Source: Candidatus Zixiibacteriota bacterium
GTDB taxonomy: Bacteria > Zixibacteria > MSB-5A5 > DG-27
Direction of reading: 5' to 3'
DNA: 64,000 bases
NCBI GenBank assembly: GCA_030605835.1
Contig: JAUWHO010000027.1
Coordinates: 149,664 to 213,663, forward strand
Shown here: in pieces, positions 1 to 64,000 of the stretch
Layout of the letters: the number at the start of each line of letters is the position of its first letter
Numbering within the stretch: position 1 is the stretch's first letter
The notes under the pieces: model-generated
What the model was told of the DNA's origin: nothing
The model's database searches: none
Seen by the model: only the letters and a program-made list of their open reading frames with translations
Position numbers and translations under genes: made by a program

Positions 1-182
1 GCAAGTATCAGAAGTGAGTCCGGGAGAGGGGCTAGCTCTGCCCTCGGTCTTTGAGCTTCGGGCTCTGCCTCTTCCTTCCTGGAACAACCACTTATGCTGA
101 TCAGCAGACTTACAAGGGACAATACTGCCAGCTTCGTCAGAAGGACAGTGCTCTTATTCCACATCGAAGGTTCCCACACTCA

Positions 183-1514
183 CTATTCTACTAAGATTAT
201 TCCGATATCCATGACATCGGTGTCGGTCGGCCCGGTCACAAAGGTCTCCTCGGTCTGTCTGAAGAGATTATATGAGTCGTTGTTGGCGAGAAACGCTTTA
301 GGGTCAAGACCGAGCTTGTCTGCTCTTTCTGTTGTGCCTCCGTCAACTATGGCACCGGAGACATCGCTGTTTCCATCGGTTCCATTGGTGCTGCTCTGCA
401 ACAGCAGAAAATTCTCGATTCTGGCAAGCTCAATTGCAGTTCCAAGGGCCACCTCCTGGTTTGCCCCTCCGCGTCCGCGGCCCTTCTTGGTGACTGTCGT
501 TTCACCACCGAAAATAAGACAGGCTGGCGGGGAGACCGGTTTGCCAGCGGTCTTCACCTGTTTGACCAGCTCACCAAATCTAGTCCCCATCTCTTTTGCC
601 TCCTCCTGCAGAAAGGCGGGGAAGATCATGGAGTTGTAACCCAGTTCTCTGGCGGTTTCTTGAGCGCTCTTTAGGGCGATTGAGTTACTGGCCACGATCA
701 CATTGTCCACCTTATCGAAAATCTTATCCCCCGGTTTCGGCGTCTCGTCTCTCAGGCCCTTAATCCCGGCATCGATATGCTCCAAAACAGTTTTGGGGAG
801 TCGGTCTATGAGTTCATATTTCTGCAGAACCTCCCGCGCCTCCTCATAGGTGGTTTCATCCGGCACCGTGAGCCCGGAGCAGATCAGAGAGAGGTCATCA
901 TCCAGGAGGTCAGATAGAATCAACGTCGGCATCGTCGCCGGGTAGCCCCACTTCGCTATCTGTCCCCCCTTGCTCGTGGAGAGGTGCTTCTGGACCGTGT
1001 ATAGCTCACGGACGTCAGCCCCGGATTTGCGCAGCAGACTGGTAGTTTTCAGCTTCTCGGCTAAGTTGATACCCTCCACCGGAACGGTCGAAAGAGAGGG
1101 TGCTCCCTTCGAGATGAGAAGGATGAGCAAAGTGTCATTGCCGGCCGCCCCCAGGAAGGCTTTGAGGTCGTTGGTCCCCGTCACGCCGCTCTGATCCGGA
1201 ATCGGAAAGCCGGCCTCTATGGCCTCGACTTTCTCCAGGGTGAAGCCGAGGGTGTATCTGGTGAGAACCATTCCACGGTCGATCCGCTCCCCGAGAATCT
1301 TTTCGACCGCCTGGGACATATGGACGGAGTAGTTGCCGACCCCGGAAACCAGGATTTTCTTGTAGTCGTCCAGATTGTATGACTTGTCAGCAAGCCTGAG
1401 ACTGCTACCCTCCAGGTGGAGGCTACTGCTAACCGCCTTCTGGGGATTGGCGGCCTCCAGGGCGCCTGCGAATATCTGTCTGGCGTTGTCTTTGAGTCGA
1501 TCGGTGCTATTCAT
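183..1514 (-). CDS. Glycerate 2-kinase, MOFRL/GckA-like family
   Basis: 443-aa ORF; C-terminal 'CLIFGGETTVTKKGRGRGGANQEVALGTAIEL...STNGTDGNSDVSGAIVDGGT' is typical of MOFRL glycerate kinases. Confidence 0.9.
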   Translation of the reverse strand: MNSTDRLKDNARQIFAGALEAANPQKAVSSSLHLEGSSLRLADKSYNLDDYKKILVSGVGNYSVHMSQAVEKILGERIDRGMVLTRYTLGFTLEKVEAIEAGFPIPDQSGVTGTNDLKAFLGAAGNDTLLILLISKGAPSLSTVPVEGINLAEKLKTTSLLRKSGADVRELYTVQKHLSTSKGGQIAKWGYPATMPTLILSDLLDDDLSLICSGLTVPDETTYEEAREVLQKYELIDRLPKTVLEHIDAGIKGLRDETPKPGDKIFDKVDNVIVASNSIALKSAQETARELGYNSMIFPAFLQEEAKEMGTRFGELVKQVKTAGKPVSPPACLIFGGETTVTKKGRGRGGANQEVALGTAIELARIENFLLLQSSTNGTDGNSDVSGAIVDGGTTERADKLGLDPKAFLANNDSYNLFRQTEETFVTGPTDTDVMDIGIILVE

Positions 1515-1811
1515 CTTTTCGAATCCTCCGGGAGAACTGCTGCCGAAACGTCACAATCTACAAACTAAGCGACGTCCGGGCTTTAGCCTTGGTCATATAT
1601 TAGTCAGCTTAGGGGATTTTTGCAAGCGACAATTCGTTTGGGGCAACGGATTTCTCAAGTGTCTGCTCTGGCGTCTCTGAGCGGTGAGGGTCTGAACTTC
1701 CGCTTCCCCTCGCTAATTTTCTACCCTCCAGCCTGCATAAATTGGTTGCAATTTCGCCAGTTAATCGTAAATTTAGATCTCAAAATAGTCGAGAGCTTTT
1801 TCTAAGAGATT

Positions 1812-3659
1812 ATGAGTAGCGAGATTTACGATACCGAAGTCTACCGCAGATTCTACGAGAACTTCAAGCCTCTCTTGAACGGAGAGAATATCAAGCATGT
1901 CGACCTCAAAAGCATCAGAGAGGACGCCATCAGGACCGGCACCAGAACCAAATTCGGCTCTTACGGTTGGCGCTCGGCGGTCTCCAGCAGGGTTGCTCCC
2001 CGGACGGTCTATTTGGGGGACAAAGAGGTGAGGTTGCCAAAGGTGACCAATCTTCAGAGGGACCTCATCGAGAAATCCCCCGAGCAGCTGCACAAGGTCC
2101 TGCATCTCATGCGGACTTTGCCCTTCGTTCACATTCGACGACAGATGGGGGACAATCCGGAATACAATCCAATCTGCAACCTCTACGTCTCCATCGCCGA
2201 CAGCAAGAACTACCGCATCGCCTACATGTGGGGGAACACCATGTGGAAGCCGGACAAAAGGCCCGGTCCGGAGTTCACTATGATTCACATCCCCGAAGAG
2301 CATCAGCTAAGACAGCAGGTCCTGGTCCTGCCGGAATACAACCTCAATATCGCCTTAGGAACCGACTACATGGGGGAGGATAAGAAGGGTTTCCTCCGAC
2401 AGGCGATGTGGTATGCCGACGAGCATGGGCTTTTGGGGCTGCACGCCGGAACGAAGCTAGTCAGGGTGCGGGATGCCAAAGATGGCAAATTGAAGACGTA
2501 CGGAGTTTTCCTATTCGGCTTGACCGCCACCGGCAAATCGACCTGGTCTTGCCATCAGTTGGGCTTAGACCACAAGAGGGGGGAGAAAACCGAAGTTACC
2601 CAGGACGACATTGTCTTCTTAAGAAAAGACGGCTCCGCCTTAGGGAGCGAGGCCAACTTCTTCGTCAAGACCGACGTCGAAAAAAACCTCCAGGAGGCGA
2701 TGTATTATGCCCTCATCGACAAAACCGCCCTCTTCGAGAACGTCATGATCGACGCCGGCGGCAATCCCGATTTCTTAGACGAACACCTCTGCGCCAACGG
2801 CCGGGCGGTGATCCGCAAGGACAGGCTGAAGGTGAGAAGAGGGCGCAGACTTGTAGGGATAGACGCCAAAAGCATCAACCTCCCCTCCCTGGATGATCTC
2901 GATGGCCTGATCTTCGCCTTCATCACCAGGAGAAACACCATCATGCCCTTCGCTCAGGAGTTGACCCCGGAGCAGGGGGTGTTAGCGTATCTCTGGGGAG
3001 AATCGACTCACAGTTACGCCTCCCAGCCTGCCCGGGCCGGCGAGTCGGTGAGGATGGTCGGCACCGATCCTTTCATCATCGGCTCCCGGGCCAAGAAGGT
3101 CAACCACTTCTACGACATCGTCATGAACTTGATTGACAACTATCCCGGAAAAGTCAAATTCTTACTCTACAACACCGGTGGAGTCGGGGAGATGATCGAA
3201 GAGTATATGGACGGCGACATCAAAAGAAAGAAAATGATTCGCAAGGTCGACCGAGTTCCCATAAATCTGATGGCCGACATTCAGAGGGGGGATCTGCGGG
3301 GCACCAATCGTTACGAGATGGGCAGATTGGGGAGAAGGGAGATCGTAGAGTGCGAAGACTGGAACTTCTCCCAGTTCAAGCCTGAGAATTTCTACTCCGA
3401 AGAGCAGACCGAAAACTACATTCACAGCCTCATGGAGGGACGAAAGAAGTTCACCGCTGAGATTTCCGAGGAGGGGTTAAAGCCTGAGATAATTAGGGCT
3501 GCGGAGGAGACTTTCAAACTTTTCAAGGGCAAACCCTCCAAAGCTGAAGAGATAACGATTGAAGCTACCGAGCCCGCAGAAGAAGAGGAGCTTGCAGTCC
3601 CCCTCCCAGTGGAATCGAAGAGCCGACCCCGCCGCCCTTATCGTGGCAGATACAGATAA
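1812..3659 (+). CDS. Phosphoenolpyruvate carboxykinase (ATP-type-like), divergent, with charged C-terminal tail
   Basis: 615-aa ORF; P-loop-like 'FGLTATGKST', 'VTQDDIVFL', 'LIFAFITRRNTIMPFAQELTPEQ' resemble ATP-PEPCK; C-terminus EEEELAVPLPVESKSRPRRPYRGRYR. Confidence 0.75.
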   Translation: MSSEIYDTEVYRRFYENFKPLLNGENIKHVDLKSIREDAIRTGTRTKFGSYGWRSAVSSRVAPRTVYLGDKEVRLPKVTNLQRDLIEKSPEQLHKVLHLMRTLPFVHIRRQMGDNPEYNPICNLYVSIADSKNYRIAYMWGNTMWKPDKRPGPEFTMIHIPEEHQLRQQVLVLPEYNLNIALGTDYMGEDKKGFLRQAMWYADEHGLLGLHAGTKLVRVRDAKDGKLKTYGVFLFGLTATGKSTWSCHQLGLDHKRGEKTEVTQDDIVFLRKDGSALGSEANFFVKTDVEKNLQEAMYYALIDKTALFENVMIDAGGNPDFLDEHLCANGRAVIRKDRLKVRRGRRLVGIDAKSINLPSLDDLDGLIFAFITRRNTIMPFAQELTPEQGVLAYLWGESTHSYASQPARAGESVRMVGTDPFIIGSRAKKVNHFYDIVMNLIDNYPGKVKFLLYNTGGVGEMIEEYMDGDIKRKKMIRKVDRVPINLMADIQRGDLRGTNRYEMGRLGRREIVECEDWNFSQFKPENFYSEEQTENYIHSLMEGRKKFTAEISEEGLKPEIIRAAEETFKLFKGKPSKAEEITIEATEPAEEEELAVPLPVESKSRPRRPYRGRYR

Positions 3660-3660
3660 A

Positions 3661-4060
3661 AAAGCAAACAGTAGACAGTAGATGGGGAACAGGGGATAGG
3701 TTGTAGCGGAAACCTTTAGGTTTCCATAGATAGCAGACAGAGAATACTATCTAGCTGGGGCAGGAGTTGCACTCCTGCCCCTTTGCCTTTCGCTGGGCTA
3801 GAAAGCCCAGTCTGTTCCGTTAGAAACAACATCAAAGAATAGCCGGGGCGTTCCTGCCCTGGAGCGGACTGACCGTGAAAGGGTGGGGGGTCAACCCCCA
3901 CCCTAGCTGTTTTGCATATCACAGATACATCCACTCGTAGCCCAGGTTGTCTCAACCTGGGGTTTGATTCTTGATGTCGGGTTGAGACAACCCGACCTAC
4001 GGGTTGATGCGTGGCCTTCTGGGTATCGGATGTGGGCATCCGACAGCACCGTTTTCAACC
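3661..4060. repeat. Intergenic mosaic palindromic repeat island 1
   Basis: Successive hairpins: GGGGCAGGAGTTGCACTCCTGCCCC, GGGTGGGGGGTCAACCCCCACCC, CCCAGGTTGTCTCAACCTGGG, CGGGTTGAGACAACCCG. Confidence 0.7.
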
Positions 4061-4076
4061 ATTAACTATTTACTAT

Positions 4077-4766
4077 TTACTGATGATTGTGATGGTTTTT
4101 CTCGTCGTTCTCGATCATCCCGTCCTTGAGCTTGATAATCCTTTTGGTTCTACTGGAGATCTCCGGATCGTGGGTGATCATCACCACGGTGTTCCCCTGA
4201 CTCCACAGCTCCTCGAATATATTGATGATCTCCTTCCCGGTCACAGAGTCTAAGTTGCCGGTGGGCTCGTCAGCGAGGATGATGGAGGGATTATTTACCA
4301 GCGCGCGGGCGATCGCAATCCTCTGCATCTCTCCACCGGAGAGCTCCGAGGGGAGATGATTGCGTCTCTCCACAAGACCCACCCTATCCAACATCTCCTC
4401 CACTCTCTTGCGCCTCTTTCTGAAGGAGAGCCCCGCAAAGATCAGGGGCAGCTCCACATTCTCGTAAACGCTGGCGTAGTTCAGGAGGTTGAAATTCTGA
4501 AACACGAACCCCATTTTCCGATTGCGAATTTCGGCTAACTGGTTTGGATGCAGCTTGCTGACCTCTTTCCCCTCTAAGGCATAGTTCCCTCCGGTGGGGA
4601 CATCTAGGCAGCCGATGATGTTCATCAGGGTGGATTTGCCGGAGCCGGAGGGTCCCATTATGGATATGAACTCGTTGGGCTGGATGAAAAGGTCGATGTT
4701 CCGCAGGGCCTCCACCTTCACCTTGCCGGTGTCGTAGACTCTCCATATGCTCTTCATTCTTATCAT
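4077..4766 (-). CDS. ABC transporter ATP-binding protein (MacB/LolD-like)
   Basis: Walker [10 protein letters not shown], signature [15 protein letters not shown], Walker [13 protein letters not shown]. Confidence 0.95.
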
Positions 4767-4788
4767 AGGAGTTCACCCAAAGCTAAGC

Positions 4789-6042
4789 CTACTCGTATCT
4801 CAGCGACTCCACCGGGTCGAGCTTGGAGGCTCTCAGGGAAGGGAAATAGCCGGATGCCACTCCCACGATCCCCAAAGCTACGGCGGTGAGCAGGGCTATC
4901 TCCGCGGAGATGACCGGTTTGCCCAGCCACTGCAGACCCTCCTCCTTCACCGGTATTTTCTCCAGGATTTTGGTAATAGTGAAAGAGGTGGTCATCCCCA
5001 TGGCGCCACCGAAGGCCGAAATGGCGATCGCCTCTAAAAGAAACTGCCACATGATGTAGCCCCTCCTGGCGCCTAAGGCCAGCTTGATTCCGATCTCCTT
5101 GGTGCGCCTTCTCACGGTCACATACATGATGTTTGCCACCCCCACTCCAGCGATCATGAGAGTCAATCCCCCCATTATCCCCAGAAAGACTTGGATCCCC
5201 AAAAGGATCTTGTCAAAAATCTTCCTTCCCTCGATGACATCCCAGAACCAGAGTGCTCTGTCATCTTCGGGGTCGAATTTATACTTCTTGCCAAGTACAC
5301 GAAAGACCTCCCTTTCAACGTGCTTCACCCTTTTCGGGTCTCTGGGTTGATAGACGATGTTGGAGAGATAGGGCCACCTCTGGGTATAGATTGCCTTAAA
5401 GGTGGTCGCCGGGATGGTGGCGGTGTTGACGTCAGGACCGTGGTACATTCCCATCTGCATCTTGTCGACCATCACCCCGATCACGGTGAAGGGGATATTG
5501 TCCAAAAGCAGGGTCTTGCCGACGGCCTCTTCCTGGCCAAACAATTTCTCCTTCAACTCGTGTCCCAAGAAGATCACCCTTCTTCTGTTCTTCATATCCA
5601 GCTCGTTTAGGAAGCGGCCTCCCTTTTGGGCGATGTGGGCTCGCATCTGTTCAAAGGAGGGATAGACCCCGGTGAGATGTTCGGAGATGGTCTTGTCTTT
5701 GTATTCCAAAGTTCTTCCCCAGCGGGAGTACTCTCCGCTGATTAACTCTATCTCGGGAATGCTCTTTTTCAATAGCTCTACATCTTCGTCCATGAAGCGG
5801 ATCTCCCGGCCGCGCCTGAGACCCTCATACGGTATGGTGGTCTCGCCTCCCCACAGGATGACGATGGGGCCTCCCAAGCCGCTGCGAGCCTTTCGGAGCT
5901 GCCGGGTCATCCCCTCCCCGAAGGCTAAAAGCATCACAATCGCCACCGTTCCCCAGGTCAAGGCCAGAACTGTGAGGGTGATCTTTTTCTTCTGCTTGGT
6001 GAAATCGCTTGCGAAGAGCTTGGCTAAAAGAAGAATCTTCAT
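4789..6042 (-). CDS. MacB/FtsX-family ABC transporter permease
   Basis: 417 aa; N-terminal TM, MacB periplasmic-core-like region, C-terminal 'VTVRRRTKEIGIKLALGARRGYI' and 'PSLRASKLDPVESLRYE'. Confidence 0.9.
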   Translation of the reverse strand: MKILLLAKLFASDFTKQKKKITLTVLALTWGTVAIVMLLAFGEGMTRQLRKARSGLGGPIVILWGGETTIPYEGLRRGREIRFMDEDVELLKKSIPEIELISGEYSRWGRTLEYKDKTISEHLTGVYPSFEQMRAHIAQKGGRFLNELDMKNRRRVIFLGHELKEKLFGQEEAVGKTLLLDNIPFTVIGVMVDKMQMGMYHGPDVNTATIPATTFKAIYTQRWPYLSNIVYQPRDPKRVKHVEREVFRVLGKKYKFDPEDDRALWFWDVIEGRKIFDKILLGIQVFLGIMGGLTLMIAGVGVANIMYVTVRRRTKEIGIKLALGARRGYIMWQFLLEAIAISAFGGAMGMTTSFTITKILEKIPVKEEGLQWLGKPVISAEIALLTAVALGIVGVASGYFPSLRASKLDPVESLRYE

Positions 6043-6050
6043 CTCTTACC

Positions 6051-7283
6051 TCAGGGTCTCAAGGCCTCCACCGGATTGAGATTGGCGGCCCGCCGAGCCG
6101 GGAAGAATCCTGAGAAAAGACCTATCAAGCCTAAGAGGCAGGTCACTGCCACCGCCACCATAACCGAGATCTCAGGGGTGCCAACATACTCCTCGGCCTT
6201 GAAAACCGGAAATACTTGGATGATGCCGTAGGAGATGATAAATCCTATTCCCCCCCCGATGAAGGTGATCACCAGGGTCTCGAAGATGAACTGCAAGAGG
6301 ACGAACCTCTTTTTGGCGCCCAGAGCCATCTTGATTCCGATCTCGCGGGTTCTCTCCTCCACCACCACATTCATGATGTTCGACACCCCGATTCCGCCGA
6401 CGATCAGAGTCAGAGCTCCTAGGATTCCCAGGAATAGCTGGAAACCCCCGAAGAAGGCGTTGAAGAAGGCCTCCATCTCGCTGGTGTCCCACATCGATAA
6501 AGCCTCGTCATCCTCCGGGTCGAACTTATATTTCTTCCCCAGCACCTCGTAAACTCTCTTTTTGACGTATTCGGTGAGGTGTGGAGATTCGGCTTTGAAG
6601 ACCATATTGTTCAAATACTTGGCCGGATACATGGAAGCGCAGGTGGTGTAAGGTATGAAGCCCTTGTTCTCATCTCTACCGCTGTAGCTGGAGTCCTGTG
6701 GCTTCTCCTTTAAGACCCCCACAATCGTGAAGGGGACCCGATCAACAAGGACGATCTTGCCGATGGCCTCCTCTTCCCCGAAGAGGTCCTCCTTGAGATC
6801 GTTGCCCAAAAATATCGCCCGCTCTTTATTCTCCATATCGAGGTGGTTTATGAATCTTCCCCCTCTATCGGCGACGATACTGCGCAAGAGCGCAAACTCT
6901 GGATTAGTCCCCACCACCTGGACCACGAACACCTTCTTGCCGTAACTGACGGCGGCGTTCCAGCGAGTCCTCTCCGGGCTTATGTAGGCGATCTGTTTTA
7001 TCTGGGAGCGCAAGAGCTCGGTATCCTCTTCCCGGAGACCGATCCGGCGCCCCTTGGGAAGACCCTGGAAGGTCTTGGCGGTTTTGCCTCCCCACATAAT
7101 AACGATGTATTCCCCCAAACCGTGCATCGCTTTCACCTGGGAACGGTATAAACCCTGGCCAAAGGCCAAAAGCAGAATTACCGCCGTTGTTCCCCAGACA
7201 ATCCCGAATATGGTCAGAAGGGTGCGCAGTTTCTGGGAGCGCATATCCCGGAAGATCTGTCTTAAGAAAAGCCAGAGGTGCAC
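6051..7283 (-). CDS. MacB/FtsX-family ABC transporter permease
   Basis: 410 aa; paralogous to the adjacent permease; 'VVEERTREIGIKMALGAKKRFVLLQF', 'PARRAANLNPVEALRP'. Confidence 0.9.
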   Translation of the reverse strand: MHLWLFLRQIFRDMRSQKLRTLLTIFGIVWGTTAVILLLAFGQGLYRSQVKAMHGLGEYIVIMWGGKTAKTFQGLPKGRRIGLREEDTELLRSQIKQIAYISPERTRWNAAVSYGKKVFVVQVVGTNPEFALLRSIVADRGGRFINHLDMENKERAIFLGNDLKEDLFGEEEAIGKIVLVDRVPFTIVGVLKEKPQDSSYSGRDENKGFIPYTTCASMYPAKYLNNMVFKAESPHLTEYVKKRVYEVLGKKYKFDPEDDEALSMWDTSEMEAFFNAFFGGFQLFLGILGALTLIVGGIGVSNIMNVVVEERTREIGIKMALGAKKRFVLLQFIFETLVITFIGGGIGFIISYGIIQVFPVFKAEEYVGTPEISVMVAVAVTCLLGLIGLFSGFFPARRAANLNPVEALRP

Positions 7284-8488
7284 TATTCTATCTCCCGCGG
7301 CGGACGTTCTACCAAGAGGGCTCCCTCCTCCAACCCGGAGGTGATCTCGACGTTAAGTCCGTCGGAGAGTCCGGTCTCAACATATACGGTGTCAATCTCC
7401 CCGAGCGAATCCTGAATCTCCACCCAGGCGGTGTCGCCTTTGAAATGTAGAAGTCTCTCCGGTGCTAAAAGGACATCTTTTTTCTCGTTTATCACCAGCT
7501 CGGCGTTGGCGGAATACCCCGCCCGCAGCATCTCCTCCCCCCTCTTGGTGATTTCGATTTCGACGTCGAAGACGGTGGTGTTCTCCTCCTCTCTGGCTTT
7601 GGGCGAAATCCGTTCAAGCACCCCCTCCACCGGTTCCCCCGGGAGGGCCCCAACCTTTATCTTCGCCGTCATCCCGGGATGCAGCTTGCCGACGTCGATC
7701 TCATCCACGGTTCCCTTGAAAAGCAGATCCGTCATCTCCGCTAAGATCAGAAGCTCCGTCCCGGCCTGAAAGGAGGTCAAGGGCACCACCGGATCCCCCT
7801 CGTTCACCATCTTCTCCAAGACAGTCCCGCTTATCGGGGAGCGAATCACGGAGCTTACGTTCTTGTCGGCTATGGTGGCGTGGCCATCCTGGATCAGGGA
7901 GAGTTTCTCCTCCGCCAACTTCAGACGCAGGCGGGTCTCATCGTAATCCTTGCGGGCATCGTCGTATTCCTTCTCGGAGATATGTTTCTTGTCTAAAAGC
8001 TCCTTTGCCCTTTCATAGTTCTTGAGGGCGTTTTCGTGTGACACCTCGGCGATCTCAGCCGACCGCTTGGCCTCCGCAAATTCGAGGGGGGTGGGGTCGG
8101 GGCTGATGTCGAGTAAGGGACTTCCAAATTTGACGCGGTCGCCGACCTCGACGAAGAGTTTCTTCACGATGCCGGAGATCTTGGACTTGACCGCAATCTC
8201 GTTTCTCGGTTCAATTCTGCCGATCGCCAAAGCTTTATCGACGATATCGCCTCGATCGAGCTTCACGGTGGTGATGCCATTCTCATCCCCCTTTCTGGAG
8301 GAGACGAAGAAGAATACCGCCACCGCAATTACACCTAACACGATCAGCGCGACAATTATCTTTTTGAACATATTGAACCTCGCTAGGGAATAGGACTGAG
8401 TTCTTTTAATTATGAATACGAATATACCAGGATTGGGTTTCAGGTTCAAGCTGGGCTGTGAATATTGACGCTGGTTTAGGGATTTCAT
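7283..8488 (-). CDS. Efflux periplasmic adaptor subunit (MacA/HlyD-like); true start probably internal at MFKKIIVALIV
   Basis: TM segment, lipoyl/biotinyl-like hairpin 'IVKKLFVEVGDRVKFGSPLLDISP', coiled coil, adjacent to ABC permeases. Confidence 0.88.
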   Translation of the reverse strand: MKSLNQRQYSQPSLNLKPNPGIFVFIIKRTQSYSLARFNMFKKIIVALIVLGVIAVAVFFFVSSRKGDENGITTVKLDRGDIVDKALAIGRIEPRNEIAVKSKISGIVKKLFVEVGDRVKFGSPLLDISPDPTPLEFAEAKRSAEIAEVSHENALKNYERAKELLDKKHISEKEYDDARKDYDETRLRLKLAEEKLSLIQDGHATIADKNVSSVIRSPISGTVLEKMVNEGDPVVPLTSFQAGTELLILAEMTDLLFKGTVDEIDVGKLHPGMTAKIKVGALPGEPVEGVLERISPKAREEENTTVFDVEIEITKRGEEMLRAGYSANAELVINEKKDVLLAPERLLHFKGDTAWVEIQDSLGEIDTVYVETGLSDGLNVEITSGLEEGALLVERPPREIE

Positions 8489-8529
8489 TCCCGTTATCTC
8501 GGGATCGAAGGGAAGTGCCCACTGAGCAA

Positions 8530-9240
8530 ATCAGTCTAACACCCACTCGTAGTCTAGGTTGTCTCAACCTGGGGTTTCATCGACATAAACGGTAATCGCT
8601 GTTGGTCACGGCCATACGGCTCGTACGAGATGCCCTCATCCGTGACCTTCTGGGTATCGGACGGGGCGTCCGATACCAACACAGGTGGGTTAATCTGTGA
8701 ACCGTGAACCAACAGGGTCGGATAAGTTCCGACCCCTAGGGATTTGTTTGGAGCGGGAACTCCTACCAGTCATATAACCTTCAAGTTTCCAGAAACAGCA
8801 AACAGTGGACAGGGAATTCTCCCAGCTCGGGCAGGGGGTACAACCCCCACCCCAGCTGTTTTTTTCCACTCTAGCTGTTTAGTGGTTTTGCTCGGCTATT
8901 CGACTGCAGCGGAAAGCTTTAGGTTTCCATGATTCATCAAGCAAACAGCAAACAATAGACAGTAGACAGGGAATACTCTCCAGCTGGGGCAGTCGTTCGA
9001 CCCGTATGGGGAGTTGAACTCCTGCTGCTTTCCCCTGAATAGCGGGGGCATTCGTGCCCCGGAGTTTTTCAAGTGCCGTCCCGCCTCAGGCGGGTTTCCA
9101 CCTGACGGAAAAGGTGTCAGGAAGCAATTCCTGACACCACAGATACATCCACTCGTAGGCCAGGTTGTCTCAACCTGGGGTTTGATTCGTGGTGACGGCT
9201 TGATGTCGGGTTGAGACAACCCGACTTACAGGTTGAGGCG
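8530..9240. repeat. Intergenic mosaic palindromic repeat island 2
   Basis: Shares modules with islands 1 and 3: GGTATCGGACG-GGG-CGTCCGATACC, CAGGTTGTCTCAACCTGGGG, GTCGGGTTGAGACAACCCGAC, 'caatagacagtagacagggaat'. Confidence 0.7.
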
Positions 9241-9248
9241 TTTCTCGG

Positions 9249-12200
9249 TCAAGGTTCTCCCAACAGATAATACCCTCCCCAGAAATTGGGATGGGGATTG
9301 TATGATTTCTCGATTTTCCCCTGAGCTACGCTCAGTGCAGGGGCAATCTCCTCGCCGCTCAGAAATGAACGATAGAATCTCTTCAAGAAGATCGCTCTCA
9401 CCATCAGTTCCGGAGACCACTGGGACAAAAGCGCCCTTTCACAATGGAAAGAGAGCAAAAGCCTCCAGAGCAATTCCACCTCTAAGCCATCTGAGCTTAA
9501 TAGAGGAGGGAGGTCGACATTCAGCCAACTGAAAATGTCACTCTCCATCGACAATCCCGCGAATTCGAGAAGGGCCATCTCAGAACCGGCGACATTGAAC
9601 CCGGACTCAAACGGCCTTTCGGGCTTGAATCTCCCGGGGGTGGCGAGGTGTAGGTATCTTCCCTGACCGAAAGCAGGCTCAAATTCGTGCAGCGCCGAAA
9701 TCCTGCTGACATCGTCATCGCCGAAAGTGAGCGATAGCCCCCGGCCCTCGTCAATCCCCAGGGGATTAGGTTTGGGATCTGCAAGGTATACCATCCTCTG
9801 CGAATAGGTCTCCTTCGAAGCAGGCTCCATCAGAAGATAACAGAGGGAAGGGAGATAGAGAAGCTCCCAGCGCTGACCGACATATTCGCCGGCTTGGTCG
9901 ATCAAAAGCCCGAACGGGAGATAGAATAAGCTTCCCCCGGGAATGATCGATAATCGCTTCTTGGAGGCGATCTCCGATTCTAACGGTTTGATCAAGAGGT
10001 TGTACAGTTCCTTCGCGGAGACCTCCACCTCCGACAGGGAGCGGATCTGTCCCCGGAAAAGTTCAATTTTTTCCTTCAACTCCTTCTCGGCAATCGGGAC
10101 TTGCAGGAGCCTAATGTCCTTCGTGGTGACACTCCAGCAGTATAAGATTTGCGGGGTGGAGAAATAATAGAGCAGGGCCGAATCCTCTCTTAGCTTCTCT
10201 CTGAGAACCTCCGGTGTTAGCCCGCCTCCCGAGAAAAAGAGAGCGAAGCCGGGATCGGTCGTCATCAGAGAATCGAAAAAGCTGTGATAGTTCGACGCCG
10301 CCACCTCGATTCTCTCCACCGCAGAGTCCAGACTCCCGGGGGATAAGTCTGTCAAGTCTCTGCCCGCAAGCAGCGAAGATAAAGCTCCTCTTTCCTGAAA
10401 GACCTTCTGCTTTAGGACCTGCAAGTGCTCAAAGGTGAGCCTGCAGTTCTCTTTTTGGAAATCTATCCTCCTCTGAGCCAGACGGTCGGCGAAGCTGCGA
10501 TTCCTCATGCGCTCCGCATACTCTATGGGCTCCATGGTCTTTCCGGATTCGACCAGAGTTGCCATCAAGGCTTGATAAAGATCGGAGCTGGTCTCAAGAT
10601 AGCCTCCCTTGTAGACCTCCAAGGGATCTTGCGGGAGTGATAGACTTATGACCTCGAAAGCCTTCCTGAAATAGTCCTCAGTCTTATCAAATCGCTTCCG
10701 TTTTCTCTCTATCTCTCCCAGCCTGAAATAGCTGCGCCATAAGATCTCGTCAAGCTTTATCCCCTCCGATAATTCCAGAGAGCGACCGAAGAGCTCCTGC
10801 GCCTCCTTTTCCTCTCCCCGGAGGAGGTTTGCCTGCCCCAGATTATAGATCAGCTTGACCTGCATCTCTAAGTTCTTCTCGGTTTCCGATTCCTTCAATG
10901 CCCTCCGGTAATAGACCGCCGCCGAATCCATCTCCCCCAACCCTTGATAGGCAAGCCCGATATTCCTCAAATCCAGAAGGATGGCGCTTTCATCTTGCAG
11001 TTCCCGGTCGAGATTATGGGCCAGCTTGTAATGAAGGAGGGATTCCTTAAAGTTTTTCTTCTGGTTGAAGAGGTTGCCGAGGTTGGTGAGAAAGGTGGCC
11101 TTATGGGAGGCCAATCCCAGGCTCTCCGCCAATGCCACCCCCCAGCGGTTGGTATTGAGGCTCCCTTGAGTGTCCCCGGTGTAACGTTCTATAAGAGCGC
11201 GGAGATTCAAGACCTCCAGCCGGCCGCGCTCATCCCCGAGCCGGCGATGGAGATCCCAACTAAGCTTTTGACAACTTCTGGCATTCTCGTAATCACCTGT
11301 ATGCCAGTAGATGGTGGCCAGGTATTGATAAGTGCGGGCAAGCTCCCGGGAGTCATCACCTCCGGATAGAAGTTCCAAAGCCCTCTGCTGGCAGCCCAAG
11401 GCCTGCTGAAAATTTCCCACCTTGGTGAGGGCAAAACCGAGAAGCTGAGAAGATTTCGCCTCCAGCTCCGCTTTTCTGTTCTGAGAGAGGCTCACCGCCG
11501 AGGATAGATTCTCCACCGCAAACTTGAAATCGCCGGAATTGATGTTTGTGCGACCCAGGAGGAGATAAGTCTCCGCCAGATTGAGACTGTCGTCAACAGA
11601 CTGAAAGAGGGCGGCGGCACTATCGGCCAATATCCTTGCGGCGTTGTAATCTCCGGAGAGGTCGGCGAAGTTGGCCTGGTTTCGCAGCGAGATCGCCTTT
11701 TGTTGCAACTGCCCCGGCCTTATCTTCCATTTTCTATATTCGCTCTCGTAGAGACTCGCCTTCTGGTAATCGCCGTCCTGGTAGCTAATCCTTCTCAAGC
11801 TCAGAAGTGATTTCTCCACCAGGTTTTTGTCCTCCGATTGGTAACCCATCTCCAGCAACTTCTCCTGCCACTTTGAAGCGTTCCTAAAATCGCCGCCGCG
11901 GAAGTAGGAAAGGACCAGGCCGTCTAAGAGCCTCTGGAGTTTGTCAGGAGGGAGTTGCAGTTGGTAGGCCAAGTTGAGAGCCCCGCGGTAGCTCTTAGCG
12001 GACAGAAGCCACTCTGCCCGGGAGGCATATCCCTGGGCTTTGGCGAGGAGCTTTCCCAGACTCTTGGAGGCGACGCTTCTTGCCTCTTTCGGATCCAAGC
12101 CTCCGAAGCCGATATTCTGAAAGGAGGCCCAGAAATGCGGTTGGGGGTATTTCTCCCGAAGGCGGAGTTGTGCCTCCCCCAAGGAGGAGCTGATATCATA

Positions 12201-15200
12201 CTTCTCCAATGCCTCATAGAAAAGCCTGAAGAACTCCCCGCGCACTTCCGGTTTGACCGCCCAGAGGCTGGTGACGATGGAAGGAATACCGGCATAGCCG
12301 AAGCTTGTGGCCAAAGTTAGATTCGCTCTCCCGGGGAGGTGATAATCGAACTCGAAATCATTGCCGCTGATTGAGAGTAAGCTCGCTTCCAGATCCCAGG
12401 AATAGATGTCGTGAAGATGAATGGTGTAGGTGGAATCGCCCTCCCCTGAATAGCTGAGTCTGGATTTGAGGGGGTAACCGAGATCGAAATCGAGTGCGCC
12501 GCAGAGGTGCAGCCTTCCGAAATCGCTGAGTTCCCGCCTCAAGTCCGGCGGCGGCGGGAGGGGCAAATTGATAGTGACCTCGGGAAGAGTCTCCTTCAAA
12601 GCGGCGACCTCTTCATCAGTCCCCGACAGAAGGGGCAATAGATACATCCCCCTCTGGTTGGGAGAGAGACGCTGGTAACTCTGATACAAGAGGTTCGCAG
12701 AAGGGGAGGTTGTGAGATTGAAAAGCTCAAATAGGTAGCCGTCAGAGGAGAGCAGGCTGGAGAAGGAGATGTAGCTCAAGTGCCGGTCGGGAACGATGGC
12801 CAGCTCGCTTTTGTCTCCAATGAATTCCTCAACTGGCTCAATGAGGAGAGAGTAGAGTTGTCGAGCCTGCCTTTGGATTTCAAGCTCGGTCTCCTCGGCA
12901 GGTGGTGACCTCAAAAGCTGATAATAGGTTTCGACCAATGTTGACAATGTCATGTCCTCTACGGGAACGAATCTGAAATAGAGCTCGGTGGAGGTGACAA
13001 CCCAGATTCCGAGGCCCTCAGATAGAACCGCGTAATTGATGAGCGCCACGTCATTGGAGAGAACCTGCTGGAGCTCCTCGATTGTTGCCGGTTCCACCAA
13101 AATCATGGAGCTTAGCTCTGGGCCTTCGTCCCTTATTTTAGCTTTCAGCTTTTCGAATTCGCTCTCCCACTCGGAGAGCTCCCCCTTCAAGGAGGCGAGC
13201 TTCTCGGGGTCGGCGGAGCTACCTTTAAGCTCCTCCCTTAGGATTCTACTTCCGGTTCTGTGAATCTGCGCCTGAAGATAGCGGGCATCGCGCAGGTAAA
13301 TCTTGTGCCGTTCTTTTTTGAGCTCCGCGAAGTCGTATGTTGCCAAAAGATCGATGATGAGTCTGGCCCTCTCTCTCTCTATAAGAGAGAAAGCTTCAGG
13401 ATAGTCGCCTCTTGAGATCTCAAATCTGATATAGTCCCGATAGAAACCGCTTTTCCTCTCCCACAGGGAGGGTCGTCCCAGGACTTCTTTCTGCTGTGTC
13501 GGAGAGTTCTCCAAGACCTCCAGGCCTCTAAGGAAGTGAGCCTCTACTGAATCTGTAGGGGAGTTCCGTTCCCATTCTACCAGTGCCAATGCCTGCTCCG
13601 ATTCCCATACGAGCGAACTGAGATAAAAGCGGGAACCGATCTGTAGCGATTCTGTAAGCTCAAGCTTGGCGGCATCGAATCTGCCCAGGAGGTGATGAAT
13701 AACCCCAAGGTTGTAAGAGATCTGCCCCACCGCGGGCCAGTATTTGAGTTCCTTGACCTGATTCAAAGCCTGAAGATAGTATCCCTCCGAGGTCAATAGC
13801 TCCTCTAGCCCGGGAGGTGAGCTGTCGAGAAATGATTTGAAATCCGCCTCCAGGTTCGGCCTCGACCCCGCTCTGATTTTGACAAGGGCTTTGAGATAGG
13901 TTAGCCCTCCCAAGTTTGCCAAAAGGAGAGGCCGGGGTCTGGAGAGACCTGAGCCCAACTCCTTCAGGGTCTGGTTCAGAATTGTCTCTATCTTTTCTGC
14001 TGGGTCCTCGAGCGAGGCGGTGGTCGAAGGTGGACTGTCAATTTCCCTCTGGAGCAGAAAAAGTCCCAGGTCGGAGTAGTTGAGGGCGTTTACGACCATG
14101 CCGGAGAGGAGCTTCGCCTTTTTTGCAACCTCCCAGGAAGTGAAGAAGTAGGTCAGGGAGGAGTCATACTCCCCTATCACAACATATTGGTAACCGAGAT
14201 TGTTGAGCACCACCGCTTCCAAACCACTCTCCTTTTCCTTCCGAACCCGGATCAGTTTCTCCTTTAGGGCTGCAATAGAACCGCAGAAATCCTGAGAGAG
14301 ATCTTCGGCGGCGCTCTCTATGCTGCTGGAGAGCCAGCCCTCCGCCGCCAGAGACAACCCCCGAGGGTAGAGGGAGCCACCAAGTTTGATCTCCTCCAGA
14401 CGAACGAAAGGAAGGTTGAAGCTGAAAAGGGGAGTCTTCACCTTGAGGGCATTCTCCTTTTTGAGGTCCTCACCCTTCGGAACCAGAAAGAAGAGCGAAT
14501 CGGCGATAGTAGTGTGCTCGATGGCTTTTTCGGTCTCCTCCAGCTTTTGATAATTGAAAGCGATCGCCTGGTGAAGGAGGGCGAGCTTCTTTATCGGTCC
14601 GGAGGTCTGGCGGTATTCCAATGCTCTCGAAAAGAACTCATTCGAGAGCTCAAATTCGCCCGCCAGATGGTAAACCAGACCTAACTGCTCGTAGATCTCC
14701 AATTTCAGCTCCGAATCCTGGAGCCCCTCAGCGGTCTCCAAAACTTCCTGGTAGCTTTTGGCGGAGAGGTCAAACCGATCGGTGTTCCGGGCGGCGTGGG
14801 CCAAATTCCTGACCACTGCTCTTCGAGTCTCCCGGTCGGGGAGGCGGGGATCGATTCTCAACTTCTCCAGATAGTGATGCAGCGCTAAAGGGTGTTGCTC
14901 GATCTGGAAGAAGCCCTCGGCGGCGTTTAAGTGCAGGTCGGCCTCCAGGGAGGGATTCTCAAGCTCGTCATTCAGGGTGATCCCCATGGTGGCCAGATCG
15001 ATGGTGGCCTCGTAGAGGCTCTCCTGTTCATCGGCCTCTCCGCGGGCTTGCAGCTGGCAATAGACCCATCCCAGGGTGAGATAGGCCTCGACGAAGCCGT
15101 AGTCGTTGGCCAAGACCTCCTCTAACTCCCGGCGGGCCGATTTCAGATCCGAGATTTTTCCTTTCTCTTGAAACTGAAAGGCCAGGGTCAATCCCAGACC

Positions 15201-17360
15201 GTAGCGGGCGACGTCATTGCCGGGCTCGTCTTTCAACTTCACTCGATAAGTTGTCTCACAACTCTTCAGATCTCCGGTGGCGGCACAACTCCTTATCCAT
15301 CCCCAGTGAGCCTTGATGTTATTGTAATTCTCGTTAATTATCTTCTCGAAGCTTCTTTGCGCCTCCAGGTAGTTGGAGTTGGAGAAGAGGGCTTCGGCCT
15401 CCGACAAGAGGGAGCCCGAGAGTTCTTTTTCCACTTGGTATCTCAGAGAGGCGCTCTCTATCTTCTCGAACTGCTGATATAACTCTGAAAGCAGTCTGGT
15501 AGCCTCTGGAACCTGAGAGAGGTTCAGGTGAAGTTTGGCCAGCTCGAATTTTGCGACCTGGAGGGTTTTCTCCTGTTCGGGATAGGAGTTGATCAGGCGC
15601 TGGTAAACGTCAACCCCGAGGGAGGGTCTTGCCTGCTCCACGAAAGTCCGTGCCATCTCCAGAAGGGTCAAGGCCGCCAGAGGTTTTCTCTCCCGATAGG
15701 AATAGAAGAGCTTATTTAAGGAGGCCAACTTCTTCTCGAAGTCTTGTTGCTCGAAAAGTCTGATGATGGTGGCCCGGGCTGAATCGGCCCACAGGGATCT
15801 TTCCTGGTAGCGGTCCACCACTGCGAGGTAGTCATCGACCTCCCCGAAGGGATCTCCAATCTCCGCCTGCAGGTGGGTTTCGACCCGTCGGAATTCGGCT
15901 TCAGCGGCGATGTCGACCTCTTCCGGGAAGAGGCTCGCCACCTCTCGGTATCTCCCCGCAGCTGCCTTTAGGTCTCCGTAGTCCCGGAGCCAATCCCCGC
16001 TGGCCTTAAGTGCGGCCGCCAGAACGGTGCCGTCATCGGAATAGGAATTTTTGATTCTCTTTAATCCAGTCAAAGCCTCCCGCAGGGACTTCCTTCTGTC
16101 TAAGTGCCAGAAGGATTCGGCGGTGGAGTTGACCAGTTGTATTTCACAAAACCCCGCTGAGGTTGTCTCCTCAGGATAGCATTCGATGGTTCTTCTCCAG
16201 ACCTCTTCGGCCCTCTTGGAGTAACCCAATCTCTTGTGAAGGTGCCCCAGTCTCAGTCCCGCTTGGGCACAGCTACTATCTTCGTCAGGAAAGAATCCGG
16301 CGACAGACTGGTAGGCCAGGATCGTCAGATAGGGAGCCTCTCTTCCGAGAAGGTTTTTCTCTGCCCACCGGGCCAGTTGCAGCTGTCTTCTTGCGCTTTG
16401 AGCCTTTGGGAAGACGCCCGCAGTCGGAACCGCGTAGAGGTCGAAGTTGCCGCCCTTGTTGGAGAGATAGAATACCTCACCTCCGGTGTAGGAGCAGGTC
16501 GGCATATACTCCCAGTGCTGGCTGAAGGTGAGTTGCTGGACAGTTTTGGTTTCCAGATTGATCCTGCAAATGTAAGGGGTATCCTCGGTGTTGAGCTCGC
16601 CGTCAGCGTTGGTGTCCATTCCAAATTTGGTGAAGACGATCCCCTCGCCACCGGGGAGAAAGCTGGGGAAGGCATCGACGCCGGGCCCGGTATCCAGAAT
16701 CGATACTGACCTGTCTGGGAGAGACAATAAAGATAGCCGGTTGTTTCTCTCCGGCTCCGGAGAGAGGGATATAAAGGCGATCTCCTCACCGTTCGGAGAC
16801 CAGCAGGGGTTGACGGCGCCCGCGGTGGTGAGAGGCCCGCTCAGTTCCCCCCCCAGGGTCATAAGCCACAGGTTCGACAGCCCGGTCTCGCGGTCGGATA
16901 GAAACAGAATGGTCTCCCCGTCGGGGGAGAATCTCGGTTGGTCGTCGTAACCTCTATAGGTGGTCAGGCGTTCCGGCTCTTTTGAACCCCTCTGTTGGAG
17001 ATAGATATCGCCGCGGGCATCGTCCCGTCGAGAGACGTATGCAATGGTTTTGTTGTCCGCCGATAAGGAGGCATGATAGTCGGCGGCGGTGTGATCGGTG
17101 ACCAAGGAGTCGACTCCGCCGGTGCTCGATTTTAAGAAGATGTCTTCGTTGCCGTTGCGGGCGGAGGTGAAGACTAGCCAGCTCCCATCGGGACTCACCG
17201 CCGGGTCGTAATCATCAGAGGGGTGAGTCGTCACCTGCCGGGGGATGAAGATCTCCCAAGCATCGGAACTTTGAGCCAGGGAGGGGAGGCCCAGAAGAAA
17301 AAGTAGAGAGATCGAGAAGACCTTGAGTTTATGAACCTCGAAGACTCCCGCAATTGGCAA
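9249..17360 (-). CDS. Secreted giant protein: TolB/WD40-like beta-propeller, TPR arrays, two CHAT-like domains with degenerate catalytic positions
   Basis: ORF track runs to 17501, but a TTG at 17358-17360, just after the upstream TGA and preceded by GGAAG, leads into signal peptide 'KLKVFSISLLFLLGLPSLAQS'. 'DPAVSPDGSWLVFTSARNGNEDIF' repeats, many TPRs, CHAT hallmarks 'IVTSLWAVKPEVRGEFFRLFYEAL...PHFWASFQNIGFGG' and 'YLHLATPGRF...PNFWGGYYLLGEP'. Confidence 0.85.
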   Translation of the reverse strand: MPIAGVFEVHKLKVFSISLLFLLGLPSLAQSSDAWEIFIPRQVTTHPSDDYDPAVSPDGSWLVFTSARNGNEDIFLKSSTGGVDSLVTDHTAADYHASLSADNKTIAYVSRRDDARGDIYLQQRGSKEPERLTTYRGYDDQPRFSPDGETILFLSDRETGLSNLWLMTLGGELSGPLTTAGAVNPCWSPNGEEIAFISLSPEPERNNRLSLLSLPDRSVSILDTGPGVDAFPSFLPGGEGIVFTKFGMDTNADGELNTEDTPYICRINLETKTVQQLTFSQHWEYMPTCSYTGGEVFYLSNKGGNFDLYAVPTAGVFPKAQSARRQLQLARWAEKNLLGREAPYLTILAYQSVAGFFPDEDSSCAQAGLRLGHLHKRLGYSKRAEEVWRRTIECYPEETTSAGFCEIQLVNSTAESFWHLDRRKSLREALTGLKRIKNSYSDDGTVLAAALKASGDWLRDYGDLKAAAGRYREVASLFPEEVDIAAEAEFRRVETHLQAEIGDPFGEVDDYLAVVDRYQERSLWADSARATIIRLFEQQDFEKKLASLNKLFYSYRERKPLAALTLLEMARTFVEQARPSLGVDVYQRLINSYPEQEKTLQVAKFELAKLHLNLSQVPEATRLLSELYQQFEKIESASLRYQVEKELSGSLLSEAEALFSNSNYLEAQRSFEKIINENYNNIKAHWGWIRSCAATGDLKSCETTYRVKLKDEPGNDVARYGLGLTLAFQFQEKGKISDLKSARRELEEVLANDYGFVEAYLTLGWVYCQLQARGEADEQESLYEATIDLATMGITLNDELENPSLEADLHLNAAEGFFQIEQHPLALHHYLEKLRIDPRLPDRETRRAVVRNLAHAARNTDRFDLSAKSYQEVLETAEGLQDSELKLEIYEQLGLVYHLAGEFELSNEFFSRALEYRQTSGPIKKLALLHQAIAFNYQKLEETEKAIEHTTIADSLFFLVPKGEDLKKENALKVKTPLFSFNLPFVRLEEIKLGGSLYPRGLSLAAEGWLSSSIESAAEDLSQDFCGSIAALKEKLIRVRKEKESGLEAVVLNNLGYQYVVIGEYDSSLTYFFTSWEVAKKAKLLSGMVVNALNYSDLGLFLLQREIDSPPSTTASLEDPAEKIETILNQTLKELGSGLSRPRPLLLANLGGLTYLKALVKIRAGSRPNLEADFKSFLDSSPPGLEELLTSEGYYLQALNQVKELKYWPAVGQISYNLGVIHHLLGRFDAAKLELTESLQIGSRFYLSSLVWESEQALALVEWERNSPTDSVEAHFLRGLEVLENSPTQQKEVLGRPSLWERKSGFYRDYIRFEISRGDYPEAFSLIERERARLIIDLLATYDFAELKKERHKIYLRDARYLQAQIHRTGSRILREELKGSSADPEKLASLKGELSEWESEFEKLKAKIRDEGPELSSMILVEPATIEELQQVLSNDVALINYAVLSEGLGIWVVTSTELYFRFVPVEDMTLSTLVETYYQLLRSPPAEETELEIQRQARQLYSLLIEPVEEFIGDKSELAIVPDRHLSYISFSSLLSSDGYLFELFNLTTSPSANLLYQSYQRLSPNQRGMYLLPLLSGTDEEVAALKETLPEVTINLPLPPPPDLRRELSDFGRLHLCGALDFDLGYPLKSRLSYSGEGDSTYTIHLHDIYSWDLEASLLSISGNDFEFDYHLPGRANLTLATSFGYAGIPSIVTSLWAVKPEVRGEFFRLFYEALEKYDISSSLGEAQLRLREKYPQPHFWASFQNIGFGGLDPKEARSVASKSLGKLLAKAQGYASRAEWLLSAKSYRGALNLAYQLQLPPDKLQRLLDGLVLSYFRGGDFRNASKWQEKLLEMGYQSEDKNLVEKSLLSLRRISYQDGDYQKASLYESEYRKWKIRPGQLQQKAISLRNQANFADLSGDYNAARILADSAAALFQSVDDSLNLAETYLLLGRTNINSGDFKFAVENLSSAVSLSQNRKAELEAKSSQLLGFALTKVGNFQQALGCQQRALELLSGGDDSRELARTYQYLATIYWHTGDYENARSCQKLSWDLHRRLGDERGRLEVLNLRALIERYTGDTQGSLNTNRWGVALAESLGLASHKATFLTNLGNLFNQKKNFKESLLHYKLAHNLDRELQDESAILLDLRNIGLAYQGLGEMDSAAVYYRRALKESETEKNLEMQVKLIYNLGQANLLRGEEKEAQELFGRSLELSEGIKLDEILWRSYFRLGEIERKRKRFDKTEDYFRKAFEVISLSLPQDPLEVYKGGYLETSSDLYQALMATLVESGKTMEPIEYAERMRNRSFADRLAQRRIDFQKENCRLTFEHLQVLKQKVFQERGALSSLLAGRDLTDLSPGSLDSAVERIEVAASNYHSFFDSLMTTDPGFALFFSGGGLTPEVLREKLREDSALLYYFSTPQILYCWSVTTKDIRLLQVPIAEKELKEKIELFRGQIRSLSEVEVSAKELYNLLIKPLESEIASKKRLSIIPGGSLFYLPFGLLIDQAGEYVGQRWELLYLPSLCYLLMEPASKETYSQRMVYLADPKPNPLGIDEGRGLSLTFGDDDVSRISALHEFEPAFGQGRYLHLATPGRFKPERPFESGFNVAGSEMALLEFAGLSMESDIFSWLNVDLPPLLSSDGLEVELLWRLLLSFHCERALLSQWSPELMVRAIFLKRFYRSFLSGEEIAPALSVAQGKIEKSYNPHPNFWGGYYLLGEP

Positions 17361-17362
17361 GG

Positions 17363-17989
17363 TCACTTCCGTTTCCAGCTCCCGTCTTGGTCCTGGATGA
17401 GCTCCCCGGGCTTGGCCGATTCCCGATTGCGCTGGGCGAAGGAGGCTTCCACCTGGGGCAGATCCTCCTCGGTTAGATCGTGCCGCAGGCTTATATACCA
17501 CTCCACGAGAACTCTTCTGCTCTGGTTCTCCTCAGAGACTACCCCGTGAACAAGAACCGCCAGGGTGGAGTCTGCTCTCAGTTTGGCCGAATCGACCACC
17601 TCCAGATAGCCGCGGCTGTTCTCCCCGACTATCCCCTGCCGCTTGAAGTCATCAACATCGTCGCTGTTGAAAATCCTGGAGGCCTCCGCCCGGAGGTAGC
17701 GCAACCTCTCGGGGGAGTAGCTTCTCACGAGAGTTGTTTCCGCCTCACCGAAGATTGACCTCTGGAGGCTGTCGGATTCAGTCGGGGGCACCAGGGAGCT
17801 GGTGCTCACCGCTCCAATTGACCAGATCTCCTCCGGCAGCTTCTTGTGTTCCCCCAGAAGCTGTCTCTCCAGGGCGGTCTTCTCCCCGGTTATGGTGACC
17901 TCCGGAGGCTTTATGCTGCAAGAGAGAGCGAGAACTATCGAGAGTAGAAGCAGTAAAGAACCGTTGTTGTAGTAATATCTTTTCGACAT
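17363..17989 (-). CDS. Lipoprotein, DUF1318 (YdbL)-like
   Basis: Lipobox 'VLALSC'; 'RQGIVGENSRGYLEV...VVSEENQSRRVLVEWYI' resembles the DUF1318 core. Confidence 0.6.
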   Translation of the reverse strand: MSKRYYYNNGSLLLLLSIVLALSCSIKPPEVTITGEKTALERQLLGEHKKLPEEIWSIGAVSTSSLVPPTESDSLQRSIFGEAETTLVRSYSPERLRYLRAEASRIFNSDDVDDFKRQGIVGENSRGYLEVVDSAKLRADSTLAVLVHGVVSEENQSRRVLVEWYISLRHDLTEEDLPQVEASFAQRNRESAKPGELIQDQDGSWKRK

Positions 17990-17999
17990 TTTGCCTCCT

Positions 18000-20900
18000 T
18001 TAATATTCCTCCTCCTTCTCAGCGCCCATTTGAGAGAGAACCACGGAGAGGGGTATGCGATCGTAACGAATCGGCATCGGCAGGCGGATGAGCTGCTTTA
18101 TGAACGGCACCGGGGCATAAACGTCGGCGTGAAGGGAGGGGTAGATGTTGCCGTGCCTGACCGAACAGGAAAACCATCGGGGTCGAAATCTTATGGGGAT
18201 TATGCCAATGACTTTGAACTTCTGATCTAAGAAAGTCTTGGTCATCTCGAGGCTGGGGTCGGTCCCTTCCGGATCCAGAAAATCGAAGATGCGGCTCAAC
18301 ACCTCGGCGCTCACCTGGGTGATGTCGAGCTCCGCCTCCAGCTCCCCGCCGGGGAGGAGGCCCCGACCTCGCAAGTAGATATCTCCGGTAAGGCTTTTCT
18401 CCGCAGTTATGATCTTCTCTTTAAGCCCGGTCATCTCCGAGAAGTTGACGCTGGAGAATTGCAGGTAGGCGCGATACTCCACCTCCTCCAAGTTCAGCTC
18501 CCTCCCCCCCAGCTTCAAAGATTTCAAGTCCACCAGCAGGTTGCCGTAGAGGTTGCCGTCATAGAGGTTGCCCACCAGCCGGGGTATGTGTAGGGCGCTG
18601 TTGCCGAAAGTGACGTCCATCTCTAAGTTCTGGGCGCTGAAGCGCATGGCGGTGATCCTATCGATCTTGAAGTTGGAGATGTTTTCGCCTCTTTGGAGGT
18701 TGTATGCTCTCAGCCGTTCGTAGTTGAAAGGACTGGAGGCATAGAGGGCGCTGACTTCCTTGGTCTCCTGAACTAAAGACATATCTCGAAGGTCGAGCTT
18801 CTGGTGAAAGGGGATGTGTCCGTTCATATTTTCGATGGATACCAGAGGCGGCATCTCCAGATTCAGGTATTGAAAATCGGCGCTGCCATAAAGGGTGACT
18901 AAAGAATCCCTCATGCTCAAGTTCATCCGGAGGCTCAATCCCCCTTTGGCCTTCATCTCTCCGAAGAGGGTCATCTCCTCGGCCGAACGGAAATCGAAGC
19001 TGCCCGCCAACCTCAACTTCGGGGAGCTGCTCAAGTCCGACACCATCCCGTTTAGCGCCAGACCGAATTTGAGGGAGAGACAATCGAACTGAAGGTTCTC
19101 TAAGAATAGACTCATCTCGGTCGGGGCAGGCTCATCCCCCCGGGGCAGGTTCGTCACGGAGGCTTTCAGGGAGAGAAAGCAATCGCTAATGGGGTTGACG
19201 AGGTAGTTGTAGTTCTCAATCCAGTCTAAGCGGAACAGACCTTCGAGCTCGACGCGGTCTCCCTGGAAGGCTAAGATGAGCTCTCCTCCCAATCCCCGCA
19301 GTTCGGTTTCGAATGCCGGCAGTATCATCCCGAAGTCAGTCAGCTCTAAGATGGTGTTGATGTCAATCTGGGTGCGACTGGAAGCCGGCAGTCGGCCCCG
19401 GATTGTGGTTTTTATCTCCGTCTCCCCGGCAAACTGCAGTCCCCCCAGGGAGCGATTCAACTCTAACGGCAGGAAATCCGACAAACGATTGTGCTTAATC
19501 TTGGCCTCCAGGTTGGCTGTCAAGGAATCGCGACCGAAGTTGTAAAGACCTCCAGAGGCAGAAAGATCTAAAAGACCGGTGCTGGTCAGATCCAGATGGA
19601 CAAGCTCAATACGGGAGAGGTCCTCCTCAAGGGAAAGCTTAGCGTTCCCTGAAAACTTCAACGGCTCCAGGATCATACTGTCCCCCCCCAGATGATATTT
19701 GAGGGAGTCTGTGAACAGGCTGAAGGCACAAACGATGTCGCCAAAATCTGCCGCTGAGAAATCAAGCTTAAGACCTCCAGAACCTATGACTGGAGACTGG
19801 GGAAGTTGATCAAACTGTATCTGCTCAAGGGAGGCAGTACCTGACAAAACCGGGCCCGGAAGTCGTGAGGTTGCACTGATGGATGCTCTGCCTCCGAAGA
19901 TTTCGTTTACGGCCGCCTCGAAAGTGGCTTCCTTCACCCTCGGCATTTGCCTCTCTAAGCTGTCAAGTTCAACTCCGAATCGCCCGCCGATGCCAGCAAC
20001 GGTTATCGTGAGGAAATCATCCAGGGGATAGTTTACCTCTTTCAGCGAGAAACTCCCGTCGAGTTTAACTTCAATATCAGAGCTCGACAGGGCTATTCCG
20101 GCTTCAAGCTTGGCTTGAAAGTCCAGACGGTCGATCGCCAGACCGGTGGTGCTATCCTGGGCGCAGACATTTCTCAGACCGAAGGTTACACCGGCGTTGA
20201 TTTTTTCTTCGTTACCTTCAGCCCAGATATTCTCCCAGTAAGTTTCACCTTCGATGCGGAGGGCGGGGAGGAATTCGTGTATAACATGCGAGAAGTTACC
20301 CAAATTCAAGCCGTTCGATCTGGAGGCAAACCGAAACTGAGGTTGAGCTACTAGCGAAGTCAAAGTGACCTCAGCCTGCAGCAGTCTGTTTTCGTTCAGC
20401 TCGAAATAGATCTCTTCGAGCTGCAGCGAATCTGCACCCATGTCATATACGTATTTCAATCCCGCGCTCAGGGACAGGGCTGGAAAGGTCCTCCCGAAGT
20501 AGATCTCTGAGTCCTTCAAGCTGAACTCCACCTCTCCAGCGGAAGGCACTTCCGAACTTATCTGCCCGGAAAGAGTGAATGTGAGGTTGCTGGAGATTTT
20601 CAATTCCGGAGCGGTTGAGACGGAGCTTATTGATAGATTCTTACGATCTTGCGGCGAGATTTGAAAACGGGCTTTCAAAGAGAAATCCTCGGGCGAGCGG
20701 AAGAAGAGCGATTCAATGTCGAGATTGATTCCAGAGAGTTCGAGCTCCCCCGGTCCGGAGAGGTGGACGGAGGCCTGCTTCAACTCTAAGTTCCTCAGAA
20801 CAAGGAGGAGCAGCAATTCCGATTCGGCTCTCTCCGAAGCAGCGGGCGATTCCCGCTTTTTCGGTTGCACCAGGTCGGAGAAGTTCCAGAGGGTGTCGGA

Positions 20901-21275
20901 TAGCTGCCGGAGGTAAATCTCCGGTTCATGGATGATTATCGTCTCAATCTCCAGTTGTTTCTTTAACAGAGATAGCAGGCGGTATTTCAGCTTCAGGCGC
21001 TTCAGGCGGAGAAAGACGTTTCCGCCGCAGTCCGGGGGATCGTGAATCTGCAAGCCTTTCAGCCGGACCCCGGAGAGAATGGAGATATCGAGAGAATCAA
21101 TTTGAATCAGACGATTGAGCTTCTGAGAGAGAGTTTCGGTGGCGATCTGTTTGATCTTGTGGTCAGTGAAGTAAAGCGTCCTCAAGCCGATGGCGACGAT
21201 GAGTGCCAGCACAAACAGAGAGAGAATCAGAATGAGAAATATCTTGGAGATTCTTTTGAGGTTTACCTTTCGCAA
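18000..21275 (-). CDS. AsmA-like / YdbH-like intermembrane bridge protein
   Basis: 1091 aa, N-terminal TM 'IFLILILSLFVLALIVAIGL', beta-rich AsmA-like body ('DISILSGVRLKGLQIHDP', 'LSGDIYLRGRGLLPGGELEAELDITQVSAEVLSRIFDFLDPEG'); next to the DUF1318 gene. Confidence 0.65.
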   Translation of the reverse strand: MRKVNLKRISKIFLILILSLFVLALIVAIGLRTLYFTDHKIKQIATETLSQKLNRLIQIDSLDISILSGVRLKGLQIHDPPDCGGNVFLRLKRLKLKYRLLSLLKKQLEIETIIIHEPEIYLRQLSDTLWNFSDLVQPKKRESPAASERAESELLLLLVLRNLELKQASVHLSGPGELELSGINLDIESLFFRSPEDFSLKARFQISPQDRKNLSISSVSTAPELKISSNLTFTLSGQISSEVPSAGEVEFSLKDSEIYFGRTFPALSLSAGLKYVYDMGADSLQLEEIYFELNENRLLQAEVTLTSLVAQPQFRFASRSNGLNLGNFSHVIHEFLPALRIEGETYWENIWAEGNEEKINAGVTFGLRNVCAQDSTTGLAIDRLDFQAKLEAGIALSSSDIEVKLDGSFSLKEVNYPLDDFLTITVAGIGGRFGVELDSLERQMPRVKEATFEAAVNEIFGGRASISATSRLPGPVLSGTASLEQIQFDQLPQSPVIGSGGLKLDFSAADFGDIVCAFSLFTDSLKYHLGGDSMILEPLKFSGNAKLSLEEDLSRIELVHLDLTSTGLLDLSASGGLYNFGRDSLTANLEAKIKHNRLSDFLPLELNRSLGGLQFAGETEIKTTIRGRLPASSRTQIDINTILELTDFGMILPAFETELRGLGGELILAFQGDRVELEGLFRLDWIENYNYLVNPISDCFLSLKASVTNLPRGDEPAPTEMSLFLENLQFDCLSLKFGLALNGMVSDLSSSPKLRLAGSFDFRSAEEMTLFGEMKAKGGLSLRMNLSMRDSLVTLYGSADFQYLNLEMPPLVSIENMNGHIPFHQKLDLRDMSLVQETKEVSALYASSPFNYERLRAYNLQRGENISNFKIDRITAMRFSAQNLEMDVTFGNSALHIPRLVGNLYDGNLYGNLLVDLKSLKLGGRELNLEEVEYRAYLQFSSVNFSEMTGLKEKIITAEKSLTGDIYLRGRGLLPGGELEAELDITQVSAEVLSRIFDFLDPEGTDPSLEMTKTFLDQKFKVIGIIPIRFRPRWFSCSVRHGNIYPSLHADVYAPVPFIKQLIRLPMPIRYDRIPLSVVLSQMGAEKEEEY

Positions 21276-21373
21276 AGGAGGCCTCGGACACAGCTTATCG
21301 AAACCTCAAAGAAACTAAGCCCCGGAAGGGGAGATGTCAATTTCTTTTGTCTGAGCTCTTTTTATGGGGGAAT

Positions 21374-21401
21374 AAAAAAAGGCAGAGACATTGCTCTGCC
21401 T
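21374..21401 (-). terminator. Rho-independent terminator of HU gene
   Basis: On minus strand AGGCAGAG-CAATGT-CTCTGCCT followed by a T-run. Confidence 0.75.
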
Positions 21402-21426
21402 TTCAAAGGACAAAACCCTCCGGTGG

Positions 21427-21702
21427 TTACCTCTTCACAGCTTCTTTCAGGGCTTTGCCCGGGCGGAACTTGGCGACCCTGCTGGCCGGAATCTTGATGG
21501 CCTGTCCGGTCTGCGGGTTTCTTCCCATGCGAGCCTTTCTGCGTGTAACCTCGAATGTCCCGAAACCGACGAAGGAGACTTTCTGTCCCTTCTTAAGGGA
21601 GCGGGTCACTCCGTCCAGAATGGAGCTTAAGGCTCTTGTGGCTTGGGCCTTGGTGACGTTGGCCTCTTTAGCACACTTGGCAATCAGTTCCTCTTTTGTC
21701 AC
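21427..21702 (-). CDS. hup: HU-family DNA-binding protein
   Basis: 'MTKEELIAKCAKEANVTKAQA...FGTFEVTRRKARMGRNPQTGQAIKIPASRVAKFRPGKALKEAV' is canonical HU. Confidence 0.97.
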   Translation of the reverse strand: MTKEELIAKCAKEANVTKAQATRALSSILDGVTRSLKKGQKVSFVGFGTFEVTRRKARMGRNPQTGQAIKIPASRVAKFRPGKALKEAVKR

Positions 21703-21888
21703 TTGCTCACCCCCTCGGGCTCATTTAGGGTTTGCGGTTTGCGGCCATTATCCACGCCGATTTTCCGGATACTATATGCCACCAGCCCGCGTTTGTCAAG
21801 ACTTTTTTGGGTCACAGTGAAAAAAAATTCTCTTAGCCCAGAACTGGTGAGGTCTCCGGAAGAGGGACGTGAGACGAAATCGCGGCGG

Positions 21889-24800
21889 CTATCGCAGGTG
21901 ACCTCCCTTGATGCCCCCCTCGCTTTTCTCGATTTTCACCTCCGGGATGGCTCTGATGTTGATGCGGATGTAGTATCCGCGGCGCACCCCGGTGGGAATC
22001 CAGTAGAACTGAAACTCCCAGCAGTGAAGGTCGCGGTGCACCTGGAACTGTTGCTCCACGATTCTTTTTGCCTCCACGTTGTAACGACTGGTGTATGCCA
22101 CCCTCCATTTGGTGGTGGGGGAAAGCTCTCCGCTTAAGTCAAACCAGCGGGTGATCGATCTAGTCACTCCGGCTCGGCTTTCGCTGTAGCGATGGGAGAG
22201 CCTCAGATTCCAGGAGAGGCCTTTCACACCTCCTCTCTCCCTTTCCGGTCCGAAGACCGCCTCCGCACCCGCCACCGGAAGTTCCTCTCTAGGTCCGCGT
22301 AGCTCCATTTCTTCTCTCCCCCTCAAAGATATTGTGGTGGAGGCGCTGAAGCTCAAAAGCCGGGGACGAAGCAACCTCAGCTCATCGCTGTCTTTTGGAT
22401 AGAAGCTGTGAGTGGCACCGATAGTTATCTCGATATTGGGTAAGGCTCGGGAGCGGACGCTAGATCTGAGATTCCCCCACTTGCGGGCCTGTGCCAAATA
22501 ATCGTAGCTGGTGGAGAAGTTGGCGCTAAACAGATCCGTCTTTCTCTCCTGGCCTCCGGTTTCGGTCTTCATCTGGAAGAGGTTGGCAAGCGAAAGTGAC
22601 AGGCGTTTCACTTTGGAGGTGGAGACCCCTTTGCCGGTGTAGGTTTTGTATTCGCTCCCCTTCTTGTACTCCGGTTGCCAGCTGTAGCTCACCGAGGGGG
22701 TCATCACGTGCCTCAAGGCTCGCAGGGGCCCCAACTTCATGCTGAAAGTCCCGTAGAGGTCGGTCTTGGCCGCCAGCGAAAAGCGATAGCTCCCCCTGCG
22801 GATAAACTCCTCGGTCTTGAGATTACGGTTTTCGCTGTCGTTGGTGGGCAGGATGTAATACCAGGTCTCCTGATAGCTGAGATTCGGAGTCAGGGTGAGG
22901 TAGTTGCCCAGGCTCTGAGGGCTGGAGATTCTCAAGTGATGGTCGGCCACCTGATACCTCCTCCAGAGAAAGATGTCGCCGGACTTGCGCTTGGAAAAAT
23001 AGTTCACACCCGAAGAGCTGAGGGAGTAATAGATAGAGTGATACCACCTCTTCGGTCTCTCTTCGTCCTTTTTTGTCGGTTGCCGGTAGGGGATTAAAGG
23101 TCGTTGCAGCTTTGTGAAAGTCACCGAGGGGAGTTTCTGAGTTCGGGTCTCGGTGTCTAAGTTCCAGCTCTGGTCCAAGGCCAAAGTCAGGTTTGCTCCC
23201 TCCCACCTCTTGCTGAGCGAAAGCTGGGAGTGGAGGCTGCGGTTGCGGATCTCCTCCGGATTGTAGCTGACGTCCTCGTAGTAGCTTTTATCGCTGATGA
23301 AATTTCCGCTGCCGGATAGCTTCATGGTGGGGGTGATATCCTGACTGTGCGCCATCCGGAGGCTCCAGCGCTTCCTTTTGCGGCGTTGAAGATCTTGCCA
23401 GCGAGACTCATAGACATAAGAACCGGACACGCTCCCCGCCAGTTTGTAACGCACCGCATAGCGTCCGTCGAGGTTGAAGGAAAGATGAGACTTCTCGTAG
23501 AAATCCATACTCCCCTGAAGATCCCAGTATTCCGAGGCCGCCCAGTAGTATCCCAAGTTTCTTATGAAACGTTCCCCCACCTCGAAATTTCCCAGCTCGA
23601 AGGTGGTGAATCCGGAGTGCCGACCTCTTTTGATGGGGAAGACATAGTAGGGGATGGCGGCCACCGGTAAATCCCCGATATACAGTATCACCGGCCGGGC
23701 GATGACCTTATCGCGGTGAATGACCTTCATCCTCTTGCCGTAAAAATGAAAGTGAGGTTCATCTAAGTCGCAGGAGGTGAACTCCCCCTCCTTGACGTAG
23801 AGGATCTCATTGGTGATCTTGCTGATCTGTTCCCCGTGGTAGAAGCCCCCCTCGAACTCGGTGTCCCCGGCCTTGATCTTCCCCCTCTTGGTCTCGATAT
23901 TGTAGACCATCTCCAGTCCGACGATTTCATCGGTCCCCTCCGTCAGGACCGGTGCATTCTTGACCACCTCTTCCCCCTCTTCCTCCTCCAGGCTCCCCCG
24001 GGCCTTCAAGAGTTTGGCGGAGGTGTTGTAGGTGATAAAATCCGCGGTCAGAGACATCTGCTTATGCTTCAGCCGGGAATTGGTCTTCAAGGTGATGGTG
24101 CTGTCGTCGAAAGTGTAAAGGATCTCGGAGGCAGAATAATAGACGGTATCGAGCGGCTGCGCCTGGAGGGTATCCGATACGGTTCTCTCTTTCGGCGCAA
24201 AGTAAGTTCCCCGAGCTCCACCGATGACCTCCACCTTCTGGGCCTTCCCCTCCGAGAGATAGAGGTTTAAGGTATCGCCGGAGACCTCGTTTTTGCCGGT
24301 TTTGCTCGAGTCCTTCGGGGCGGGCTGATAGAAACTTCTGGCGTTGCCCAGAGCCTGGACTTTTTTGACCTCCTCATCTTCTAAGAAGAAATCTATCCTC
24401 TGGCCGGTGAGGTAGCTCTCAGCGAAATCGGTCCTGGCCGAATCGGTCGGCTCCCAGCGGGTGGCTCTGGGGTTTCCGGTAACGATGACCTGACGCACCT
24501 CTTCCTCTTCGATGACAATCTCCATTCTCTCCCCGGTGAGCTGGTTGTCCTCCTGCCATGCCACCGGGGATTGGCTCAAAACGATCCTATCCTCTGTGGC
24601 GAAGAGCTCCGCATGACCGCAGTCGGCTTTCAATTTACCTCTTGCGATGGTGACCGAATCGATCGCCACCGCCCTTTTCTCCCCGGTGTAGTATTCCAGC
24701 CTCAGAGCGTCGACGGTCAAGCTTTCCGGGGAGTGGGCCTTGAAGACGGCGCGGGGTGAGATGGTGGCAACGACGAGTTTCTTCTTGCGGTCGTATTCGG

Positions 24801-25197
24801 CATAGCCGGAGGTTATGATCGTCTCCTCTTCGGGATCGACGGCGACCACATTCCCTCTGGCCATCGCTTTTTTGATTCTCTTGATATAGGTCAAGCGGTC
24901 ACAGGTTAATATCTGCTCTTCGTCCTGAAGCTCGGCGTTCCCCTGCACCACCACCTGGCCGGCAGTCTTATACCAGACCGCCCGGTCGCCCTTCAAGGTG
25001 GCCTCACCCTGTCGAAGCAGGACGCTGTCGGTCAGAACGATAATGGTATTCTCAGGGTCGTTGTTGAACTCCAATGAGCCGGCGTGCAGAAGCTCGATCG
25101 GCTCCTCCTCACTCTTCTGAGCCTGGGCCAGCGGTGAAGCCAAGAGTGTCAGAAGCAAAAGGAGAAAGGGAGGTGACATTTTTGCTTTGAGAAACAT
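21889..25197 (-). CDS. lptD: LptD/OstA-like LPS-assembly outer membrane protein
   Basis: Signal peptide, OstA/LptA-like repeats, 'PVAAIPYYVFPIKRGRHSGFTTFELG' and long C-terminal beta-barrel. Confidence 0.8.
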   Translation of the reverse strand: MFLKAKMSPPFLLLLLTLLASPLAQAQKSEEEPIELLHAGSLEFNNDPENTIIVLTDSVLLRQGEATLKGDRAVWYKTAGQVVVQGNAELQDEEQILTCDRLTYIKRIKKAMARGNVVAVDPEEETIITSGYAEYDRKKKLVVATISPRAVFKAHSPESLTVDALRLEYYTGEKRAVAIDSVTIARGKLKADCGHAELFATEDRIVLSQSPVAWQEDNQLTGERMEIVIEEEEVRQVIVTGNPRATRWEPTDSARTDFAESYLTGQRIDFFLEDEEVKKVQALGNARSFYQPAPKDSSKTGKNEVSGDTLNLYLSEGKAQKVEVIGGARGTYFAPKERTVSDTLQAQPLDTVYYSASEILYTFDDSTITLKTNSRLKHKQMSLTADFITYNTSAKLLKARGSLEEEEGEEVVKNAPVLTEGTDEIVGLEMVYNIETKRGKIKAGDTEFEGGFYHGEQISKITNEILYVKEGEFTSCDLDEPHFHFYGKRMKVIHRDKVIARPVILYIGDLPVAAIPYYVFPIKRGRHSGFTTFELGNFEVGERFIRNLGYYWAASEYWDLQGSMDFYEKSHLSFNLDGRYAVRYKLAGSVSGSYVYESRWQDLQRRKRKRWSLRMAHSQDITPTMKLSGSGNFISDKSYYEDVSYNPEEIRNRSLHSQLSLSKRWEGANLTLALDQSWNLDTETRTQKLPSVTFTKLQRPLIPYRQPTKKDEERPKRWYHSIYYSLSSSGVNYFSKRKSGDIFLWRRYQVADHHLRISSPQSLGNYLTLTPNLSYQETWYYILPTNDSENRNLKTEEFIRRGSYRFSLAAKTDLYGTFSMKLGPLRALRHVMTPSVSYSWQPEYKKGSEYKTYTGKGVSTSKVKRLSLSLANLFQMKTETGGQERKTDLFSANFSTSYDYLAQARKWGNLRSSVRSRALPNIEITIGATHSFYPKDSDELRLLRPRLLSFSASTTISLRGREEMELRGPREELPVAGAEAVFGPERERGGVKGLSWNLRLSHRYSESRAGVTRSITRWFDLSGELSPTTKWRVAYTSRYNVEAKRIVEQQFQVHRDLHCWEFQFYWIPTGVRRGYYIRINIRAIPEVKIEKSEGGIKGGHLR

Positions 25198-25633
25198 GCT
25201 CTGCCCAATATAGTTTCGTCCGGTCTCACCTGCAATTTCATACTAATCCAGATGAAGATAAAAATCAAGTTCTGCTCTGGACAGTTCATCCCCGTCGGCG
25301 GTGAGCGAAAAACCGATATGGTGCCCTCTATTCTGTTCGGAAAACATCCGCTATCTTATACCTTTGGCCTGGGATATTGTCGTTGACAGAATCGCACTAG
25401 CGGTTATTGTGATCAGTGGGGAAAGCTCGCATGAGAGGACTTCTCCTGCTTCACGTAGAGACTAAGCCTTCACAATCGGAGGTAGCTACGTTTAGAAACC
25501 AAGGTTTGATTATCATCCTGGCCTTATTCGTGTTCTTGCCCGGGAGCCTCTTAGGTCGGCTCCGACTTGCGTTTAATGAAGCTGAATTAGGTTCAATAAC
25601 TATGACTCAGCCTGAGTAAAGAGGAGGTAAACC

Positions 25634-26076
25634 GTGTTCCCCTCGAATCTGTCTGGTAGCAAAGGGGGCTGGTTTCACCTTTGGGCTGTTCTCTTCTTTC
25701 CCCTGTTTCTCTTTCTGGCGAACTCCCACTCATTCGAAGGGATACGGCACCATCAGAACCTCTCGCACTGGTATAATCCCGAGAATTCCGAAAGAATAAA
25801 GGCTGGATATGGAGTCAACAGCATCACCGACGTCACCCTGCTTTCCTCTTCGGTGTTTCCGGGGGATTTTTTCGATCTGGTCTATCGCAACGGATATCTC
25901 TATTTAGCCAACGGGTGGCAGAACTACGATGGAAATCTCAAAATCTTCGATGTCTCCAATCCGCTGGCTATGGTCGCCTAACCTGGTATCCTGAAAGAGT
26001 CGGTTCGGGAGTCTATTTCTGCAAACTGACGGCGCCAGGCAGGACAAAAGTAGGGCGATTGACTTTGCTCAAATAA
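25634..26076 (+). pseudogene. Truncated secreted protein with internal deletion; C-terminal sorting tail retained out of frame
   Basis: ORF 25634-25981 starts with signal peptide and 'LVYRNGYLYLANGWQNYDGNLKIFDVSNP', then stops; an alternate frame immediately continues 'LTWYPERVGSGVYFCKLTAPGRTKVGRLTLLK*' ending at 26076. Confidence 0.75.
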
Positions 26077-26251
26077 AGCCTCCCGGGGGTGTGGATTTAT
26101 TGCACTGCATCTGTACAAGCCTCAGGTGGGCTTGAGCTTCTGTCTGAGGGGGTATCGTTGCGGAGGTCTTCGACCGATTCTTGGGGGAATAATTGAACAG
26201 AGCTAACAGTGTGAGGATCACTTAAAGCATTGAACAAATCGATTATTTGCC

Positions 26252-26280
26252 TTGACTAAAGTATCTGCTTTTGTTATAAT
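26252..26280 (+). promoter_or_regulatory. Sigma70-like promoter for the subtilase gene
   Basis: TTGACT-17 bp-TATAAT. Confidence 0.7.
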
Positions 26281-26538
26281 TCATATAAGAGGTGGTTTGA
26301 TCTGGAGCTCGCCGGGAGGTTATAAGGAACTTCAGTCCCGAGGCGAGAGTTAATCATAACGATGATGAAGCGGCTTCTATACAGAAGTGTCGAGACGCAG
26401 GAACTTCCGCCAGAGGGACTGTACGAATTACAATCTGCTTTTCATCTTCGGAACGTAGCTTTTTGATGCCAGGCTTTCTTCAGGGAAGTCAGCAATTATT
26501 TAAGACAGAATCGTCATAGAAAACCGACTTTGAGCTCG

Positions 26539-26548
26539 AGGAGGTGAT
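26539..26548 (+). promoter_or_regulatory. Extended anti-SD-complementary element AGGAGGTGAT in 5' leader
   Basis: CTCGAGGAGGTGATGTCGACC; about 100 nt upstream of the likely ATG at 26650. Confidence 0.5.
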
Positions 26549-26649
26549 GTCGACCCCCACAGAATCTTTCTGGGTTTCACTCTCCAGAAGAGTGATTGAG
26601 TGTTTGGAACTATTGCCAATCGAATTTGGCTAGCAGGAGAATTAGGAAA

Positions 26650-28773
26650 ATGAGAAAAAGTATTCTTGTTATTTTGGTGGGGGTCTTGCTGTGCGGATAT
26701 TCTCTGGCTCAGGCGGGAGTTATCGACCCGGAGCTGGAGCTTGTCCTCGATAACAGCTCCCCCAACGAGCCGTTGCAGGTCCTGGCTTTCATGTCGGATC
26801 GCGTTGACCTCAACCAGATGAATTTGGAGTTTGATGCCCTGGGCACCGACATGAGCACCCGTCACGAAATGGTGATCCGTTCTCTCCAAAAGAAGTCTTA
26901 CGAGACTCAAGGGGAGCTTTTAGATTACCTGGAGGCCCACAGTGTGGCCGGCGAGGTAAAGAGCTACCACGGTTTCTGGATCGACAACAGCATCGTCTTC
27001 GAAGCCCCCAAGGAGATTATCTATGCGGTGGCCGATCGAGAAGACGTTGCCAAGGTCTTCCTCGACTACTTCATTGAGAACAGTAAACCCACCAGCATCC
27101 AGCCTCCGGGGACAATCCTCGGGGTGGAGCCGGGCTTGAAGGCCATCAGGGTCGACGAGGTCTGGGCGCTGGGAATCACCGGCGAGGGGCAGCTGGTTTC
27201 CCATTTAGACACAGGAGTTGACGGCACCCATCCGGCACTGGCAGATCGCTGGCGAGGACTTGATCCCCAGTACTCCGGACATCCGGAGTGGGCTTGGTTT
27301 GAGCCCAATTACGGAACCACTTTCCCACGAGATTACGGGAGCCACGGCACTCACACCATGGGCACCGTCTGTGGCGCCAACCACGCCAGTGGCGATACCA
27401 TCGGGGTGGCCTTTGACGCCGAGTGGATTTCGGCGGCGGTGATTGACATCATCAACATCGAGACCACCATCGCCGATGCCAAGAGCGCCTTCCAGTGGAT
27501 CGCCGACCCCGATGGGGATCCTGGCACCATGTGGGACGTCCCCGGTAGCAACTCCAACTCCTGGCGAATCTCCCCGATTTATCACGGTCAGTATTTGCCG
27601 GATGGCCCCTGCGACAGCATGTTTTGGGGTTATATCCGCGGTTGCGAGGCCGCTGGGGTGGTGGTAGTCTTCTCCGGCGGGAACGAAGGGCCCGGTCCCA
27701 CCACTCACGGTAATCCCCCCAACTGGGCGGAGGACGACTACACCTGTTTTGCCGTCGGGGCCGTTGACGGTAACGACCCGAATATGCCCATCGCCAGTTT
27801 TTCCAGCCGGGGTCCGGAGTATTGTACTCCCACCGGCGATCCCACGATAAAACCGGAGATCTGTGCTCCGGGAGTGAGCGTCCGTTCCAGCGTCCCCGGA
27901 GGAGGTTACTCCTCTTACAGTGGCACCTCCATGGCCTCGCCTCACATCAACGGGGTTATAGCCCTGATGCGCCAGGCCAGCCCCAACCTGCCGGTTAACT
28001 TCATCAAGCAGGTCATGATGGAGACCGCCGTAGATAAGGGTGATCCTGGAGAGGACAATGCCTACGGCTGGGGAGTGGTGGATGCCTACGAAGCGGTGAT
28101 GCAGGTTTTCACCGGACTCTCCATGTCCTGTGAGGCTTTGAGCCCCACTTTCTGCCGGGGAGCCAACTTCTACTTCAAGGTGAACACCTTCAACTCCACT
28201 GGAGGGCCGATCAACGTCGTCATGACCTTTGGCGGTTACGCCGGCTACGACTGCGATCCCGGGAATGCCCTGGTCACCATTCCCAGAAACCGGACCATCC
28301 CGGAGGGGACCAACACCACGAGTTACTACTTTAAAGTCCCGAACGCCGCCGCACCCGGCAACTACAGCGCCTCCATCGGTTTCAGCCACAGTGGCCAGGA
28401 CTATTTCTGCTGCATGAACACCATCATCAAGCAGTGTGCACCCTGGAAGGTGGGCGACAACGCCGAGTGGGGCTTGGTGGAGGTCGGTCGTCCGGAGGCT
28501 ACCTTGCCGACGGTCACCTCTTTGGCTCAGAACCACCCTAACCCCTTCAACGCCAACACCAACATCGGCTATGCGCTGACGGAGGCGGGGAAGGTCGAGC
28601 TGAAGGTTTATAACTTGAGCGGTCAGCTGGTGGAGACTCTGGTTGACGGTTTCCAGGAGGCCGGCGAGTACGTCGTCACCTGGGAGGCCTCTTCTGTCTC
28701 CAGCGGAGTCTATTTCTACAAGCTGATCACTGCCGATTACACCTCCGTGAAGCGGATGAGCCTCTTGAGATAG
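26650..28773 (+). CDS. Secreted subtilisin-like (S8) serine protease with C-terminal type-IX-like sorting domain
   Basis: ATG 26650 preceded by AGGAG; signal peptide MRKSILVILVGVLLCGYSLAQAG; triad motifs 'HLDTGVDGTHP', 'GSHGTHTMG', 'YSGTSMASPHINGV'; CTD 'NHPNPFNANTNIGY...SSGVYFYKL'. Confidence 0.95.
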   Translation: MRKSILVILVGVLLCGYSLAQAGVIDPELELVLDNSSPNEPLQVLAFMSDRVDLNQMNLEFDALGTDMSTRHEMVIRSLQKKSYETQGELLDYLEAHSVAGEVKSYHGFWIDNSIVFEAPKEIIYAVADREDVAKVFLDYFIENSKPTSIQPPGTILGVEPGLKAIRVDEVWALGITGEGQLVSHLDTGVDGTHPALADRWRGLDPQYSGHPEWAWFEPNYGTTFPRDYGSHGTHTMGTVCGANHASGDTIGVAFDAEWISAAVIDIINIETTIADAKSAFQWIADPDGDPGTMWDVPGSNSNSWRISPIYHGQYLPDGPCDSMFWGYIRGCEAAGVVVVFSGGNEGPGPTTHGNPPNWAEDDYTCFAVGAVDGNDPNMPIASFSSRGPEYCTPTGDPTIKPEICAPGVSVRSSVPGGGYSSYSGTSMASPHINGVIALMRQASPNLPVNFIKQVMMETAVDKGDPGEDNAYGWGVVDAYEAVMQVFTGLSMSCEALSPTFCRGANFYFKVNTFNSTGGPINVVMTFGGYAGYDCDPGNALVTIPRNRTIPEGTNTTSYYFKVPNAAAPGNYSASIGFSHSGQDYFCCMNTIIKQCAPWKVGDNAEWGLVEVGRPEATLPTVTSLAQNHPNPFNANTNIGYALTEAGKVELKVYNLSGQLVETLVDGFQEAGEYVVTWEASSVSSGVYFYKLITADYTSVKRMSLLR

Positions 28774-28797
28774 GCTTTTCCAGTAACGGAAGCTTAG

Positions 28798-28827
28798 GGC
28801 CGGTCATCTCTGACCGGCCTTTTTTTT
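28798..28827 (+). terminator. Rho-independent terminator
   Basis: GGCCGGTCA-TCTC-TGACCGGCC followed by TTTTTTTT. Confidence 0.9.
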
Positions 28828-28838
28828 GAAAAAAATGC

Positions 28839-28867
28839 TTGACAAGGGGATGGCAAATGGTTATTTA
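28839..28867 (+). promoter_or_regulatory. Putative promoter for the 512-aa secreted protein
   Basis: TTGACA-17 bp-TATTTA immediately after the terminator. Confidence 0.5.
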
Positions 28868-29127
28868 TATAAAGCAAGGGATAGAGCAGCAGGCTCAACC
28901 GCTCGAACCTCGTTTGATCTTCTTGGGTTTGCGGTGTCTGTAAACTTCATTTAGCCTCAGTCGGGAATTGGAAAGTGTGTTTTAGGTGACATAGGTTTGA
29001 CCTCATTCGAGAGATCTAGCTATGAGGATCCAGAGACGGTCAGAAGTGTCAACTCTAAAGCTGAAAGGAGGGAGGAGCAAACAGGAAACGCAATAGCTCA
29101 CAACCTGTAACCTTTCATTCCCGAGAG

Positions 29128-29137
29128 GAGGTGATAG
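29128..29137 (+). promoter_or_regulatory. Extended anti-SD-complementary element AGGAGGTGAT in 5' leader
   Basis: CCCGAGAGGAGGTGATAGCCGCACC; 84 nt upstream of ATG 29221. Confidence 0.5.
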
Positions 29138-29220
29138 CCGCACCAACAATATCCACAATTCACTTTTTCCGAAACTCTTCAACTTCTAACTGGCTCTTTA
29201 CGAAGAGCCCGGAGTGAAAA

Positions 29221-30759
29221 ATGATTAAGAAAGGTCTTTTAACGCTGGCGGTGGTTCTCTTGTTTTCGGCTGCGACCATGGCAGACGAGGCAACTGATGC
29301 CGCCTTCCCGGTCATCGAAACCTTCCAGGAGCTGGTGGATGTGAACTGTCCCTACCTGGACGAGTGTAATGCCGGGCTTGCGATCCCTGACAATCAGCTG
29401 TTGGGTGTCGAATTCGACGGCACCGACTACTGGGTGACTAACGGCGGTGCGACGTCACACGGTGGCACTAATTGGCTGGAACGTATCGACCGGAATTGTC
29501 AGTTCATAGAGGGGTGTGCACAGAACACCACCTCCAGCTGGGGAATTCGTGACCTGGCCTATGACGTCGGCAGAGACATACTGTACGGCTCCGACGATAA
29601 CGGACTGTACAGCTTTGACAACGCCTGCCCGGTCGTTTTGACGAACCTGGTCGCGCCTGCCGGCTACCCGCTCCCCATGAGGGGCTTAGCTCATGACCCT
29701 GTGACCGATCATTTGTGGAGCGCTAACTTCTCCAACGACGTTATCGAGTGGGACTACACCACCGGGCAGATATTCTGCCGGGCTGCAAACAGCTGGTCGA
29801 CTTACGGCATGGCCTGGGACGATGCCTGTTGGCAGGATTTAGGCTACGACCACCCGATGCTCTGGGTCCACTCTCAGAACGGGGTTCCGAAGCTGCGGAT
29901 GGAGCTGTTTGACCCCGTGGCCTGCGTATATACCGGCGACTTCTGCATGGGTATAGACCCGGTTGGCCCTGACGACGATATGGCCGGCGGTTTGGCCTTC
30001 GACGCTAACAACTACGTTGCTGGCAAGGGCGCTCTCATTGCCATGAACCAGGGTACTCCTGATGACATCATCATGGCTTATGAGATCTGCCTTACCGAAC
30101 CCACAATCACCATGAGCTGCACCAACCTAACCCCGGTTTTCTGCCGTGGCAAGAACATCTACTTCCAGGTGACCACCAACAACCCCTTCGGCGCTTTCGA
30201 CGTCACCATGACCTTCACCGGTTATGCTGGCAACGGCTGTGTGCCCGGGACCGAGATGGTTACGATCCCGAAGACCAAGACCATTCCGGATGGCGTTGAC
30301 ACCAAGAACTACTTCTTCAAGGTTCCGAATGCCGCTGGTCCTGGTCCTTACAGCGCCTCCATCAGCTTCAGCCATGCCGGCAATGACTATTTCTGCTGCA
30401 TGGACTTCACCTGCGTGCAGTGCAACCCGTGGAAAATCGGCGACAACACCGAGTGGGTGTGGGACGAGGTCGACCGTCTGGAGGTTGGACTTCCGACCAC
30501 TACTGCTCTATCCCAGAACTATCCTAACCCCTTCAACGCCGAGACCAACATCGGCTACGTTCTGGCCGAGGCCGGGAACGTGAACCTCTCGGTTTACGAT
30601 ATCTCCGGTCGCTTGGTTGAGACCTTGCTTGATGGGTATCAGGAAGCTGGCGAGCACGTCGTGACCTGGAATGGTTCCACCGTTTCCAGTGGAGTCTATT
30701 TCTACAAGGTCACCACTTCCGACTACACCGCCACCAAGATGATGAACCTGCTGAAGTAA
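29221..30759 (+). CDS. Secreted protein with Cys-rich module and C-terminal sorting domain
   Basis: 512 aa; signal peptide, propeller-like N-terminal region, C-terminal ~220 aa homologous by eye to the S8 protease C-terminus, 'NYPNPFNAETNIGY...SSGVYFYKV'. Confidence 0.85.
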   Translation: MIKKGLLTLAVVLLFSAATMADEATDAAFPVIETFQELVDVNCPYLDECNAGLAIPDNQLLGVEFDGTDYWVTNGGATSHGGTNWLERIDRNCQFIEGCAQNTTSSWGIRDLAYDVGRDILYGSDDNGLYSFDNACPVVLTNLVAPAGYPLPMRGLAHDPVTDHLWSANFSNDVIEWDYTTGQIFCRAANSWSTYGMAWDDACWQDLGYDHPMLWVHSQNGVPKLRMELFDPVACVYTGDFCMGIDPVGPDDDMAGGLAFDANNYVAGKGALIAMNQGTPDDIIMAYEICLTEPTITMSCTNLTPVFCRGKNIYFQVTTNNPFGAFDVTMTFTGYAGNGCVPGTEMVTIPKTKTIPDGVDTKNYFFKVPNAAGPGPYSASISFSHAGNDYFCCMDFTCVQCNPWKIGDNTEWVWDEVDRLEVGLPTTTALSQNYPNPFNAETNIGYVLAEAGNVNLSVYDISGRLVETLLDGYQEAGEHVVTWNGSTVSSGVYFYKVTTSDYTATKMMNLLK

Positions 30760-30790
30760 TGCAGGTCTGATTTGGCGGTATAGCCAGTAC

Positions 30791-30823
30791 TGGGGCGGGG
30801 ACGCTTCCCCGCCCCACTTTTTT
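30791..30823 (+). terminator. Rho-independent terminator
   Basis: GGGGCGGGG-ACGCTT-CCCCGCCCC then A-C and T-run. Confidence 0.85.
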
Positions 30824-30889
30824 ATCCCTCGATTTCCCCCTTGAGAATCCGTTCAGACTCGAAAAAACGGCGAGGATGAATTCACTGTC

Positions 30890-31370
30890 CTACGGTGCAG
30901 TCAGCTCCGGGGCAGGAATGCCCCGGCTATTCGGTAGAAAGGGGCAGGGGCACAACCCCTGCCCAAGCGAGGGAGCATTCCCTGTCTACTGTCTGTTGGC
31001 TCTGGAAACCTGAAGGTTATACGACCGTAGGAGCTCGTATAAGACGTCCCGTCCGATACCCAAAAGGTCACGGATGAGGGTATCCATGACCAACACCTGG
31101 GCTCCGGGGCAGGAATGCCCCGGCTATTCTTTGATGTTGTTTCTGATGCAATAGGCTGAGCTGTCCAGCCCAGCGAAAAGCAAAGCGGCAAAAGTGCAAA
31201 TCCCCGTACCGGTTAAACGACTGCTCCAGCGAGAGGGCCAGGCCTCCACAAACAGCTAGGGTGATGGTTGAACCCCCACCCTTTGGCGGGGAGGGGTACA
31301 ACTCCATACGGATCCAAACGGACCCTGCCCGAGCTTAGGTTGCAGTTCTGTCGGGATCAGGTCGGCTCCC
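30890..31370. repeat. Intergenic mosaic palindromic repeat island 3 (partly inverted relative to island 1)
   Basis: 'ctccggggcaggaatgccccggctattctttgatgttgtttct...cagcccagcgaaaagcaaag' matches the reverse complement of island 1 around 3785-3870. Confidence 0.7.
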
Positions 31371-31403
31371 GGCAGCAATGGTGATACTCTTCAGACCGAA
31401 CCG

Positions 31404-32573
31404 TCACTCCGGCAACATCTCGCCATCGCTGTCGGCGTACGTGAAGTACCAGCTGTCCTGGTTAAAGAGGAGTTCTGGCGGGATGCATTCTTCCCTCTGC
31501 CACCCTTGCAGTATCATTGGTCTCTGTTTGCTGAGGCGAGAGCTAAACCCATTTTTCCTCAAAGCCTTCTTCAGCTCCGGACAGGTAGTCTCCAGGACCT
31601 GAATGGTGTCGGCCTGCCTCTCTCTGAAGTATTCCACCGCGAAAGAGATCAAGGCCCGGTAGAATTTCTCCTCCCTGCGGGAGGCTAAGAGGTCCACTAT
31701 GCGGCCGATTCTTTCTCCTTCTCTGTTTAGTACACGCAAGACCAAATAGCCCTTGACCTCCCCCTCACATTCCAAGAGGAATCGAGGATAACGATTCGTG
31801 GGATGGGCAACAAAGCGCCAGTTGAGGTAGGCGTCGGTCCTTTTCGGGATTATCTCGTAATCGTCCTTTATCTTTTCCCAAAGTCTGTTTATCTCATCTC
31901 CGAATTCATTCACCTCCCTAATCTGGAGCCCTTCTTCCGACAGGCGGACTTGCCAACTTCTAAACATTCGGCAATACCCCCTCCAAAGAAGATTGGCCAA
32001 GCTGATTAGGGGCCTCACGCGGAGAAGTCTTTTTACTCTGGGGGAGCTTCTTAAATCCAGCATCCTGACCAGGTGTCTGTAAGTTCCGATGTCAGTCTGC
32101 CCCGATCCGACAGACTTCTTTGCCTGTCTTCTTGCCATCGCCCTCCACATCTCCTTGCGACTCTCATCACCGGCGACGCCAACTACAACGGGGTTTTCCA
32201 GAGACATCTTGAACGACACCCACAGATTCTTGCTGCGGTAAGAGGGGTGGGAGAAACCATCATGAATCCAGACCATGTGCTGATATTGATTCCCATGTTT
32301 CACCAGGTAGGGAACACCTCCGAGGAAAGCCACGATCCGCCCCTCGGCGCGGTAAAATAGCAGCGGAAGCCGGTCCTCGGGCATAAAGGGGCTGGATTCA
32401 AACTTCCATGAAAATATCTTCTCCATAGCAGCGCTTGTTTTTTCGTCCCACACCTCCCGATACAAATCCATCAGCTGTTTCCGGTCCTCCTCGGTGACCT
32501 CGGTGGCAAAAGACAGCTTGCTTTCTAAGTATGCGCTCATTTTTAAATCACACTCCCCCTTGAAGTCCGACAT
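31404..32573 (-). CDS. GNAT-like acetyltransferase, putative
   Basis: 389 aa; 'EGRIVAFLGGVPYLVKHGNQYQHMVWIHDGFSHPSYRSKNLWVSF' and C-terminal 'GEVKGYLVLRVL...FAVEYFRERQADTIQVL' resemble a GNAT fold. Confidence 0.55.
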   Translation of the reverse strand: MSDFKGECDLKMSAYLESKLSFATEVTEEDRKQLMDLYREVWDEKTSAAMEKIFSWKFESSPFMPEDRLPLLFYRAEGRIVAFLGGVPYLVKHGNQYQHMVWIHDGFSHPSYRSKNLWVSFKMSLENPVVVGVAGDESRKEMWRAMARRQAKKSVGSGQTDIGTYRHLVRMLDLRSSPRVKRLLRVRPLISLANLLWRGYCRMFRSWQVRLSEEGLQIREVNEFGDEINRLWEKIKDDYEIIPKRTDAYLNWRFVAHPTNRYPRFLLECEGEVKGYLVLRVLNREGERIGRIVDLLASRREEKFYRALISFAVEYFRERQADTIQVLETTCPELKKALRKNGFSSRLSKQRPMILQGWQREECIPPELLFNQDSWYFTYADSDGEMLPE

Positions 32574-33148
32574 TCCTGCAAAGGCAATAAACGAAAGACA
32601 GGCCGGGTTACCCCCCGGGCAACATCACCCATCGCAAATCGCCTCGCGGCGCAGTGATAATGGCGAAGTCCTGCCACGTCGGTATTCATTTGGTCAGTGT
32701 CATCAAGCCTTTGCTCTTTTCGAATAATCAATATACCGCCGGCGACGGCACTGTCAAGACAGTTGGCCAAGATTGCTTAAGACCAGAAGCTGCTTTCGGC
32801 ATTCAAGTCCTATGGAACCACTCCAGGTAGAGGAGCTAAATCGGGCCAGTATTGTTTTTGTCAATGAATTTTCCCTCCCAGGGCTTCTGGATTGGCCTCC
32901 ACGGAATTCTGTGGAGGTCCAGAGCGCTCACAATCTGCAAACAATTTGTCCGGGCAAAGAGGATGAGGCGCCAGGGAAGTGGGGTCGGCTGCTATGACTA
33001 TCAACTTACAACAATGAAGAAGTGAGGTCAGAGTCAGCGAATCCCTTGGTCTTCCTGGAAACAGTGGCAGTCACCCCGGGGCAGAGGTTCCGCACCTGCA
33101 CCCCAGCATTCCCGGCACCGGAATATTAGACTCAGGACCGTCAATGGA

Positions 33149-33931
33149 CTACTTTCCCCTGTACTCCGGTTTTCTCTTCTCCAGGAAGGCGGTGGTTCCC
33201 TCGGTTTTATCTTCGGTGCCGAAGATCTTTCTGAACTCGGCTATCTCTTCCTTACACCCGGAAGCCAGATCGGTCTCTAGACCGTCATTGATGCACCTCT
33301 TGGCGGCCACGATCGCTAGGGGGCCCTTGGAGAGAATCTTTCCCGCTAGCTCTTTGGCTTTCTCCATCAGTTCAGCTTGGGGGTAGACCTCTTCAACCAA
33401 TCCGATGCGATGGGCTTCCCGGGCGTCGATTACATCCCCGGTGAAGATGAGCTGTTTGGCCTTACCTTTTCCGACCAAGCGCGGTAACCTTTGGGTGCCC
33501 CCATATCCCGGGATTACCCCCAGATTGACCTCCGGCTGACCTAATCTGGCACTTTCGGAGGCTAAGCGGATATCGCACGCCATTGCGATTTCGCAGCCCC
33601 CGCCCAGGGCAAATCCATTTATAGCGGCGATGACCACCTTGGGCATCTCCTCGATCAGGTGCATAAGTTCGTGTCCCCGTCTGGACTCCTTCTCTCCCTG
33701 TTCGGCGTTGAAAAGCTTAAGCTCGCCGATGTCGGCACCGGCCACAAAGGCCCTCTCCCCGGCTCCGGTCAGAATTATGACTCTCACTTCGGGGTCATCT
33801 GACAACTCCTGAAAGACGCCCAAAAGCTCGGAGATGGTCTCGTGGTTCAGAGAGTTTAAGGCCCGTATGCGGTTGACGGTGACGATCGCCAACCCTTTTT
33901 CTTTCTCCAAGAGGAGGTTTTCGTATTCCAT
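33149..33931 (-). CDS. Enoyl-CoA hydratase/isomerase (crotonase)
   Basis: 'AAINGFALGGGCEIAMACDIRLASESARLGQPEVNLGVIPGYGGTQRLPRLVG'. Confidence 0.95.
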   Translation of the reverse strand: MEYENLLLEKEKGLAIVTVNRIRALNSLNHETISELLGVFQELSDDPEVRVIILTGAGERAFVAGADIGELKLFNAEQGEKESRRGHELMHLIEEMPKVVIAAINGFALGGGCEIAMACDIRLASESARLGQPEVNLGVIPGYGGTQRLPRLVGKGKAKQLIFTGDVIDAREAHRIGLVEEVYPQAELMEKAKELAGKILSKGPLAIVAAKRCINDGLETDLASGCKEEIAEFRKIFGTEDKTEGTTAFLEKRKPEYRGK

Positions 33932-34038
33932 AAAAACTCCAGGTTTTGTGCAAAGTTAGGTTGGGCCGGACTATATCAATTCCGACTCCAGCTTAAGAAA
34001 ATGTCTGACTCCGATCAACTCCAACCTGCCTTAGTCGA

Positions 34039-34896
34039 CTATTTTTTGCCGTAGTCGTAGAACCCCTTTCCGGTCTTCCTTCCGAGGTGACCGGCTTTGA
34101 CCAGCCGCTTCAAGAGTGGCGGGGCGGCGTAACGTGGATCTTTGAACTCCTCGAACATTATCTCCGCTATGTGATAGGTGGTATCCAAGCCGACGAAATC
34201 GGCGAGCTGCAGCGGACCCACAGGGTGCCCACACCCCAATTTCATCGCGTTGTCGATATCCTCCTTGGTGGCCACCCCAGACTCTAAGACCCGAACGGCG
34301 TCCAAGAGACTTGGCACCAGAATGCGGTTCACCACAAAGCCGGGGGTGTCCTTACAGGAAACCACAGTTTTCCCGACCGATTCGGCGAATTTCTTGGCGG
34401 CCTCATAGGTCTCATCAGAGGTGACCTCGGCACGGACGACCTCCACCAGCCTCATCACTGGAACTGGATTGAAGAAGTGTAGACCGACGAACTTGTCGGG
34501 GCGATCGGTGGAGGCAGCCATTTCGGTTATCGACAGGGAGGAGGTGTTGGAGGCAAATAAGGCCTCCTTCTTGACGAGCTTGTCCAACTCTCCGTATAAC
34601 TTAATCTTCTCCTCCAAGTTCTCGGTGATGGCTTCAACGATGAGGTCACAATCTGAGAGGTCCTGAAGCTTCAGGGTTCCCTTGATCTTGCTCCGGGCCG
34701 TCTTTTTCTCCTCCTCCGTGGCCTTGCCCTTTCTGACGGCTCTGGAGAGGCTTTTGTCGATTCTCCCAAAACCCTTCTCCAGGAATTGGTCCTCGATTTC
34801 GCGCACAACGACATCGTATCCCGCCTTTGCGGATACCTCCACAATGCCGGAGCCCATCAGGCCACAACCACAGACACCCACTTTTTTTATCTCCAT
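34039..34896 (-). CDS. hbd: 3-hydroxybutyryl-CoA / 3-hydroxyacyl-CoA dehydrogenase
   Basis: '[26 protein letters not shown]', '[14 protein letters not shown]', '[17 protein letters not shown]', '[11 protein letters not shown]'. Confidence 0.95.
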
Positions 34897-35043
34897 AGAA
34901 ATATTCCTTATGTTTATGGCTGTATTATTTCAAAACTGCTATCATCAGGAAGAATGAGGATTGGGATTGGGGTTCACACTCTCAGATTGTTCTAAGAGGC
35001 CAACTAGATTGCTCGGTGAAGAAGGCGACTGCAGCAACAACGA

Positions 35044-35814
35044 CTACTTATCCTTCCAGATCGGCGGTCTCCCCTCCAGATAGGCCTGGATCCCCTCGTT
35101 CGCATCATGGGTGAACATCAGCTCGTTGAGATAAACCCTCTCGGCCCGCTTCATGCCGTCCAGAAAGCTGAAGCCCAGGCCGGAGTTCATCGCTCTTTTG
35201 GTCAGCCTCAACACCTCCGCGGAGTTGGCGGTGATCTTCTCGATAAACTTCTCGGCCTCCTCTTTAAACCTCTTGGGAGGAAATACCCTGTTGACCAACC
35301 CCAAAGATTTGGCCTCCTCGGCAGAGATGAGTTCGCCGGTGAGCATCAGTTCGTAGGCGATTTTCAGACCGATATTCTTGGGCAGGCCCGCTGCTGCCGC
35401 CGGTGGGAAAAGTCCCATCTTTATCTCCGGCTGTCCCAGTTTGGCCTTCTCCGACGCCAGAATTAAGTTGCACGCCAGGGCCAACTGACAGCCGAGGCCG
35501 GTGGCCTCCCCGTGCAACAGAGCAATAGTGGGCACCTCCAGAATATCGAGGGAACGAAACATCTCGTGACCAGCATTTATGAACTTCCCCACCCGGGCCT
35601 CGCTGTGTTCGCTGGCTTCAATCCCGGTGGAGAAGAGTTCCCCCTCCGCCGACATCACACAGATCTTCAAAGCCTCCTGGCCCCTCAGGGACAGAAGCGC
35701 CTCCGTGATCTCGTCCATCATCTCAGTGTTAAAGGTGTTGCGGGGAGGGCGGTTGAAGATCAGTTCGGCTTTGGGGGCTGCGACCTTAAATTCTATATTC
35801 TTGAAGTGGTCCAT
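35044..35814 (-). CDS. Enoyl-CoA hydratase/isomerase family protein
   Basis: 'LLHGEATGLGCQLALACNLILASEKAKLGQPEIKMGLFPPAAAAGLPKNIG'. Confidence 0.9.
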   Translation of the reverse strand: MDHFKNIEFKVAAPKAELIFNRPPRNTFNTEMMDEITEALLSLRGQEALKICVMSAEGELFSTGIEASEHSEARVGKFINAGHEMFRSLDILEVPTIALLHGEATGLGCQLALACNLILASEKAKLGQPEIKMGLFPPAAAAGLPKNIGLKIAYELMLTGELISAEEAKSLGLVNRVFPPKRFKEEAEKFIEKITANSAEVLRLTKRAMNSGLGFSFLDGMKRAERVYLNELMFTHDANEGIQAYLEGRPPIWKDK

Positions 35815-36139
35815 CGCTACTCCGTTAGGATTTATCCGATTCTCTCTTCACAAGTCTATTATCGTCTCCTTCAAGACTTTTCCTAACCGCATCGAAAGGG
35901 AAAGGAGTCAACTCCAAACAGGAGAGAGAACGTATCCATTGGCTTCGTTTTTCAAATTCCAAGTCCTTTCGATAGAAATCTCATTCACCGGGATTTTCAG
36001 AATAATAATAGGTGAATTCCCCTAAGTCAAGAATATTGTAGGCCCTTAAACCGCGTTGGAGGAGGTAATTACGTTGTCCTCGATTGAGAAATCTCGCCGG
36101 CAGTGTATATCTTTTTCAAAGCCAAGATGGCCCCCGATC

Positions 36140-36808
36140 TCACCACCAGAAGCTTCTCCACATCAGTCTCAGGAAACGGCAGGTATCCACAAATCTATTC
36201 ACGTGACTTCTTCCTTTATTGTATATGGAGGGGATGGGGTGAGAGGTTATCTTGAATCCATACCGAGAGGCTTTGAGCAGAACCTCGGTCTCCAGATCGA
36301 ACTTGTCGCAGTCGAGTTTTAAGTTTTCCAGGGCTTTGACCTTCAAGACCCTGAAGCCACACTGGCTGTCCTCCACCAGGCGGTTGCACAGAAGCGAGGT
36401 GACGATGGAGCTGAGGCGATTGCTCAACAGCCGATCGCGGGGCATCGCCTCCGAATCCTTCCGCCGGGAACCGATCACCAGGTCGGCTCCTTCTTTGACC
36501 GCCGTCTCGATCATTGCCGGTATAGTGGATATGTCGTGCTGGAGGTCGGCGTCCATGGTTATAACGTAGTCGTAACCCTTCACGATGGCGTATCTGAAGG
36601 CGGTCTTCAGAGAGGCCCCCTTGCCGAAGTTAGTCTCAAAGGAGATGACGGTTGCTCCCGATTTGCGCGCCACCTCAGCGGTGTCATCGCACGAGCCATC
36701 GTCAACCACCAGAACGGACGAGACCTGAGGTATCTCCTTCAGCTCGGCAATCAGCCGTGCCAGAGTCTTCTCGGCGTTGTAAGCCGGAATGGCGACCAGG
36801 ATTTTCAT
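36140..36808 (-). CDS. Glycosyltransferase family 2 (dolichol-P-mannose synthase-like)
   Basis: 'ILVAIPAYNAEKTLARLI...VLVVDDGSCDDTAEVA...VITMDADLQHD'. Confidence 0.93.
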   Translation of the reverse strand: MKILVAIPAYNAEKTLARLIAELKEIPQVSSVLVVDDGSCDDTAEVARKSGATVISFETNFGKGASLKTAFRYAIVKGYDYVITMDADLQHDISTIPAMIETAVKEGADLVIGSRRKDSEAMPRDRLLSNRLSSIVTSLLCNRLVEDSQCGFRVLKVKALENLKLDCDKFDLETEVLLKASRYGFKITSHPIPSIYNKGRSHVNRFVDTCRFLRLMWRSFWW

Positions 36809-36889
36809 GATCAGTGCCGGGGTGTTGACTTATTACATCCTGAAGTGACAGCCAGGCAGCCGCAGCGATACGAAATATGGAAGGCAGCT

Positions 36890-37345
36890 TTATTTGAATT
36901 CCAGATAGTCCCGGAATTCTTCCTCCATTTTCGAACGTCGCCCGCTGCCGAACCAACGCAATAACTCATGTTCTTTTTCGTGATACTTGTTGAACTCCTC
37001 GTCGGTCGTGGCGTTCTCTCTCTGCTGTGTGAAAAACTGCAGCTCGTTTGCCTTGCGGTATACCTCGTCCAGCAAATCTCTTCTTCTCTCATCAAAAATG
37101 AACTGTCCCCATTTGATATCACGCTGATATCGAGCGAGGTCTTCTGTCGACACGCGGGTTTGCTGACCAATGTTCTCGATGAATCCCAGCATAGCCTCAA
37201 GGACTTGCCGCCTGAGACCGCTTTGTTGGAATCTCAATCCTTCCTTGGCTGCCTTGGATTGCTTAACTTCCACCCAAACCAGGAAGAGGGTGGCGACGAC
37301 CAGTAGCAGCGTGGCGGTGGCAATGACAATCTGGATTGTTTCCAT
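36890..37345 (-). CDS. Hypothetical single-TM protein
   Basis: 151 aa with N-terminal TM 'IVIATATLLLVVATLFLVWVEV' and charged C-terminal half. Confidence 0.55.
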   Translation of the reverse strand: METIQIVIATATLLLVVATLFLVWVEVKQSKAAKEGLRFQQSGLRRQVLEAMLGFIENIGQQTRVSTEDLARYQRDIKWGQFIFDERRRDLLDEVYRKANELQFFTQQRENATTDEEFNKYHEKEHELLRWFGSGRRSKMEEEFRDYLEFK

Positions 37346-37386
37346 GGCTTTAATGATTACCCCCTGAAGTTAACGAAGTTGTCGAG

Positions 37387-38028
37387 TCAGCAAAATCCAT
37401 TGGATGGACGAACTCCTTCACGTTTCTGCTTTGTTTTCTGGGCGCCTGTGGGTCCTGGCAGATTGAGTTTGTTTAGACCAGTCCTTACCAGGTCTTGGTG
37501 GCACTTAACAAGCTCGTCACCAAGTTTAAGTAGATTCTGAGAAACAGAGTAGAAAAGCTCGGGGTCCTGCGTCGGCAACTTGCCAGGGACTTTTCTCGCT
37601 ACGTCTGAAGACATTTCAGTCTTATCATATAGAAAATCCAGAAATTCTGTTGCGACCGCTAAGAGCCTTCTGCGCTTTTTCTCAAGGTCTCTGTCTCGGA
37701 ACTCATGTTGCGCATTGATCCAGAGCACCGTAAACTCATTAAGTTTACCTAGCTTGCGTACATCGATCGTTGCGTTCCCACCATAATCATCTAAATGCTG
37801 AATGATCCCACGATAAGGAAGCTCTCTGAGGAAAGCTTCAAACAATGGCAAGTCCGGATTAGTCTCGGAGACCCGTGCCTCGGACCGGGCCTCCGCGATT
37901 AGCAGGATGATCAGCATGGCTAGCGAGGTCAGGAACGTCGTCACTGGCCCCCAACCCGGCGATTTAAGGCACCAAACCGCGGCTGTGCAGAGTGCAAGAA
38001 CAAGCACAAGTTTGGCCAGCTTCCTCAT
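37387..38028 (-). CDS. Hypothetical membrane protein
   Basis: 213 aa, two N-terminal TM segments; no family recognised. Confidence 0.5.
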   Translation of the reverse strand: MRKLAKLVLVLALCTAAVWCLKSPGWGPVTTFLTSLAMLIILLIAEARSEARVSETNPDLPLFEAFLRELPYRGIIQHLDDYGGNATIDVRKLGKLNEFTVLWINAQHEFRDRDLEKKRRRLLAVATEFLDFLYDKTEMSSDVARKVPGKLPTQDPELFYSVSQNLLKLGDELVKCHQDLVRTGLNKLNLPGPTGAQKTKQKREGVRPSNGFC

Positions 38029-38187
38029 CCGTCATCCTGCCTCTCAAGCTTGCCTGCCCAGGTTAGAAAACATTGGTCAGTGGGTATTGTCAACGCGTTT
38101 TGGATAGTGACAATTCAGTGGCAAGTCATTTAGCCCCTTCTGGGGAACCCGCTACTGGCAACGCTTCAGACCTACTGAAAAACAATT

Positions 38188-38265
38188 TGGTCGGGGCGAG
38201 CCGATTTGAACGGCCGACCCCTTGCACCCCAAGCAAGTGCGCTAACCAGACTGCGCCACGCCCCG
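38188..38265 (-). tRNA. tRNA-Pro(GGG), CCA encoded
   Basis: Minus strand CGGGGCG-TG-GCGCAGTCTGGTTAGCGC-A-CTTGC-TTGGGGT-GCAAG-GGGTC-GGCCG-TTCAAAT-CGGCT-CGCCCCG-A-CCA; full cloverleaf. Confidence 0.95.
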
Positions 38266-38301
38266 ACCGTGTTTCTAAGATACTTTATCGGGATCAAAAT
38301 C

Positions 38302-38628
38302 TCAAGAGAAAAGTCCTAAAAGCTCGTTTAGTTCCTTTTTGAGCTGCTCTATAAGACCTTTTGCAGTTAGCTCTGCCTTTTCTTCCTTAGACGCATCTTT
38401 CAGCTGGCTGCGAGCCCCCTCGATGGTGAATCCCTTCTCGTAGAGAAGCTGCTTGATGCGGTAGATGGTCTGGATGTCTTTAGGCTGATAGGTGCGGTTG
38501 CCGCCGCGGCTCTTCTTGGGCTTCAGCTGGGGGAACTCCTTCTCCCAGAAACGCAAAACGTGCGGCTCCAGCTTGGCTAGCTCCGCCACCTCGCTGATGG
38601 AGTAATACAGTTTCTTAGCTTTTGCCAT
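38302..38628 (-). CDS. MerR-family transcriptional regulator
   Basis: 'YYSISEVAELAKLEPHVLRFWEKEFPQLKPKKSRGGNRTYQPKDI'. Confidence 0.92.
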   Translation of the reverse strand: MAKAKKLYYSISEVAELAKLEPHVLRFWEKEFPQLKPKKSRGGNRTYQPKDIQTIYRIKQLLYEKGFTIEGARSQLKDASKEEKAELTAKGLIEQLKKELNELLGLFS

Positions 38629-38640
38629 CCTTGCTAGACC

Positions 38641-39873
38641 TCACTTGTTTTTGCTCTCCGGCGGATCTGCGGCCGCTTTTCTCAACTCCTCAACCGAGGC
38701 CAAGGCTCCCCCGCGGTGGAGCAGGATCTCCACGCGGTCTTTGGGCGAGAGTTGAGAGACGTCTTTCACCACCTCCCTTTCCGGGAGTTTGAAACATATG
38801 GAATAGCCGCGCTCCAGAATCGCTCTCGGCGAGAGAGCGGACAACTTCTCCGAACTCATCATCAGGAGATTTCTCTTATCGTGGATGACCCTTCCGAAGG
38901 CGGCACTTAGGTTTTCCTGTAAGTTCATCAGCTGCCGTTGCCTGGAATCCAACATCTCCAGGAAGCGCCGGAAACCGTAGCTCTCCCTCAGATAGTCGAG
39001 ACGTTGCCCAAGTTCGGCCAACTGTCCTTGCATAAGATTGGCCATACTTGCGTGCAAGTCAACAATGTTTCGCATAAGTTCGGTTCTGTCCGGGACCGCA
39101 AGTTCAGCCGCTGCCGAAGGAGTGGGAGCGCGGAGGTCACTGGCAAAATCACTGATGGTGAAGTCGATCTCGTGTCCTACTGCAGAGACTATTGGAATCT
39201 CTGAAGAGAAGATTGCCTGCGCCACTTTCTCCTCGTTAAAAGCCCAGAGGTCTTCGATAGAACCACCGCCACGTCCGACAATTATCAAATCGACCTCACC
39301 GCATTCGTTAAACTCCTCGATTGCCGAGACGATGTCTTCAGCCGCACCTTCCCCCTGAACCAGTGTCGGTCGGAGGATTATCTCTACCGGCGGGAATCGC
39401 CTCTGGATGATGCTCACAATATCCCTTATGGCAGCGCCGGTTGGGGAGGTCACAACCCCGATTGTTTCCGGATATCTGGGAAGGGGTTTTTTGAACTCCT
39501 CGGAGAAGAGGCCCTCTTCGAACAGTTTTCTCTTGAGCTCCTGGAATTCTATTTCTAATCTTCCGACTCCTACCGGTTGAATGGTAGCAACGACTAACTG
39601 ATACTGTCCGGCCCTCTCGAATACTGTCAGATTGCCGCAGGCGATAACATGTAGCCCATCTTTCAACTCCACCGGCAACCTCCCCGATTGCCACCTCCAG
39701 AGGACACATCGCAGTTGGGATTCGGAGTCCTTCAGGGAGAAATAACGGTGACCGGAGGAGTGCAGCTTGTAGTTGGAGATTTCCCCCTCCACCCAGATTG
39801 CGGGGAAACCGCTCTCTAAGGTGAGCTTAATTTCTCTGGTCAGCTCCGAAACGGTATATATCTTCGTTTCCAT
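38641..39873 (-). CDS. xseA: Exodeoxyribonuclease VII large subunit
   Basis: 'YTVSELTREIKLTLESGFPAIWVEGEISNYKLHSSGHRYFSLKD', 'VVTSPTGAAIRDI', 'IVGRGGGSIEDLWAFNEE', 'SAVGHEIDFTISDFASDLRAPTPSAAAEL'. Confidence 0.97.
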   Translation of the reverse strand: METKIYTVSELTREIKLTLESGFPAIWVEGEISNYKLHSSGHRYFSLKDSESQLRCVLWRWQSGRLPVELKDGLHVIACGNLTVFERAGQYQLVVATIQPVGVGRLEIEFQELKRKLFEEGLFSEEFKKPLPRYPETIGVVTSPTGAAIRDIVSIIQRRFPPVEIILRPTLVQGEGAAEDIVSAIEEFNECGEVDLIIVGRGGGSIEDLWAFNEEKVAQAIFSSEIPIVSAVGHEIDFTISDFASDLRAPTPSAAAELAVPDRTELMRNIVDLHASMANLMQGQLAELGQRLDYLRESYGFRRFLEMLDSRQRQLMNLQENLSAAFGRVIHDKRNLLMMSSEKLSALSPRAILERGYSICFKLPEREVVKDVSQLSPKDRVEILLHRGGALASVEELRKAAADPPESKNK

Positions 39874-39884
39874 TTTTCATTGGA

Positions 39885-40020
39885 ATCCCAAGGTTGGGAC
39901 AACCTTGGCTACGAACTATCACGATTCAAGGTTGGGACAACCTTGGCTACTACCATTTGCCGTTCAACTGAGAATCCCAAGGTTGAGACAGTTCCAAGGT
40001 TGAGACAACCTTGGCTACCT
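39885..40020. repeat. Tandem palindromic repeats CCAAGGTTG(G/A)GACAACCTTGGCTAC
   Basis: Three full copies plus one partial copy of a short inverted repeat between xseA and folD. Confidence 0.8.
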
Positions 40021-40033
40021 AACTACCTAACCA

Positions 40034-40915
40034 CTAACCAACCTGGATTTCGACCGCTTTCACGGTGTTGGAAAGGAGCATGGCGATGGTCATCGGACCC
40101 ACCCCGCCGGGAACTGGAGTCACGGCGCCGGCGACGGGATAGATGGAATCGAAATCGACATCCCCGGTCAGGCGGTAACCCTTTTCGCTCCCCGGATCCG
40201 GAACCCGATTAGTACCGACGTCGACAAGCACCGCTCCGGGCTTGATCATATCGCCCCCTATCATTTCGGGAACACCCATGGCGCAGATGAGTATATCCGC
40301 AATTTTGGTGAAGGAGCTCAAATCTTGCGTTCCGGTGTGACAGAGAGTGACGGTGGCATTGGCACCTTTCTGCTTCTGTGCTAACATGACCGCTAAAGGT
40401 CTGCCGACGATGTTGCCCCTTCCCAGGATGACGACATGTTTCCCCTCCGGAGGGTTGCCAGAGCGGTTCAAAAGCTCGATTATCCCTAAGGGGGTCGCTG
40501 GCAAAAAGGTAGGCTTACCGATCAGCATCCGGCCAATATTTTCGGGGTGGAAGCCATCCACATCCTTTGCGGGGTCGATTTTGAGGTTGACTTCAAACTC
40601 ATCCAGCCCCTTCGGGAGTGGGAATTGGACCAGGATGCCGTGAATATCGCCTCGATGATTTAACTCTTCAACCTTGTCGATCAGCTCCGATTGGGAAGGG
40701 TCTTCCGGGAACTTTATAACCTCGGAATGGATGCCCAATTTCTGGCAGGCCTTAGCTTTCATATTAACGTATATCCTGGAGGCGGGGTTTTCGCCCACCA
40801 GGACGGCTACCAAACCGGGGATTATGCCCTTAGATCGATAGCTGTCGACCTTCCCCTTCAGTTCGGTCCTTATTCCCTCGGCGATTTTTTTGCCATCGAT
40901 GACCGTTGCCGGCAT
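40034..40915 (-). CDS. folD: Bifunctional methylenetetrahydrofolate dehydrogenase/cyclohydrolase
   Basis: 'GILVQFPLPKGLDE', 'DVDGFHPENIGRM', 'VILGRGNIVGRPLAVML', 'GAVTPVPGGVGPMTIAMLLSNTV'. Confidence 0.97.
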   Translation of the reverse strand: MPATVIDGKKIAEGIRTELKGKVDSYRSKGIIPGLVAVLVGENPASRIYVNMKAKACQKLGIHSEVIKFPEDPSQSELIDKVEELNHRGDIHGILVQFPLPKGLDEFEVNLKIDPAKDVDGFHPENIGRMLIGKPTFLPATPLGIIELLNRSGNPPEGKHVVILGRGNIVGRPLAVMLAQKQKGANATVTLCHTGTQDLSSFTKIADILICAMGVPEMIGGDMIKPGAVLVDVGTNRVPDPGSEKGYRLTGDVDFDSIYPVAGAVTPVPGGVGPMTIAMLLSNTVKAVEIQVG

Positions 40916-40918
40916 AAG

Positions 40919-41812
40919 CTATCTCCTCATCGGCAGGTCGATTCGGAGCCGTTCGATATTCGTGGCTTTACCGCTTAGGCTGTTCACTGTGACCATCGCC
41001 CCGCAGAATTTGACATCCCCCTCGGCGACCGGGAAGCGTTTGTGCAGACCGGTGAGGAAGCGATACAGGGCGACCTCTTTCTCCATGCCGATGACCGATT
41101 CGTGTGGCCCGGTCATGCCGGCGTCGGTGATGAAGGCAGTCCCACCTGGCAGGATTTTCTCGTCGGCAGATTGAACATGGGTGTGGGTGCCGATGACTGC
41201 TGAAACCTGACCATCTAAATACCAGCCCATGGCCTGCTTCTCGGAGGTGGCCTCGGCGTGGAAATCGACGATGATGATATTCGTCTCCTTGCGGAGAAGC
41301 TCGACCTCCTTGCGTGCAACGGTGAAGGGGCAGTCCAGTGGTTGCATATAGACGCGACCCTGGAGATTTAAGACCCCGATTTTTCTACCCGACTCTAAGG
41401 TGAACACCTTGGAGCCGAAACCGGGGACTGCAGGGGGGTAGTTGGCCGGGCGCAGTAGATTCTCTTCCCTCGCCAGATAGTTGTGTGATTCCTTGCGGTC
41501 CCAGAGGTGATTACCGCTGGTGAAACAATTGACACCATAAGAAAAGATAGTGCTGGCGATCTCCTCAGTGAGGCCGAAACCTCCGGCGGCATTCTCGACG
41601 TTGCAGATGGAGAAATCGAAGGGCCTCTCCCTCTCCAGATAGGGCATAATCTGAGACAGCGCCCAGCGACCGGGCTTGCCAATGACATCGCCGATGAAAA
41701 GGACTTTAATGTGGGGGGCTGAGTCGGAGATCTTCAAGATAGCTTGCCCGCATTCCTTGCCATCACTGAGAGTATGGCATTCTTTACAACTTCTCCCAGG
41801 TTTCTCTGTCAA
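40919..41812 (-). CDS. ymdB: YmdB-family metallophosphoesterase (TIGR00282-like); N-terminus uncertain
   Basis: 'VLFIGDVIGKPGRWAL', 'GVNCFTSGNHLWDRKE', 'IIVDFHAEATSEKQAMGWYLDGQVSAVIGTHTHVQSADEKILPGGTAFITDAGMTGP'. Confidence 0.92.
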   Translation of the reverse strand: MTEKPGRSCKECHTLSDGKECGQAILKISDSAPHIKVLFIGDVIGKPGRWALSQIMPYLERERPFDFSICNVENAAGGFGLTEEIASTIFSYGVNCFTSGNHLWDRKESHNYLAREENLLRPANYPPAVPGFGSKVFTLESGRKIGVLNLQGRVYMQPLDCPFTVARKEVELLRKETNIIIVDFHAEATSEKQAMGWYLDGQVSAVIGTHTHVQSADEKILPGGTAFITDAGMTGPHESVIGMEKEVALYRFLTGLHKRFPVAEGDVKFCGAMVTVNSLSGKATNIERLRIDLPMRR

Positions 41813-42002
41813 TCCTTGCCTGCTTCAGAATTCTTGAGAGTAATTCCTTCCCGATGTCACTTTGATGTGGATTGGGGACTCGTAGGGTGATTTCCTCTTT
41901 GAGCATGAATTGGTGTTTTCCGCCCGAAAAAGGGCCTTCGAAGCCAAGCTGTTTCAAATAGCGGATAAGCTCCTTGCGCTTTATAGCGCCGAAGCGAGGC
42001 AT
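41784..42002 (-). CDS. hicA: HicA-like type II toxin
   Basis: 72 aa 'IKRKELIRYLKQLGFEGPFSGGKHQFMLKEEITLRVPNPHQSDIGKELLSRILKQARI'; TGATG overlap with upstream HicB-like ORF. Confidence 0.9.
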   Translation of the reverse strand: MPRFGAIKRKELIRYLKQLGFEGPFSGGKHQFMLKEEITLRVPNPHQSDIGKELLSRILKQARIDRETWEKL

Positions 42003-42244
42003 CAGACCGCTTCCTTGATCTTCAGCTCAATTCCCTCCACAACGGGCAGAGGTAGACTGCGAGAAATCTTGAACAGAATCCACTCCTCTAAAACCTCTTC
42101 TAACTCCTCGCGGCAAGCCTCCAGAGTAGCAGAGTTGGCATAAACACCCTCGAACCCCGGTATCTCGCCGTAGAATGTCCTGTCATCGGGAAGGATCTCA
42201 TACTTGGCTTTTCTCATCGCTGCCTGAATGTATTTGCTTAACAT
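42002..42244 (-). CDS. hicB: HicB-like antitoxin
   Basis: 80 aa 'YEILPDDRTFYGEIPGFEGVYANSATLEACREELEEVLEEWI'. Confidence 0.88.
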   Translation of the reverse strand: MLSKYIQAAMRKAKYEILPDDRTFYGEIPGFEGVYANSATLEACREELEEVLEEWILFKISRSLPLPVVEGIELKIKEAV

Positions 42245-42289
42245 TTTATCTTCCTCAGGACTTAAATCTTGTCAGTTAACTGGAATGTA

Positions 42290-42352
42290 TCGTGCCGTCA
42301 GGTGGTAACACCTGACGGAAGACTGTCGGGACGAAAGTCCCGGCAGCATTGT
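42290..42352. repeat. Palindromic repeat pair
   Basis: CCGTCAGGTGGTAACACCTGACGG followed by TGTCGGGACGAAAGTCCCGGCA; related stems occur near 9085-9170. Confidence 0.65.
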
Positions 42353-42356
42353 AATC

Positions 42357-42560
42357 TCACTGTCTCTTACCTCGCATTGCCCCAAGAGTTCTTTGCCTGA
42401 CACCGGTAATTGTGATGCCAACTACATCTTTTGTCTTCTCCTCATACCGAATAATCACCCCATCACCAACATCCTGTCCGAGAGCTTCCTGGGGTTCTCC
42501 TATGCTGATGTACAGGACATCGGCCTCCTCATCATAGTCCCCAGCTTAGATTTTCCTTTC
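42357..42560 (-). pseudogene. DUF2283-like remnant
   Basis: Minus-strand translation 'DYDEEADVLYISIGEPQEALGQDVGDGVIIRYEEKTKDVVGITITGVRQRTLGAMRGKRQ*' with an in-frame TAA just upstream of DYDEE and no usable start. Confidence 0.6.
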
Positions 42561-42605
42561 TTTCCAATATCTTCAAGGTCTCCATAGTTCTCTCTGACAG
42601 ATAGT

Positions 42606-44162
42606 TTATTTCGCGTAATCCACCGCCCGGGTCTCTCGGATTACGGTCACCTTGATCTGGCCGGGGTATTCTAACTCAGATTCGATCTTCTTGGCGATTT
42701 CGGCGGCGAGCTCGCCTGCACGTAAGTCATCAATCTGGCCTGCCTCCACCATTACCCGCAGCTCCCTGCCGGCCTGAATGGCGTAAGCCTTCCCCACCCC
42801 CTTGAAGGAGTCCGCCATCCCCTCTAACTTCTCCACTCGTTTAATATACCCCTCCAAGGTCTCCCGGCGCGCCCCCGGACGAGCCCCGGAGACGGCATCA
42901 GCGGCTTGCACCAGCACCGAATAGGGAGTCTCCTGAACGATGTCCTCGTGATGGCTGGCGATGGCATTTACCACAATCGGATGCTCCCCGTGTTTCTGGG
43001 CGCTTGTGGCTCCAATCTGCGTGTGGGTTCCCTCGGTGTCGCGGTCGACGGCCTTGCCGATGTCGTGCAGAAGCCCGGATCTCTTGGCCAGGGTGGCGTC
43101 CAAACCGAGCTCCGCGGCCATGATTCCCGAGAGAAAGGCGACCTCTTTGCTGTGTTGAAGGACGTTCTGTCCGTAGCTGGAGCGGAAGTTCAATTTCCCC
43201 AGAAGCTTCACCAATTCCGGGTGAACCCCGTGAATGCCGACGTCGAAACAGGCCTGTTCCCCGGTCTCCCGAATGATCACCTCCATCTCCTTTTCGGCTT
43301 TGGCCACCACCTCTTCTATCCGGGCGGGATGAATCCGACCGTCAACTATCAGCTTCTCCAGCGCCATGCGGGCGACTTCTCTCCTGATGGGGTCGTATCC
43401 GGATAGAATCACCGCCTCCGGAGTATCGTCGACGATGACGTCTATGCCGGTGGCGGTCTCGAAGCTGCGGATATTTCTCCCTTCCCGACCGATGATCCGC
43501 CCCTTCATCTCGTCCGAGGGCAGATTCACTACCGACACCGTAGATTCGACGGTGTGGTCGGCAGCGCAGCGCTGGATGGCAGAGATGACGATGTTTTTGG
43601 CTTCCTTCTCGGCGGTCTCCAAGGCTTTGTCCTTTATGTCCTTGATCATCTGGGCGGCTTGCTGCCGGGCTTGACTTTCCAAGTTCTGCAGAAGCAGGTT
43701 TTTCGCCTCCTCCGGGGTCATGCCGGAAATTCTCTCCAACTGTTGATTCTCTTCGCTCAGTAGTCGCTCCAGCTCCGCATCCCGAGTCTTTAAGTTCCTC
43801 TCCCAGTTTTTGAGGTGTTTCTCCCTGGAGAGGGTCTCCCGCTCCTTTTTGTTGAGGATGTCGACTTTGCGGTCGAGGCTGCTCTCCCGATTTTGAAGCC
43901 GTTTCTCCGTCTTTTGGAATTCCTGTCGTTTGCTCTGGAGCTCACGTTCTATATTGGCCTTGGCTTTATACCACTCATCTTTGGCCTCCAGGAGGGCCTC
44001 CTTCTTTTTGATCTGAGCCTCCTTTTCAGCCTCCTTTATGATCTTGGCGGCAAGCTCCTCCGCCTTGGCGAGCTTGGAGGCTCCGATTTTTCCCCTGATG
44101 GCCAAGCCAAGAAGAAACGCGATCACAAATGCGGTCGCCGCAATTGCTATTGTTATTTCCAT
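42606..44162 (-). CDS. rny: Ribonuclease Y
   Basis: N-terminal TM plus coiled coil, KH '[45 protein letters not shown]', HD '[21 protein letters not shown]'; start at METKI-type ATG 44162 ([13 protein letters not shown]). Confidence 0.97.
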
Positions 44163-44277
44163 CTTATCCTCCCGGCGACGGGTGAGGGATAGAACCGAGG
44201 TTTGAGACAATTGGGGGAGGTTTCTGCGGGCCCGGGCTGGTCACCGGGACTCTGCCGGACAGGGGGGCTTAGAGCTT

Positions 44278-44589
44278 TTAAGCGGGTTCCTCTAAAGTGA
44301 GGCTTTTCTCAATATTTCGACTCAGAGAAAGTAATTTCTCTTCGATTTCGCTCGCTTTTCTCTCGCTCTCTTCTCGCTCTTTGAACAGCTCGTCGGCGAT
44401 GTTGAGCGCCGCCAGGACAGCCACTTTGGCATGCGATCTGGCGGGCATTCCCTCGGCCACGGTCCTCATCTTCTGGTCGAGGTAGGCTGCCACCTCTCGG
44501 ATGTAATCCTCCTTGGCATCCCCTTTGATGAGGTAGTCCTGGCCAAGTATATTCACTCTCACCGACTTTTTTCGATTCTCTAAAGCCAC
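44278..44589 (-). CDS. zapA: Cell division protein ZapA
   Basis: 'VRVNILGQDYLIKGDAKEDYIREVAAYLDQKMRTVAEG...KVAVLAALNIADELF'. Confidence 0.9.
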   Translation of the reverse strand: MALENRKKSVRVNILGQDYLIKGDAKEDYIREVAAYLDQKMRTVAEGMPARSHAKVAVLAALNIADELFKEREESERKASEIEEKLLSLSRNIEKSLTLEEPA

Positions 44590-44675
44590 CTTAGATGCCC
44601 GGCTGTCCAGCAGCCCGACCCCGTTCGGGAACTGGCCTGCCCTTCTATCCCTCCGCCCACAGGGCGGATTCTCCC

Positions 44676-45011
44676 TCAGCCGTCGTTCAGAATTGAAAGC
44701 TTATCCAGTATAGCTCCTATTCTCTGTTTTGCTTGCGCTTCCTTTTTCTTGAACTCCTCTTCTGTTTTCTTTTTCTCAACGAGCAACTGGTCATACTTCT
44801 GGTTGGATTTCTTTTTCTCTTTCTCCAACTCGGAGGCTTTGGCCTCCAGCTGGTTTATGGTTTGAACTAACTGCCCTTTCTCCTCTTTCAGTCTATTTAT
44901 GGCCTCAAGTGCCTGGTTGATTTTCGACTCAAAGATCTGTAGGCTATCCAGCGTCAAATCTCTTAAACCTCTCTCACTAAATATAAAGGCTTCTTCAATA
45001 TTTGGAAACAA
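44676..45011 (-). CDS. Coiled-coil protein (ZapB-like?)
   Basis: 111 aa, near-continuous coiled coil, between pheT and zapA. Confidence 0.6.
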   Translation of the reverse strand: MFPNIEEAFIFSERGLRDLTLDSLQIFESKINQALEAINRLKEEKGQLVQTINQLEAKASELEKEKKKSNQKYDQLLVEKKKTEEEFKKKEAQAKQRIGAILDKLSILNDG

Positions 45012-45017
45012 AAAACT

Positions 45018-47402
45018 TCAGCTTCGCAACTGGGCTCCAAATTTGGCCTTGAGATGTTGAACTAACCTCTTCTGGGAGGACTCCACCTCCTTTTCGGTCA
45101 GGGTTCTCTCCGGGGAACGGTAGCGGATTGAGAAGGCCAGGCTCTTCTTCCCCGGGGGAACCTGCTTGCCGACATACTGGTCGAAAAGGGAGATCTCCTC
45201 CAGAGAATCTAAGTCGAGCTCCCTTATGCTCTTTTCGATCTCTCCCGCTAAAATGCGGTGGTCGACGACGATGGCGATGTCTCTGTCCACCGGGGGAAAC
45301 TTCGGCAGGGACTGGTATCTTCTCTCCCGGGGAACCAGTTTCAAAAGCCTCTCGAAGTCGATCTCGAAGGAGAAAACCGCCTCCTTGATGTCGAAGGCTT
45401 CGAGTACCTCCTCTGCGATCTTGCCGAACTCCCCGAGACACTGATCCTCAGAGAAGAGGTCAAACCCTTTAGCAGCCTCAAATATAGCTTCTCCCTTCGG
45501 TCTGAAGGAGACATCCGGGAGATTGAGCCGCTCCAGCAACCCCTCCAGCTCTCCCTTCAGGTCGAAGAGGTCGACCGGTGTGGAAGAGAGGCTCCAGTGC
45601 CGTCTTTCTCGGTGTCCGGATATCGCCGCCGCCAGATGCCATCTCTCCGAGAATTCCTTCTCCCCAGTCTTGAAATAGACTTTGCCGATCTCGAAGATGC
45701 GGATATTCTTCTCGTACCGGTTCAGATTGTAGTTTACGGTCTCCAGAAGACTTCCGGTCAAATTCGGTCTCAAGATCGACAGCTCTTCTGAGATCGGATT
45801 CAAGAGCTGCACGAAACCGTCATCGCCTCCAAAGACCCCGTATTTTCCCGGCTCCTTGAATATGTAGGTTACGGTTTCGAAGAATCCCCGGCCACACAAA
45901 ATTCCGGTGATGGCTCGGGTCAATTCTTGCTCCTTAGGAAGTGGGGTCACCAACTCCCCGCCGGGTCTCTCCAGCGCCGGGATATTGTCGTAATTGAGGA
46001 TCCTCGCTATCTCCTCGATTAAGTCAACCTCCCTGGTGATATCGGGACGATAGCTGGGTACCGAAACCTCAAAAGTCTCATCCCCCTCGACTCTAAAGCC
46101 CAAGCCCGTCAGGATGTCCCTGCTTTGCTCTTTCGGGATTTCAATCCCTATGACGGTAGAGACTCTGCGGGAACGCAATTTCACTCTGGGGAAGGTAACC
46201 TTATTGGGATAGCAATCGACCAACCCTTTCAAGACCTCCCCCCCGGCAAGCTCCTGAATCAGTCGGGTCGCCCTCTTGGAAGCAAAAACCACATTCTCCG
46301 GGTCGGTGCCCCGCTCGAAGCGGTAAGAGGACTCTGAAACCAAACCCAGCTCCTTGGAGGCTCTTCTCGTAGTGGCAGGGTCGAAATAGGCGCTCTCCAG
46401 AAGTATGTTCTGGGTGGAACCCGAAACTTCGCTTTTCTCTCCTCCCATGATCCCGGCTATGGCAACCGCGGTCTCGCCATCGGTTATAAGAAGGGAGTTG
46501 CTCGAAAGGGTTCTCCCGACGCCGTCTAAGGTGAGGAATCTCTCTCCCGGTTTAGCCTTTCTGATCAGAACGCGCCTCTGGCTGAAATTGTCGTAATCGA
46601 AGGCGTGCAGGGGATGCCCGGTCTCCAAGAGCACCCAGTTGGTGATGTCGACGATGTTGCTGATGGCACGGATCCCCAGCGATTCCAATCGCAGCGCCAT
46701 CCACTTCGGAGAGGGTTTTATCTCCACCCCCTTTATGATCCGGGCGGTGTAACGGGGGCAGCCGACCGGGTCTTTGATTTGGACCTCCACCTCGGAGGCG
46801 GTCTCGGTCCCCACCTCGGGAAAGTGGGTCTCCGGCAATTTCAATGTTCCCCCGCCCAGGGCACAAAGCTCCCTGGCGATCCCCAGGTGCGAGAGACAGT
46901 CGGGCCGGTTGGGGGTGACCTCTAATTCTAAAATCCAGTCCTTTAATCTCAATGCCTCAGCCAACGAAGTCCCTGTAGAAACCGTCTCATCTAAGACCAA
47001 TATAGCGTCAGCGACCTCACCAATTCCCAGCTCCTTCTCCGAGCATATCATCCCGGTAGACTTTATCCCCTTGGTTTCGGCCTCTTTCATCTCCAAACCG
47101 TCGGGAAGCTTGGCTCCCGGCAAAGCCAAAGCCACCCTCTGGCCGCGCTCAACGTTAGGAGCCCCGCAAACCGTCTGCAGTTTTTTCTGGCCGATATTCA
47201 CCTGACAAATTTTGAGGTTTTTCGCCTCGGGGTGCAGATCGATCTTCTCAACGTGACCGACGACGACCCCCTCCAGCTCCGGCCAAGCGGGATGAAGCGA
47301 CTCCGCCTCGGTGCCCGACATCGTCAGCTTCTCGGCGACCTCCTCCGGATTCCACAAGAGGTCCGGGATCAGTTCTTTGAGCCAGTTGTAGCTAATCTTC
47401 AT
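45018..47402 (-). CDS. pheT: Phenylalanyl-tRNA synthetase beta subunit
   Basis: 'MKISYNWLKELIP', tRNA-binding domain, B3/B4, B5 and C-terminal anticodon-binding-like domain; 794 aa. Confidence 0.97.
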   Translation of the reverse strand: MKISYNWLKELIPDLLWNPEEVAEKLTMSGTEAESLHPAWPELEGVVVGHVEKIDLHPEAKNLKICQVNIGQKKLQTVCGAPNVERGQRVALALPGAKLPDGLEMKEAETKGIKSTGMICSEKELGIGEVADAILVLDETVSTGTSLAEALRLKDWILELEVTPNRPDCLSHLGIARELCALGGGTLKLPETHFPEVGTETASEVEVQIKDPVGCPRYTARIIKGVEIKPSPKWMALRLESLGIRAISNIVDITNWVLLETGHPLHAFDYDNFSQRRVLIRKAKPGERFLTLDGVGRTLSSNSLLITDGETAVAIAGIMGGEKSEVSGSTQNILLESAYFDPATTRRASKELGLVSESSYRFERGTDPENVVFASKRATRLIQELAGGEVLKGLVDCYPNKVTFPRVKLRSRRVSTVIGIEIPKEQSRDILTGLGFRVEGDETFEVSVPSYRPDITREVDLIEEIARILNYDNIPALERPGGELVTPLPKEQELTRAITGILCGRGFFETVTYIFKEPGKYGVFGGDDGFVQLLNPISEELSILRPNLTGSLLETVNYNLNRYEKNIRIFEIGKVYFKTGEKEFSERWHLAAAISGHRERRHWSLSSTPVDLFDLKGELEGLLERLNLPDVSFRPKGEAIFEAAKGFDLFSEDQCLGEFGKIAEEVLEAFDIKEAVFSFEIDFERLLKLVPRERRYQSLPKFPPVDRDIAIVVDHRILAGEIEKSIRELDLDSLEEISLFDQYVGKQVPPGKKSLAFSIRYRSPERTLTEKEVESSQKRLVQHLKAKFGAQLRS

Positions 47403-47490
47403 AGTATCGAGTCAGATAATAGACAATCGGCGGATCGGCCCACATGCTCAAGCGGCTCAGGGGCGCTACTCCTGCCACGTCACCGGGCTT

Positions 47491-48423
47491 CTACGGCAAA
47501 AGTAACCAAGACGGCCGATTATCCCCGGGAACGACACGCTTCGTTTCTGCCTCCGACTCCTCTCGCACCACTACCTGTGCCATAGCCAAGGTGAACTCCT
47601 TGAGTTTCTCGAAAGCTTCATCCGCATAGACATCTTCACCAGCTCTCATTCTGTTCATATGACCCATGATCCACCTCATAAAGACTACTGGTATTGCTAG
47701 GTCTGAGATGTCCTCCCAACCGGTGAGATACCCACGTGCCACATAGTCCCCTTCCAATCGCCTATCGCACTCGCCCTTGCATGCCCAATAAAGGTTGACT
47801 ATTTTGCCTCGGTCTTCTCCTTTCCACTGTCGAACAATCACCACAATTCCAGTTCGCTCCTCGAGCAGATCCTTTCCGCATGTCACGCAGCTCAGCGGTA
47901 CATACGAATCATAAAGCGTAGCAGGAGACTTATCTTCCCTCTCCCACCTCTGGAAGCTGTGTGGCAAGTAGCGTTTGAAAACCCCCTCGAGGCCACGGTT
48001 CTTCATCAAAGACTGCTCAATGAGGGCAGAATCGTAGAGTCGTACGTTCATTTGCTCTTCTAGTCGCCTCAGGGTTTCTGCCAAGGAAGAACTTGGGATC
48101 GTCGAGTAGAAGCCAATGAATCCATCAGCATTGAACTTTCGTACTCGGCCTAGTGGATCAACCTCGTCTCTGTCCGACACAGCCTTTCCAGAGTGAGCGA
48201 AATGCTTACAACTCACCAGCCACGTGTGGACTGACCTGCCAATTCGGCCAGCACGTTCCTCCCTCACGATCAGGTCTCGTCCCGAATCAGGTCCACGATC
48301 CGGTCCTCCCCCGATCTCGAGGCTTAAGGCTGAAAAGAAGTCCCGTGCGAAAAACTCCCAAGAGTCCTGTCCCGGTTCTCCTCCTTTTGATGAAGGTATT
48401 TCCTTAAAGTCAATCACTCCCAT
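47491..48423 (-). CDS. Putative PD-(D/E)XK restriction endonuclease-like protein with Cys-rich (zinc-finger-like) region
   Basis: 'WEFFARDFFSALSLEIGGGPDRGPDSGRDLIVREE...VHTWLVSCKHFAHSGKAV' (D-x(n)-SCK pattern), 'LSCVTCGKDLLEE...WACKGECD'. Confidence 0.6.
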   Translation of the reverse strand: MGVIDFKEIPSSKGGEPGQDSWEFFARDFFSALSLEIGGGPDRGPDSGRDLIVREERAGRIGRSVHTWLVSCKHFAHSGKAVSDRDEVDPLGRVRKFNADGFIGFYSTIPSSSLAETLRRLEEQMNVRLYDSALIEQSLMKNRGLEGVFKRYLPHSFQRWEREDKSPATLYDSYVPLSCVTCGKDLLEERTGIVVIVRQWKGEDRGKIVNLYWACKGECDRRLEGDYVARGYLTGWEDISDLAIPVVFMRWIMGHMNRMRAGEDVYADEAFEKLKEFTLAMAQVVVREESEAETKRVVPGDNRPSWLLLP

Positions 48424-48567
48424 ACAATGCCCTTTCTACCTCTTTAACCACAACTGTCTATCACATCTATTGTGCATCGGCATTAGATGCCCAGCTGCCT
48501 GAACTCCAAGCAGCTCATTCGCAGTACGTACGAGTCAAGATTGAGCTTTCAAACTGTTGTTCATAGC

Positions 48568-49587
48568 TCAGAATTGGCGTAAGAATCTAAGATCATTGTC
48601 GTAAAGCAACCTTATGTCGCTAATTCTGTATTTTAACATAGCTATGCGGTCGACTCCCATCCCGAAGGCATAACCGGTGTAGATTTCCGGGTCGTACCCG
48701 ACCGCCTTGAAGACCTCCGGGTGGACCATTCCGGCACCGGAGATCTCCACCCATCCAGTCCTCTTGCAGACCGGACAACCTCTCCCCTCACAGATCATGC
48801 AGGAGAAATCGTATTCCACCGAGGGCTCCGTGAAGGGGAAAAAATGAGGCCTGAAACGAACCTTGATCTTTGGGCCAAAAAGCTCCCGGGCGAAGGCAGT
48901 TATGACCCCTTTAAGGTCCGCGACGGTGACCTCTCTGTCAACATAAAGCCCCTCGGTCTGGAAAAAATTGGGGACGTGAGAGGCATCCGGGGTGTCCCGG
49001 CGGAAACAGAGGCCGGGGGCGATGATTCTCACCGGTGGCGACTTCTTCTCCATGACCCGAATCTGCACCGGGGAGGTATGAGTCCGAAGCAGGATGCCCT
49101 TCTGGATATAAAAGGTGTCGCTCAAATCCCTGGCGGGATGGTCTTCGGGAGTGTTCAAGGCATCGAAGTTGTAGTAGTCGGTCTCGATGTGGGGTCCCTC
49201 GGCGACCTCGAAACCCATCCCCCGAAAAATATCCTCGATCTCGATTATGGTCTGAGTGATGGGGTGAGGCCGGCCCAGCCAGGGGGTTCTGCCCGGTAAA
49301 GTATAGTCGAAAAGAGCTTTGCCGACCTCCCTCTCTTCAGAGCTGAGGCGTTTCTTTTCTGCTAACGCCTCCTCGATCTTCTTTCTCAGGAGGTTGGCTT
49401 CCTTGCCGACTGCCGGACGTAGTTCCTGGGGCAAGTGCCCCAGTTCTCTCATAACTCCGGTGATAAGCCCTTTGCGACCCAGAAGCTTGACCCTGACCTC
49501 CTCCAGCTTCTCTGGGGAATCACACTCCTTCAAGAGGTCTTGAGCCTCTTTTTCTATCTCCTTTAGATCTGGTCTGTGGGTGGCCAT
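48568..49587 (-). CDS. pheS: Phenylalanyl-tRNA synthetase alpha subunit
   Basis: 'HPITQTIIEIEDIFRGMGFEVAEGPHIETDYYNFDALNTPEDHPARD', 'EISGAGMVHPEVF', 'YAFGMGVDRIAMLKYRI'. Confidence 0.98.
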   Translation of the reverse strand: MATHRPDLKEIEKEAQDLLKECDSPEKLEEVRVKLLGRKGLITGVMRELGHLPQELRPAVGKEANLLRKKIEEALAEKKRLSSEEREVGKALFDYTLPGRTPWLGRPHPITQTIIEIEDIFRGMGFEVAEGPHIETDYYNFDALNTPEDHPARDLSDTFYIQKGILLRTHTSPVQIRVMEKKSPPVRIIAPGLCFRRDTPDASHVPNFFQTEGLYVDREVTVADLKGVITAFARELFGPKIKVRFRPHFFPFTEPSVEYDFSCMICEGRGCPVCKRTGWVEISGAGMVHPEVFKAVGYDPEIYTGYAFGMGVDRIAMLKYRISDIRLLYDNDLRFLRQF

Positions 49588-49697
49588 AACATCATCTATC
49601 GGCTCGAATCTGGTATGAGTCCCAGTCCACGCTGTCAGTTTTCTTTCCCTGGGCTTATCCTATGAGCCACCTCTCGTTAGCTAAAGTTCTCCTCCAT

Positions 49698-49952
49698 TTA
49701 CACAGCATAACTGAGAACTTCAAGCTCTGCCGTTTTATCGATCTTCTCCAAGATGGAGTCCACTCTTGCCACCACGGGGTCTTCAATCAAGTATTGACTG
49801 CAATTACAGCATTGTAAGACTGGCAAATTCCTGATGACGACGATGGAGTCGCTTCTAACTTTGAATGGCAAATCCGTGATGACTTTCTCTAATTTTCCTC
49901 CACAGTTATGACAAGTCATGACTGTCTCCTGCTTTTGAAATCTTCTTTCCAT
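49698..49952 (-). CDS. YgiT-type zinc-finger protein (MqsA-like N-terminal domain)
   Basis: 'MTCHNCGGKLEKVITDLPFKVRSDSIVVIRNLPVLQCCNCSQYLIEDPVV'; two CxxC motifs. Confidence 0.85.
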   Translation of the reverse strand: MERRFQKQETVMTCHNCGGKLEKVITDLPFKVRSDSIVVIRNLPVLQCCNCSQYLIEDPVVARVDSILEKIDKTAELEVLSYAV

Positions 49953-50251
49953 TTGTCCGGAGTCGGCTCATAGGCTGTGACAATTATCACCCTATCAATA
50001 TCCACGTTAGCTGCTATCTGAATGTGGATTATCTGATCTCTATATTGGGCATAAATTAGATAGCTTGGTAAATACTTGTCCTTCGGATACTCCTCTATTA
50101 TCTCATACGAGTCTACCGAAGCCAAGATAACTTCTCTTGGTATGAATCGCCCTTTCAATCGCATATTAACATGATAGGTCCAGTGGATCTTACCCCGCCT
50201 GATACAGGATTTGATAAAATCCAAAATATCAATGTTCGTAGGTTTGCTCAT
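49916..50251 (-). CDS. DUF4258-like protein, putative toxin-side partner
   Basis: 'RGKIHWTYHVNMRLKGRFIPREVILASVDSYEIIEEYPKDKYLPSYLIYAQYRDQIIHI'; overlaps the YgiT-type gene. Confidence 0.8.
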   Translation of the reverse strand: MSKPTNIDILDFIKSCIRRGKIHWTYHVNMRLKGRFIPREVILASVDSYEIIEEYPKDKYLPSYLIYAQYRDQIIHIQIAANVDIDRVIIVTAYEPTPDKWKEDFKSRRQS

Positions 50252-50679
50252 TCCAAAAGCTCAGGGACATTTCTCTCCCTCGCCATGACCCTAACGGGTT
50301 GTTTGACCCCTTCAGCATTTGAGGAAGTAAGCCGTTTCTGACCATTTGATTCAAATAAAGTTCTCTATCACGTTTTTCTGCTCCCTCCAGGGATTGAAAT
50401 CCTCTCTCAGTAACGGTGCACCTCCACTTCTATATCTCTTAGCAAAGAGGACTAACCAATTCTTTGAAACAAACCTCAGCTTTCGGCTGATGCCTAATAA
50501 TAGGGAAAGTTCTTACAGCTCTCTCCGTCTCGCCTTTGGAGGCGGCAATAACAGAGCAGGTAAAAAGAATCAAAGAGAAGGAGGCAAAAACCCTTCTGGC
50601 GGTTCCCGTTTGTATCCTTATCCTGTGGAAAGCTGTCAAAATCCCTCCCCCAAAAGGACAAAGCCAAGAGCCAGAAGGA

Positions 50680-51030
50680 CTAGCCAGTTTTAGCTATCTT
50701 TACCAACCGGGAGAAGGCGTCAACGTCTCTCACAGCCAAATCCGCCAGGATCTTGCGGTTCAGAGTCACTCCGGCCTTCTTTAGACCGTTGATGAACAGG
50801 CTGTAAGATAGATCATATTGCCGGCAGGCGGCATTTATGCGGATGATCCACAATCTCCGAAAATCTCTTTTTTTGACTCGACGGTCTCTGTAGGCGTAAG
50901 CCAAACCCTTATTAACGGTCTCCTTGGCGGTGCGATAGAGCCGGTGCCGACCGCCGTAGTTTCCCCGAGCGAGCTTTAAGACCTTCTTCTTTCTCTTCTT
51001 AGAGGCGACGCTATGTTTGGTCCGGGGCAT
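50680..51030 (-). CDS. rplT: 50S ribosomal protein L20
   Basis: '[37 protein letters not shown]...[16 protein letters not shown]'. Confidence 0.98.
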
Positions 51031-51038
51031 CTTCTCTC

Positions 51039-51233
51039 CTAGTAGGGTATGAGCTTTCTCACCTTCTTGAGATCGGCCTTGTCGATCAGAGTGGAGCTAC
51101 GCAGTCTTCTTTTCCTCTTGGTGCTCTTCTTGGTTAGTATGTGACTGCTGTTAGATCTTCTCCTCTTTATCTTTCCGGAGCCGGTCTTCTTGAATCTTTT
51201 GGCGGCACCCCGGTTGGTCTTCAACTTCGGCAT
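51039..51233 (-). CDS. rpmI: 50S ribosomal protein L35
   Basis: '[45 protein letters not shown]'. Confidence 0.98.
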
Positions 51234-51304
51234 CCAAAAATCTCCTTCAAAGCTACTATTATATATAATCTCTGAGAGATGGCAACAACAATTTAAGTTC
51301 TACT

Positions 51305-51862
51305 CTAAGACTTTGGGGTTTGGCTGCTTTTGGGGATGAGGATCATGGTCATGCTCCTCCCCTCCATCTTGTGCTGGTTCTCCGGCACCCCGATATCCTT
51401 GAGGTCAGCCTTGATCCTTATGATGATTCTCTCTCCCAGCTCGCGGTGCGCCAGCTCCCGACCCCGGAAATCGACCGAGATTTTCACCTTGTTTCCCTGC
51501 TCTAAGAATTCCTTTACATGTTTGGTCTTGAAGACGTAATCATGTTCTTCGGTTTTGGGGCGGAATCTTATGGTCTTGACCTGGACGGTGTGCTGTTTTT
51601 TCTTGGAGGCCTTGGCTTTCTTCGATTGTAGGTAGCGGTATTTGCCGTAATCCATGATCCTGCAAACCGGGGGCTTGGCCTCCGGCGCCACCTCGACCAG
51701 ATCAAATTCTCTCTCGATTGCGGTCCTTAAGGCCTCCCGGGTGGGCACAACGCCGATCTGCTCTCCATCTTCTCCTATCAGGCGAACCTGCGGTGCCCGT
51801 ATCCTTTCGTTAATCCTAACGAATTTCCCCCTTTTCTGTGGTTTCCTCCTCCTAATAGCCAA
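51305..51862 (-). CDS. infC: Translation initiation factor IF-3
   Basis: 'RINERIRAPQVRLIGEDGEQIGVV...PPVCRIMDYGKYRY...TIRFRPKTEEHDYVFK'. Confidence 0.97.
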   Translation of the reverse strand: MAIRRRKPQKRGKFVRINERIRAPQVRLIGEDGEQIGVVPTREALRTAIEREFDLVEVAPEAKPPVCRIMDYGKYRYLQSKKAKASKKKQHTVQVKTIRFRPKTEEHDYVFKTKHVKEFLEQGNKVKISVDFRGRELAHRELGERIIIRIKADLKDIGVPENQHKMEGRSMTMILIPKSSQTPKS

Positions 51863-53804
51863 CTTTGTCTTCCTGAACCTCCTTAAGGTTTTCGATTAAC
51901 TCCTCTAGACTCTTAGAGCCGAGGTCTCCCTTTCCGTGAACTCTCACGGCGACATTCTGGTTTTCGACCTCTTTTTTCCCAATTATTAACATATAGGGGA
52001 TTTTTTGCTCTTCCGCCTCCCGGATTTTGTAGCCGACCTTCTCGGAGCGAGCGTCGAGTTCGGCGCGGAGACCGGCCTGGAGCAATTGCTCTCTCACCTC
52101 TCGGGCGTAAGGTTCCTGCTGATCGGTTATGGACATGACCACCACCTGCACCGGGGAGAGCCAGAAGGGCAACGCTCCGGAGTAATGTTCTATCAGTATC
52201 CCGAAAAACCTCTCCAGCGATCCCAAGAGCGCCCGGTGAATCATGAAGGGGGTTTTCTGGTGCCCATCGGAATCGGTATATCTGAGATCGAACCTCTCCG
52301 GGAGGTTGAAATCGAACTGGATGGTGGTGCACTGCCACCTCCGTCCCAGGCTGTCCTCGATGTCCAAGTCTATCTTGGGACCGTAGAAGACCCCGGCGCC
52401 CTCGTCTATTTGGTACGGGAGGCTACTTCTCTCTAAGGTCTCTCTCAGCGCCTCCGTAGCCATCTCCCAGGATTTCTCTTCCCCCACCGATTTCTCCGGT
52501 CTGGTGGAGAGCAGACAGAGCAGCTTATCGAATCCAAAATCTCCCAAGAGCTTGATGCTGAAGTCAAAGACCCTCTCGATCTCCTCCTTCACCTGGTCTG
52601 GACGGCAGAAGATGTGGGCGTCATCTTGGGTGAAGCCCCGAACCCTGAAGAGGCCGTGCAGGACTCCAGAGCGCTCGTAGCGATAAACGGTTCCGAGTTC
52701 CGCCCAGCGGAGCGGCAATTCCCGATAGCTTCGCCCTCGGGATTTATATATCAGGATATGGAAGGGGCAGTTCATCGGCCGCAGCTGGTATTTAGCGCCC
52801 TCCACCTCCATGGGGGAATACATGCTCTCACTGTAGAAATCGATATGACCGGAGCTTTTCCACAGATCGAGCTTGGCTATGTGTGGCGAGTAGACTAATT
52901 CATATCCCCCCCTGAAATGCTCCTGCTTCCAATGCTCCTCGATCAGATTTCGCACCAAGGCCCCCTTGGGATGCCACATCACCAAGCCGGCTCCGGCCGC
53001 CTCGTGGATTGAAAAATAATCCAACTTCGCTCCCAGGAGGCGGTGATCTCTCTTCTTCGCCTCCTCCAACCTCTTTAGATACTCGTCCAGCTGCTCCTGC
53101 CTCGGGAAGGAGATTCCGTATATCCTCTGGAGCATCTTGTTTCTTTCCGAACCCCTCCAGTATGCGCCCGCGACTTTGAGGAGCTTGAAGGCGCCGAGCT
53201 TGTCGGTGGAGGGGAGATGCGGACCCCGGCAGAGGTCGACGAAATCGCCATGCGAATAGAGGCTGACAGTCTCCTCTGGGGGAAGCTCGGAGAGGATCTC
53301 CACCTTGTAAATCTCACCACGTTCCCGGAAATAGTCGGTAGCTTCTTGCCTGGAGACCTCCTTCCTTACGAAGGGATGACCGCCGTCGAGGATCTGTCGC
53401 ATCTTCTCTTCGATCTTCTCTAAATCTTCGGGAGTGAAGGGCTGGGGGCGGTCGAAATCGTAGTAGAATCCCTCCGCGGTGGCGGGACCGATGGCCACCT
53501 TGGTCTCCGGATAGAGCTCCACCACTGCGGAGGCCATCACGTGGGCGGTGGAGTGCCAGTAAATCTCCCTACCTTCCTCGCTCTCGAAGGTGAGAATCTT
53601 TATCTCTCCGTCGGCGTCAAGGGGATAGGATAGGTCCACCAGCTCCCCCTCATACTCCGCCGCCAAAGCCGCCTTGGACAGCTCCTGCCCGAGGTCTTCG
53701 GCAACCTCTCTGGGAGTAGTTCCCTTCGGAAAGGCCTTTCTGTTTTTATCCGGCAAGGTAATTTGTACCTGTCCTGAGGCGATAGATTCCATCTCCAACT
53801 TCAA
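51852..53804 (-). CDS. thrS: Threonyl-tRNA synthetase
   Basis: TGS domain, 'HSTAHVMASAVVELYPETKVAIGPATAEGFYYDFD', 'RPMNCPFHILIYKSRGRSYRELPLRWAELGTVYRYERSG'. Confidence 0.98.
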   Translation of the reverse strand: MKLEMESIASGQVQITLPDKNRKAFPKGTTPREVAEDLGQELSKAALAAEYEGELVDLSYPLDADGEIKILTFESEEGREIYWHSTAHVMASAVVELYPETKVAIGPATAEGFYYDFDRPQPFTPEDLEKIEEKMRQILDGGHPFVRKEVSRQEATDYFRERGEIYKVEILSELPPEETVSLYSHGDFVDLCRGPHLPSTDKLGAFKLLKVAGAYWRGSERNKMLQRIYGISFPRQEQLDEYLKRLEEAKKRDHRLLGAKLDYFSIHEAAGAGLVMWHPKGALVRNLIEEHWKQEHFRGGYELVYSPHIAKLDLWKSSGHIDFYSESMYSPMEVEGAKYQLRPMNCPFHILIYKSRGRSYRELPLRWAELGTVYRYERSGVLHGLFRVRGFTQDDAHIFCRPDQVKEEIERVFDFSIKLLGDFGFDKLLCLLSTRPEKSVGEEKSWEMATEALRETLERSSLPYQIDEGAGVFYGPKIDLDIEDSLGRRWQCTTIQFDFNLPERFDLRYTDSDGHQKTPFMIHRALLGSLERFFGILIEHYSGALPFWLSPVQVVVMSITDQQEPYAREVREQLLQAGLRAELDARSEKVGYKIREAEEQKIPYMLIIGKKEVENQNVAVRVHGKGDLGSKSLEELIENLKEVQEDKVGY

Positions 53805-54025
53805 GATAGACGAAGGTCAGACGACCCTGCTTGAGTCTCATCCACCGGAATACACCCACCTCCAACAAAAAAGACGGTTCCTCTCCCGGAGATACCACCC
53901 AACGTCGTCGAGATACCTCGAGATTTAAAACTCCGTCATAAACCGTCTAGTTATGTTCTTCCACACTACCAATATTCGGGATTTGTGGTCGGCTCTTAAG
54001 ATCGCCAGGCGAATTCTCAATTCAT

Positions 54026-54099
<74 letters not shown>

Positions 54100-54345
54100 G
54101 AGAAGGCTCAGGGATTGACTAACAGCCGCTCTGGTGCCTCCACACAAAAAACCCCGACCTATCGAGCGAATATAAAGACCCTCCCCTACCTTGTCAAGGA
54201 AAAATGCCAATACCGTTGGGGAGTCAGCAAAGCCGTATCCTCCCCAGGAGGTTGGGCTTTCCCGCCGTCGACCAACTGGAGGCAGACAGAACCGGTCGGT
54301 GAGATCCCAGGTAATAAATCTTGACAGAAGCTGTCGATTTTTTGC

Positions 54346-54374
54346 TTGCTTAAGTGTTGAGGATACGCTATAAT
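54346..54374 (+). promoter_or_regulatory. Sigma70-like promoter for beta-helix gene A
   Basis: TTGCTT-17 bp-TATAAT. Confidence 0.65.
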
Positions 54375-54453
54375 ATAACGAGGTGCTTTGACCTATAGGC
54401 CATGAGGAGTAACAGCAGTGCAGGAATATTCACGTCCAATCTGAACGATCCCG

Positions 54454-54463
54454 AGGAGGTGAT
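54454..54463 (+). promoter_or_regulatory. Extended anti-SD-complementary element AGGAGGTGAT in 5' leader
   Basis: CCCGAGGAGGTGATAACGCCAC; 91 nt upstream of ATG 54555. Confidence 0.5.
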
Positions 54464-54554
54464 AACGCCACAAAACGTTAGCGGATCCAAATTTCAGGAA
54501 TTACACAGTTTCTTTCAGTAGTTCGACAGAGATCGGACAGGAGATAAAACTACC

Positions 54555-55985
54555 ATGAGGCTAATAAGACCCAACAGAACGATTCTAATCTTGGCGGGGT
54601 TTACATTTCTTTTAGGTTCTATGTTTGCTTCAGAGGGTTGGGGTTTCCAGAGCTTGCAGGCGGTTTACAATAATGCTGGCCCCGGTGGAGGGTATGACAA
54701 GCTGCTCGAACTGGATCCGGCGGTGGAATATGGCGGAGATTTGAGCATCCCTTCTGGCGTCACAGTCTGCATCCACGGTAACGGCGCCAAGATTATCGGC
54801 CTGAGCTCTCCCGACCGGGGTATTCGGGTTTACGGAAGTGGGCTTGACATCGACCACTGCGTTTTCGTTGGACGTGAGACCGGCGCTAATGGAATCTACT
54901 TCGACAGCAACTCCTACGGTCAGGTGACAAACAACACTATCGTCGATTTCAACAATGCGGGAATAAAGGTTCTATATTACAACGTGTCCCGCGGATTGGT
55001 AATCGAAAACAACATCATCACCGGGTGCTATTACGGTTTCTACGGAGAGGAAGGTTACCTCCCCACCTATTTTGCCTATAACGACATCTGGGGCAACAGC
55101 GGTCTCAATTACGCATACTACTGCCCTGGGTGAGGCGGGGGGGTTAAGCCATTTAACCCCACTCCCGGTACGGGAGAGATTCAAGAGAATCCCCTCTTCC
55201 AGGACCCCGAAGCCGAAGACTACAGGCTAACGGTGGGCTCACCCTGCATCGATGCTGGCGATCCTTCGTTCCCTTACGATCCCGACGGCACCGTGGCGGA
55301 TATGGGAGCGCTCTACTTCTACCATGTGGCGGAGGTTACCATAACTCCCAGGAACCCGCCCGTCACCATCCCGCCCTCAGGAGGGACGTTCAGATACGAA
55401 GCCAGCATCACCAACACCAGCGATGCGGCCATCGACATCTATGTCTGGACGATAGCAAACGTCCCCGAGATGGGATACTTCGGACCGCTCATCAAGCGGA
55501 GGCTGCATTTGTCCCCGCACGAGACTTTCCACCACCCCAGCGTGCCTCAGGAGGTTCCCGGGATGGCTCCGGCCGGTGTTTACCACTACATAGCCTATGT
55601 GGGCTATTTCCCCTCTGACAAGATGGACAGCTCCTCTTTTGTCTTCTTCAAGACCGGTAAATCGACCGGAGGCAGGTGGTCTGTCGGCGACTGGAGCGAG
55701 GTTCCGGAGGCAACCCTGCCGGTAGCGAGCTCGCTTCTGAGCAACTACCCCAACCCCTTCAACAGCGCCACCACCATCAACTACGAGCTTTCCTCTGGCG
55801 GGGGGGTCAAGCTGGAAGTCTTCTCTCTTCTCGGCGAGAGGGTGGCGACCTTGGTTGACACCTGGCAGGAAGCGGGATATAAATCGGTTAGCTGGGAGGC
55901 CTCCAAAGTCTCCTCCGGAGTCTATTTCTACAGGCTGACAGTTGGAGACTACAGCGAAACCAGGAGGATGATCTTCGTAAAGTAA
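54555..55985 (+). CDS. Secreted right-handed beta-helix protein with in-frame TGA (55131-55133), Ig-like domain and C-terminal sorting domain; candidate selenoprotein/readthrough protein A
   Basis: ORF track shows 54555-55133 and 55233-55985 in the same frame; the 99 nt between encode 'GGGVKPFNPTPGTGEIQENPLFQDPEAEDYRLTV' without a stop; homology with paralogue B continues on both sides. Confidence 0.75.
55162..55176 (+). promoter_or_regulatory. SECIS-like hairpin candidate A
   Basis: CTCCCG-GTA-CGGGAG; loop G lies 35 nt after the TGA. A second hairpin GGGGTTAA-GCCAT-TTAACCCC (55140-55160) sits between. Confidence 0.4.
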
Positions 55986-56011
55986 TCTCAAAAGAGCTGA
56001 AGGAATACCGG

Positions 56012-56045
56012 GCGGGGGGTTTTATTCCCCCCGCTTGCATTTTTC
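56012..56045 (+). terminator. Rho-independent terminator-like hairpin
   Basis: GCGGGGGG-TTTTATT-CCCCCCGC, then TTGCATTTTT. Confidence 0.7.
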
Positions 56046-56237
56046 AGGTCGAACTTGATTGATTTGACCGGGCCCGCCAGCGTCGCCTGGTTAAGAGGGT
56101 CTGAACCGATGCTTTTTATCTTCTCAGGATATTGATTGGAACTCAAATACGCTATCTGTGGTTGTATTGACCGAAACTGGGGACCAAAATCAAAAGAGGT
56201 CCAGAGAAACAGTCGCCTTCAGATAGGGAAAGGCAGG

Positions 56238-57647
56238 ATGGTCTTGAAGAGCAACCTTAAGTTTTCAGTTCTGTTGACTTTGATTGGGGTTGGGCTCCTC
56301 CTCGTCCAAGTGAACTCTGCCGAGGTCAGTCTGCAGGAGGTTTACAACAATGCCGGCCCCGGAGGCGGTTACGATAAACTGTTGGAGCTTGATCCCCAGG
56401 AGATATATATCGGGGATCTGTTGATTACCGGCCCTTATCATGAAGTCTGCATCCACGGGAACGGGGCGCTGGTGGTGCCCGATGGGAATTTCTATGCCAT
56501 CCTGGTTTACGAATCCCTGCTGGATGTCGACCATCTGGTCATCGAGGCCAGCATCATCGGTCTCTTTTACAGCAATCACTCCTGCGGCACGGTGAAGAAC
56601 AACACCATAGCGGGAGCTGCGGACTGTGGTATCCGCTCCACTGACATCTACATGCCTGGAGGTCTGGAGATCTTCAACAACATAATTGTGAATAACGGTT
56701 ACGGCATCTATGCCAATGAGGATTACCTTCCTCAATACATCGCCTACAACGACCTCTGGAATAACCCCGGAGGGGATTACATGATGTACTGTGGGTGAGG
56801 CGGCGATGAGCCGTTTGCTCCCACTCCCGGTACGGGAGAAATTCACGAAGACCCACTCTTCAGAGACCCCTGGTCGCAGGATTTTGGTTTGAGCCTTGGT
56901 TCCCCCTGCATCGATGCTGGAAACCCCGGCACTCCTTTCGATCCCGACGGCACCATCGCCGACATGGGCGCACTCTTCTTCAATCATCCCGTGGAAATCA
57001 CCATGGCTCCCAACAGTCCACCCATCATAATCCCGCCCGAGGGTGGGAGGTTCAGCTTCGAAGCCACCATCATCAACAGCAGTGACATGGCAGTGGAGGT
57101 CGAGGTCTGGACGATGGCAGATGTTCCCGGTGTGGGTCATTACGGACCGCTTATCAAGCGCAGCATTCATCTCGCCCCGCATCAGACCATCTACCGCCCC
57201 AATCTGTCCCAGAGTGTTCCCGGTTTTGCCCCGGGGGGCGATTACTACTATATAGGTTATGTCGGGAACTACCCCGATAAGATGGACAGCTCCTTCTTCG
57301 CCTTCTCCAAGGCCGGGGAGTCGACCGCCGGGAGGTGGTCGGTAGATAGTTGGTTCGAGGAGACTGCTGGGCTTAGTTTGCCGGTCAGAGCTTCGCTTCT
57401 GGGCAACTATCCCAATCCTTTCAACAGTTCCACCACCATCAACTACGAGCTTTCCTCCAGCGCGGAGGTCAAGCTGGAGGTCTTCACTCTTCTCGGCGAG
57501 AAGGTGGCGACCTTGGTCGACCGCTGGCAGGAGGCGGGATATAAGTCGGTCAGCTGGGAGGCCTCCGGGGTCTCCTCCGGAGCGTATTTCCACAGGTTGA
57601 CAGTTGGAGACTACAGCGAAACCAGGAGGATGATCTTGGTCAAGTAG
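56238..57647 (+). CDS. Secreted right-handed beta-helix protein with in-frame TGA (56796-56798); paralogue B
   Basis: ATG 56238 (MVLKSNLKFSVLLTLIGVGLLLVQVNSAEV); ORFs 56136-56798 and 56889-57647 share a frame; bridge encodes 'GGDEPFAPTPGTGEIHEDPLFRDPWSQDFGL'. Confidence 0.75.
56824..56838 (+). promoter_or_regulatory. SECIS-like hairpin candidate B
   Basis: CTCCCG-GTA-CGGGAG identical to copy A; loop G 32 nt after the TGA; preceded by CGGC-GATGA-GCCG (56801-56813). Confidence 0.4.
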
Positions 57648-57689
57648 GGTCAAAAGCAGGCCAAATCTTTGCGGCGGCGCAAGATGCTG

Positions 57690-57719
57690 GGGCAGGAGTT
57701 CAACTCCTGCCCTTTTTTT
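57690..57719 (+). terminator. Rho-independent terminator, resembling the intergenic repeat module
   Basis: GGGCAGGAG-TTCAA-CTCCTGCCC followed by TTTTTTT; similar to GGGGCAGGAGTTGCACTCCTGCCCC in island 1. Confidence 0.9.
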
Positions 57720-57799
57720 GCGTAAAACCAGAAGTCGATAAGACACCTAAATAATATGACGAAAAACTGAAAAAAGTCCGAAAAATCAACATTTTTCCC

Positions 57800-57827
57800 T
57801 TGACAAATCTTAAAAAGCGATTATTTT
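57800..57827 (+). promoter_or_regulatory. Putative promoter of TrmB-like gene
   Basis: TTGACA-16 bp-TATTTT. Confidence 0.5.
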
Positions 57828-57830
57828 AGT

Positions 57831-57854
57831 AGTAGTAAAAAAATAAATACTACT
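57831..57854 (+). promoter_or_regulatory. Putative operator, inverted repeat AGTAGTA-N10-TACTACT
   Basis: Perfect 7-bp inverted repeat just downstream of the putative -10 and upstream of ATG 57876. Confidence 0.5.
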
Positions 57855-57875
57855 GCAACAGAATGGTATTCTACT

Positions 57876-58760
57876 ATGCACAGGACTCTGATCTTAAAAA
57901 GGTTCAAAGAAATCGGACTAAAACCGTCTGAGGCAAAGACCTACCTCTCTCTTTTGGAAAAAGATACTCTTACCGTATCTGAAGTCTCGAGGATCGCGGG
58001 AATACCCCGTTCAAATGCTTATCAGGCCTTGGAGGAATTAATGTCTAAGGGCCTGTGCATATCCAAACCGGGTGATACAAAAAAATATAGCGCTTCTGAC
58101 CCCGCGTTACTGGTGGAGAAGTTTCATATGCAAGCGGATGAAGCAGCTGAAAGGGAGTTGCAGAATTTGACTGAGAAGGAAAAACTGATATTGGACAGAA
58201 GCAATGTTGCGAAGGAGAGTATTACGAATCTCATGAAGGAACTAAGGCCGCAATACGAAAACAGCCGGGAGAAGACCAATCCCTTAGACTACATTGAAAT
58301 CATAAAAGACCCTTATCAGATACATAAGAGATTCATGCAGCTGGGGAGGGAAGCCAAGAATGAGATATTATGTTTCGCAAAACCTCCCTATGTGGGCCCT
58401 AAGGAATGGCTCAAAGAACAATCCGAGCAAGAGCTTGAGCCGCACCAAGAGGGCCTAAGAAGTAGATGCATTTATGAGATCCCAAAGGACGAAGAAGAAA
58501 TTGAATGGTTGTTTAAGACCATAGACACAGCTGCCCGGCATGGGGAAAGGGCGCGGGTGATTAAAGAGTTGCCGATGAAAATGGCTATCTTCGATTCAAG
58601 AACTGTCATATTAGCATTGGCAGACCCGATTTCCAAGCGGACCTCCCTCACGACACAAATTGTTGAACATGCCGATCTGGCGGAAGGCTTAAAGATACTA
58701 TTCGAGACATTATGGGAACAGGCTAAAGACTACCATATTCTGAAAGATTCCGGGAGGTGA
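57876..58760 (+). CDS. TrmB-family HTH transcriptional regulator
   Basis: 'RFKEIGLKPSEAKTYLSLLEKDTLTVSEVSRIAGIPRSNAYQALEELMSKGL' winged HTH plus TrmB-like C-terminal domain. Confidence 0.9.
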   Translation: MHRTLILKRFKEIGLKPSEAKTYLSLLEKDTLTVSEVSRIAGIPRSNAYQALEELMSKGLCISKPGDTKKYSASDPALLVEKFHMQADEAAERELQNLTEKEKLILDRSNVAKESITNLMKELRPQYENSREKTNPLDYIEIIKDPYQIHKRFMQLGREAKNEILCFAKPPYVGPKEWLKEQSEQELEPHQEGLRSRCIYEIPKDEEEIEWLFKTIDTAARHGERARVIKELPMKMAIFDSRTVILALADPISKRTSLTTQIVEHADLAEGLKILFETLWEQAKDYHILKDSGR

Positions 58761-58857
58761 TGCTATGCCAACAGATATACAGGGAGGTTCGTCGCTCATC
58801 GCAGAAACATGAGACAGTTAACTCGAAGTCCGCCACTGGCGGGAAAAGGAAATTGAA

Positions 58858-60705
58858 ATGAAGAACTCACTCTTTTTGACAGTTTTTTTGCTTTCGTTAT
58901 TTGTGTCAACAGCGTTCGCTCTGGAACCGGGCGATACTTTGTGGACACGCACCTACGGTGGTGCTGAGTCTGAATATGCTTACTCCGTTGAACAGACCAC
59001 CGACGGCGGGTATATCTTTTGTGGCAAGACTCATTACTACGGACAAAGTGATGACTCTGTCTACCTGGTCAAGACCGACGCTAACGGCGATCCTCTCTGG
59101 ACACGAACCTATGGCGGCTACTGGTATGAATGTGGTAATTCGGTCCAGCAGACGACCGACGGCGGATATATTATCACCGGCTGGACGTTGTCCTTCGGGC
59201 CGGGTTGGTCTGACGTTTACCTAGTGAAGACCGACGCTAGCGGCGATGTCCTCTGGACTCGCGCCCATGGTGGAGAGGACGGTGACGAGGAAGGCTGGTC
59301 AGTCCGGCAGACGACCGACGGCGGATATATCTTCGTCGGTAATGCCGATTCCTTCGGAGCGGGTGGTCAGGATGTCTACATATTCAAGACCGATGCCAAC
59401 GGCGATTCCGTGTGGGCGCGAACCTACGGTGGGAGCAGTAATGATTTTGCCCGCTGTGTCCAGCAGACCACTGATGGAGGATATATCGTCGTTGGCACTA
59501 CCCTTTCCTTCGGAGCAGGGAGTTTTGATATCTACCTGTTGAAGATCGATGCCAACGGTGATACTCTGTGGACACGCACCTACGGGGGTGAAGGCTTTGA
59601 TCATGGTAAATCGGTACTGCAGATTGCTGATGGCGGGTATATCATTGCTGGCAGCACCTCTTCGTTCGGCGCAGGTCTTAGTGATGTTTACCTCTTGAAG
59701 GTTGATGCTAACGGCAATACCCTGTGGACGCGAACCTATGGCGGGAGTGACCGTGACTATGGCAGTTCCGTTCATCAGACGGTTGACGGTGGGTATATCA
59801 TCACCGGCAACACGCTGTCCTTCGGCGCAGGCAATTACGATGTCTACGTGTTGAAGACCGATTCTAACGGCGATACCGTGTGGACGCGAACCTATGGCGG
59901 GAGTGAACGTGATTATGGCCAGTCCATCCAGCAGACCGCTGACGGTGGCTACATCGCCGCTGGCTATACCGAATCCTTCGGAGCAGGTCGTACGGATGCT
60001 TGGCTATTAAAACTTGCGGGCGAAGTGCAGCCGGATGTCTCAATTGAGATAGTCCCTGATGACCCTCCAGTGACGGTGCCTCAGGGTGGTACCTTTGGCT
60101 TTACCGGAACGCTGACAAACAACACTGACGAGCCTCAGGTTACTGACGCCTGGACTATGGCCGTCGGGCCACAAAAGGAAACTTACGGGCCTTTCAAGAT
60201 GCTGAATGACGTAGAGCTTGAACCTTTTGAGACTCGCACTGCCGACTTCAATCAGCACGTCCCCAACCTGGCACCCTTAGGATTCTACACCTACATCGCT
60301 TACTGCGGGGATTACCCCTCCACGGTGATGGATTCCTCTTACTTCCAGATAGAGGTCGTCGCGGGTGAATTCACTGAGGCAGGCCAGGGAGGTTGGGTTC
60401 TGACGGGCTCGTTCCTCGAAGGAGATTTGCTTGACCTTCCTTCTGAGTTTGCGCTTCTGAGCAATTATCCCAACCCGTTTAACGCCAGAACAGTAATCGA
60501 GTATCAGTTGCCGGTGAGTTCCAGTGTGAAGCTGGAGGTTTACAACATTCTCGGCAGCAAGGTTGCCACTTTGGTGAACGGAGAAGAGGTAGCCGGTTAC
60601 AAGTCTGTGACCTGGGATGCCTCCGAGGTCTCCTCCGGCGTCTACTTCTACAAGCTCACTGCGGCTGGTTTCTTGGATACCAATAGGATGATTCTCCTTA
60701 AATAG
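58858..60705 (+). CDS. Secreted seven-repeat (beta-propeller-like) protein with Ig-like domain and C-terminal sorting domain
   Basis: Seven ~52-aa repeats 'LWTRTYGG...DYG.SVQQT.DGGYII.G.T.SFGAG..DVYLLKTDANGDT'; CTD 'NYPNPFNARTVIEY...SSGVYFYKLTA'. Confidence 0.92.
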   Translation: MKNSLFLTVFLLSLFVSTAFALEPGDTLWTRTYGGAESEYAYSVEQTTDGGYIFCGKTHYYGQSDDSVYLVKTDANGDPLWTRTYGGYWYECGNSVQQTTDGGYIITGWTLSFGPGWSDVYLVKTDASGDVLWTRAHGGEDGDEEGWSVRQTTDGGYIFVGNADSFGAGGQDVYIFKTDANGDSVWARTYGGSSNDFARCVQQTTDGGYIVVGTTLSFGAGSFDIYLLKIDANGDTLWTRTYGGEGFDHGKSVLQIADGGYIIAGSTSSFGAGLSDVYLLKVDANGNTLWTRTYGGSDRDYGSSVHQTVDGGYIITGNTLSFGAGNYDVYVLKTDSNGDTVWTRTYGGSERDYGQSIQQTADGGYIAAGYTESFGAGRTDAWLLKLAGEVQPDVSIEIVPDDPPVTVPQGGTFGFTGTLTNNTDEPQVTDAWTMAVGPQKETYGPFKMLNDVELEPFETRTADFNQHVPNLAPLGFYTYIAYCGDYPSTVMDSSYFQIEVVAGEFTEAGQGGWVLTGSFLEGDLLDLPSEFALLSNYPNPFNARTVIEYQLPVSSSVKLEVYNILGSKVATLVNGEEVAGYKSVTWDASEVSSGVYFYKLTAAGFLDTNRMILLK

Positions 60706-60753
60706 GGGATAGACACCAACGAGTTAGTTTTCGGTCTGACTGAAGACAACTTA

Positions 60754-60786
60754 GGGAGAAACCGATCGAGGTTTCTCCCTTTTATT
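60754..60786 (+). terminator. Rho-independent terminator
   Basis: GGGAGAAACC-GATCGA-GGTTTCTCCC then TTTTATTTT. Confidence 0.85.
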
Positions 60787-60796
60787 TTCTACTACG

Positions 60797-60825
60797 AAAA
60801 AAGCCGCCGGATTGCTGCCGGCGGC
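60797..60825 (-). terminator. Rho-independent terminator (minus strand)
   Basis: GCCGCCGG-N7-CCGGCGGC with A-run on plus strand (T-run on minus). Confidence 0.8.
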
Positions 60826-60857
60826 GATATTAACAATTGCTTTCTCTTCGATTCCCT

Positions 60858-61877
60858 CTATTTCTCGAAAGGTCTCTCGAATATGCTCTCGAACTGAAAG
60901 TTGGGAATGATATAGACCAAATCCGACTCCGAGCTTCGGCAATATCTGCTCCCGGCCTCCTTGTCCCTCAGCTCCCCGACCGAGACAACCAGGGAGCGAC
61001 CGTCCTTCAAAGTCAACTCCACTGTATAGCGGGGTCTCGACAAGCCAGATTTATCCACCTGAGTGGGATCCACCACCTCGGAGGCCCGCAGGTTTGCTAA
61101 CCCCCTCACCAAGTTGACGATCTTTCTCTCCTCCAAGCTCTCGTAATTGGGGAGGGTTTGCACCCATTCATATTCTACACTTGGCAACATAGGTGTCTGG
61201 GCTTCAGTGGTATCCTCTCTGATCTCCGGGGTTTCCTCTCTCTTCTCGAACACCCTTTTTCTCCTGGGGGTGTTGACCGCCACTCGGGTCAGCTCCTTTT
61301 CTGCGAAGTCGAAGATTTTTAGGTCGGTCCACCTGTTGAAATCGAGCTCTCTTTCCCCCTCGCCGTAGATTCCGAACTGGGTGAGGAGGTTTTCGTTGGC
61401 CAGATAAACGTTGCTCTCCCCGGAACGCCTCACAAAAGAGCTCTTCCAGTCGGGGCCCTTTTTCCCGACCAGGAGGTGATTCAGCTCCGTTCCTTCCTTG
61501 TCGTAGAGCACCAGATGAAATGTCTCCTCCTCCCCGATCTCGAAATCAGAGAGGAGTTCCTCCTTGGTGGAGCGGAGTTGGCCTCGCATCCCCTTCAAGG
61601 TTTCCAGAAGCTTTTCGATCTGCTTCTCCTGAGCCTTGGCGTTGAAGTTGCTTTTCACCACCCAGCGGCCGTGGGATTTCTCTAAAACCAGCCTCTTCTC
61701 AGCGGCGGTGTCCTGGTAGGCTGCGATTTTGGCAACTGCGTTTGGGGAGAAATCCGGGAAAATCTGGACGGTGCTCTCCTTCACGCTAAGTTTGGTGTGG
61801 GTGCTGAGCTGAATCAGATAGATGATCATCAGGACTGCCAGAGCCCCGAGTAGAGTGTACAACGTTTTCTTCTTCAT
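60858..61877 (-). CDS. DUF4340-like protein
   Basis: True start likely MKKKTLYTLLGALAVLMIIYLIQL at 61877; 'ESTVQIFPDFSPNAVAKIAAYQDTAAEKRLVLEKSHGRWVVKSNFNAKAQEKQIEKLLETLKG'. Confidence 0.85.
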   Translation of the reverse strand: MKKKTLYTLLGALAVLMIIYLIQLSTHTKLSVKESTVQIFPDFSPNAVAKIAAYQDTAAEKRLVLEKSHGRWVVKSNFNAKAQEKQIEKLLETLKGMRGQLRSTKEELLSDFEIGEEETFHLVLYDKEGTELNHLLVGKKGPDWKSSFVRRSGESNVYLANENLLTQFGIYGEGERELDFNRWTDLKIFDFAEKELTRVAVNTPRRKRVFEKREETPEIREDTTEAQTPMLPSVEYEWVQTLPNYESLEERKIVNLVRGLANLRASEVVDPTQVDKSGLSRPRYTVELTLKDGRSLVVSVGELRDKEAGSRYCRSSESDLVYIIPNFQFESIFERPFEK

Positions 61878-61900
61878 CTCAATCTCTCCCGACTTGGCTC

Positions 61901-64000
61901 TCACGCCTCCGAGCTTATGAGGCGTTGATAGGCCTCCCGGCGACGCCGACGGAAGATATACCGGACGATTCCGATCACCGCCAAAATCAGAGGCACCAAG
62001 AGCACCACCAGAAATCTGTAAAGGATCTTGGTTCCCGGGGAGGTCTTCTTTATCAGTCTGGAGGTCTGGAACTTGGTTCTGATGTTGATGAGCTCCTCTC
62101 CCAGAGTCAGAGCATCGACGGCGTTTATGAAAAAGAGGCCGTTGCCGTAAGCACTGATGAGGTTGTTGCTGAACATCTCCGCACACCCGGTTAGGAGCAG
62201 CTTCCCCGGTCTGGGAACGATCGGCTCGAGCTCTTCTTTTTCCTCTTTCGCTTCCTGCTCGGTATCACCCGGCAGCTGGGGCCAGGGTGGTGCTTCCCCC
62301 TCCAAGGCCTGCGGAAACTGACCGGTCAAAAGCATCGCCAAGAGCTGTTTGCCGGTGAAATCGTGCTCCCGGGGGTTTATATCCCCGGGCAGCAGAGGCC
62401 TCATCGTGGAGGGGATGCTCCAGCTCTCCGGGCTGGACTCGAACAGGGGGGTGAAAGTTAGCCCCAGACTGTCCACCCGGGCCTCGTCCACGGTGAGCGT
62501 TGTTCCCCACAGGTACAGAAGTGCTCCGATATTATTGGTGATGGAGACCTCCGGGTTCATGTTGGCGGGGGTCACCCGGATCTGCATGGGGAGCTTAACC
62601 GGGGTCATCACCGTGGTGGTGATGAAACCTCCGAGGGTCTTTCTCACCGGAATGCTCAAGACCTCGTGGTCGCTGTCCATCAGAATCTCCTCCGACACCG
62701 ACAGTCCGTAATGCTCTAAAATCTCATTCACCGCCGGGCGATTCTTCACGGGCCTTATCCGCAGCTCCCCCTGGGGGTTGGGCTCGTAAGCGAAGCGGTA
62801 GTTCTGGACCGCCATGAGAACGTTCCCCCCGGAGGCCAAGAAGCGATCGATCTCGTATAGTTGGCGTTCCGCCAAGTTGGTGGGGTCTATCACCGCCAGG
62901 GTGCGGACCCCTTCGGGTATCGGCTGTCCCTTGATGAGCCCCACTCGCTCCACCTCGTAGCCCTCCTGGCGCAAAAACAGAGGCAGGGTGGAGTAGTTGT
63001 CCTGCACTTCGGGAACCTCCTGTCCCATCCGGCGGATCCACTCCCGCACTTTGGGATCCCGATAGCGAGGGTTGACATCCTGCATCGGAGAGACGATCCC
63101 GACCAATGGCTTGGTCTCCATGGTCAACCGATAGATTCTGGAGAGGAGTTCGTATTCCAGATTCCCCAGCGTGGCGGGAACCACCTGAGGGACGATCTCC
63201 TCCTTCTTGTCAAGATAGCCGATTGAGATGGCAGAGTAGATCCTCTTGATCGCGAAGGCGTCCTTCTCGATGGTCTGGGCGTCGAAGGGGAGGATACCTT
63301 TCTCCTCCAGCTTCTTCACCTCGTCAACATCGGTGGTGGGGTCAATTATCTGATAATGAAACCTATCTGAAACCGCTGCCAGCTCCCGGAGCTTATCCCC
63401 CACATCCCTCTCCATGGTTTGCATCGCGGAGGGGAGCTTCTCCTTGGGGGAGATGTAGTAGCTGACCTGCACCGGGGCTTCCTTGAGCTCGGAGAGGATC
63501 TTCTCCGTAGAATGGGAGATGGTGTAGACTTTATCTTCGGTGAGATCGAACCTCCCTAAGTTCATTCTCCCCACCACCACGTTGAACATGACCGTCACCG
63601 CCAGAAGGATCACTGCCGTCACCGCGAAGGTGGACCCCACCTGTCTGCGGAACTTATGTTCGACGGTGTAAGCGTTCAGAACCAGGAATGCAACGGTGTA
63701 GGAGAGAAAGTAGAGGACATCGCGCAGGTCCAAGACGCCTCGCTCGATGGAGGCAAAATGATATGCGGTTCCCATGCTTCCCAAAAGGAAACTCCCCAGA
63801 CCGTTTATCCATCCGTCCAGAACCGCGGCGATGTAATCGGTTCCCAGCATGTAGAAGAGAAAACAGCTTACCATCCCCAGGATGAAGGCCAGAATCTGCT
63901 CCTTGAACAACCCGGAGATGAAGATGCCTACCGACAGGAAAAATGCCCCCAAAAATGCCGCTCCCAGGTAACCTCCAATTATCGGTCCGGGGTCGGGATT
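61901..64000 (-). CDS. GldF-GldG-like fused ABC-2 permease / DUF4350-like auxiliary protein, truncated at window edge
   Basis: Reading frame is open to 64000 ('NPDPGPIIGGYLGAAFLGAFFLSVGIFISGL'); N-terminal permease TMs followed by 'NLGRFDLTEDKVYTISHSTEKILSELKEAPVQVSYYISPKEKLP'. Confidence 0.88.
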   Translation of the reverse strand, partial: NPDPGPIIGGYLGAAFLGAFFLSVGIFISGLFKEQILAFILGMVSCFLFYMLGTDYIAAVLDGWINGLGSFLLGSMGTAYHFASIERGVLDLRDVLYFLSYTVAFLVLNAYTVEHKFRRQVGSTFAVTAVILLAVTVMFNVVVGRMNLGRFDLTEDKVYTISHSTEKILSELKEAPVQVSYYISPKEKLPSAMQTMERDVGDKLRELAAVSDRFHYQIIDPTTDVDEVKKLEEKGILPFDAQTIEKDAFAIKRIYSAISIGYLDKKEEIVPQVVPATLGNLEYELLSRIYRLTMETKPLVGIVSPMQDVNPRYRDPKVREWIRRMGQEVPEVQDNYSTLPLFLRQEGYEVERVGLIKGQPIPEGVRTLAVIDPTNLAERQLYEIDRFLASGGNVLMAVQNYRFAYEPNPQGELRIRPVKNRPAVNEILEHYGLSVSEEILMDSDHEVLSIPVRKTLGGFITTTVMTPVKLPMQIRVTPANMNPEVSITNNIGALLYLWGTTLTVDEARVDSLGLTFTPLFESSPESWSIPSTMRPLLPGDINPREHDFTGKQLLAMLLTGQFPQALEGEAPPWPQLPGDTEQEAKEEKEELEPIVPRPGKLLLTGCAEMFSNNLISAYGNGLFFINAVDALTLGEELINIRTKFQTSRLIKKTSPGTKILYRFLVVLLVPLILAVIGIVRYIFRRRRREAYQRLISSEA

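Follow-up and report, generated by a model that had tools for sequence, protein, structure and literature searches.

The locus and the giant protein

The window analysed here, by which we mean a whole stretch of 64,000 nucleotides from a Candidatus Zixiibacteriota bacterium, carries on its minus strand the gene of a giant protein of 2,703 aa (9249..17360), supported by an open reading frame, by Pfam matches and by eight further orthologues. The frame (9249-17501, minus strand) is intact and runs without an internal stop. Its start, a TTG at 17360 judged by eye, is plausible because the upstream gene ends just ahead of it and a signal-peptide-like N-terminus follows. This probable signal peptide (residues ~1-32, ...LKVFSISLLFLLGLPSLAQS; 17265..17360, minus strand) was likewise read by eye, and hydrophobic leaders also open the orthologues of the giant. 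The protein is probably exported, and its N-terminus together with the gene context suggests a location in the envelope.

Behind the leader lies a TolB-like PD40 propeller (residues ~36-330; 16371..17255, minus strand), identified by PF07676 (5e-27 in the Pfam search), by a partial match to TIGR02800 and by the sequences of TolB structures. It is followed, all on the same strand, by TPR region A (residues ~331-1390; 13191..16370; Pfam TPR models), within which the family motif EEIKLGGSLYPRG is situated, by CHAT-1 (residues 1395-1756, with the Pfam match at 1496-1751; 12093..13178), by TPR region B (residues ~1757-2319; 10404..12092; TPR_12 and MalT-type TPR), and by CHAT-2 (residues 2448-2702; 9255..10019). 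Scored separately against PF12770, the two CHAT domains reach 99.0 and 76.2 bits, both above the cut-off of 24, and the architecture of propeller, TPRs and two CHAT domains that the first-pass annotation had read from the letters is thereby borne out. The CHAT domains also retain the C-terminal SLW/SQW ... HxxFW features, as had been claimed. CHAT-1 and CHAT-2 are 27% identical (E 3e-17) and the TPR+CHAT unit of the first half aligns with the second half over 609 residues, which identifies the second half as an internal duplicate.

The gene of the giant comes third in a cassette that begins with an AsmA-like protein of 1,091 aa (18000..21275, minus strand; PF05170 4.5e-18, DUF748) and continues with a DUF1318 (YdbL-type) lipoprotein (17363..17989, minus strand), which is above the PF07027 cut-off (1e-14) and opens with a lipobox-like N-terminus (LALSCSIKPPEVTITGEKTALE...). 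This lipobox-like stretch (CSIKPPEVTITGEKT) is conserved and resembles YnbE by eye only; in Pfam the protein had no match to a YnbE family. Outside the cassette, on its upstream flank, lie an HU-like DNA-binding protein recognised by pattern scan as an HU-type sequence (21427..21702, minus strand) and the conserved neighbour LptD (21889..25197, minus strand; PF19838 1e-77). Elsewhere in the window we observed a 615-aa PEPCK_ATP homologue (1812-3656, plus strand), the match of which is limited to profile positions 76-358 of 465, as well as two proteins (26596-28770 and 29221-30756, plus strand), the first of them subtilase-like, which both end in Por_Secre_tail, a type IX secretion sorting tail.

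Catalytic dyad and fold of the CHAT domains

The catalytic sites were located in an alignment of 12 CHAT copies, i.e. those of the window protein and of five orthologues (six genomes), with 15 CHAT domains of the class; the latter were picked by a pattern requiring the His/Cys motif and hence mark the columns only, being uninformative on the frequency of the motif. The catalytic-His site of CHAT-1 reads LHLCGALDFD (12483..12512, minus strand), with His replaced by Ala, and that of CHAT-2 reads LHLATPGRF (9627..9653, minus strand), with His replaced by Pro, both as stated in the first-pass annotation. The corresponding Cys sites, LLSISGNDF (12354..12380, minus strand) and FSWLNVDLPP (9504..9533, minus strand), are both devoid of Cys. 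For CHAT-2, where the Cys column holds Leu, this agrees with the earlier reading, while the Cys-to-Ser replacement proposed for CHAT-1 depends on the register: pairing LSAC with SISG gives Ser, whereas pairing LSGC with ISGN gives the Asn of our alignment, which appears equally or more likely.

Comparison among the orthologues, one of the checks that had been suggested, extends this picture well beyond a single gene. At the His column the six CHAT-1 copies show A, G, G, P, G and D and the six CHAT-2 copies P, I, I, E, S and E (window protein first in each case), so that none of the 12 copies has His there, and the Cys column holds Cys in just one of the 12, a stray residue in a CHAT-2 that lacks the His. 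Similarly, three orthologues of family f10 have no dyad in a whole-protein alignment. The other CHAT protein of the same genome (L001), by contrast, has an intact dyad (LHLATHG ... LSACQ). Since the dyad is intact there and absent across the orthologues, its loss from the giant is not a matter of chance, and these alignments show that the canonical dyad has been lost family-wide and not in one gene alone.

Structure models add support only, as the AF2 models were built from 6-row alignments and are of low confidence (mean pLDDT 53.5 for CHAT-1 and 52.4 for CHAT-2). For CHAT-1, 15 of the 17 Foldseek matches with E <= 0.001 are titled TPR-CHAT/Csx29 complexes, and separase and TPR-CHAT match the better part of the model with Z ~11 over 113-144 residues, mainly in its first half. 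The Foldseek matches of CHAT-2 are weak and yielded no separase/TPR-CHAT result like that of CHAT-1. The claim that both folds are retained is thus partly supported, by the resemblance of the best part of the CHAT-1 model to separase/TPR-CHAT, the models being otherwise of low confidence. Searched as a profile against PDB sequences, CHAT-1 matched only aldehyde dehydrogenase, weakly and over ~55 positions, which was dismissed as chance. Chains of the ciliary central-pair C1 apparatus (7sqc R0/R1, 7n6g 1N) also match the pseudo-CHAT models (window 9255-13178); to judge by these models, such a C1 chain may represent a further structural giant of CHAT-like fold.

Distribution and the conserved cassette

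Of the 132 genomes of the phylum covered by a profile search, nine carry the giant. Full-length orthologues (~2,400-2,700 aa) are present in eight further genomes of the Candidatus Zixibacteria class, and identity among the nine giants falls to 17%. When genome contigs were queried with an alignment, five loci from Candidatus Zixibacteria/Zixiibacteriota were retrieved; a single-protein pattern scan of genome contigs matched nothing, the viral contigs scanned held no relative of the giant, and the plasmid search returned partial CHAT/TPR matches only. In the FtsK tree the nine bearers fall together with five genomes lacking the giant into a single group of 14 (support 78/88), on which the presence of the giant requires three changes, e.g. 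one gain and two losses.

The first-pass annotation had also proposed looking at the conservation of the neighbours, and this revealed a cassette of three genes in the same nine genomes. The DUF1318 protein was found in 9 of 129 genomes, identical to the nine of the giant, and of 58 relatives these nine alone have long AsmA matches, the remainder matching only in part, mostly over the first 130-260 residues. This co-occurrence represents a single lineage with few losses within it, and the nine cases should not be counted as independent of one another. Five close relatives that lack the giant (G025, G053, G031, G037 and G043) gave no match to the AsmA-like protein, are missing from the DUF1318 matches (129 of 132 genomes covered) and have unrelated genes upstream of FtsK where readable.

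In six of the nine bearers the giant stands directly before FtsK, followed by LolA and RimO (with an extra gene between the last two in G057). In the window, where LptD and HU precede the cassette, and in G003 and G027, FtsK is located elsewhere and the cassette is not beside FtsK-LolA. Most of the cassette-lacking genomes examined read LptD-FtsK-LolA-RimO, LptD mostly about adjoining FtsK and an HU-like gene lying between them in seven loci (pattern scan); the LptD-FtsK order is broken in some, e.g. G008, G009 and G024. On the downstream side of the giant the window carries HlyD-type, two MacB-type and one ABC ATPase genes (4077-8488, minus strand), at the position taken by FtsK-LolA in six other bearers.

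One bearer, G048, seems at first to be a counterexample, with most of the giant separated from AsmA-DUF1318. There the first 133 aa of the giant adjoin DUF1318 and end near a run of 100 N, while the rest adjoins FtsK and starts at another such run (L069 12034-12133 and L146 14119-14218), the two parts being 2.6 Mb apart. With 100-N runs at both breaks the split is best taken as a gap problem, probably a scaffolding error, the rival reading being a true rearrangement.

Possible function and likeness to known systems

The non-proteolytic role suggested at first sight, 'scaffolding or sensing', was a guess that fits the loss of the dyad, and of its two halves the conserved three-gene cassette favours scaffolding, within a system of the AsmA-type lipid-bridge kind. 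We consider the chances about even that the giant is a non-proteolytic periplasmic scaffold of such a bridge. It would then work without CHAT proteolysis, its propeller, two TPR solenoids and two dead CHATs together serving in the periplasm as a scaffold to which the AsmA-like protein and the DUF1318 lipoprotein bind. The former could provide a lipid groove from the inner to the outer membrane, as is thought for E. coli YdbH, YhdP and TamB, and the latter could dock it at the outer membrane, combining the part played by YnbE as lipoprotein anchor with that of YdbL. Holding, spacing or gating this bridge might fall to the giant, with the dead CHATs retained as binding modules. More tentatively, and with the balance of probability somewhat against it, the cassette may represent an undescribed trans-envelope lipid-transport machine of Zixibacteria, in which a giant with two repurposed dead caspase-like domains serves as scaffold to an AsmA-type bridge and its outer-membrane lipoprotein.

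Sensing would give the same domains another use: the dead CHAT and TPR domains would bind a ligand or a damaged envelope component and signal, with no bridge involved. TPR-CHAT proteins are regulated effectors in the CRISPR-associated Craspase (PMC10028731, PMC9729208), which lends some substance to this idea, as does a lower-ranked fold match to the transmembrane anti-sigma factor DdvA (8rw5, Z 6.1, tied with unrelated rows). We nevertheless regard an envelope sensor as unlikely, there being no kinase, anti-sigma or receiver gene among the conserved neighbours (LptD, HU, AsmA, DUF1318, FtsK, LolA, RimO). Much more improbable still is a persisting hydrolase in which other residues took over catalysis in one or both CHATs; loss of the canonical dyad alone does not prove inactivity, but the lists of invariant columns contain neither a His nor a Cys among the aligned CHAT-1 or CHAT-2 copies.

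The CHAT domains might also be decaying passengers of a protein that functions through its propeller and TPRs only. Several comparisons show them changing more quickly than the propeller; by domain, identity within family f3 is lowest in CHAT-2 (27%) and highest in the propeller (53%). Moreover, the CHAT-1 region of f10 is barely recognisable, and CHAT-2 reached the threshold used in three of six copies. Against decay stand the C-terminal CHAT-2 region, which is truncated in no orthologue, and the close genomes L068 and L069, in which CHAT-2 (70% identity) is on a par with TPR-A (71%). We judge passenger status to be as improbable as the sensor, and prefer the scaffold.

The reuse of dead protease folds as binding modules is known elsewhere. 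For a CHAT pair reused in this manner, no account was found in the open-licence literature on Zixibacteria with CHAT. With the cassette, AsmA-type lipid bridges gain a candidate partner that can be put to the test; the further factors of their functional complexes have been stated to be unclear (PMC12977461).

Among known systems, the giant shares with CHAT, TPR-CHAT (Csx29, Craspase) and separase proteins the CHAT profile and the TPRs ahead of each CHAT. It differs from TPR-CHAT and separase in having no His/Cys dyad and in combining two CHATs in one exported-looking protein and, unlike the TPR-CHAT of Craspase, has no CRISPR genes among its conserved neighbours.

The cassette itself parallels the order of ydbH-ynbE-ydbL in E. 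coli (AsmA-type protein, lipoprotein, DUF1318), a locus that encodes an AsmA-type intermembrane phospholipid bridge. YdbH, YhdP and TamB are redundant in maintaining the lipid homeostasis of the outer membrane (PMC8593681), and phospholipid is moved to the outer membrane by YnbE together with YdbH (PMC11784454). Taken together, the literature groups YdbH with YhdP and TamB in this homeostasis and describes YnbE as the outer-membrane lipoprotein partner of YdbH (PMC8593681, PMC11784454, PMC12045153). The DUF1318 part is 28% identical to E. coli YdbL over the aligned part; lipoprotein and DUF1318 are fused in one protein in the cassette but separate (YnbE and YdbL) in E. coli, and nothing in the E. 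coli locus corresponds to the giant. The AsmA-like protein showed no profile similarity to YdbH (hhalign probability 0.1%), matching AsmA and DUF748 instead, and one of its orthologues has a sub-threshold YdbH-like match. On these sequence comparisons the relationship is one of system likeness, not of membership, because the kinship between the AsmA-like protein and YdbH is not demonstrable beyond the AsmA group.

Finally, the PD40 propeller resembles the C-terminal propeller of TolB, but the giant differs from TolB in that the NCBIfam equivalog cut-off is not reached (155.8 bits against 343.15; TIGR02800) and in that TPR and CHAT make up most of the protein.

Follow-up and report, generated by a model that had tools for sequence, protein, structure and literature searches.

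Predicted secreted selenoproteins built on a beta-helix in Zixibacteria, Cloacimonadota and Neomarinimicrobiota

Two neighbouring genes in the 64,000-nucleotide stretch of Zixibacteria DNA analysed here (the window) each appear to be cut in two by a TGA codon, which raises the question of whether the halves are separate or decaying genes or whether the TGA is translated and, if so, as which residue. The sequence-only reading had proposed that the open reading frames at 54555-55133 and 55233-55985 share one frame, as do those at 56136-56798 and 56889-57647, and that the in-frame TGA occupies an equivalent position in two tandem paralogues. Both proposals held: the TGA codons join the frames that end at 55985 and 57647 (Table 1), and when TGA was translated as a residue the two genes aligned at 61% identity, with their TGAs in a single column and no frameshift. 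For gene 2, ATG 56238 is a more likely start than TTG 56136; the signal peptide predicted from this ATG is MVLKSNLKFSVLLTLIGVGLLLVQVNSA. On the evidence set out below, we put the probability that both split-looking genes encode full-length secreted selenoproteins, with UGA specifying selenocysteine (Sec), at about 95%. Directly 3′ of the pair lies a gene for a TrmB-family regulator (57876-58760), and positions 58858-60705 encode a DUF5122-like beta-propeller repeat protein that has the same T9SS-type tail and no internal TGA.

Table 1 Features of the two predicted selenoprotein genes (window coordinates)
Feature	Position	Strand	Remarks
AGGAG, Shine-Dalgarno-like, before ATG 54555	54539..54543	+	Read directly; candidate
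Predicted selenoprotein gene 1	54555..55985	+	476 codons; UGA read as Sec at residue 193; domain order: signal peptide, beta-helix, Ig-like sandwich, T9SS-type C-terminal domain
Signal peptide, gene 1	54555..54641	+	MRLIRPNRTILILAGFTFLLGSMFASEGW; read directly; N-terminal helix 7-24 in model
Beta-helix domain with predicted Sec, gene 1	54642..55268	+	PF13229 Beta_helix over cut-off; AF2 pLDDT 90.7, pTM 0.89
Cys codon C190 of CPGU motif, gene 1	55122..55124	+	Partner Cys; UGA instead in four Cloacimonadota relatives
Predicted Sec codon UGA (U193), gene 1	55131..55133	+	
Extra perfect stem-loop, gene 1, between UGA and bSECIS	55140..55160	+	GGGGUUAA-GCCAU-UUAACCCC
Predicted bSECIS upper stem-loop, gene 1	55162..55176	+	CTCCCG[GUA]CGGGAG; UGA-to-loop distance 34 nt; -8.1 kcal/mol
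Ig-like beta-sandwich region, gene 1	55329..55652	+	Strands 259-366, AF2 model
T9SS type A sorting domain (Por_Secre_tail), gene 1	55746..55973	+	TIGR04183 42 bits (cut-off 23); PF18962 33.6 (cut-off 27)
Intrinsic terminator-like hairpin 3′ of gene 1	56009..56037	+	
Predicted selenoprotein gene 2, tandem paralogue	56238..57647	+	469 codons from ATG; UGA read as Sec at residue 187
Cys codon of CGU (CxU) motif, gene 2	56790..56792	+	Read directly
Predicted Sec codon UGA, gene 2	56796..56798	+	
Predicted bSECIS upper stem-loop, gene 2	56824..56838	+	CTCCCG[GUA]CGGGAG; UGA-to-loop distance 31 nt; -8.1 kcal/mol
T9SS type A sorting domain, gene 2	57408..57638	+	TIGR04183 35.7 bits (cut-off 23)
Intrinsic terminator-like hairpin 3′ of gene 2	57689..57713	+	

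As had been suggested, TGA is a normal stop in this DNA: of the 30 open frames in the window that are 250 codons or longer, not all of which are genes, 9 end with it. Across the window genome, 148 loci matched the query, in most cases by way of the C-terminal sorting domain, and an internal TGA was found only in gene 1 and gene 2; two other loci contained a TAG plus a TAA, and the rest had no internal stops. Chance or an assembly error as the origin of the TGA could be excluded, since the same TGA recurs in 67 other genomes.

The window genome, a Zixibacteria metagenome-assembled genome (MAG) of 2.68 Mb that is 96% complete, contains the machinery for Sec insertion that the earlier reading had proposed to look for. 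We found SelA (E 2.5e-140), SelB (above the family cut-off and with SelB winged-helix domains) and tRNA-SeC with anticodon tca. The selD gene adjoins selA and has an in-frame TGA of its own in the context CSGAGU-AAK, which is the usual Sec position of SelD, with the conserved N-terminus upstream of and around this TGA. The listed open reading frame for selD (L040, minus strand, just upstream of 10650) starts 3′ of the UGA and misses that N-terminus. The presence of SelA, SelB, tRNA-SeC and a SelD with its own UGA indicates that the organism very probably makes selenoproteins. SelA occurs in 54 of 59 genomes of the Zixibacteria class and is therefore not discriminating there. In Cloacimonadota it was detected in 29 of the 32 genomes with the family and in 33 of the 93 without it (Fisher p 3e-8). 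Among Neomarinimicrobiota genomes, SelA was matched in 193 of 245 overall and in 28 of the 30 that carry the family, two of these 28 matches being weak or fragmentary. No clear SelA match was found in three Cloacimonadota genomes with the family (G199, G207 and G139), in two or three from Neomarinimicrobiota (G431 and G435; G433 was weak) or in G001. These exceptions are MAGs of unknown completeness, apart from G001, which is 52% complete, and the absence of SelA is probably due to incomplete assemblies.

Homologues of the two genes were present in 69 genomes (8 Zixibacteria, 31 Cloacimonadota and 30 Neomarinimicrobiota). Full-length homologues among 59 relatives contained exactly one TGA each, as did all 17 full-length Zixibacteria matches in a class search of 134 genomes. 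A scan of GTDB genomes with a six-row alignment as the query added homologues from Neomarinimicrobiota (one) and Cloacimonadota (five), all of which had a TGA at the same place. Phylum-wide searches recovered the family in 32 Cloacimonadota genomes, 31 of which covered the site (TGA in 30), and in Neomarinimicrobiota, in which TGA was found in 30 of 30 genomes and 20 members were read directly. No relative among those examined had separate open reading frames in place of one gene. Reading the site in 69 members (18 Zixibacteria, 31 Cloacimonadota and 20 Neomarinimicrobiota) gave TGA in 68 and TGC, encoding Cys, in one; Trp, which had been left as an alternative in the sequence-only reading, never occurred. 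The Sec column is one of nine invariant columns in a 29-sequence alignment that spans two phyla. Furthermore, dN/dS after the TGA was 0.15-0.34, similar to upstream, in the pairs with unsaturated dS to which this measure is confined; by this measure, the coding region 3′ of the UGA is under purifying selection, as expected if the downstream part is translated, which had been argued from the two paralogues.

The one Cys-containing member (L157) has the motif LCEYGC. This locus is a tip nested among UGA members in the tree and has kept the downstream motif GGUGGUCAGUUGGGCUGCC and stretch GGUCAGUUGGGCUGC; SelA also persists in its genome, G222, and the hairpin motif 3′ of the site is retained. 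These features suggest a recent change from Sec to Cys. A second position shows the converse replacement: in four Cloacimonadota members (L158, L159, L180 and L187) the nearby partner Cys is replaced by UGA, giving UEYGU or UDYGU where others have CEYGU, CDYGU or CEFSU. With two UGAs four codons apart, these four are probable double selenoproteins. Sec is usually recognised in comparative data by interchange between TGA and Cys, and the occurrence of such interchange at two positions argues strongly that the residue is Sec and not Trp or the product of generic readthrough.

Published criteria for a bSECIS element call for a loop of 3-9 nt, a stem of 4-16 bp, a G within the first two loop positions, a distance of 16-37 nt from the UGA and an MFE of -7.5 or lower (PMC13188914). 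A hairpin of this kind, which had been named as a feature to look for, is predicted in both window genes, with a 6 bp stem and the 3-nt loop GUA in each. The selD hairpin, UCUUCCAG[GUG]CUGGAAGG, lies 33 nt after its UGA at -8.5 kcal/mol, and all three hairpins fall within all four published constraints. At the Zixibacteria sites, 18 of 18 reached -4 kcal/mol or better, compared with 10% of random TGAs in the window. Shuffles of synonymous codons rarely matched the native hairpins (single p 0.005-0.2; Fisher combined p 1.3e-11 across members that are related to one another). The fourth stem pair varied as TA, CG, GC, AT and TG among Zixibacteria, a pattern matched by 0 of 1,000 shuffles. Neomarinimicrobiota members have a different hairpin, 17 nt after the UGA, with double changes at pairs 20-24 (CG to AU) and 18-26 (UA to AU); its covariation score and cells were reached by 0 of 500 shuffles, and its three double-change pairs by 6 of 500. 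Thus, in both Zixibacteria and Neomarinimicrobiota, a hairpin after the UGA with G at the start of the loop covaries across species. A strong uninterrupted stem was missing at some Cloacimonadota and many Neomarinimicrobiota sites, where the energy limit was not always reached; these weak or interrupted stems are a limit of the evidence, not a contradiction. In gene 2, the place that the extra stem-loop has in gene 1 is taken by another hairpin, which encloses the UGA.

These comparative data indicate that the UGA is translated, that the residue is Sec and that the apparatus for its insertion is present. The route would be canonical, and the novelty lies in the protein family and its scaffold. 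SelD would provide selenophosphate, with which SelA would convert Ser-tRNA-Sec to Sec-tRNA-Sec; SelB would bind the hairpin with the GGU loop, some 31-34 nt 3′ of the UGA, and bring Sec to that codon; and the small right-handed beta-helix of the product would end in a C-P-G-U (or C-G-U) turn.

A downstream frame that is clearly translated would be explained equally well by any readthrough, for example if a near-cognate tRNA or a partial reassignment of the code led to UGA being read as Trp or some other residue. Such generic programmed readthrough is very improbable given that TGA is an ordinary stop elsewhere, that the site is TGA or Cys but never Trp, that the second Cys has also been swapped for UGA in four members, that the bSECIS 3′ of the UGA covaries and that the genome holds the complete Sec machinery. 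We give still less credence to the idea that the beta-helix and the tail are separate open reading frames, or pseudogenes decaying after a nonsense mutation. Standard gene callers would report two open reading frames per gene, as this idea predicts, but an identical TGA is found in three phyla rather than scattered stops, selection is purifying on either side of it and the downstream halves have no signal peptide. Terminator-like hairpins were also absent between the halves of each gene and present 3′ of each complete gene. The candidate selenoproteins of the sequence-only reading are therefore supported, as the machinery, the TGA/Cys column and the SECIS results all favour Sec over its rivals.

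The general plan of the family is a signal peptide followed by a right-handed beta-helix, to which a T9SS-type tail is usually added at the C-terminus; the Neomarinimicrobiota member that we tested has a dockerin-like C-terminal domain instead. Against a PF13229 gathering threshold of 25.9, gene 1 scored 34.1, L103 30.9 and L083 29.8, and gene 2 was below it at 21.5. In the AF2 model of the Sec domain, Cys190 is at the end of a strand and Sec193 is in the short turn that follows. A thioredoxin fold was considered and rejected: the model is a right-handed beta-helix (pLDDT 90.7), and the nearest folds are polysaccharide lyases. A fold search with this domain alone gave no significant match, the closest being a PL6 alginate lyase and pectate lyases (E 0.005 at best), and a sequence search of solved structures gave no match below E 0.03. 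Searching with the full-length model returned mostly Ig-like matches (RbmA and transglutaminase), which are uninformative for the Sec domain. The combination of signal peptide, beta-helix, Ig-like sandwich and T9SS-type domain suggests that the product probably acts outside the cell.

What the Sec does there is a separate question. Cys and Sec, when coupled, usually form a selenenylsulfide; the CxxU motif of gene 1 and the CxU motif of gene 2 are plausible redox sites. We lean slightly towards a reversible selenenylsulfide between the two residues, serving as an extracellular redox site of the thiol/peroxide type; the Sec-Sec variants would fit a diselenide. The wider proposal, that these proteins form a new class of extracellular redox enzyme, which is exported to the surface in three phyla and whose beta-helix ends in a turn with a couple of Cys and Sec (two Sec residues in some lineages), seems to us evenly balanced. 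The main rival keeps Sec as real but gives it a role in binding metal, arsenic or mercury, or in binding or storing selenium, and not in redox catalysis; we regard this as possible but less probable. In its favour, the spacing from Cys to Sec varies among members (CU, CxU, CxxU and CxxxU) and one member, L090 (LDPEU), has no partner Cys, which together weaken any claim of a redox site of fixed geometry; the scaffold is also not thioredoxin-like, and several known Sec proteins handle metals (PMC13188914). It is disfavoured by the usual redox role of CxxU and CxU motifs, by the replacement of the partner Cys by Sec, which fits a diselenide couple, and by the lack of any metal-handling gene among the neighbours examined. 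The gene neighbourhoods that we examined gave no functional clue. In Neomarinimicrobiota, the members L103 and L194-L209 sit in a fixed syntenic block with a GNAT gene upstream and genes for redoxin, DsbD, PyrE, PyrF, RpoA and RplQ nearby, an arrangement that reflects vertical inheritance and no functional link.

If the redox-enzyme reading is true, this would be the first selenoprotein family on a beta-helix scaffold, and it would account for some of the selenium that these phyla need. Independently of function, the known selenoproteins appear to gain a family whose scaffold is listed for none of them; it is found in 69 genomes from three phyla that have been little studied, and one of these phyla is abundant in the sea. 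Any gene caller that takes UGA as a stop would split every such gene, so the proteins are likely to be misannotated. The family also suggests that more selenoproteins are hidden among the secreted proteins of uncultured phyla. The natural series of C...U, C...C and U...U in one family also makes the benefit of Sec over Cys testable outside the thioredoxin fold.

This secreted family of three phyla is apparently undescribed. A literature search, with preprints and Sec-tagged RefSeq records outside its scope, found no beta-helix, Zixibacteria, Marinimicrobia, Cloacimonadota or T9SS selenoprotein, and a scan of four members against NCBIfam (June 2026) gave no selenoprotein model above its cut-off. 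The nearest model was the Omp28-related selenoprotein (Omp28_seleno, NF045500, GOS_C), which scored 18.5 bits where the cut-off is 200. Like our family it is a Sec protein, and its C-terminal part weakly resembles the tail of a Neomarinimicrobiota member; however, the match is confined to that tail (219-307) and does not touch the Sec-bearing beta-helix, and its own motif is UxxC rather than CxxU. The right-handed beta-helix proteins of PF13229, NosD, PL6 and the pectate lyases share the scaffold, but no significant sequence or fold match linked the family to an enzyme of known function, and we know of none of these proteins that carries Sec. The SelD of the same genome has a Sec-UGA followed at 33 nt by a hairpin with G first in the loop, the same SECIS architecture as the window genes, but is a cytosolic selenophosphate synthetase and an unrelated protein. 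A review of May 2026 catalogued 119 prokaryotic selenoprotein families, from which the beta-helix family is absent; none of those families is a beta-helix or is entered there with a T9SS-type tail, and most of the characterised ones are thioredoxin-like (PMC13188914). With the bacterial CxxU selenoproteins in that catalogue, by contrast, the family has in common a UGA-encoded Sec, a bSECIS just downstream, a Cys three residues before the Sec and the existence of a Cys homologue (PMC13188914).

Follow-up and report, generated by a model that had tools for sequence, protein, structure and literature searches.

Two tandem genes of a Zixibacteria genome, here called A and B, almost certainly encode selenoproteins in which an in-frame UGA would be decoded as selenocysteine (Sec) by means of a downstream hairpin bound by SelB, i.e. 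a bacterial SECIS element (bSECIS). Judged from their sequences, they appear to be members of a previously unlisted family of secreted beta-helix selenoproteins that occurs in four or more bacterial phyla. The window, which is the whole stretch of 64,000 nucleotides that was analyzed (G000:C31:149664-213663), carries gene A on the + strand at 54555..55985, for an apparently secreted right-handed beta-helix protein of 476 aa with a predicted Sec at position 193 (U193) and a C-terminal type IX secretion (T9SS) sorting domain, followed on the same strand by its paralogue, gene B (56238..57647; ~60% identical, 469 aa, U187). Both frames contain a single in-frame TGA and no other interruption before their terminal TAA or TAG. 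The presumed Sec codon of A lies at 55131..55133 (+ strand) in the motif YCPG-U-GG, with the residue context YYCPG-U-GGGVKPFNPTPGTGE, and that of B at 56796..56798 (+ strand) in the motif YCG-U-GG, with the context MMYCG-U-GGDEPFAPTPGTGE. Directly downstream of B, at 57876-58760 of the window, an ORF resembles by eye a TrmB-type transcription regulator.

The original prediction held that the same hairpin, CTCCCG-GTA-CGGGAG, follows both in-frame TGAs at a SECIS-like distance and that its apical loop begins with G-U. Its description proved exact: the 15 identical nucleotides are found on the + strand at 55162..55176 in A and at 56824..56838 in B, the loop is GTA in both genes, and the loop G is at +35 in A and +32 in B, so that the loop is separated from the UGA by 34 and 31 nt, respectively. 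The consensus model of bSECIS elements (PMC13188914, Fig. 2) has an apical loop of 3-9 nt, a stem of 4-16 bp, a G within the first two loop positions and a UGA-to-loop distance of 16-37 nt, and the energy is at or below -7.5 kcal/mol (PMC13188914). The hairpins of A and B agree with it in loop (3 nt, G then U), stem (6 bp), position of the G, spacing and energy (-8.1 kcal/mol for each bare hairpin). An Rfam search at the two hairpins returned no match.

A constraint acting on the nucleotides rather than on the peptide had also been proposed, and it was borne out. Indeed, only ~1.3% of the synonymous recodings of the same peptides yield a GU-loop hairpin of this strength, for each of A and B, and the test gave p<0.03 for each of the 18 Zixibacteria genes and p<0.05 for 22 of the 30 Neomarinimicrobiota genes described below; these values were kept separate and not combined because the genes are related and hence not independent. 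Furthermore, TGA-less paralogues that share the PGTGE stretch encode it with different codons, and the hairpin does not form. Covariation of the stem among homologues, the check suggested beforehand, is strong in Neomarinimicrobiota, where pairing is kept in 98.3% of the cells, 26 two-sided changes were counted, each of the four positions shows double changes, and the loop always starts with G-U (alignment of 29 rows). It is clear in Cloacimonadota (94.4% paired) and weaker in Zixibacteria (91.1% paired), where double changes are few and weak and the innermost pairs hardly vary, so that in this phylum the recoding test and the hairpin-free TGA-less PGTGE paralogues carry more of the case. Counted against the SECIS reading are the many Neomarinimicrobiota hairpins of only 4 bp (-2.4 kcal/mol alone) and the weaker hairpins of L148 and L154.

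A second, closer hairpin after each TGA was likewise part of the prediction, and it does exist in the two genes (GGGGTTAA/TTAACCCC in A, CGGC/GCCG in B). As a conserved element it was rejected: over the 18 Zixibacteria members, folding in this region does not exceed that of synonymous recodings (mean z -0.49; p=0.66 for gene B), and the second hairpin is therefore not a conserved feature.

Profile searches of 898 genomes from four phyla identified 77 members of the family that carry the in-frame UGA at one column, of which 18 belong to Zixibacteria, 30 to Neomarinimicrobiota, 3 to Planctomycetota and 26 to Cloacimonadota. Among the 132 genomes of the class and phylum to which the window belongs, searched with a profile of the domain, 17 full-length genes scored 252-287 bits, compared with at most 68 bits for TGA-less beta-helices, and one further gene, cut by a contig end, scored 59 bits; all 18 contain exactly one TGA. 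With the wider profile used for the other phyla, the UGA was present in 30/30 Neomarinimicrobiota members (127-236 bits vs 64 for the next match; 245 genomes), in 3/3 members of a planctomycete class (397 genomes) and in the 26 Cloacimonadota members (124 genomes). No full-length member lacking the UGA was found in Zixibacteria, Neomarinimicrobiota or Planctomycetota, and the score gap to TGA-less beta-helices is wide. Each of the three groups tested forms one side of a branch in the tree, and a second tree places the Cloacimonadota group with the planctomycete genes. The distance from Cys to Sec is mostly three residues (CxxU), with two in B and four in Cloacimonadota and planctomycetes. Two members deviate from the CxxU motif (L078, LDPEU; L080, CU) and were counted against the Sec reading. 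In two Neomarinimicrobiota genomes the gene lies, in a shared order, between an ORF that by eye resembles a GNAT acetyltransferase and genes that by eye resemble imidazolonepropionase and urocanate hydratase (L119, L122).

The exchange of Cys and Sec is documented at both positions of the motif. One Cloacimonadota member, L197, reads LCEYGC with a TGC codon at the column where its relatives read LCEYGU. It is placed inside the Sec clade as sister to L198 (support 97/86), and this nested position makes a change from Sec to Cys the simplest history; L197 is thus likely a later Sec-to-Cys conversion. Conversely, four other Cloacimonadota members (L205, L213, L218 and L219) read UEYGU or UDYGU, a second UGA four codons from the first replacing the conserved upstream Cys of the motif, and are predicted to be double-Sec forms. 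Such an exchange of UGA and Cys at the motif positions would be hard to explain otherwise than by Sec. The number of Cys homologues at the UGA column is unusually low, a single one (L197) beside the 77 UGA members. TGA-less paralogues sharing the PGTGE stretch have neither Cys nor Sec (e.g. L012, GYSGPPTPF), and the same is true of a distant relative, L191, which was counted against the Sec reading. TGA-less homologues keeping the hairpin had been named in advance as evidence against a SECIS: the PGTGE paralogues do not keep it, whereas L197, formally a TGA-less homologue, retains the hairpin of its lineage, as expected of a recent Sec-to-Cys change.

The host genome has the machinery for Sec insertion, with a tRNA-Sec (69.8 bits; called SeC tca by ARAGORN), SelB (368 bits) and SelA (574 bits). 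Since tRNA-Sec is common across the window's class (105/132 genomes), co-occurrence there is weak evidence. It was found in all Zixibacteria carriers at least 92% complete; of the genomes tested in the other phyla, it is present in 4 of 5 from Neomarinimicrobiota and in those from Phycisphaerales and Cloacimonadota. The partial genomes G001 and G135, which gave no tRNA-Sec over the cut-off, were counted against the Sec reading. In one Zixibacteria genome tRNA-Sec scored above the cut-off twice (G005:C26 and G005:C141, 74.5 and 56.3 bits). Taken with the UGA homologues, the Cys/Sec exchange and the constraint on the hairpin, the presence of tRNA-Sec, SelA and SelB supports the central claim of the original prediction, namely that the hairpin is a SECIS element and the UGA a Sec codon.

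Other explanations of the in-frame TGAs have to be weighed against this reading. Ordinary readthrough would suppose that the UGA is a leaky stop at which a near-cognate tRNA (e.g. that for Trp) inserts its residue, and that two isoforms result, one free and one carrying the C-terminal sorting domain. The recognized attachment domains indeed sit beyond the UGA, and in the relative L191 the region contains GWGG; L191 has, however, lost the partner Cys too. Moreover, neither readthrough nor pseudogenes predict that the family swaps UGA with Cys (TGC) at the column, and UGA for Cys at the second motif position. The conserved hairpin at SECIS spacing with GU in its loop, and the tRNA-Sec of almost every carrier genome tested, also speak against readthrough, which we regard as very unlikely. 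It is likewise highly improbable that the hairpin merely reflects protein or codon bias at PGTGE and that SelB uses another signal. In Zixibacteria, the hairpin does overlap the conserved peptide and its innermost pairs show little variation, but it is rare among synonymous recodings and absent from the TGA-less PGTGE paralogues. In addition, L081 of Zixibacteria no longer has the downstream hairpin but carries another one with a GU loop, GGCCCG-GTT-CGGGCC, at +18, and the GU/GG-loop hairpins of other phyla, located at roughly +18 to +29, overlie different peptides.

A further reading takes the TGAs for inactivating mutations in pseudogenes or for sequencing errors, since an isolated in-frame stop may be an error in a metagenome-assembled genome. 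Yet 77 genes in four phyla share the column, the frames are open past the TGA, and downstream of it A and B differ by a dN of 0.21 and a dS of 0.79 (dN/dS well below 1); this reading is refuted by conservation and retains a negligible probability. That UGA has been reassigned as a sense codon throughout the genome, for which no supporting evidence was found, is hardly conceivable. TGA is a normal stop in the window, where it ends ~11 of the 34 long non-overlapping ORFs, and among the 148 matches of protein A in its own genome an in-frame TGA occurs in A and B only, by which reassignment is refuted.

The family proteins look like secreted right-handed beta-helices. Protein A matches the Pfam Beta_helix model with 34.1 bits, over the cut-off of 25.9, and B with 21.6 bits, below it, and both N-termini are signal-like by eye. 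The C-terminal type IX secretion sorting domains of A (55746..55982, + strand; ~residues 398-476) and B (57408..57644, + strand; ~residues 391-469) are encoded only beyond the UGA, and both proteins score over the curated cut-offs (A: Por_Secre_tail 33.6 bits, TIGR04183 42 bits; B: TIGR04183 35.8 bits, with Por_Secre_tail also matched). Such T9SS tails lie beyond the UGA in Zixibacteria and Cloacimonadota members, and in some Neomarinimicrobiota a dockerin-like module occupies this place (L144, just below the Pfam cut-off). Many of the 148 own-genome matches to A cover the C-terminal region only; judged from these matches, the genome probably encodes very many T9SS-type cargo proteins. A search for plasmid-borne relatives gave matches to the sorting domain only.

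By analogy with the known bacterial pathway, SelB would bind the hairpin 31-34 nt downstream of the UGA and would deliver Sec-tRNA-Sec to the UGA after Y-C-(P)-G. The full-length product of A or B would then be exported and, by means of its T9SS domain, attached; as this domain lies behind the UGA, termination at the UGA would yield a product without it. The Cys/Sec pair is located at the end of the N-terminal (first) beta-helix domain, where the CxxU or CxxxU pair may form an extracellular selenol-thiol center, likely with a redox function (selenenylsulfide) or as a ligand of soft metals or electrophiles.

On balance, we favor the view of an old and widespread extracellular beta-helix family in which Sec is near-obligatory (77 UGA members to one Cys member) and occurs in single or double form, which would locate selenium chemistry on scaffolds attached to the surface instead of in a redox enzyme of the cytoplasm. 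The C-terminal part with any sorting domain would be made only upon Sec insertion. Published computational discovery of selenoproteins mostly pairs UGA with Cys homologues, and the near absence of the latter may explain why this family was missed. Standard gene calling would furthermore truncate its genes at the UGA. The family adds a beta-helix and a T9SS-type cargo to the selenoproteins, in four phyla including the marine Neomarinimicrobiota, and its natural series of hairpins with shifting position, together with one derived Cys member, should be useful for studying SECIS evolution. No family-specific model matches in NCBIfam (June 2026), and the beta-helix family is absent from the 2026 inventory of 119 prokaryotic selenoprotein families (PMC13188914). 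The titles and abstracts on selenoproteins with Zixibacteria, Marinimicrobia, Cloacimonadota, beta-helix or dockerin contain no apparent description of it, preprints and most subscription papers being outside this scope.

With regard to known systems, the family sequences match the beta-helix domain of Beta_helix (PF13229) and NosD (PF05048), the scores with NosD being mostly below the Pfam cut-off and covering the generic repeat; one solved xylosidase weakly matches the family profile (E 0.006). The hairpins of A and B resemble the bSECIS model (PMC13188914) in all the features given above, but their spacing is near the upper end of 16-37 nt; their relatives in other phyla have a shorter spacing and often weaker stems. 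The Cys three residues before Sec recalls known CxxU families, such as glycine reductase protein A and the SelW-like and AhpD-like proteins, from which the new family differs in being a secreted right-handed beta-helix and not a thioredoxin-like fold or such an enzyme. Selenoproteins of the envelope were listed in 2026, namely a TonB-dependent receptor (FCYXU type, NF049945), MtrB/PioB-like (NF041027) and UshA-like proteins. By their names they belong to the cell envelope and have other folds, and the list gives no beta-helix or T9SS cargo among them; the TonB-dependent receptor nevertheless shares with the new family the CxxU motif, in the form FCYXU.
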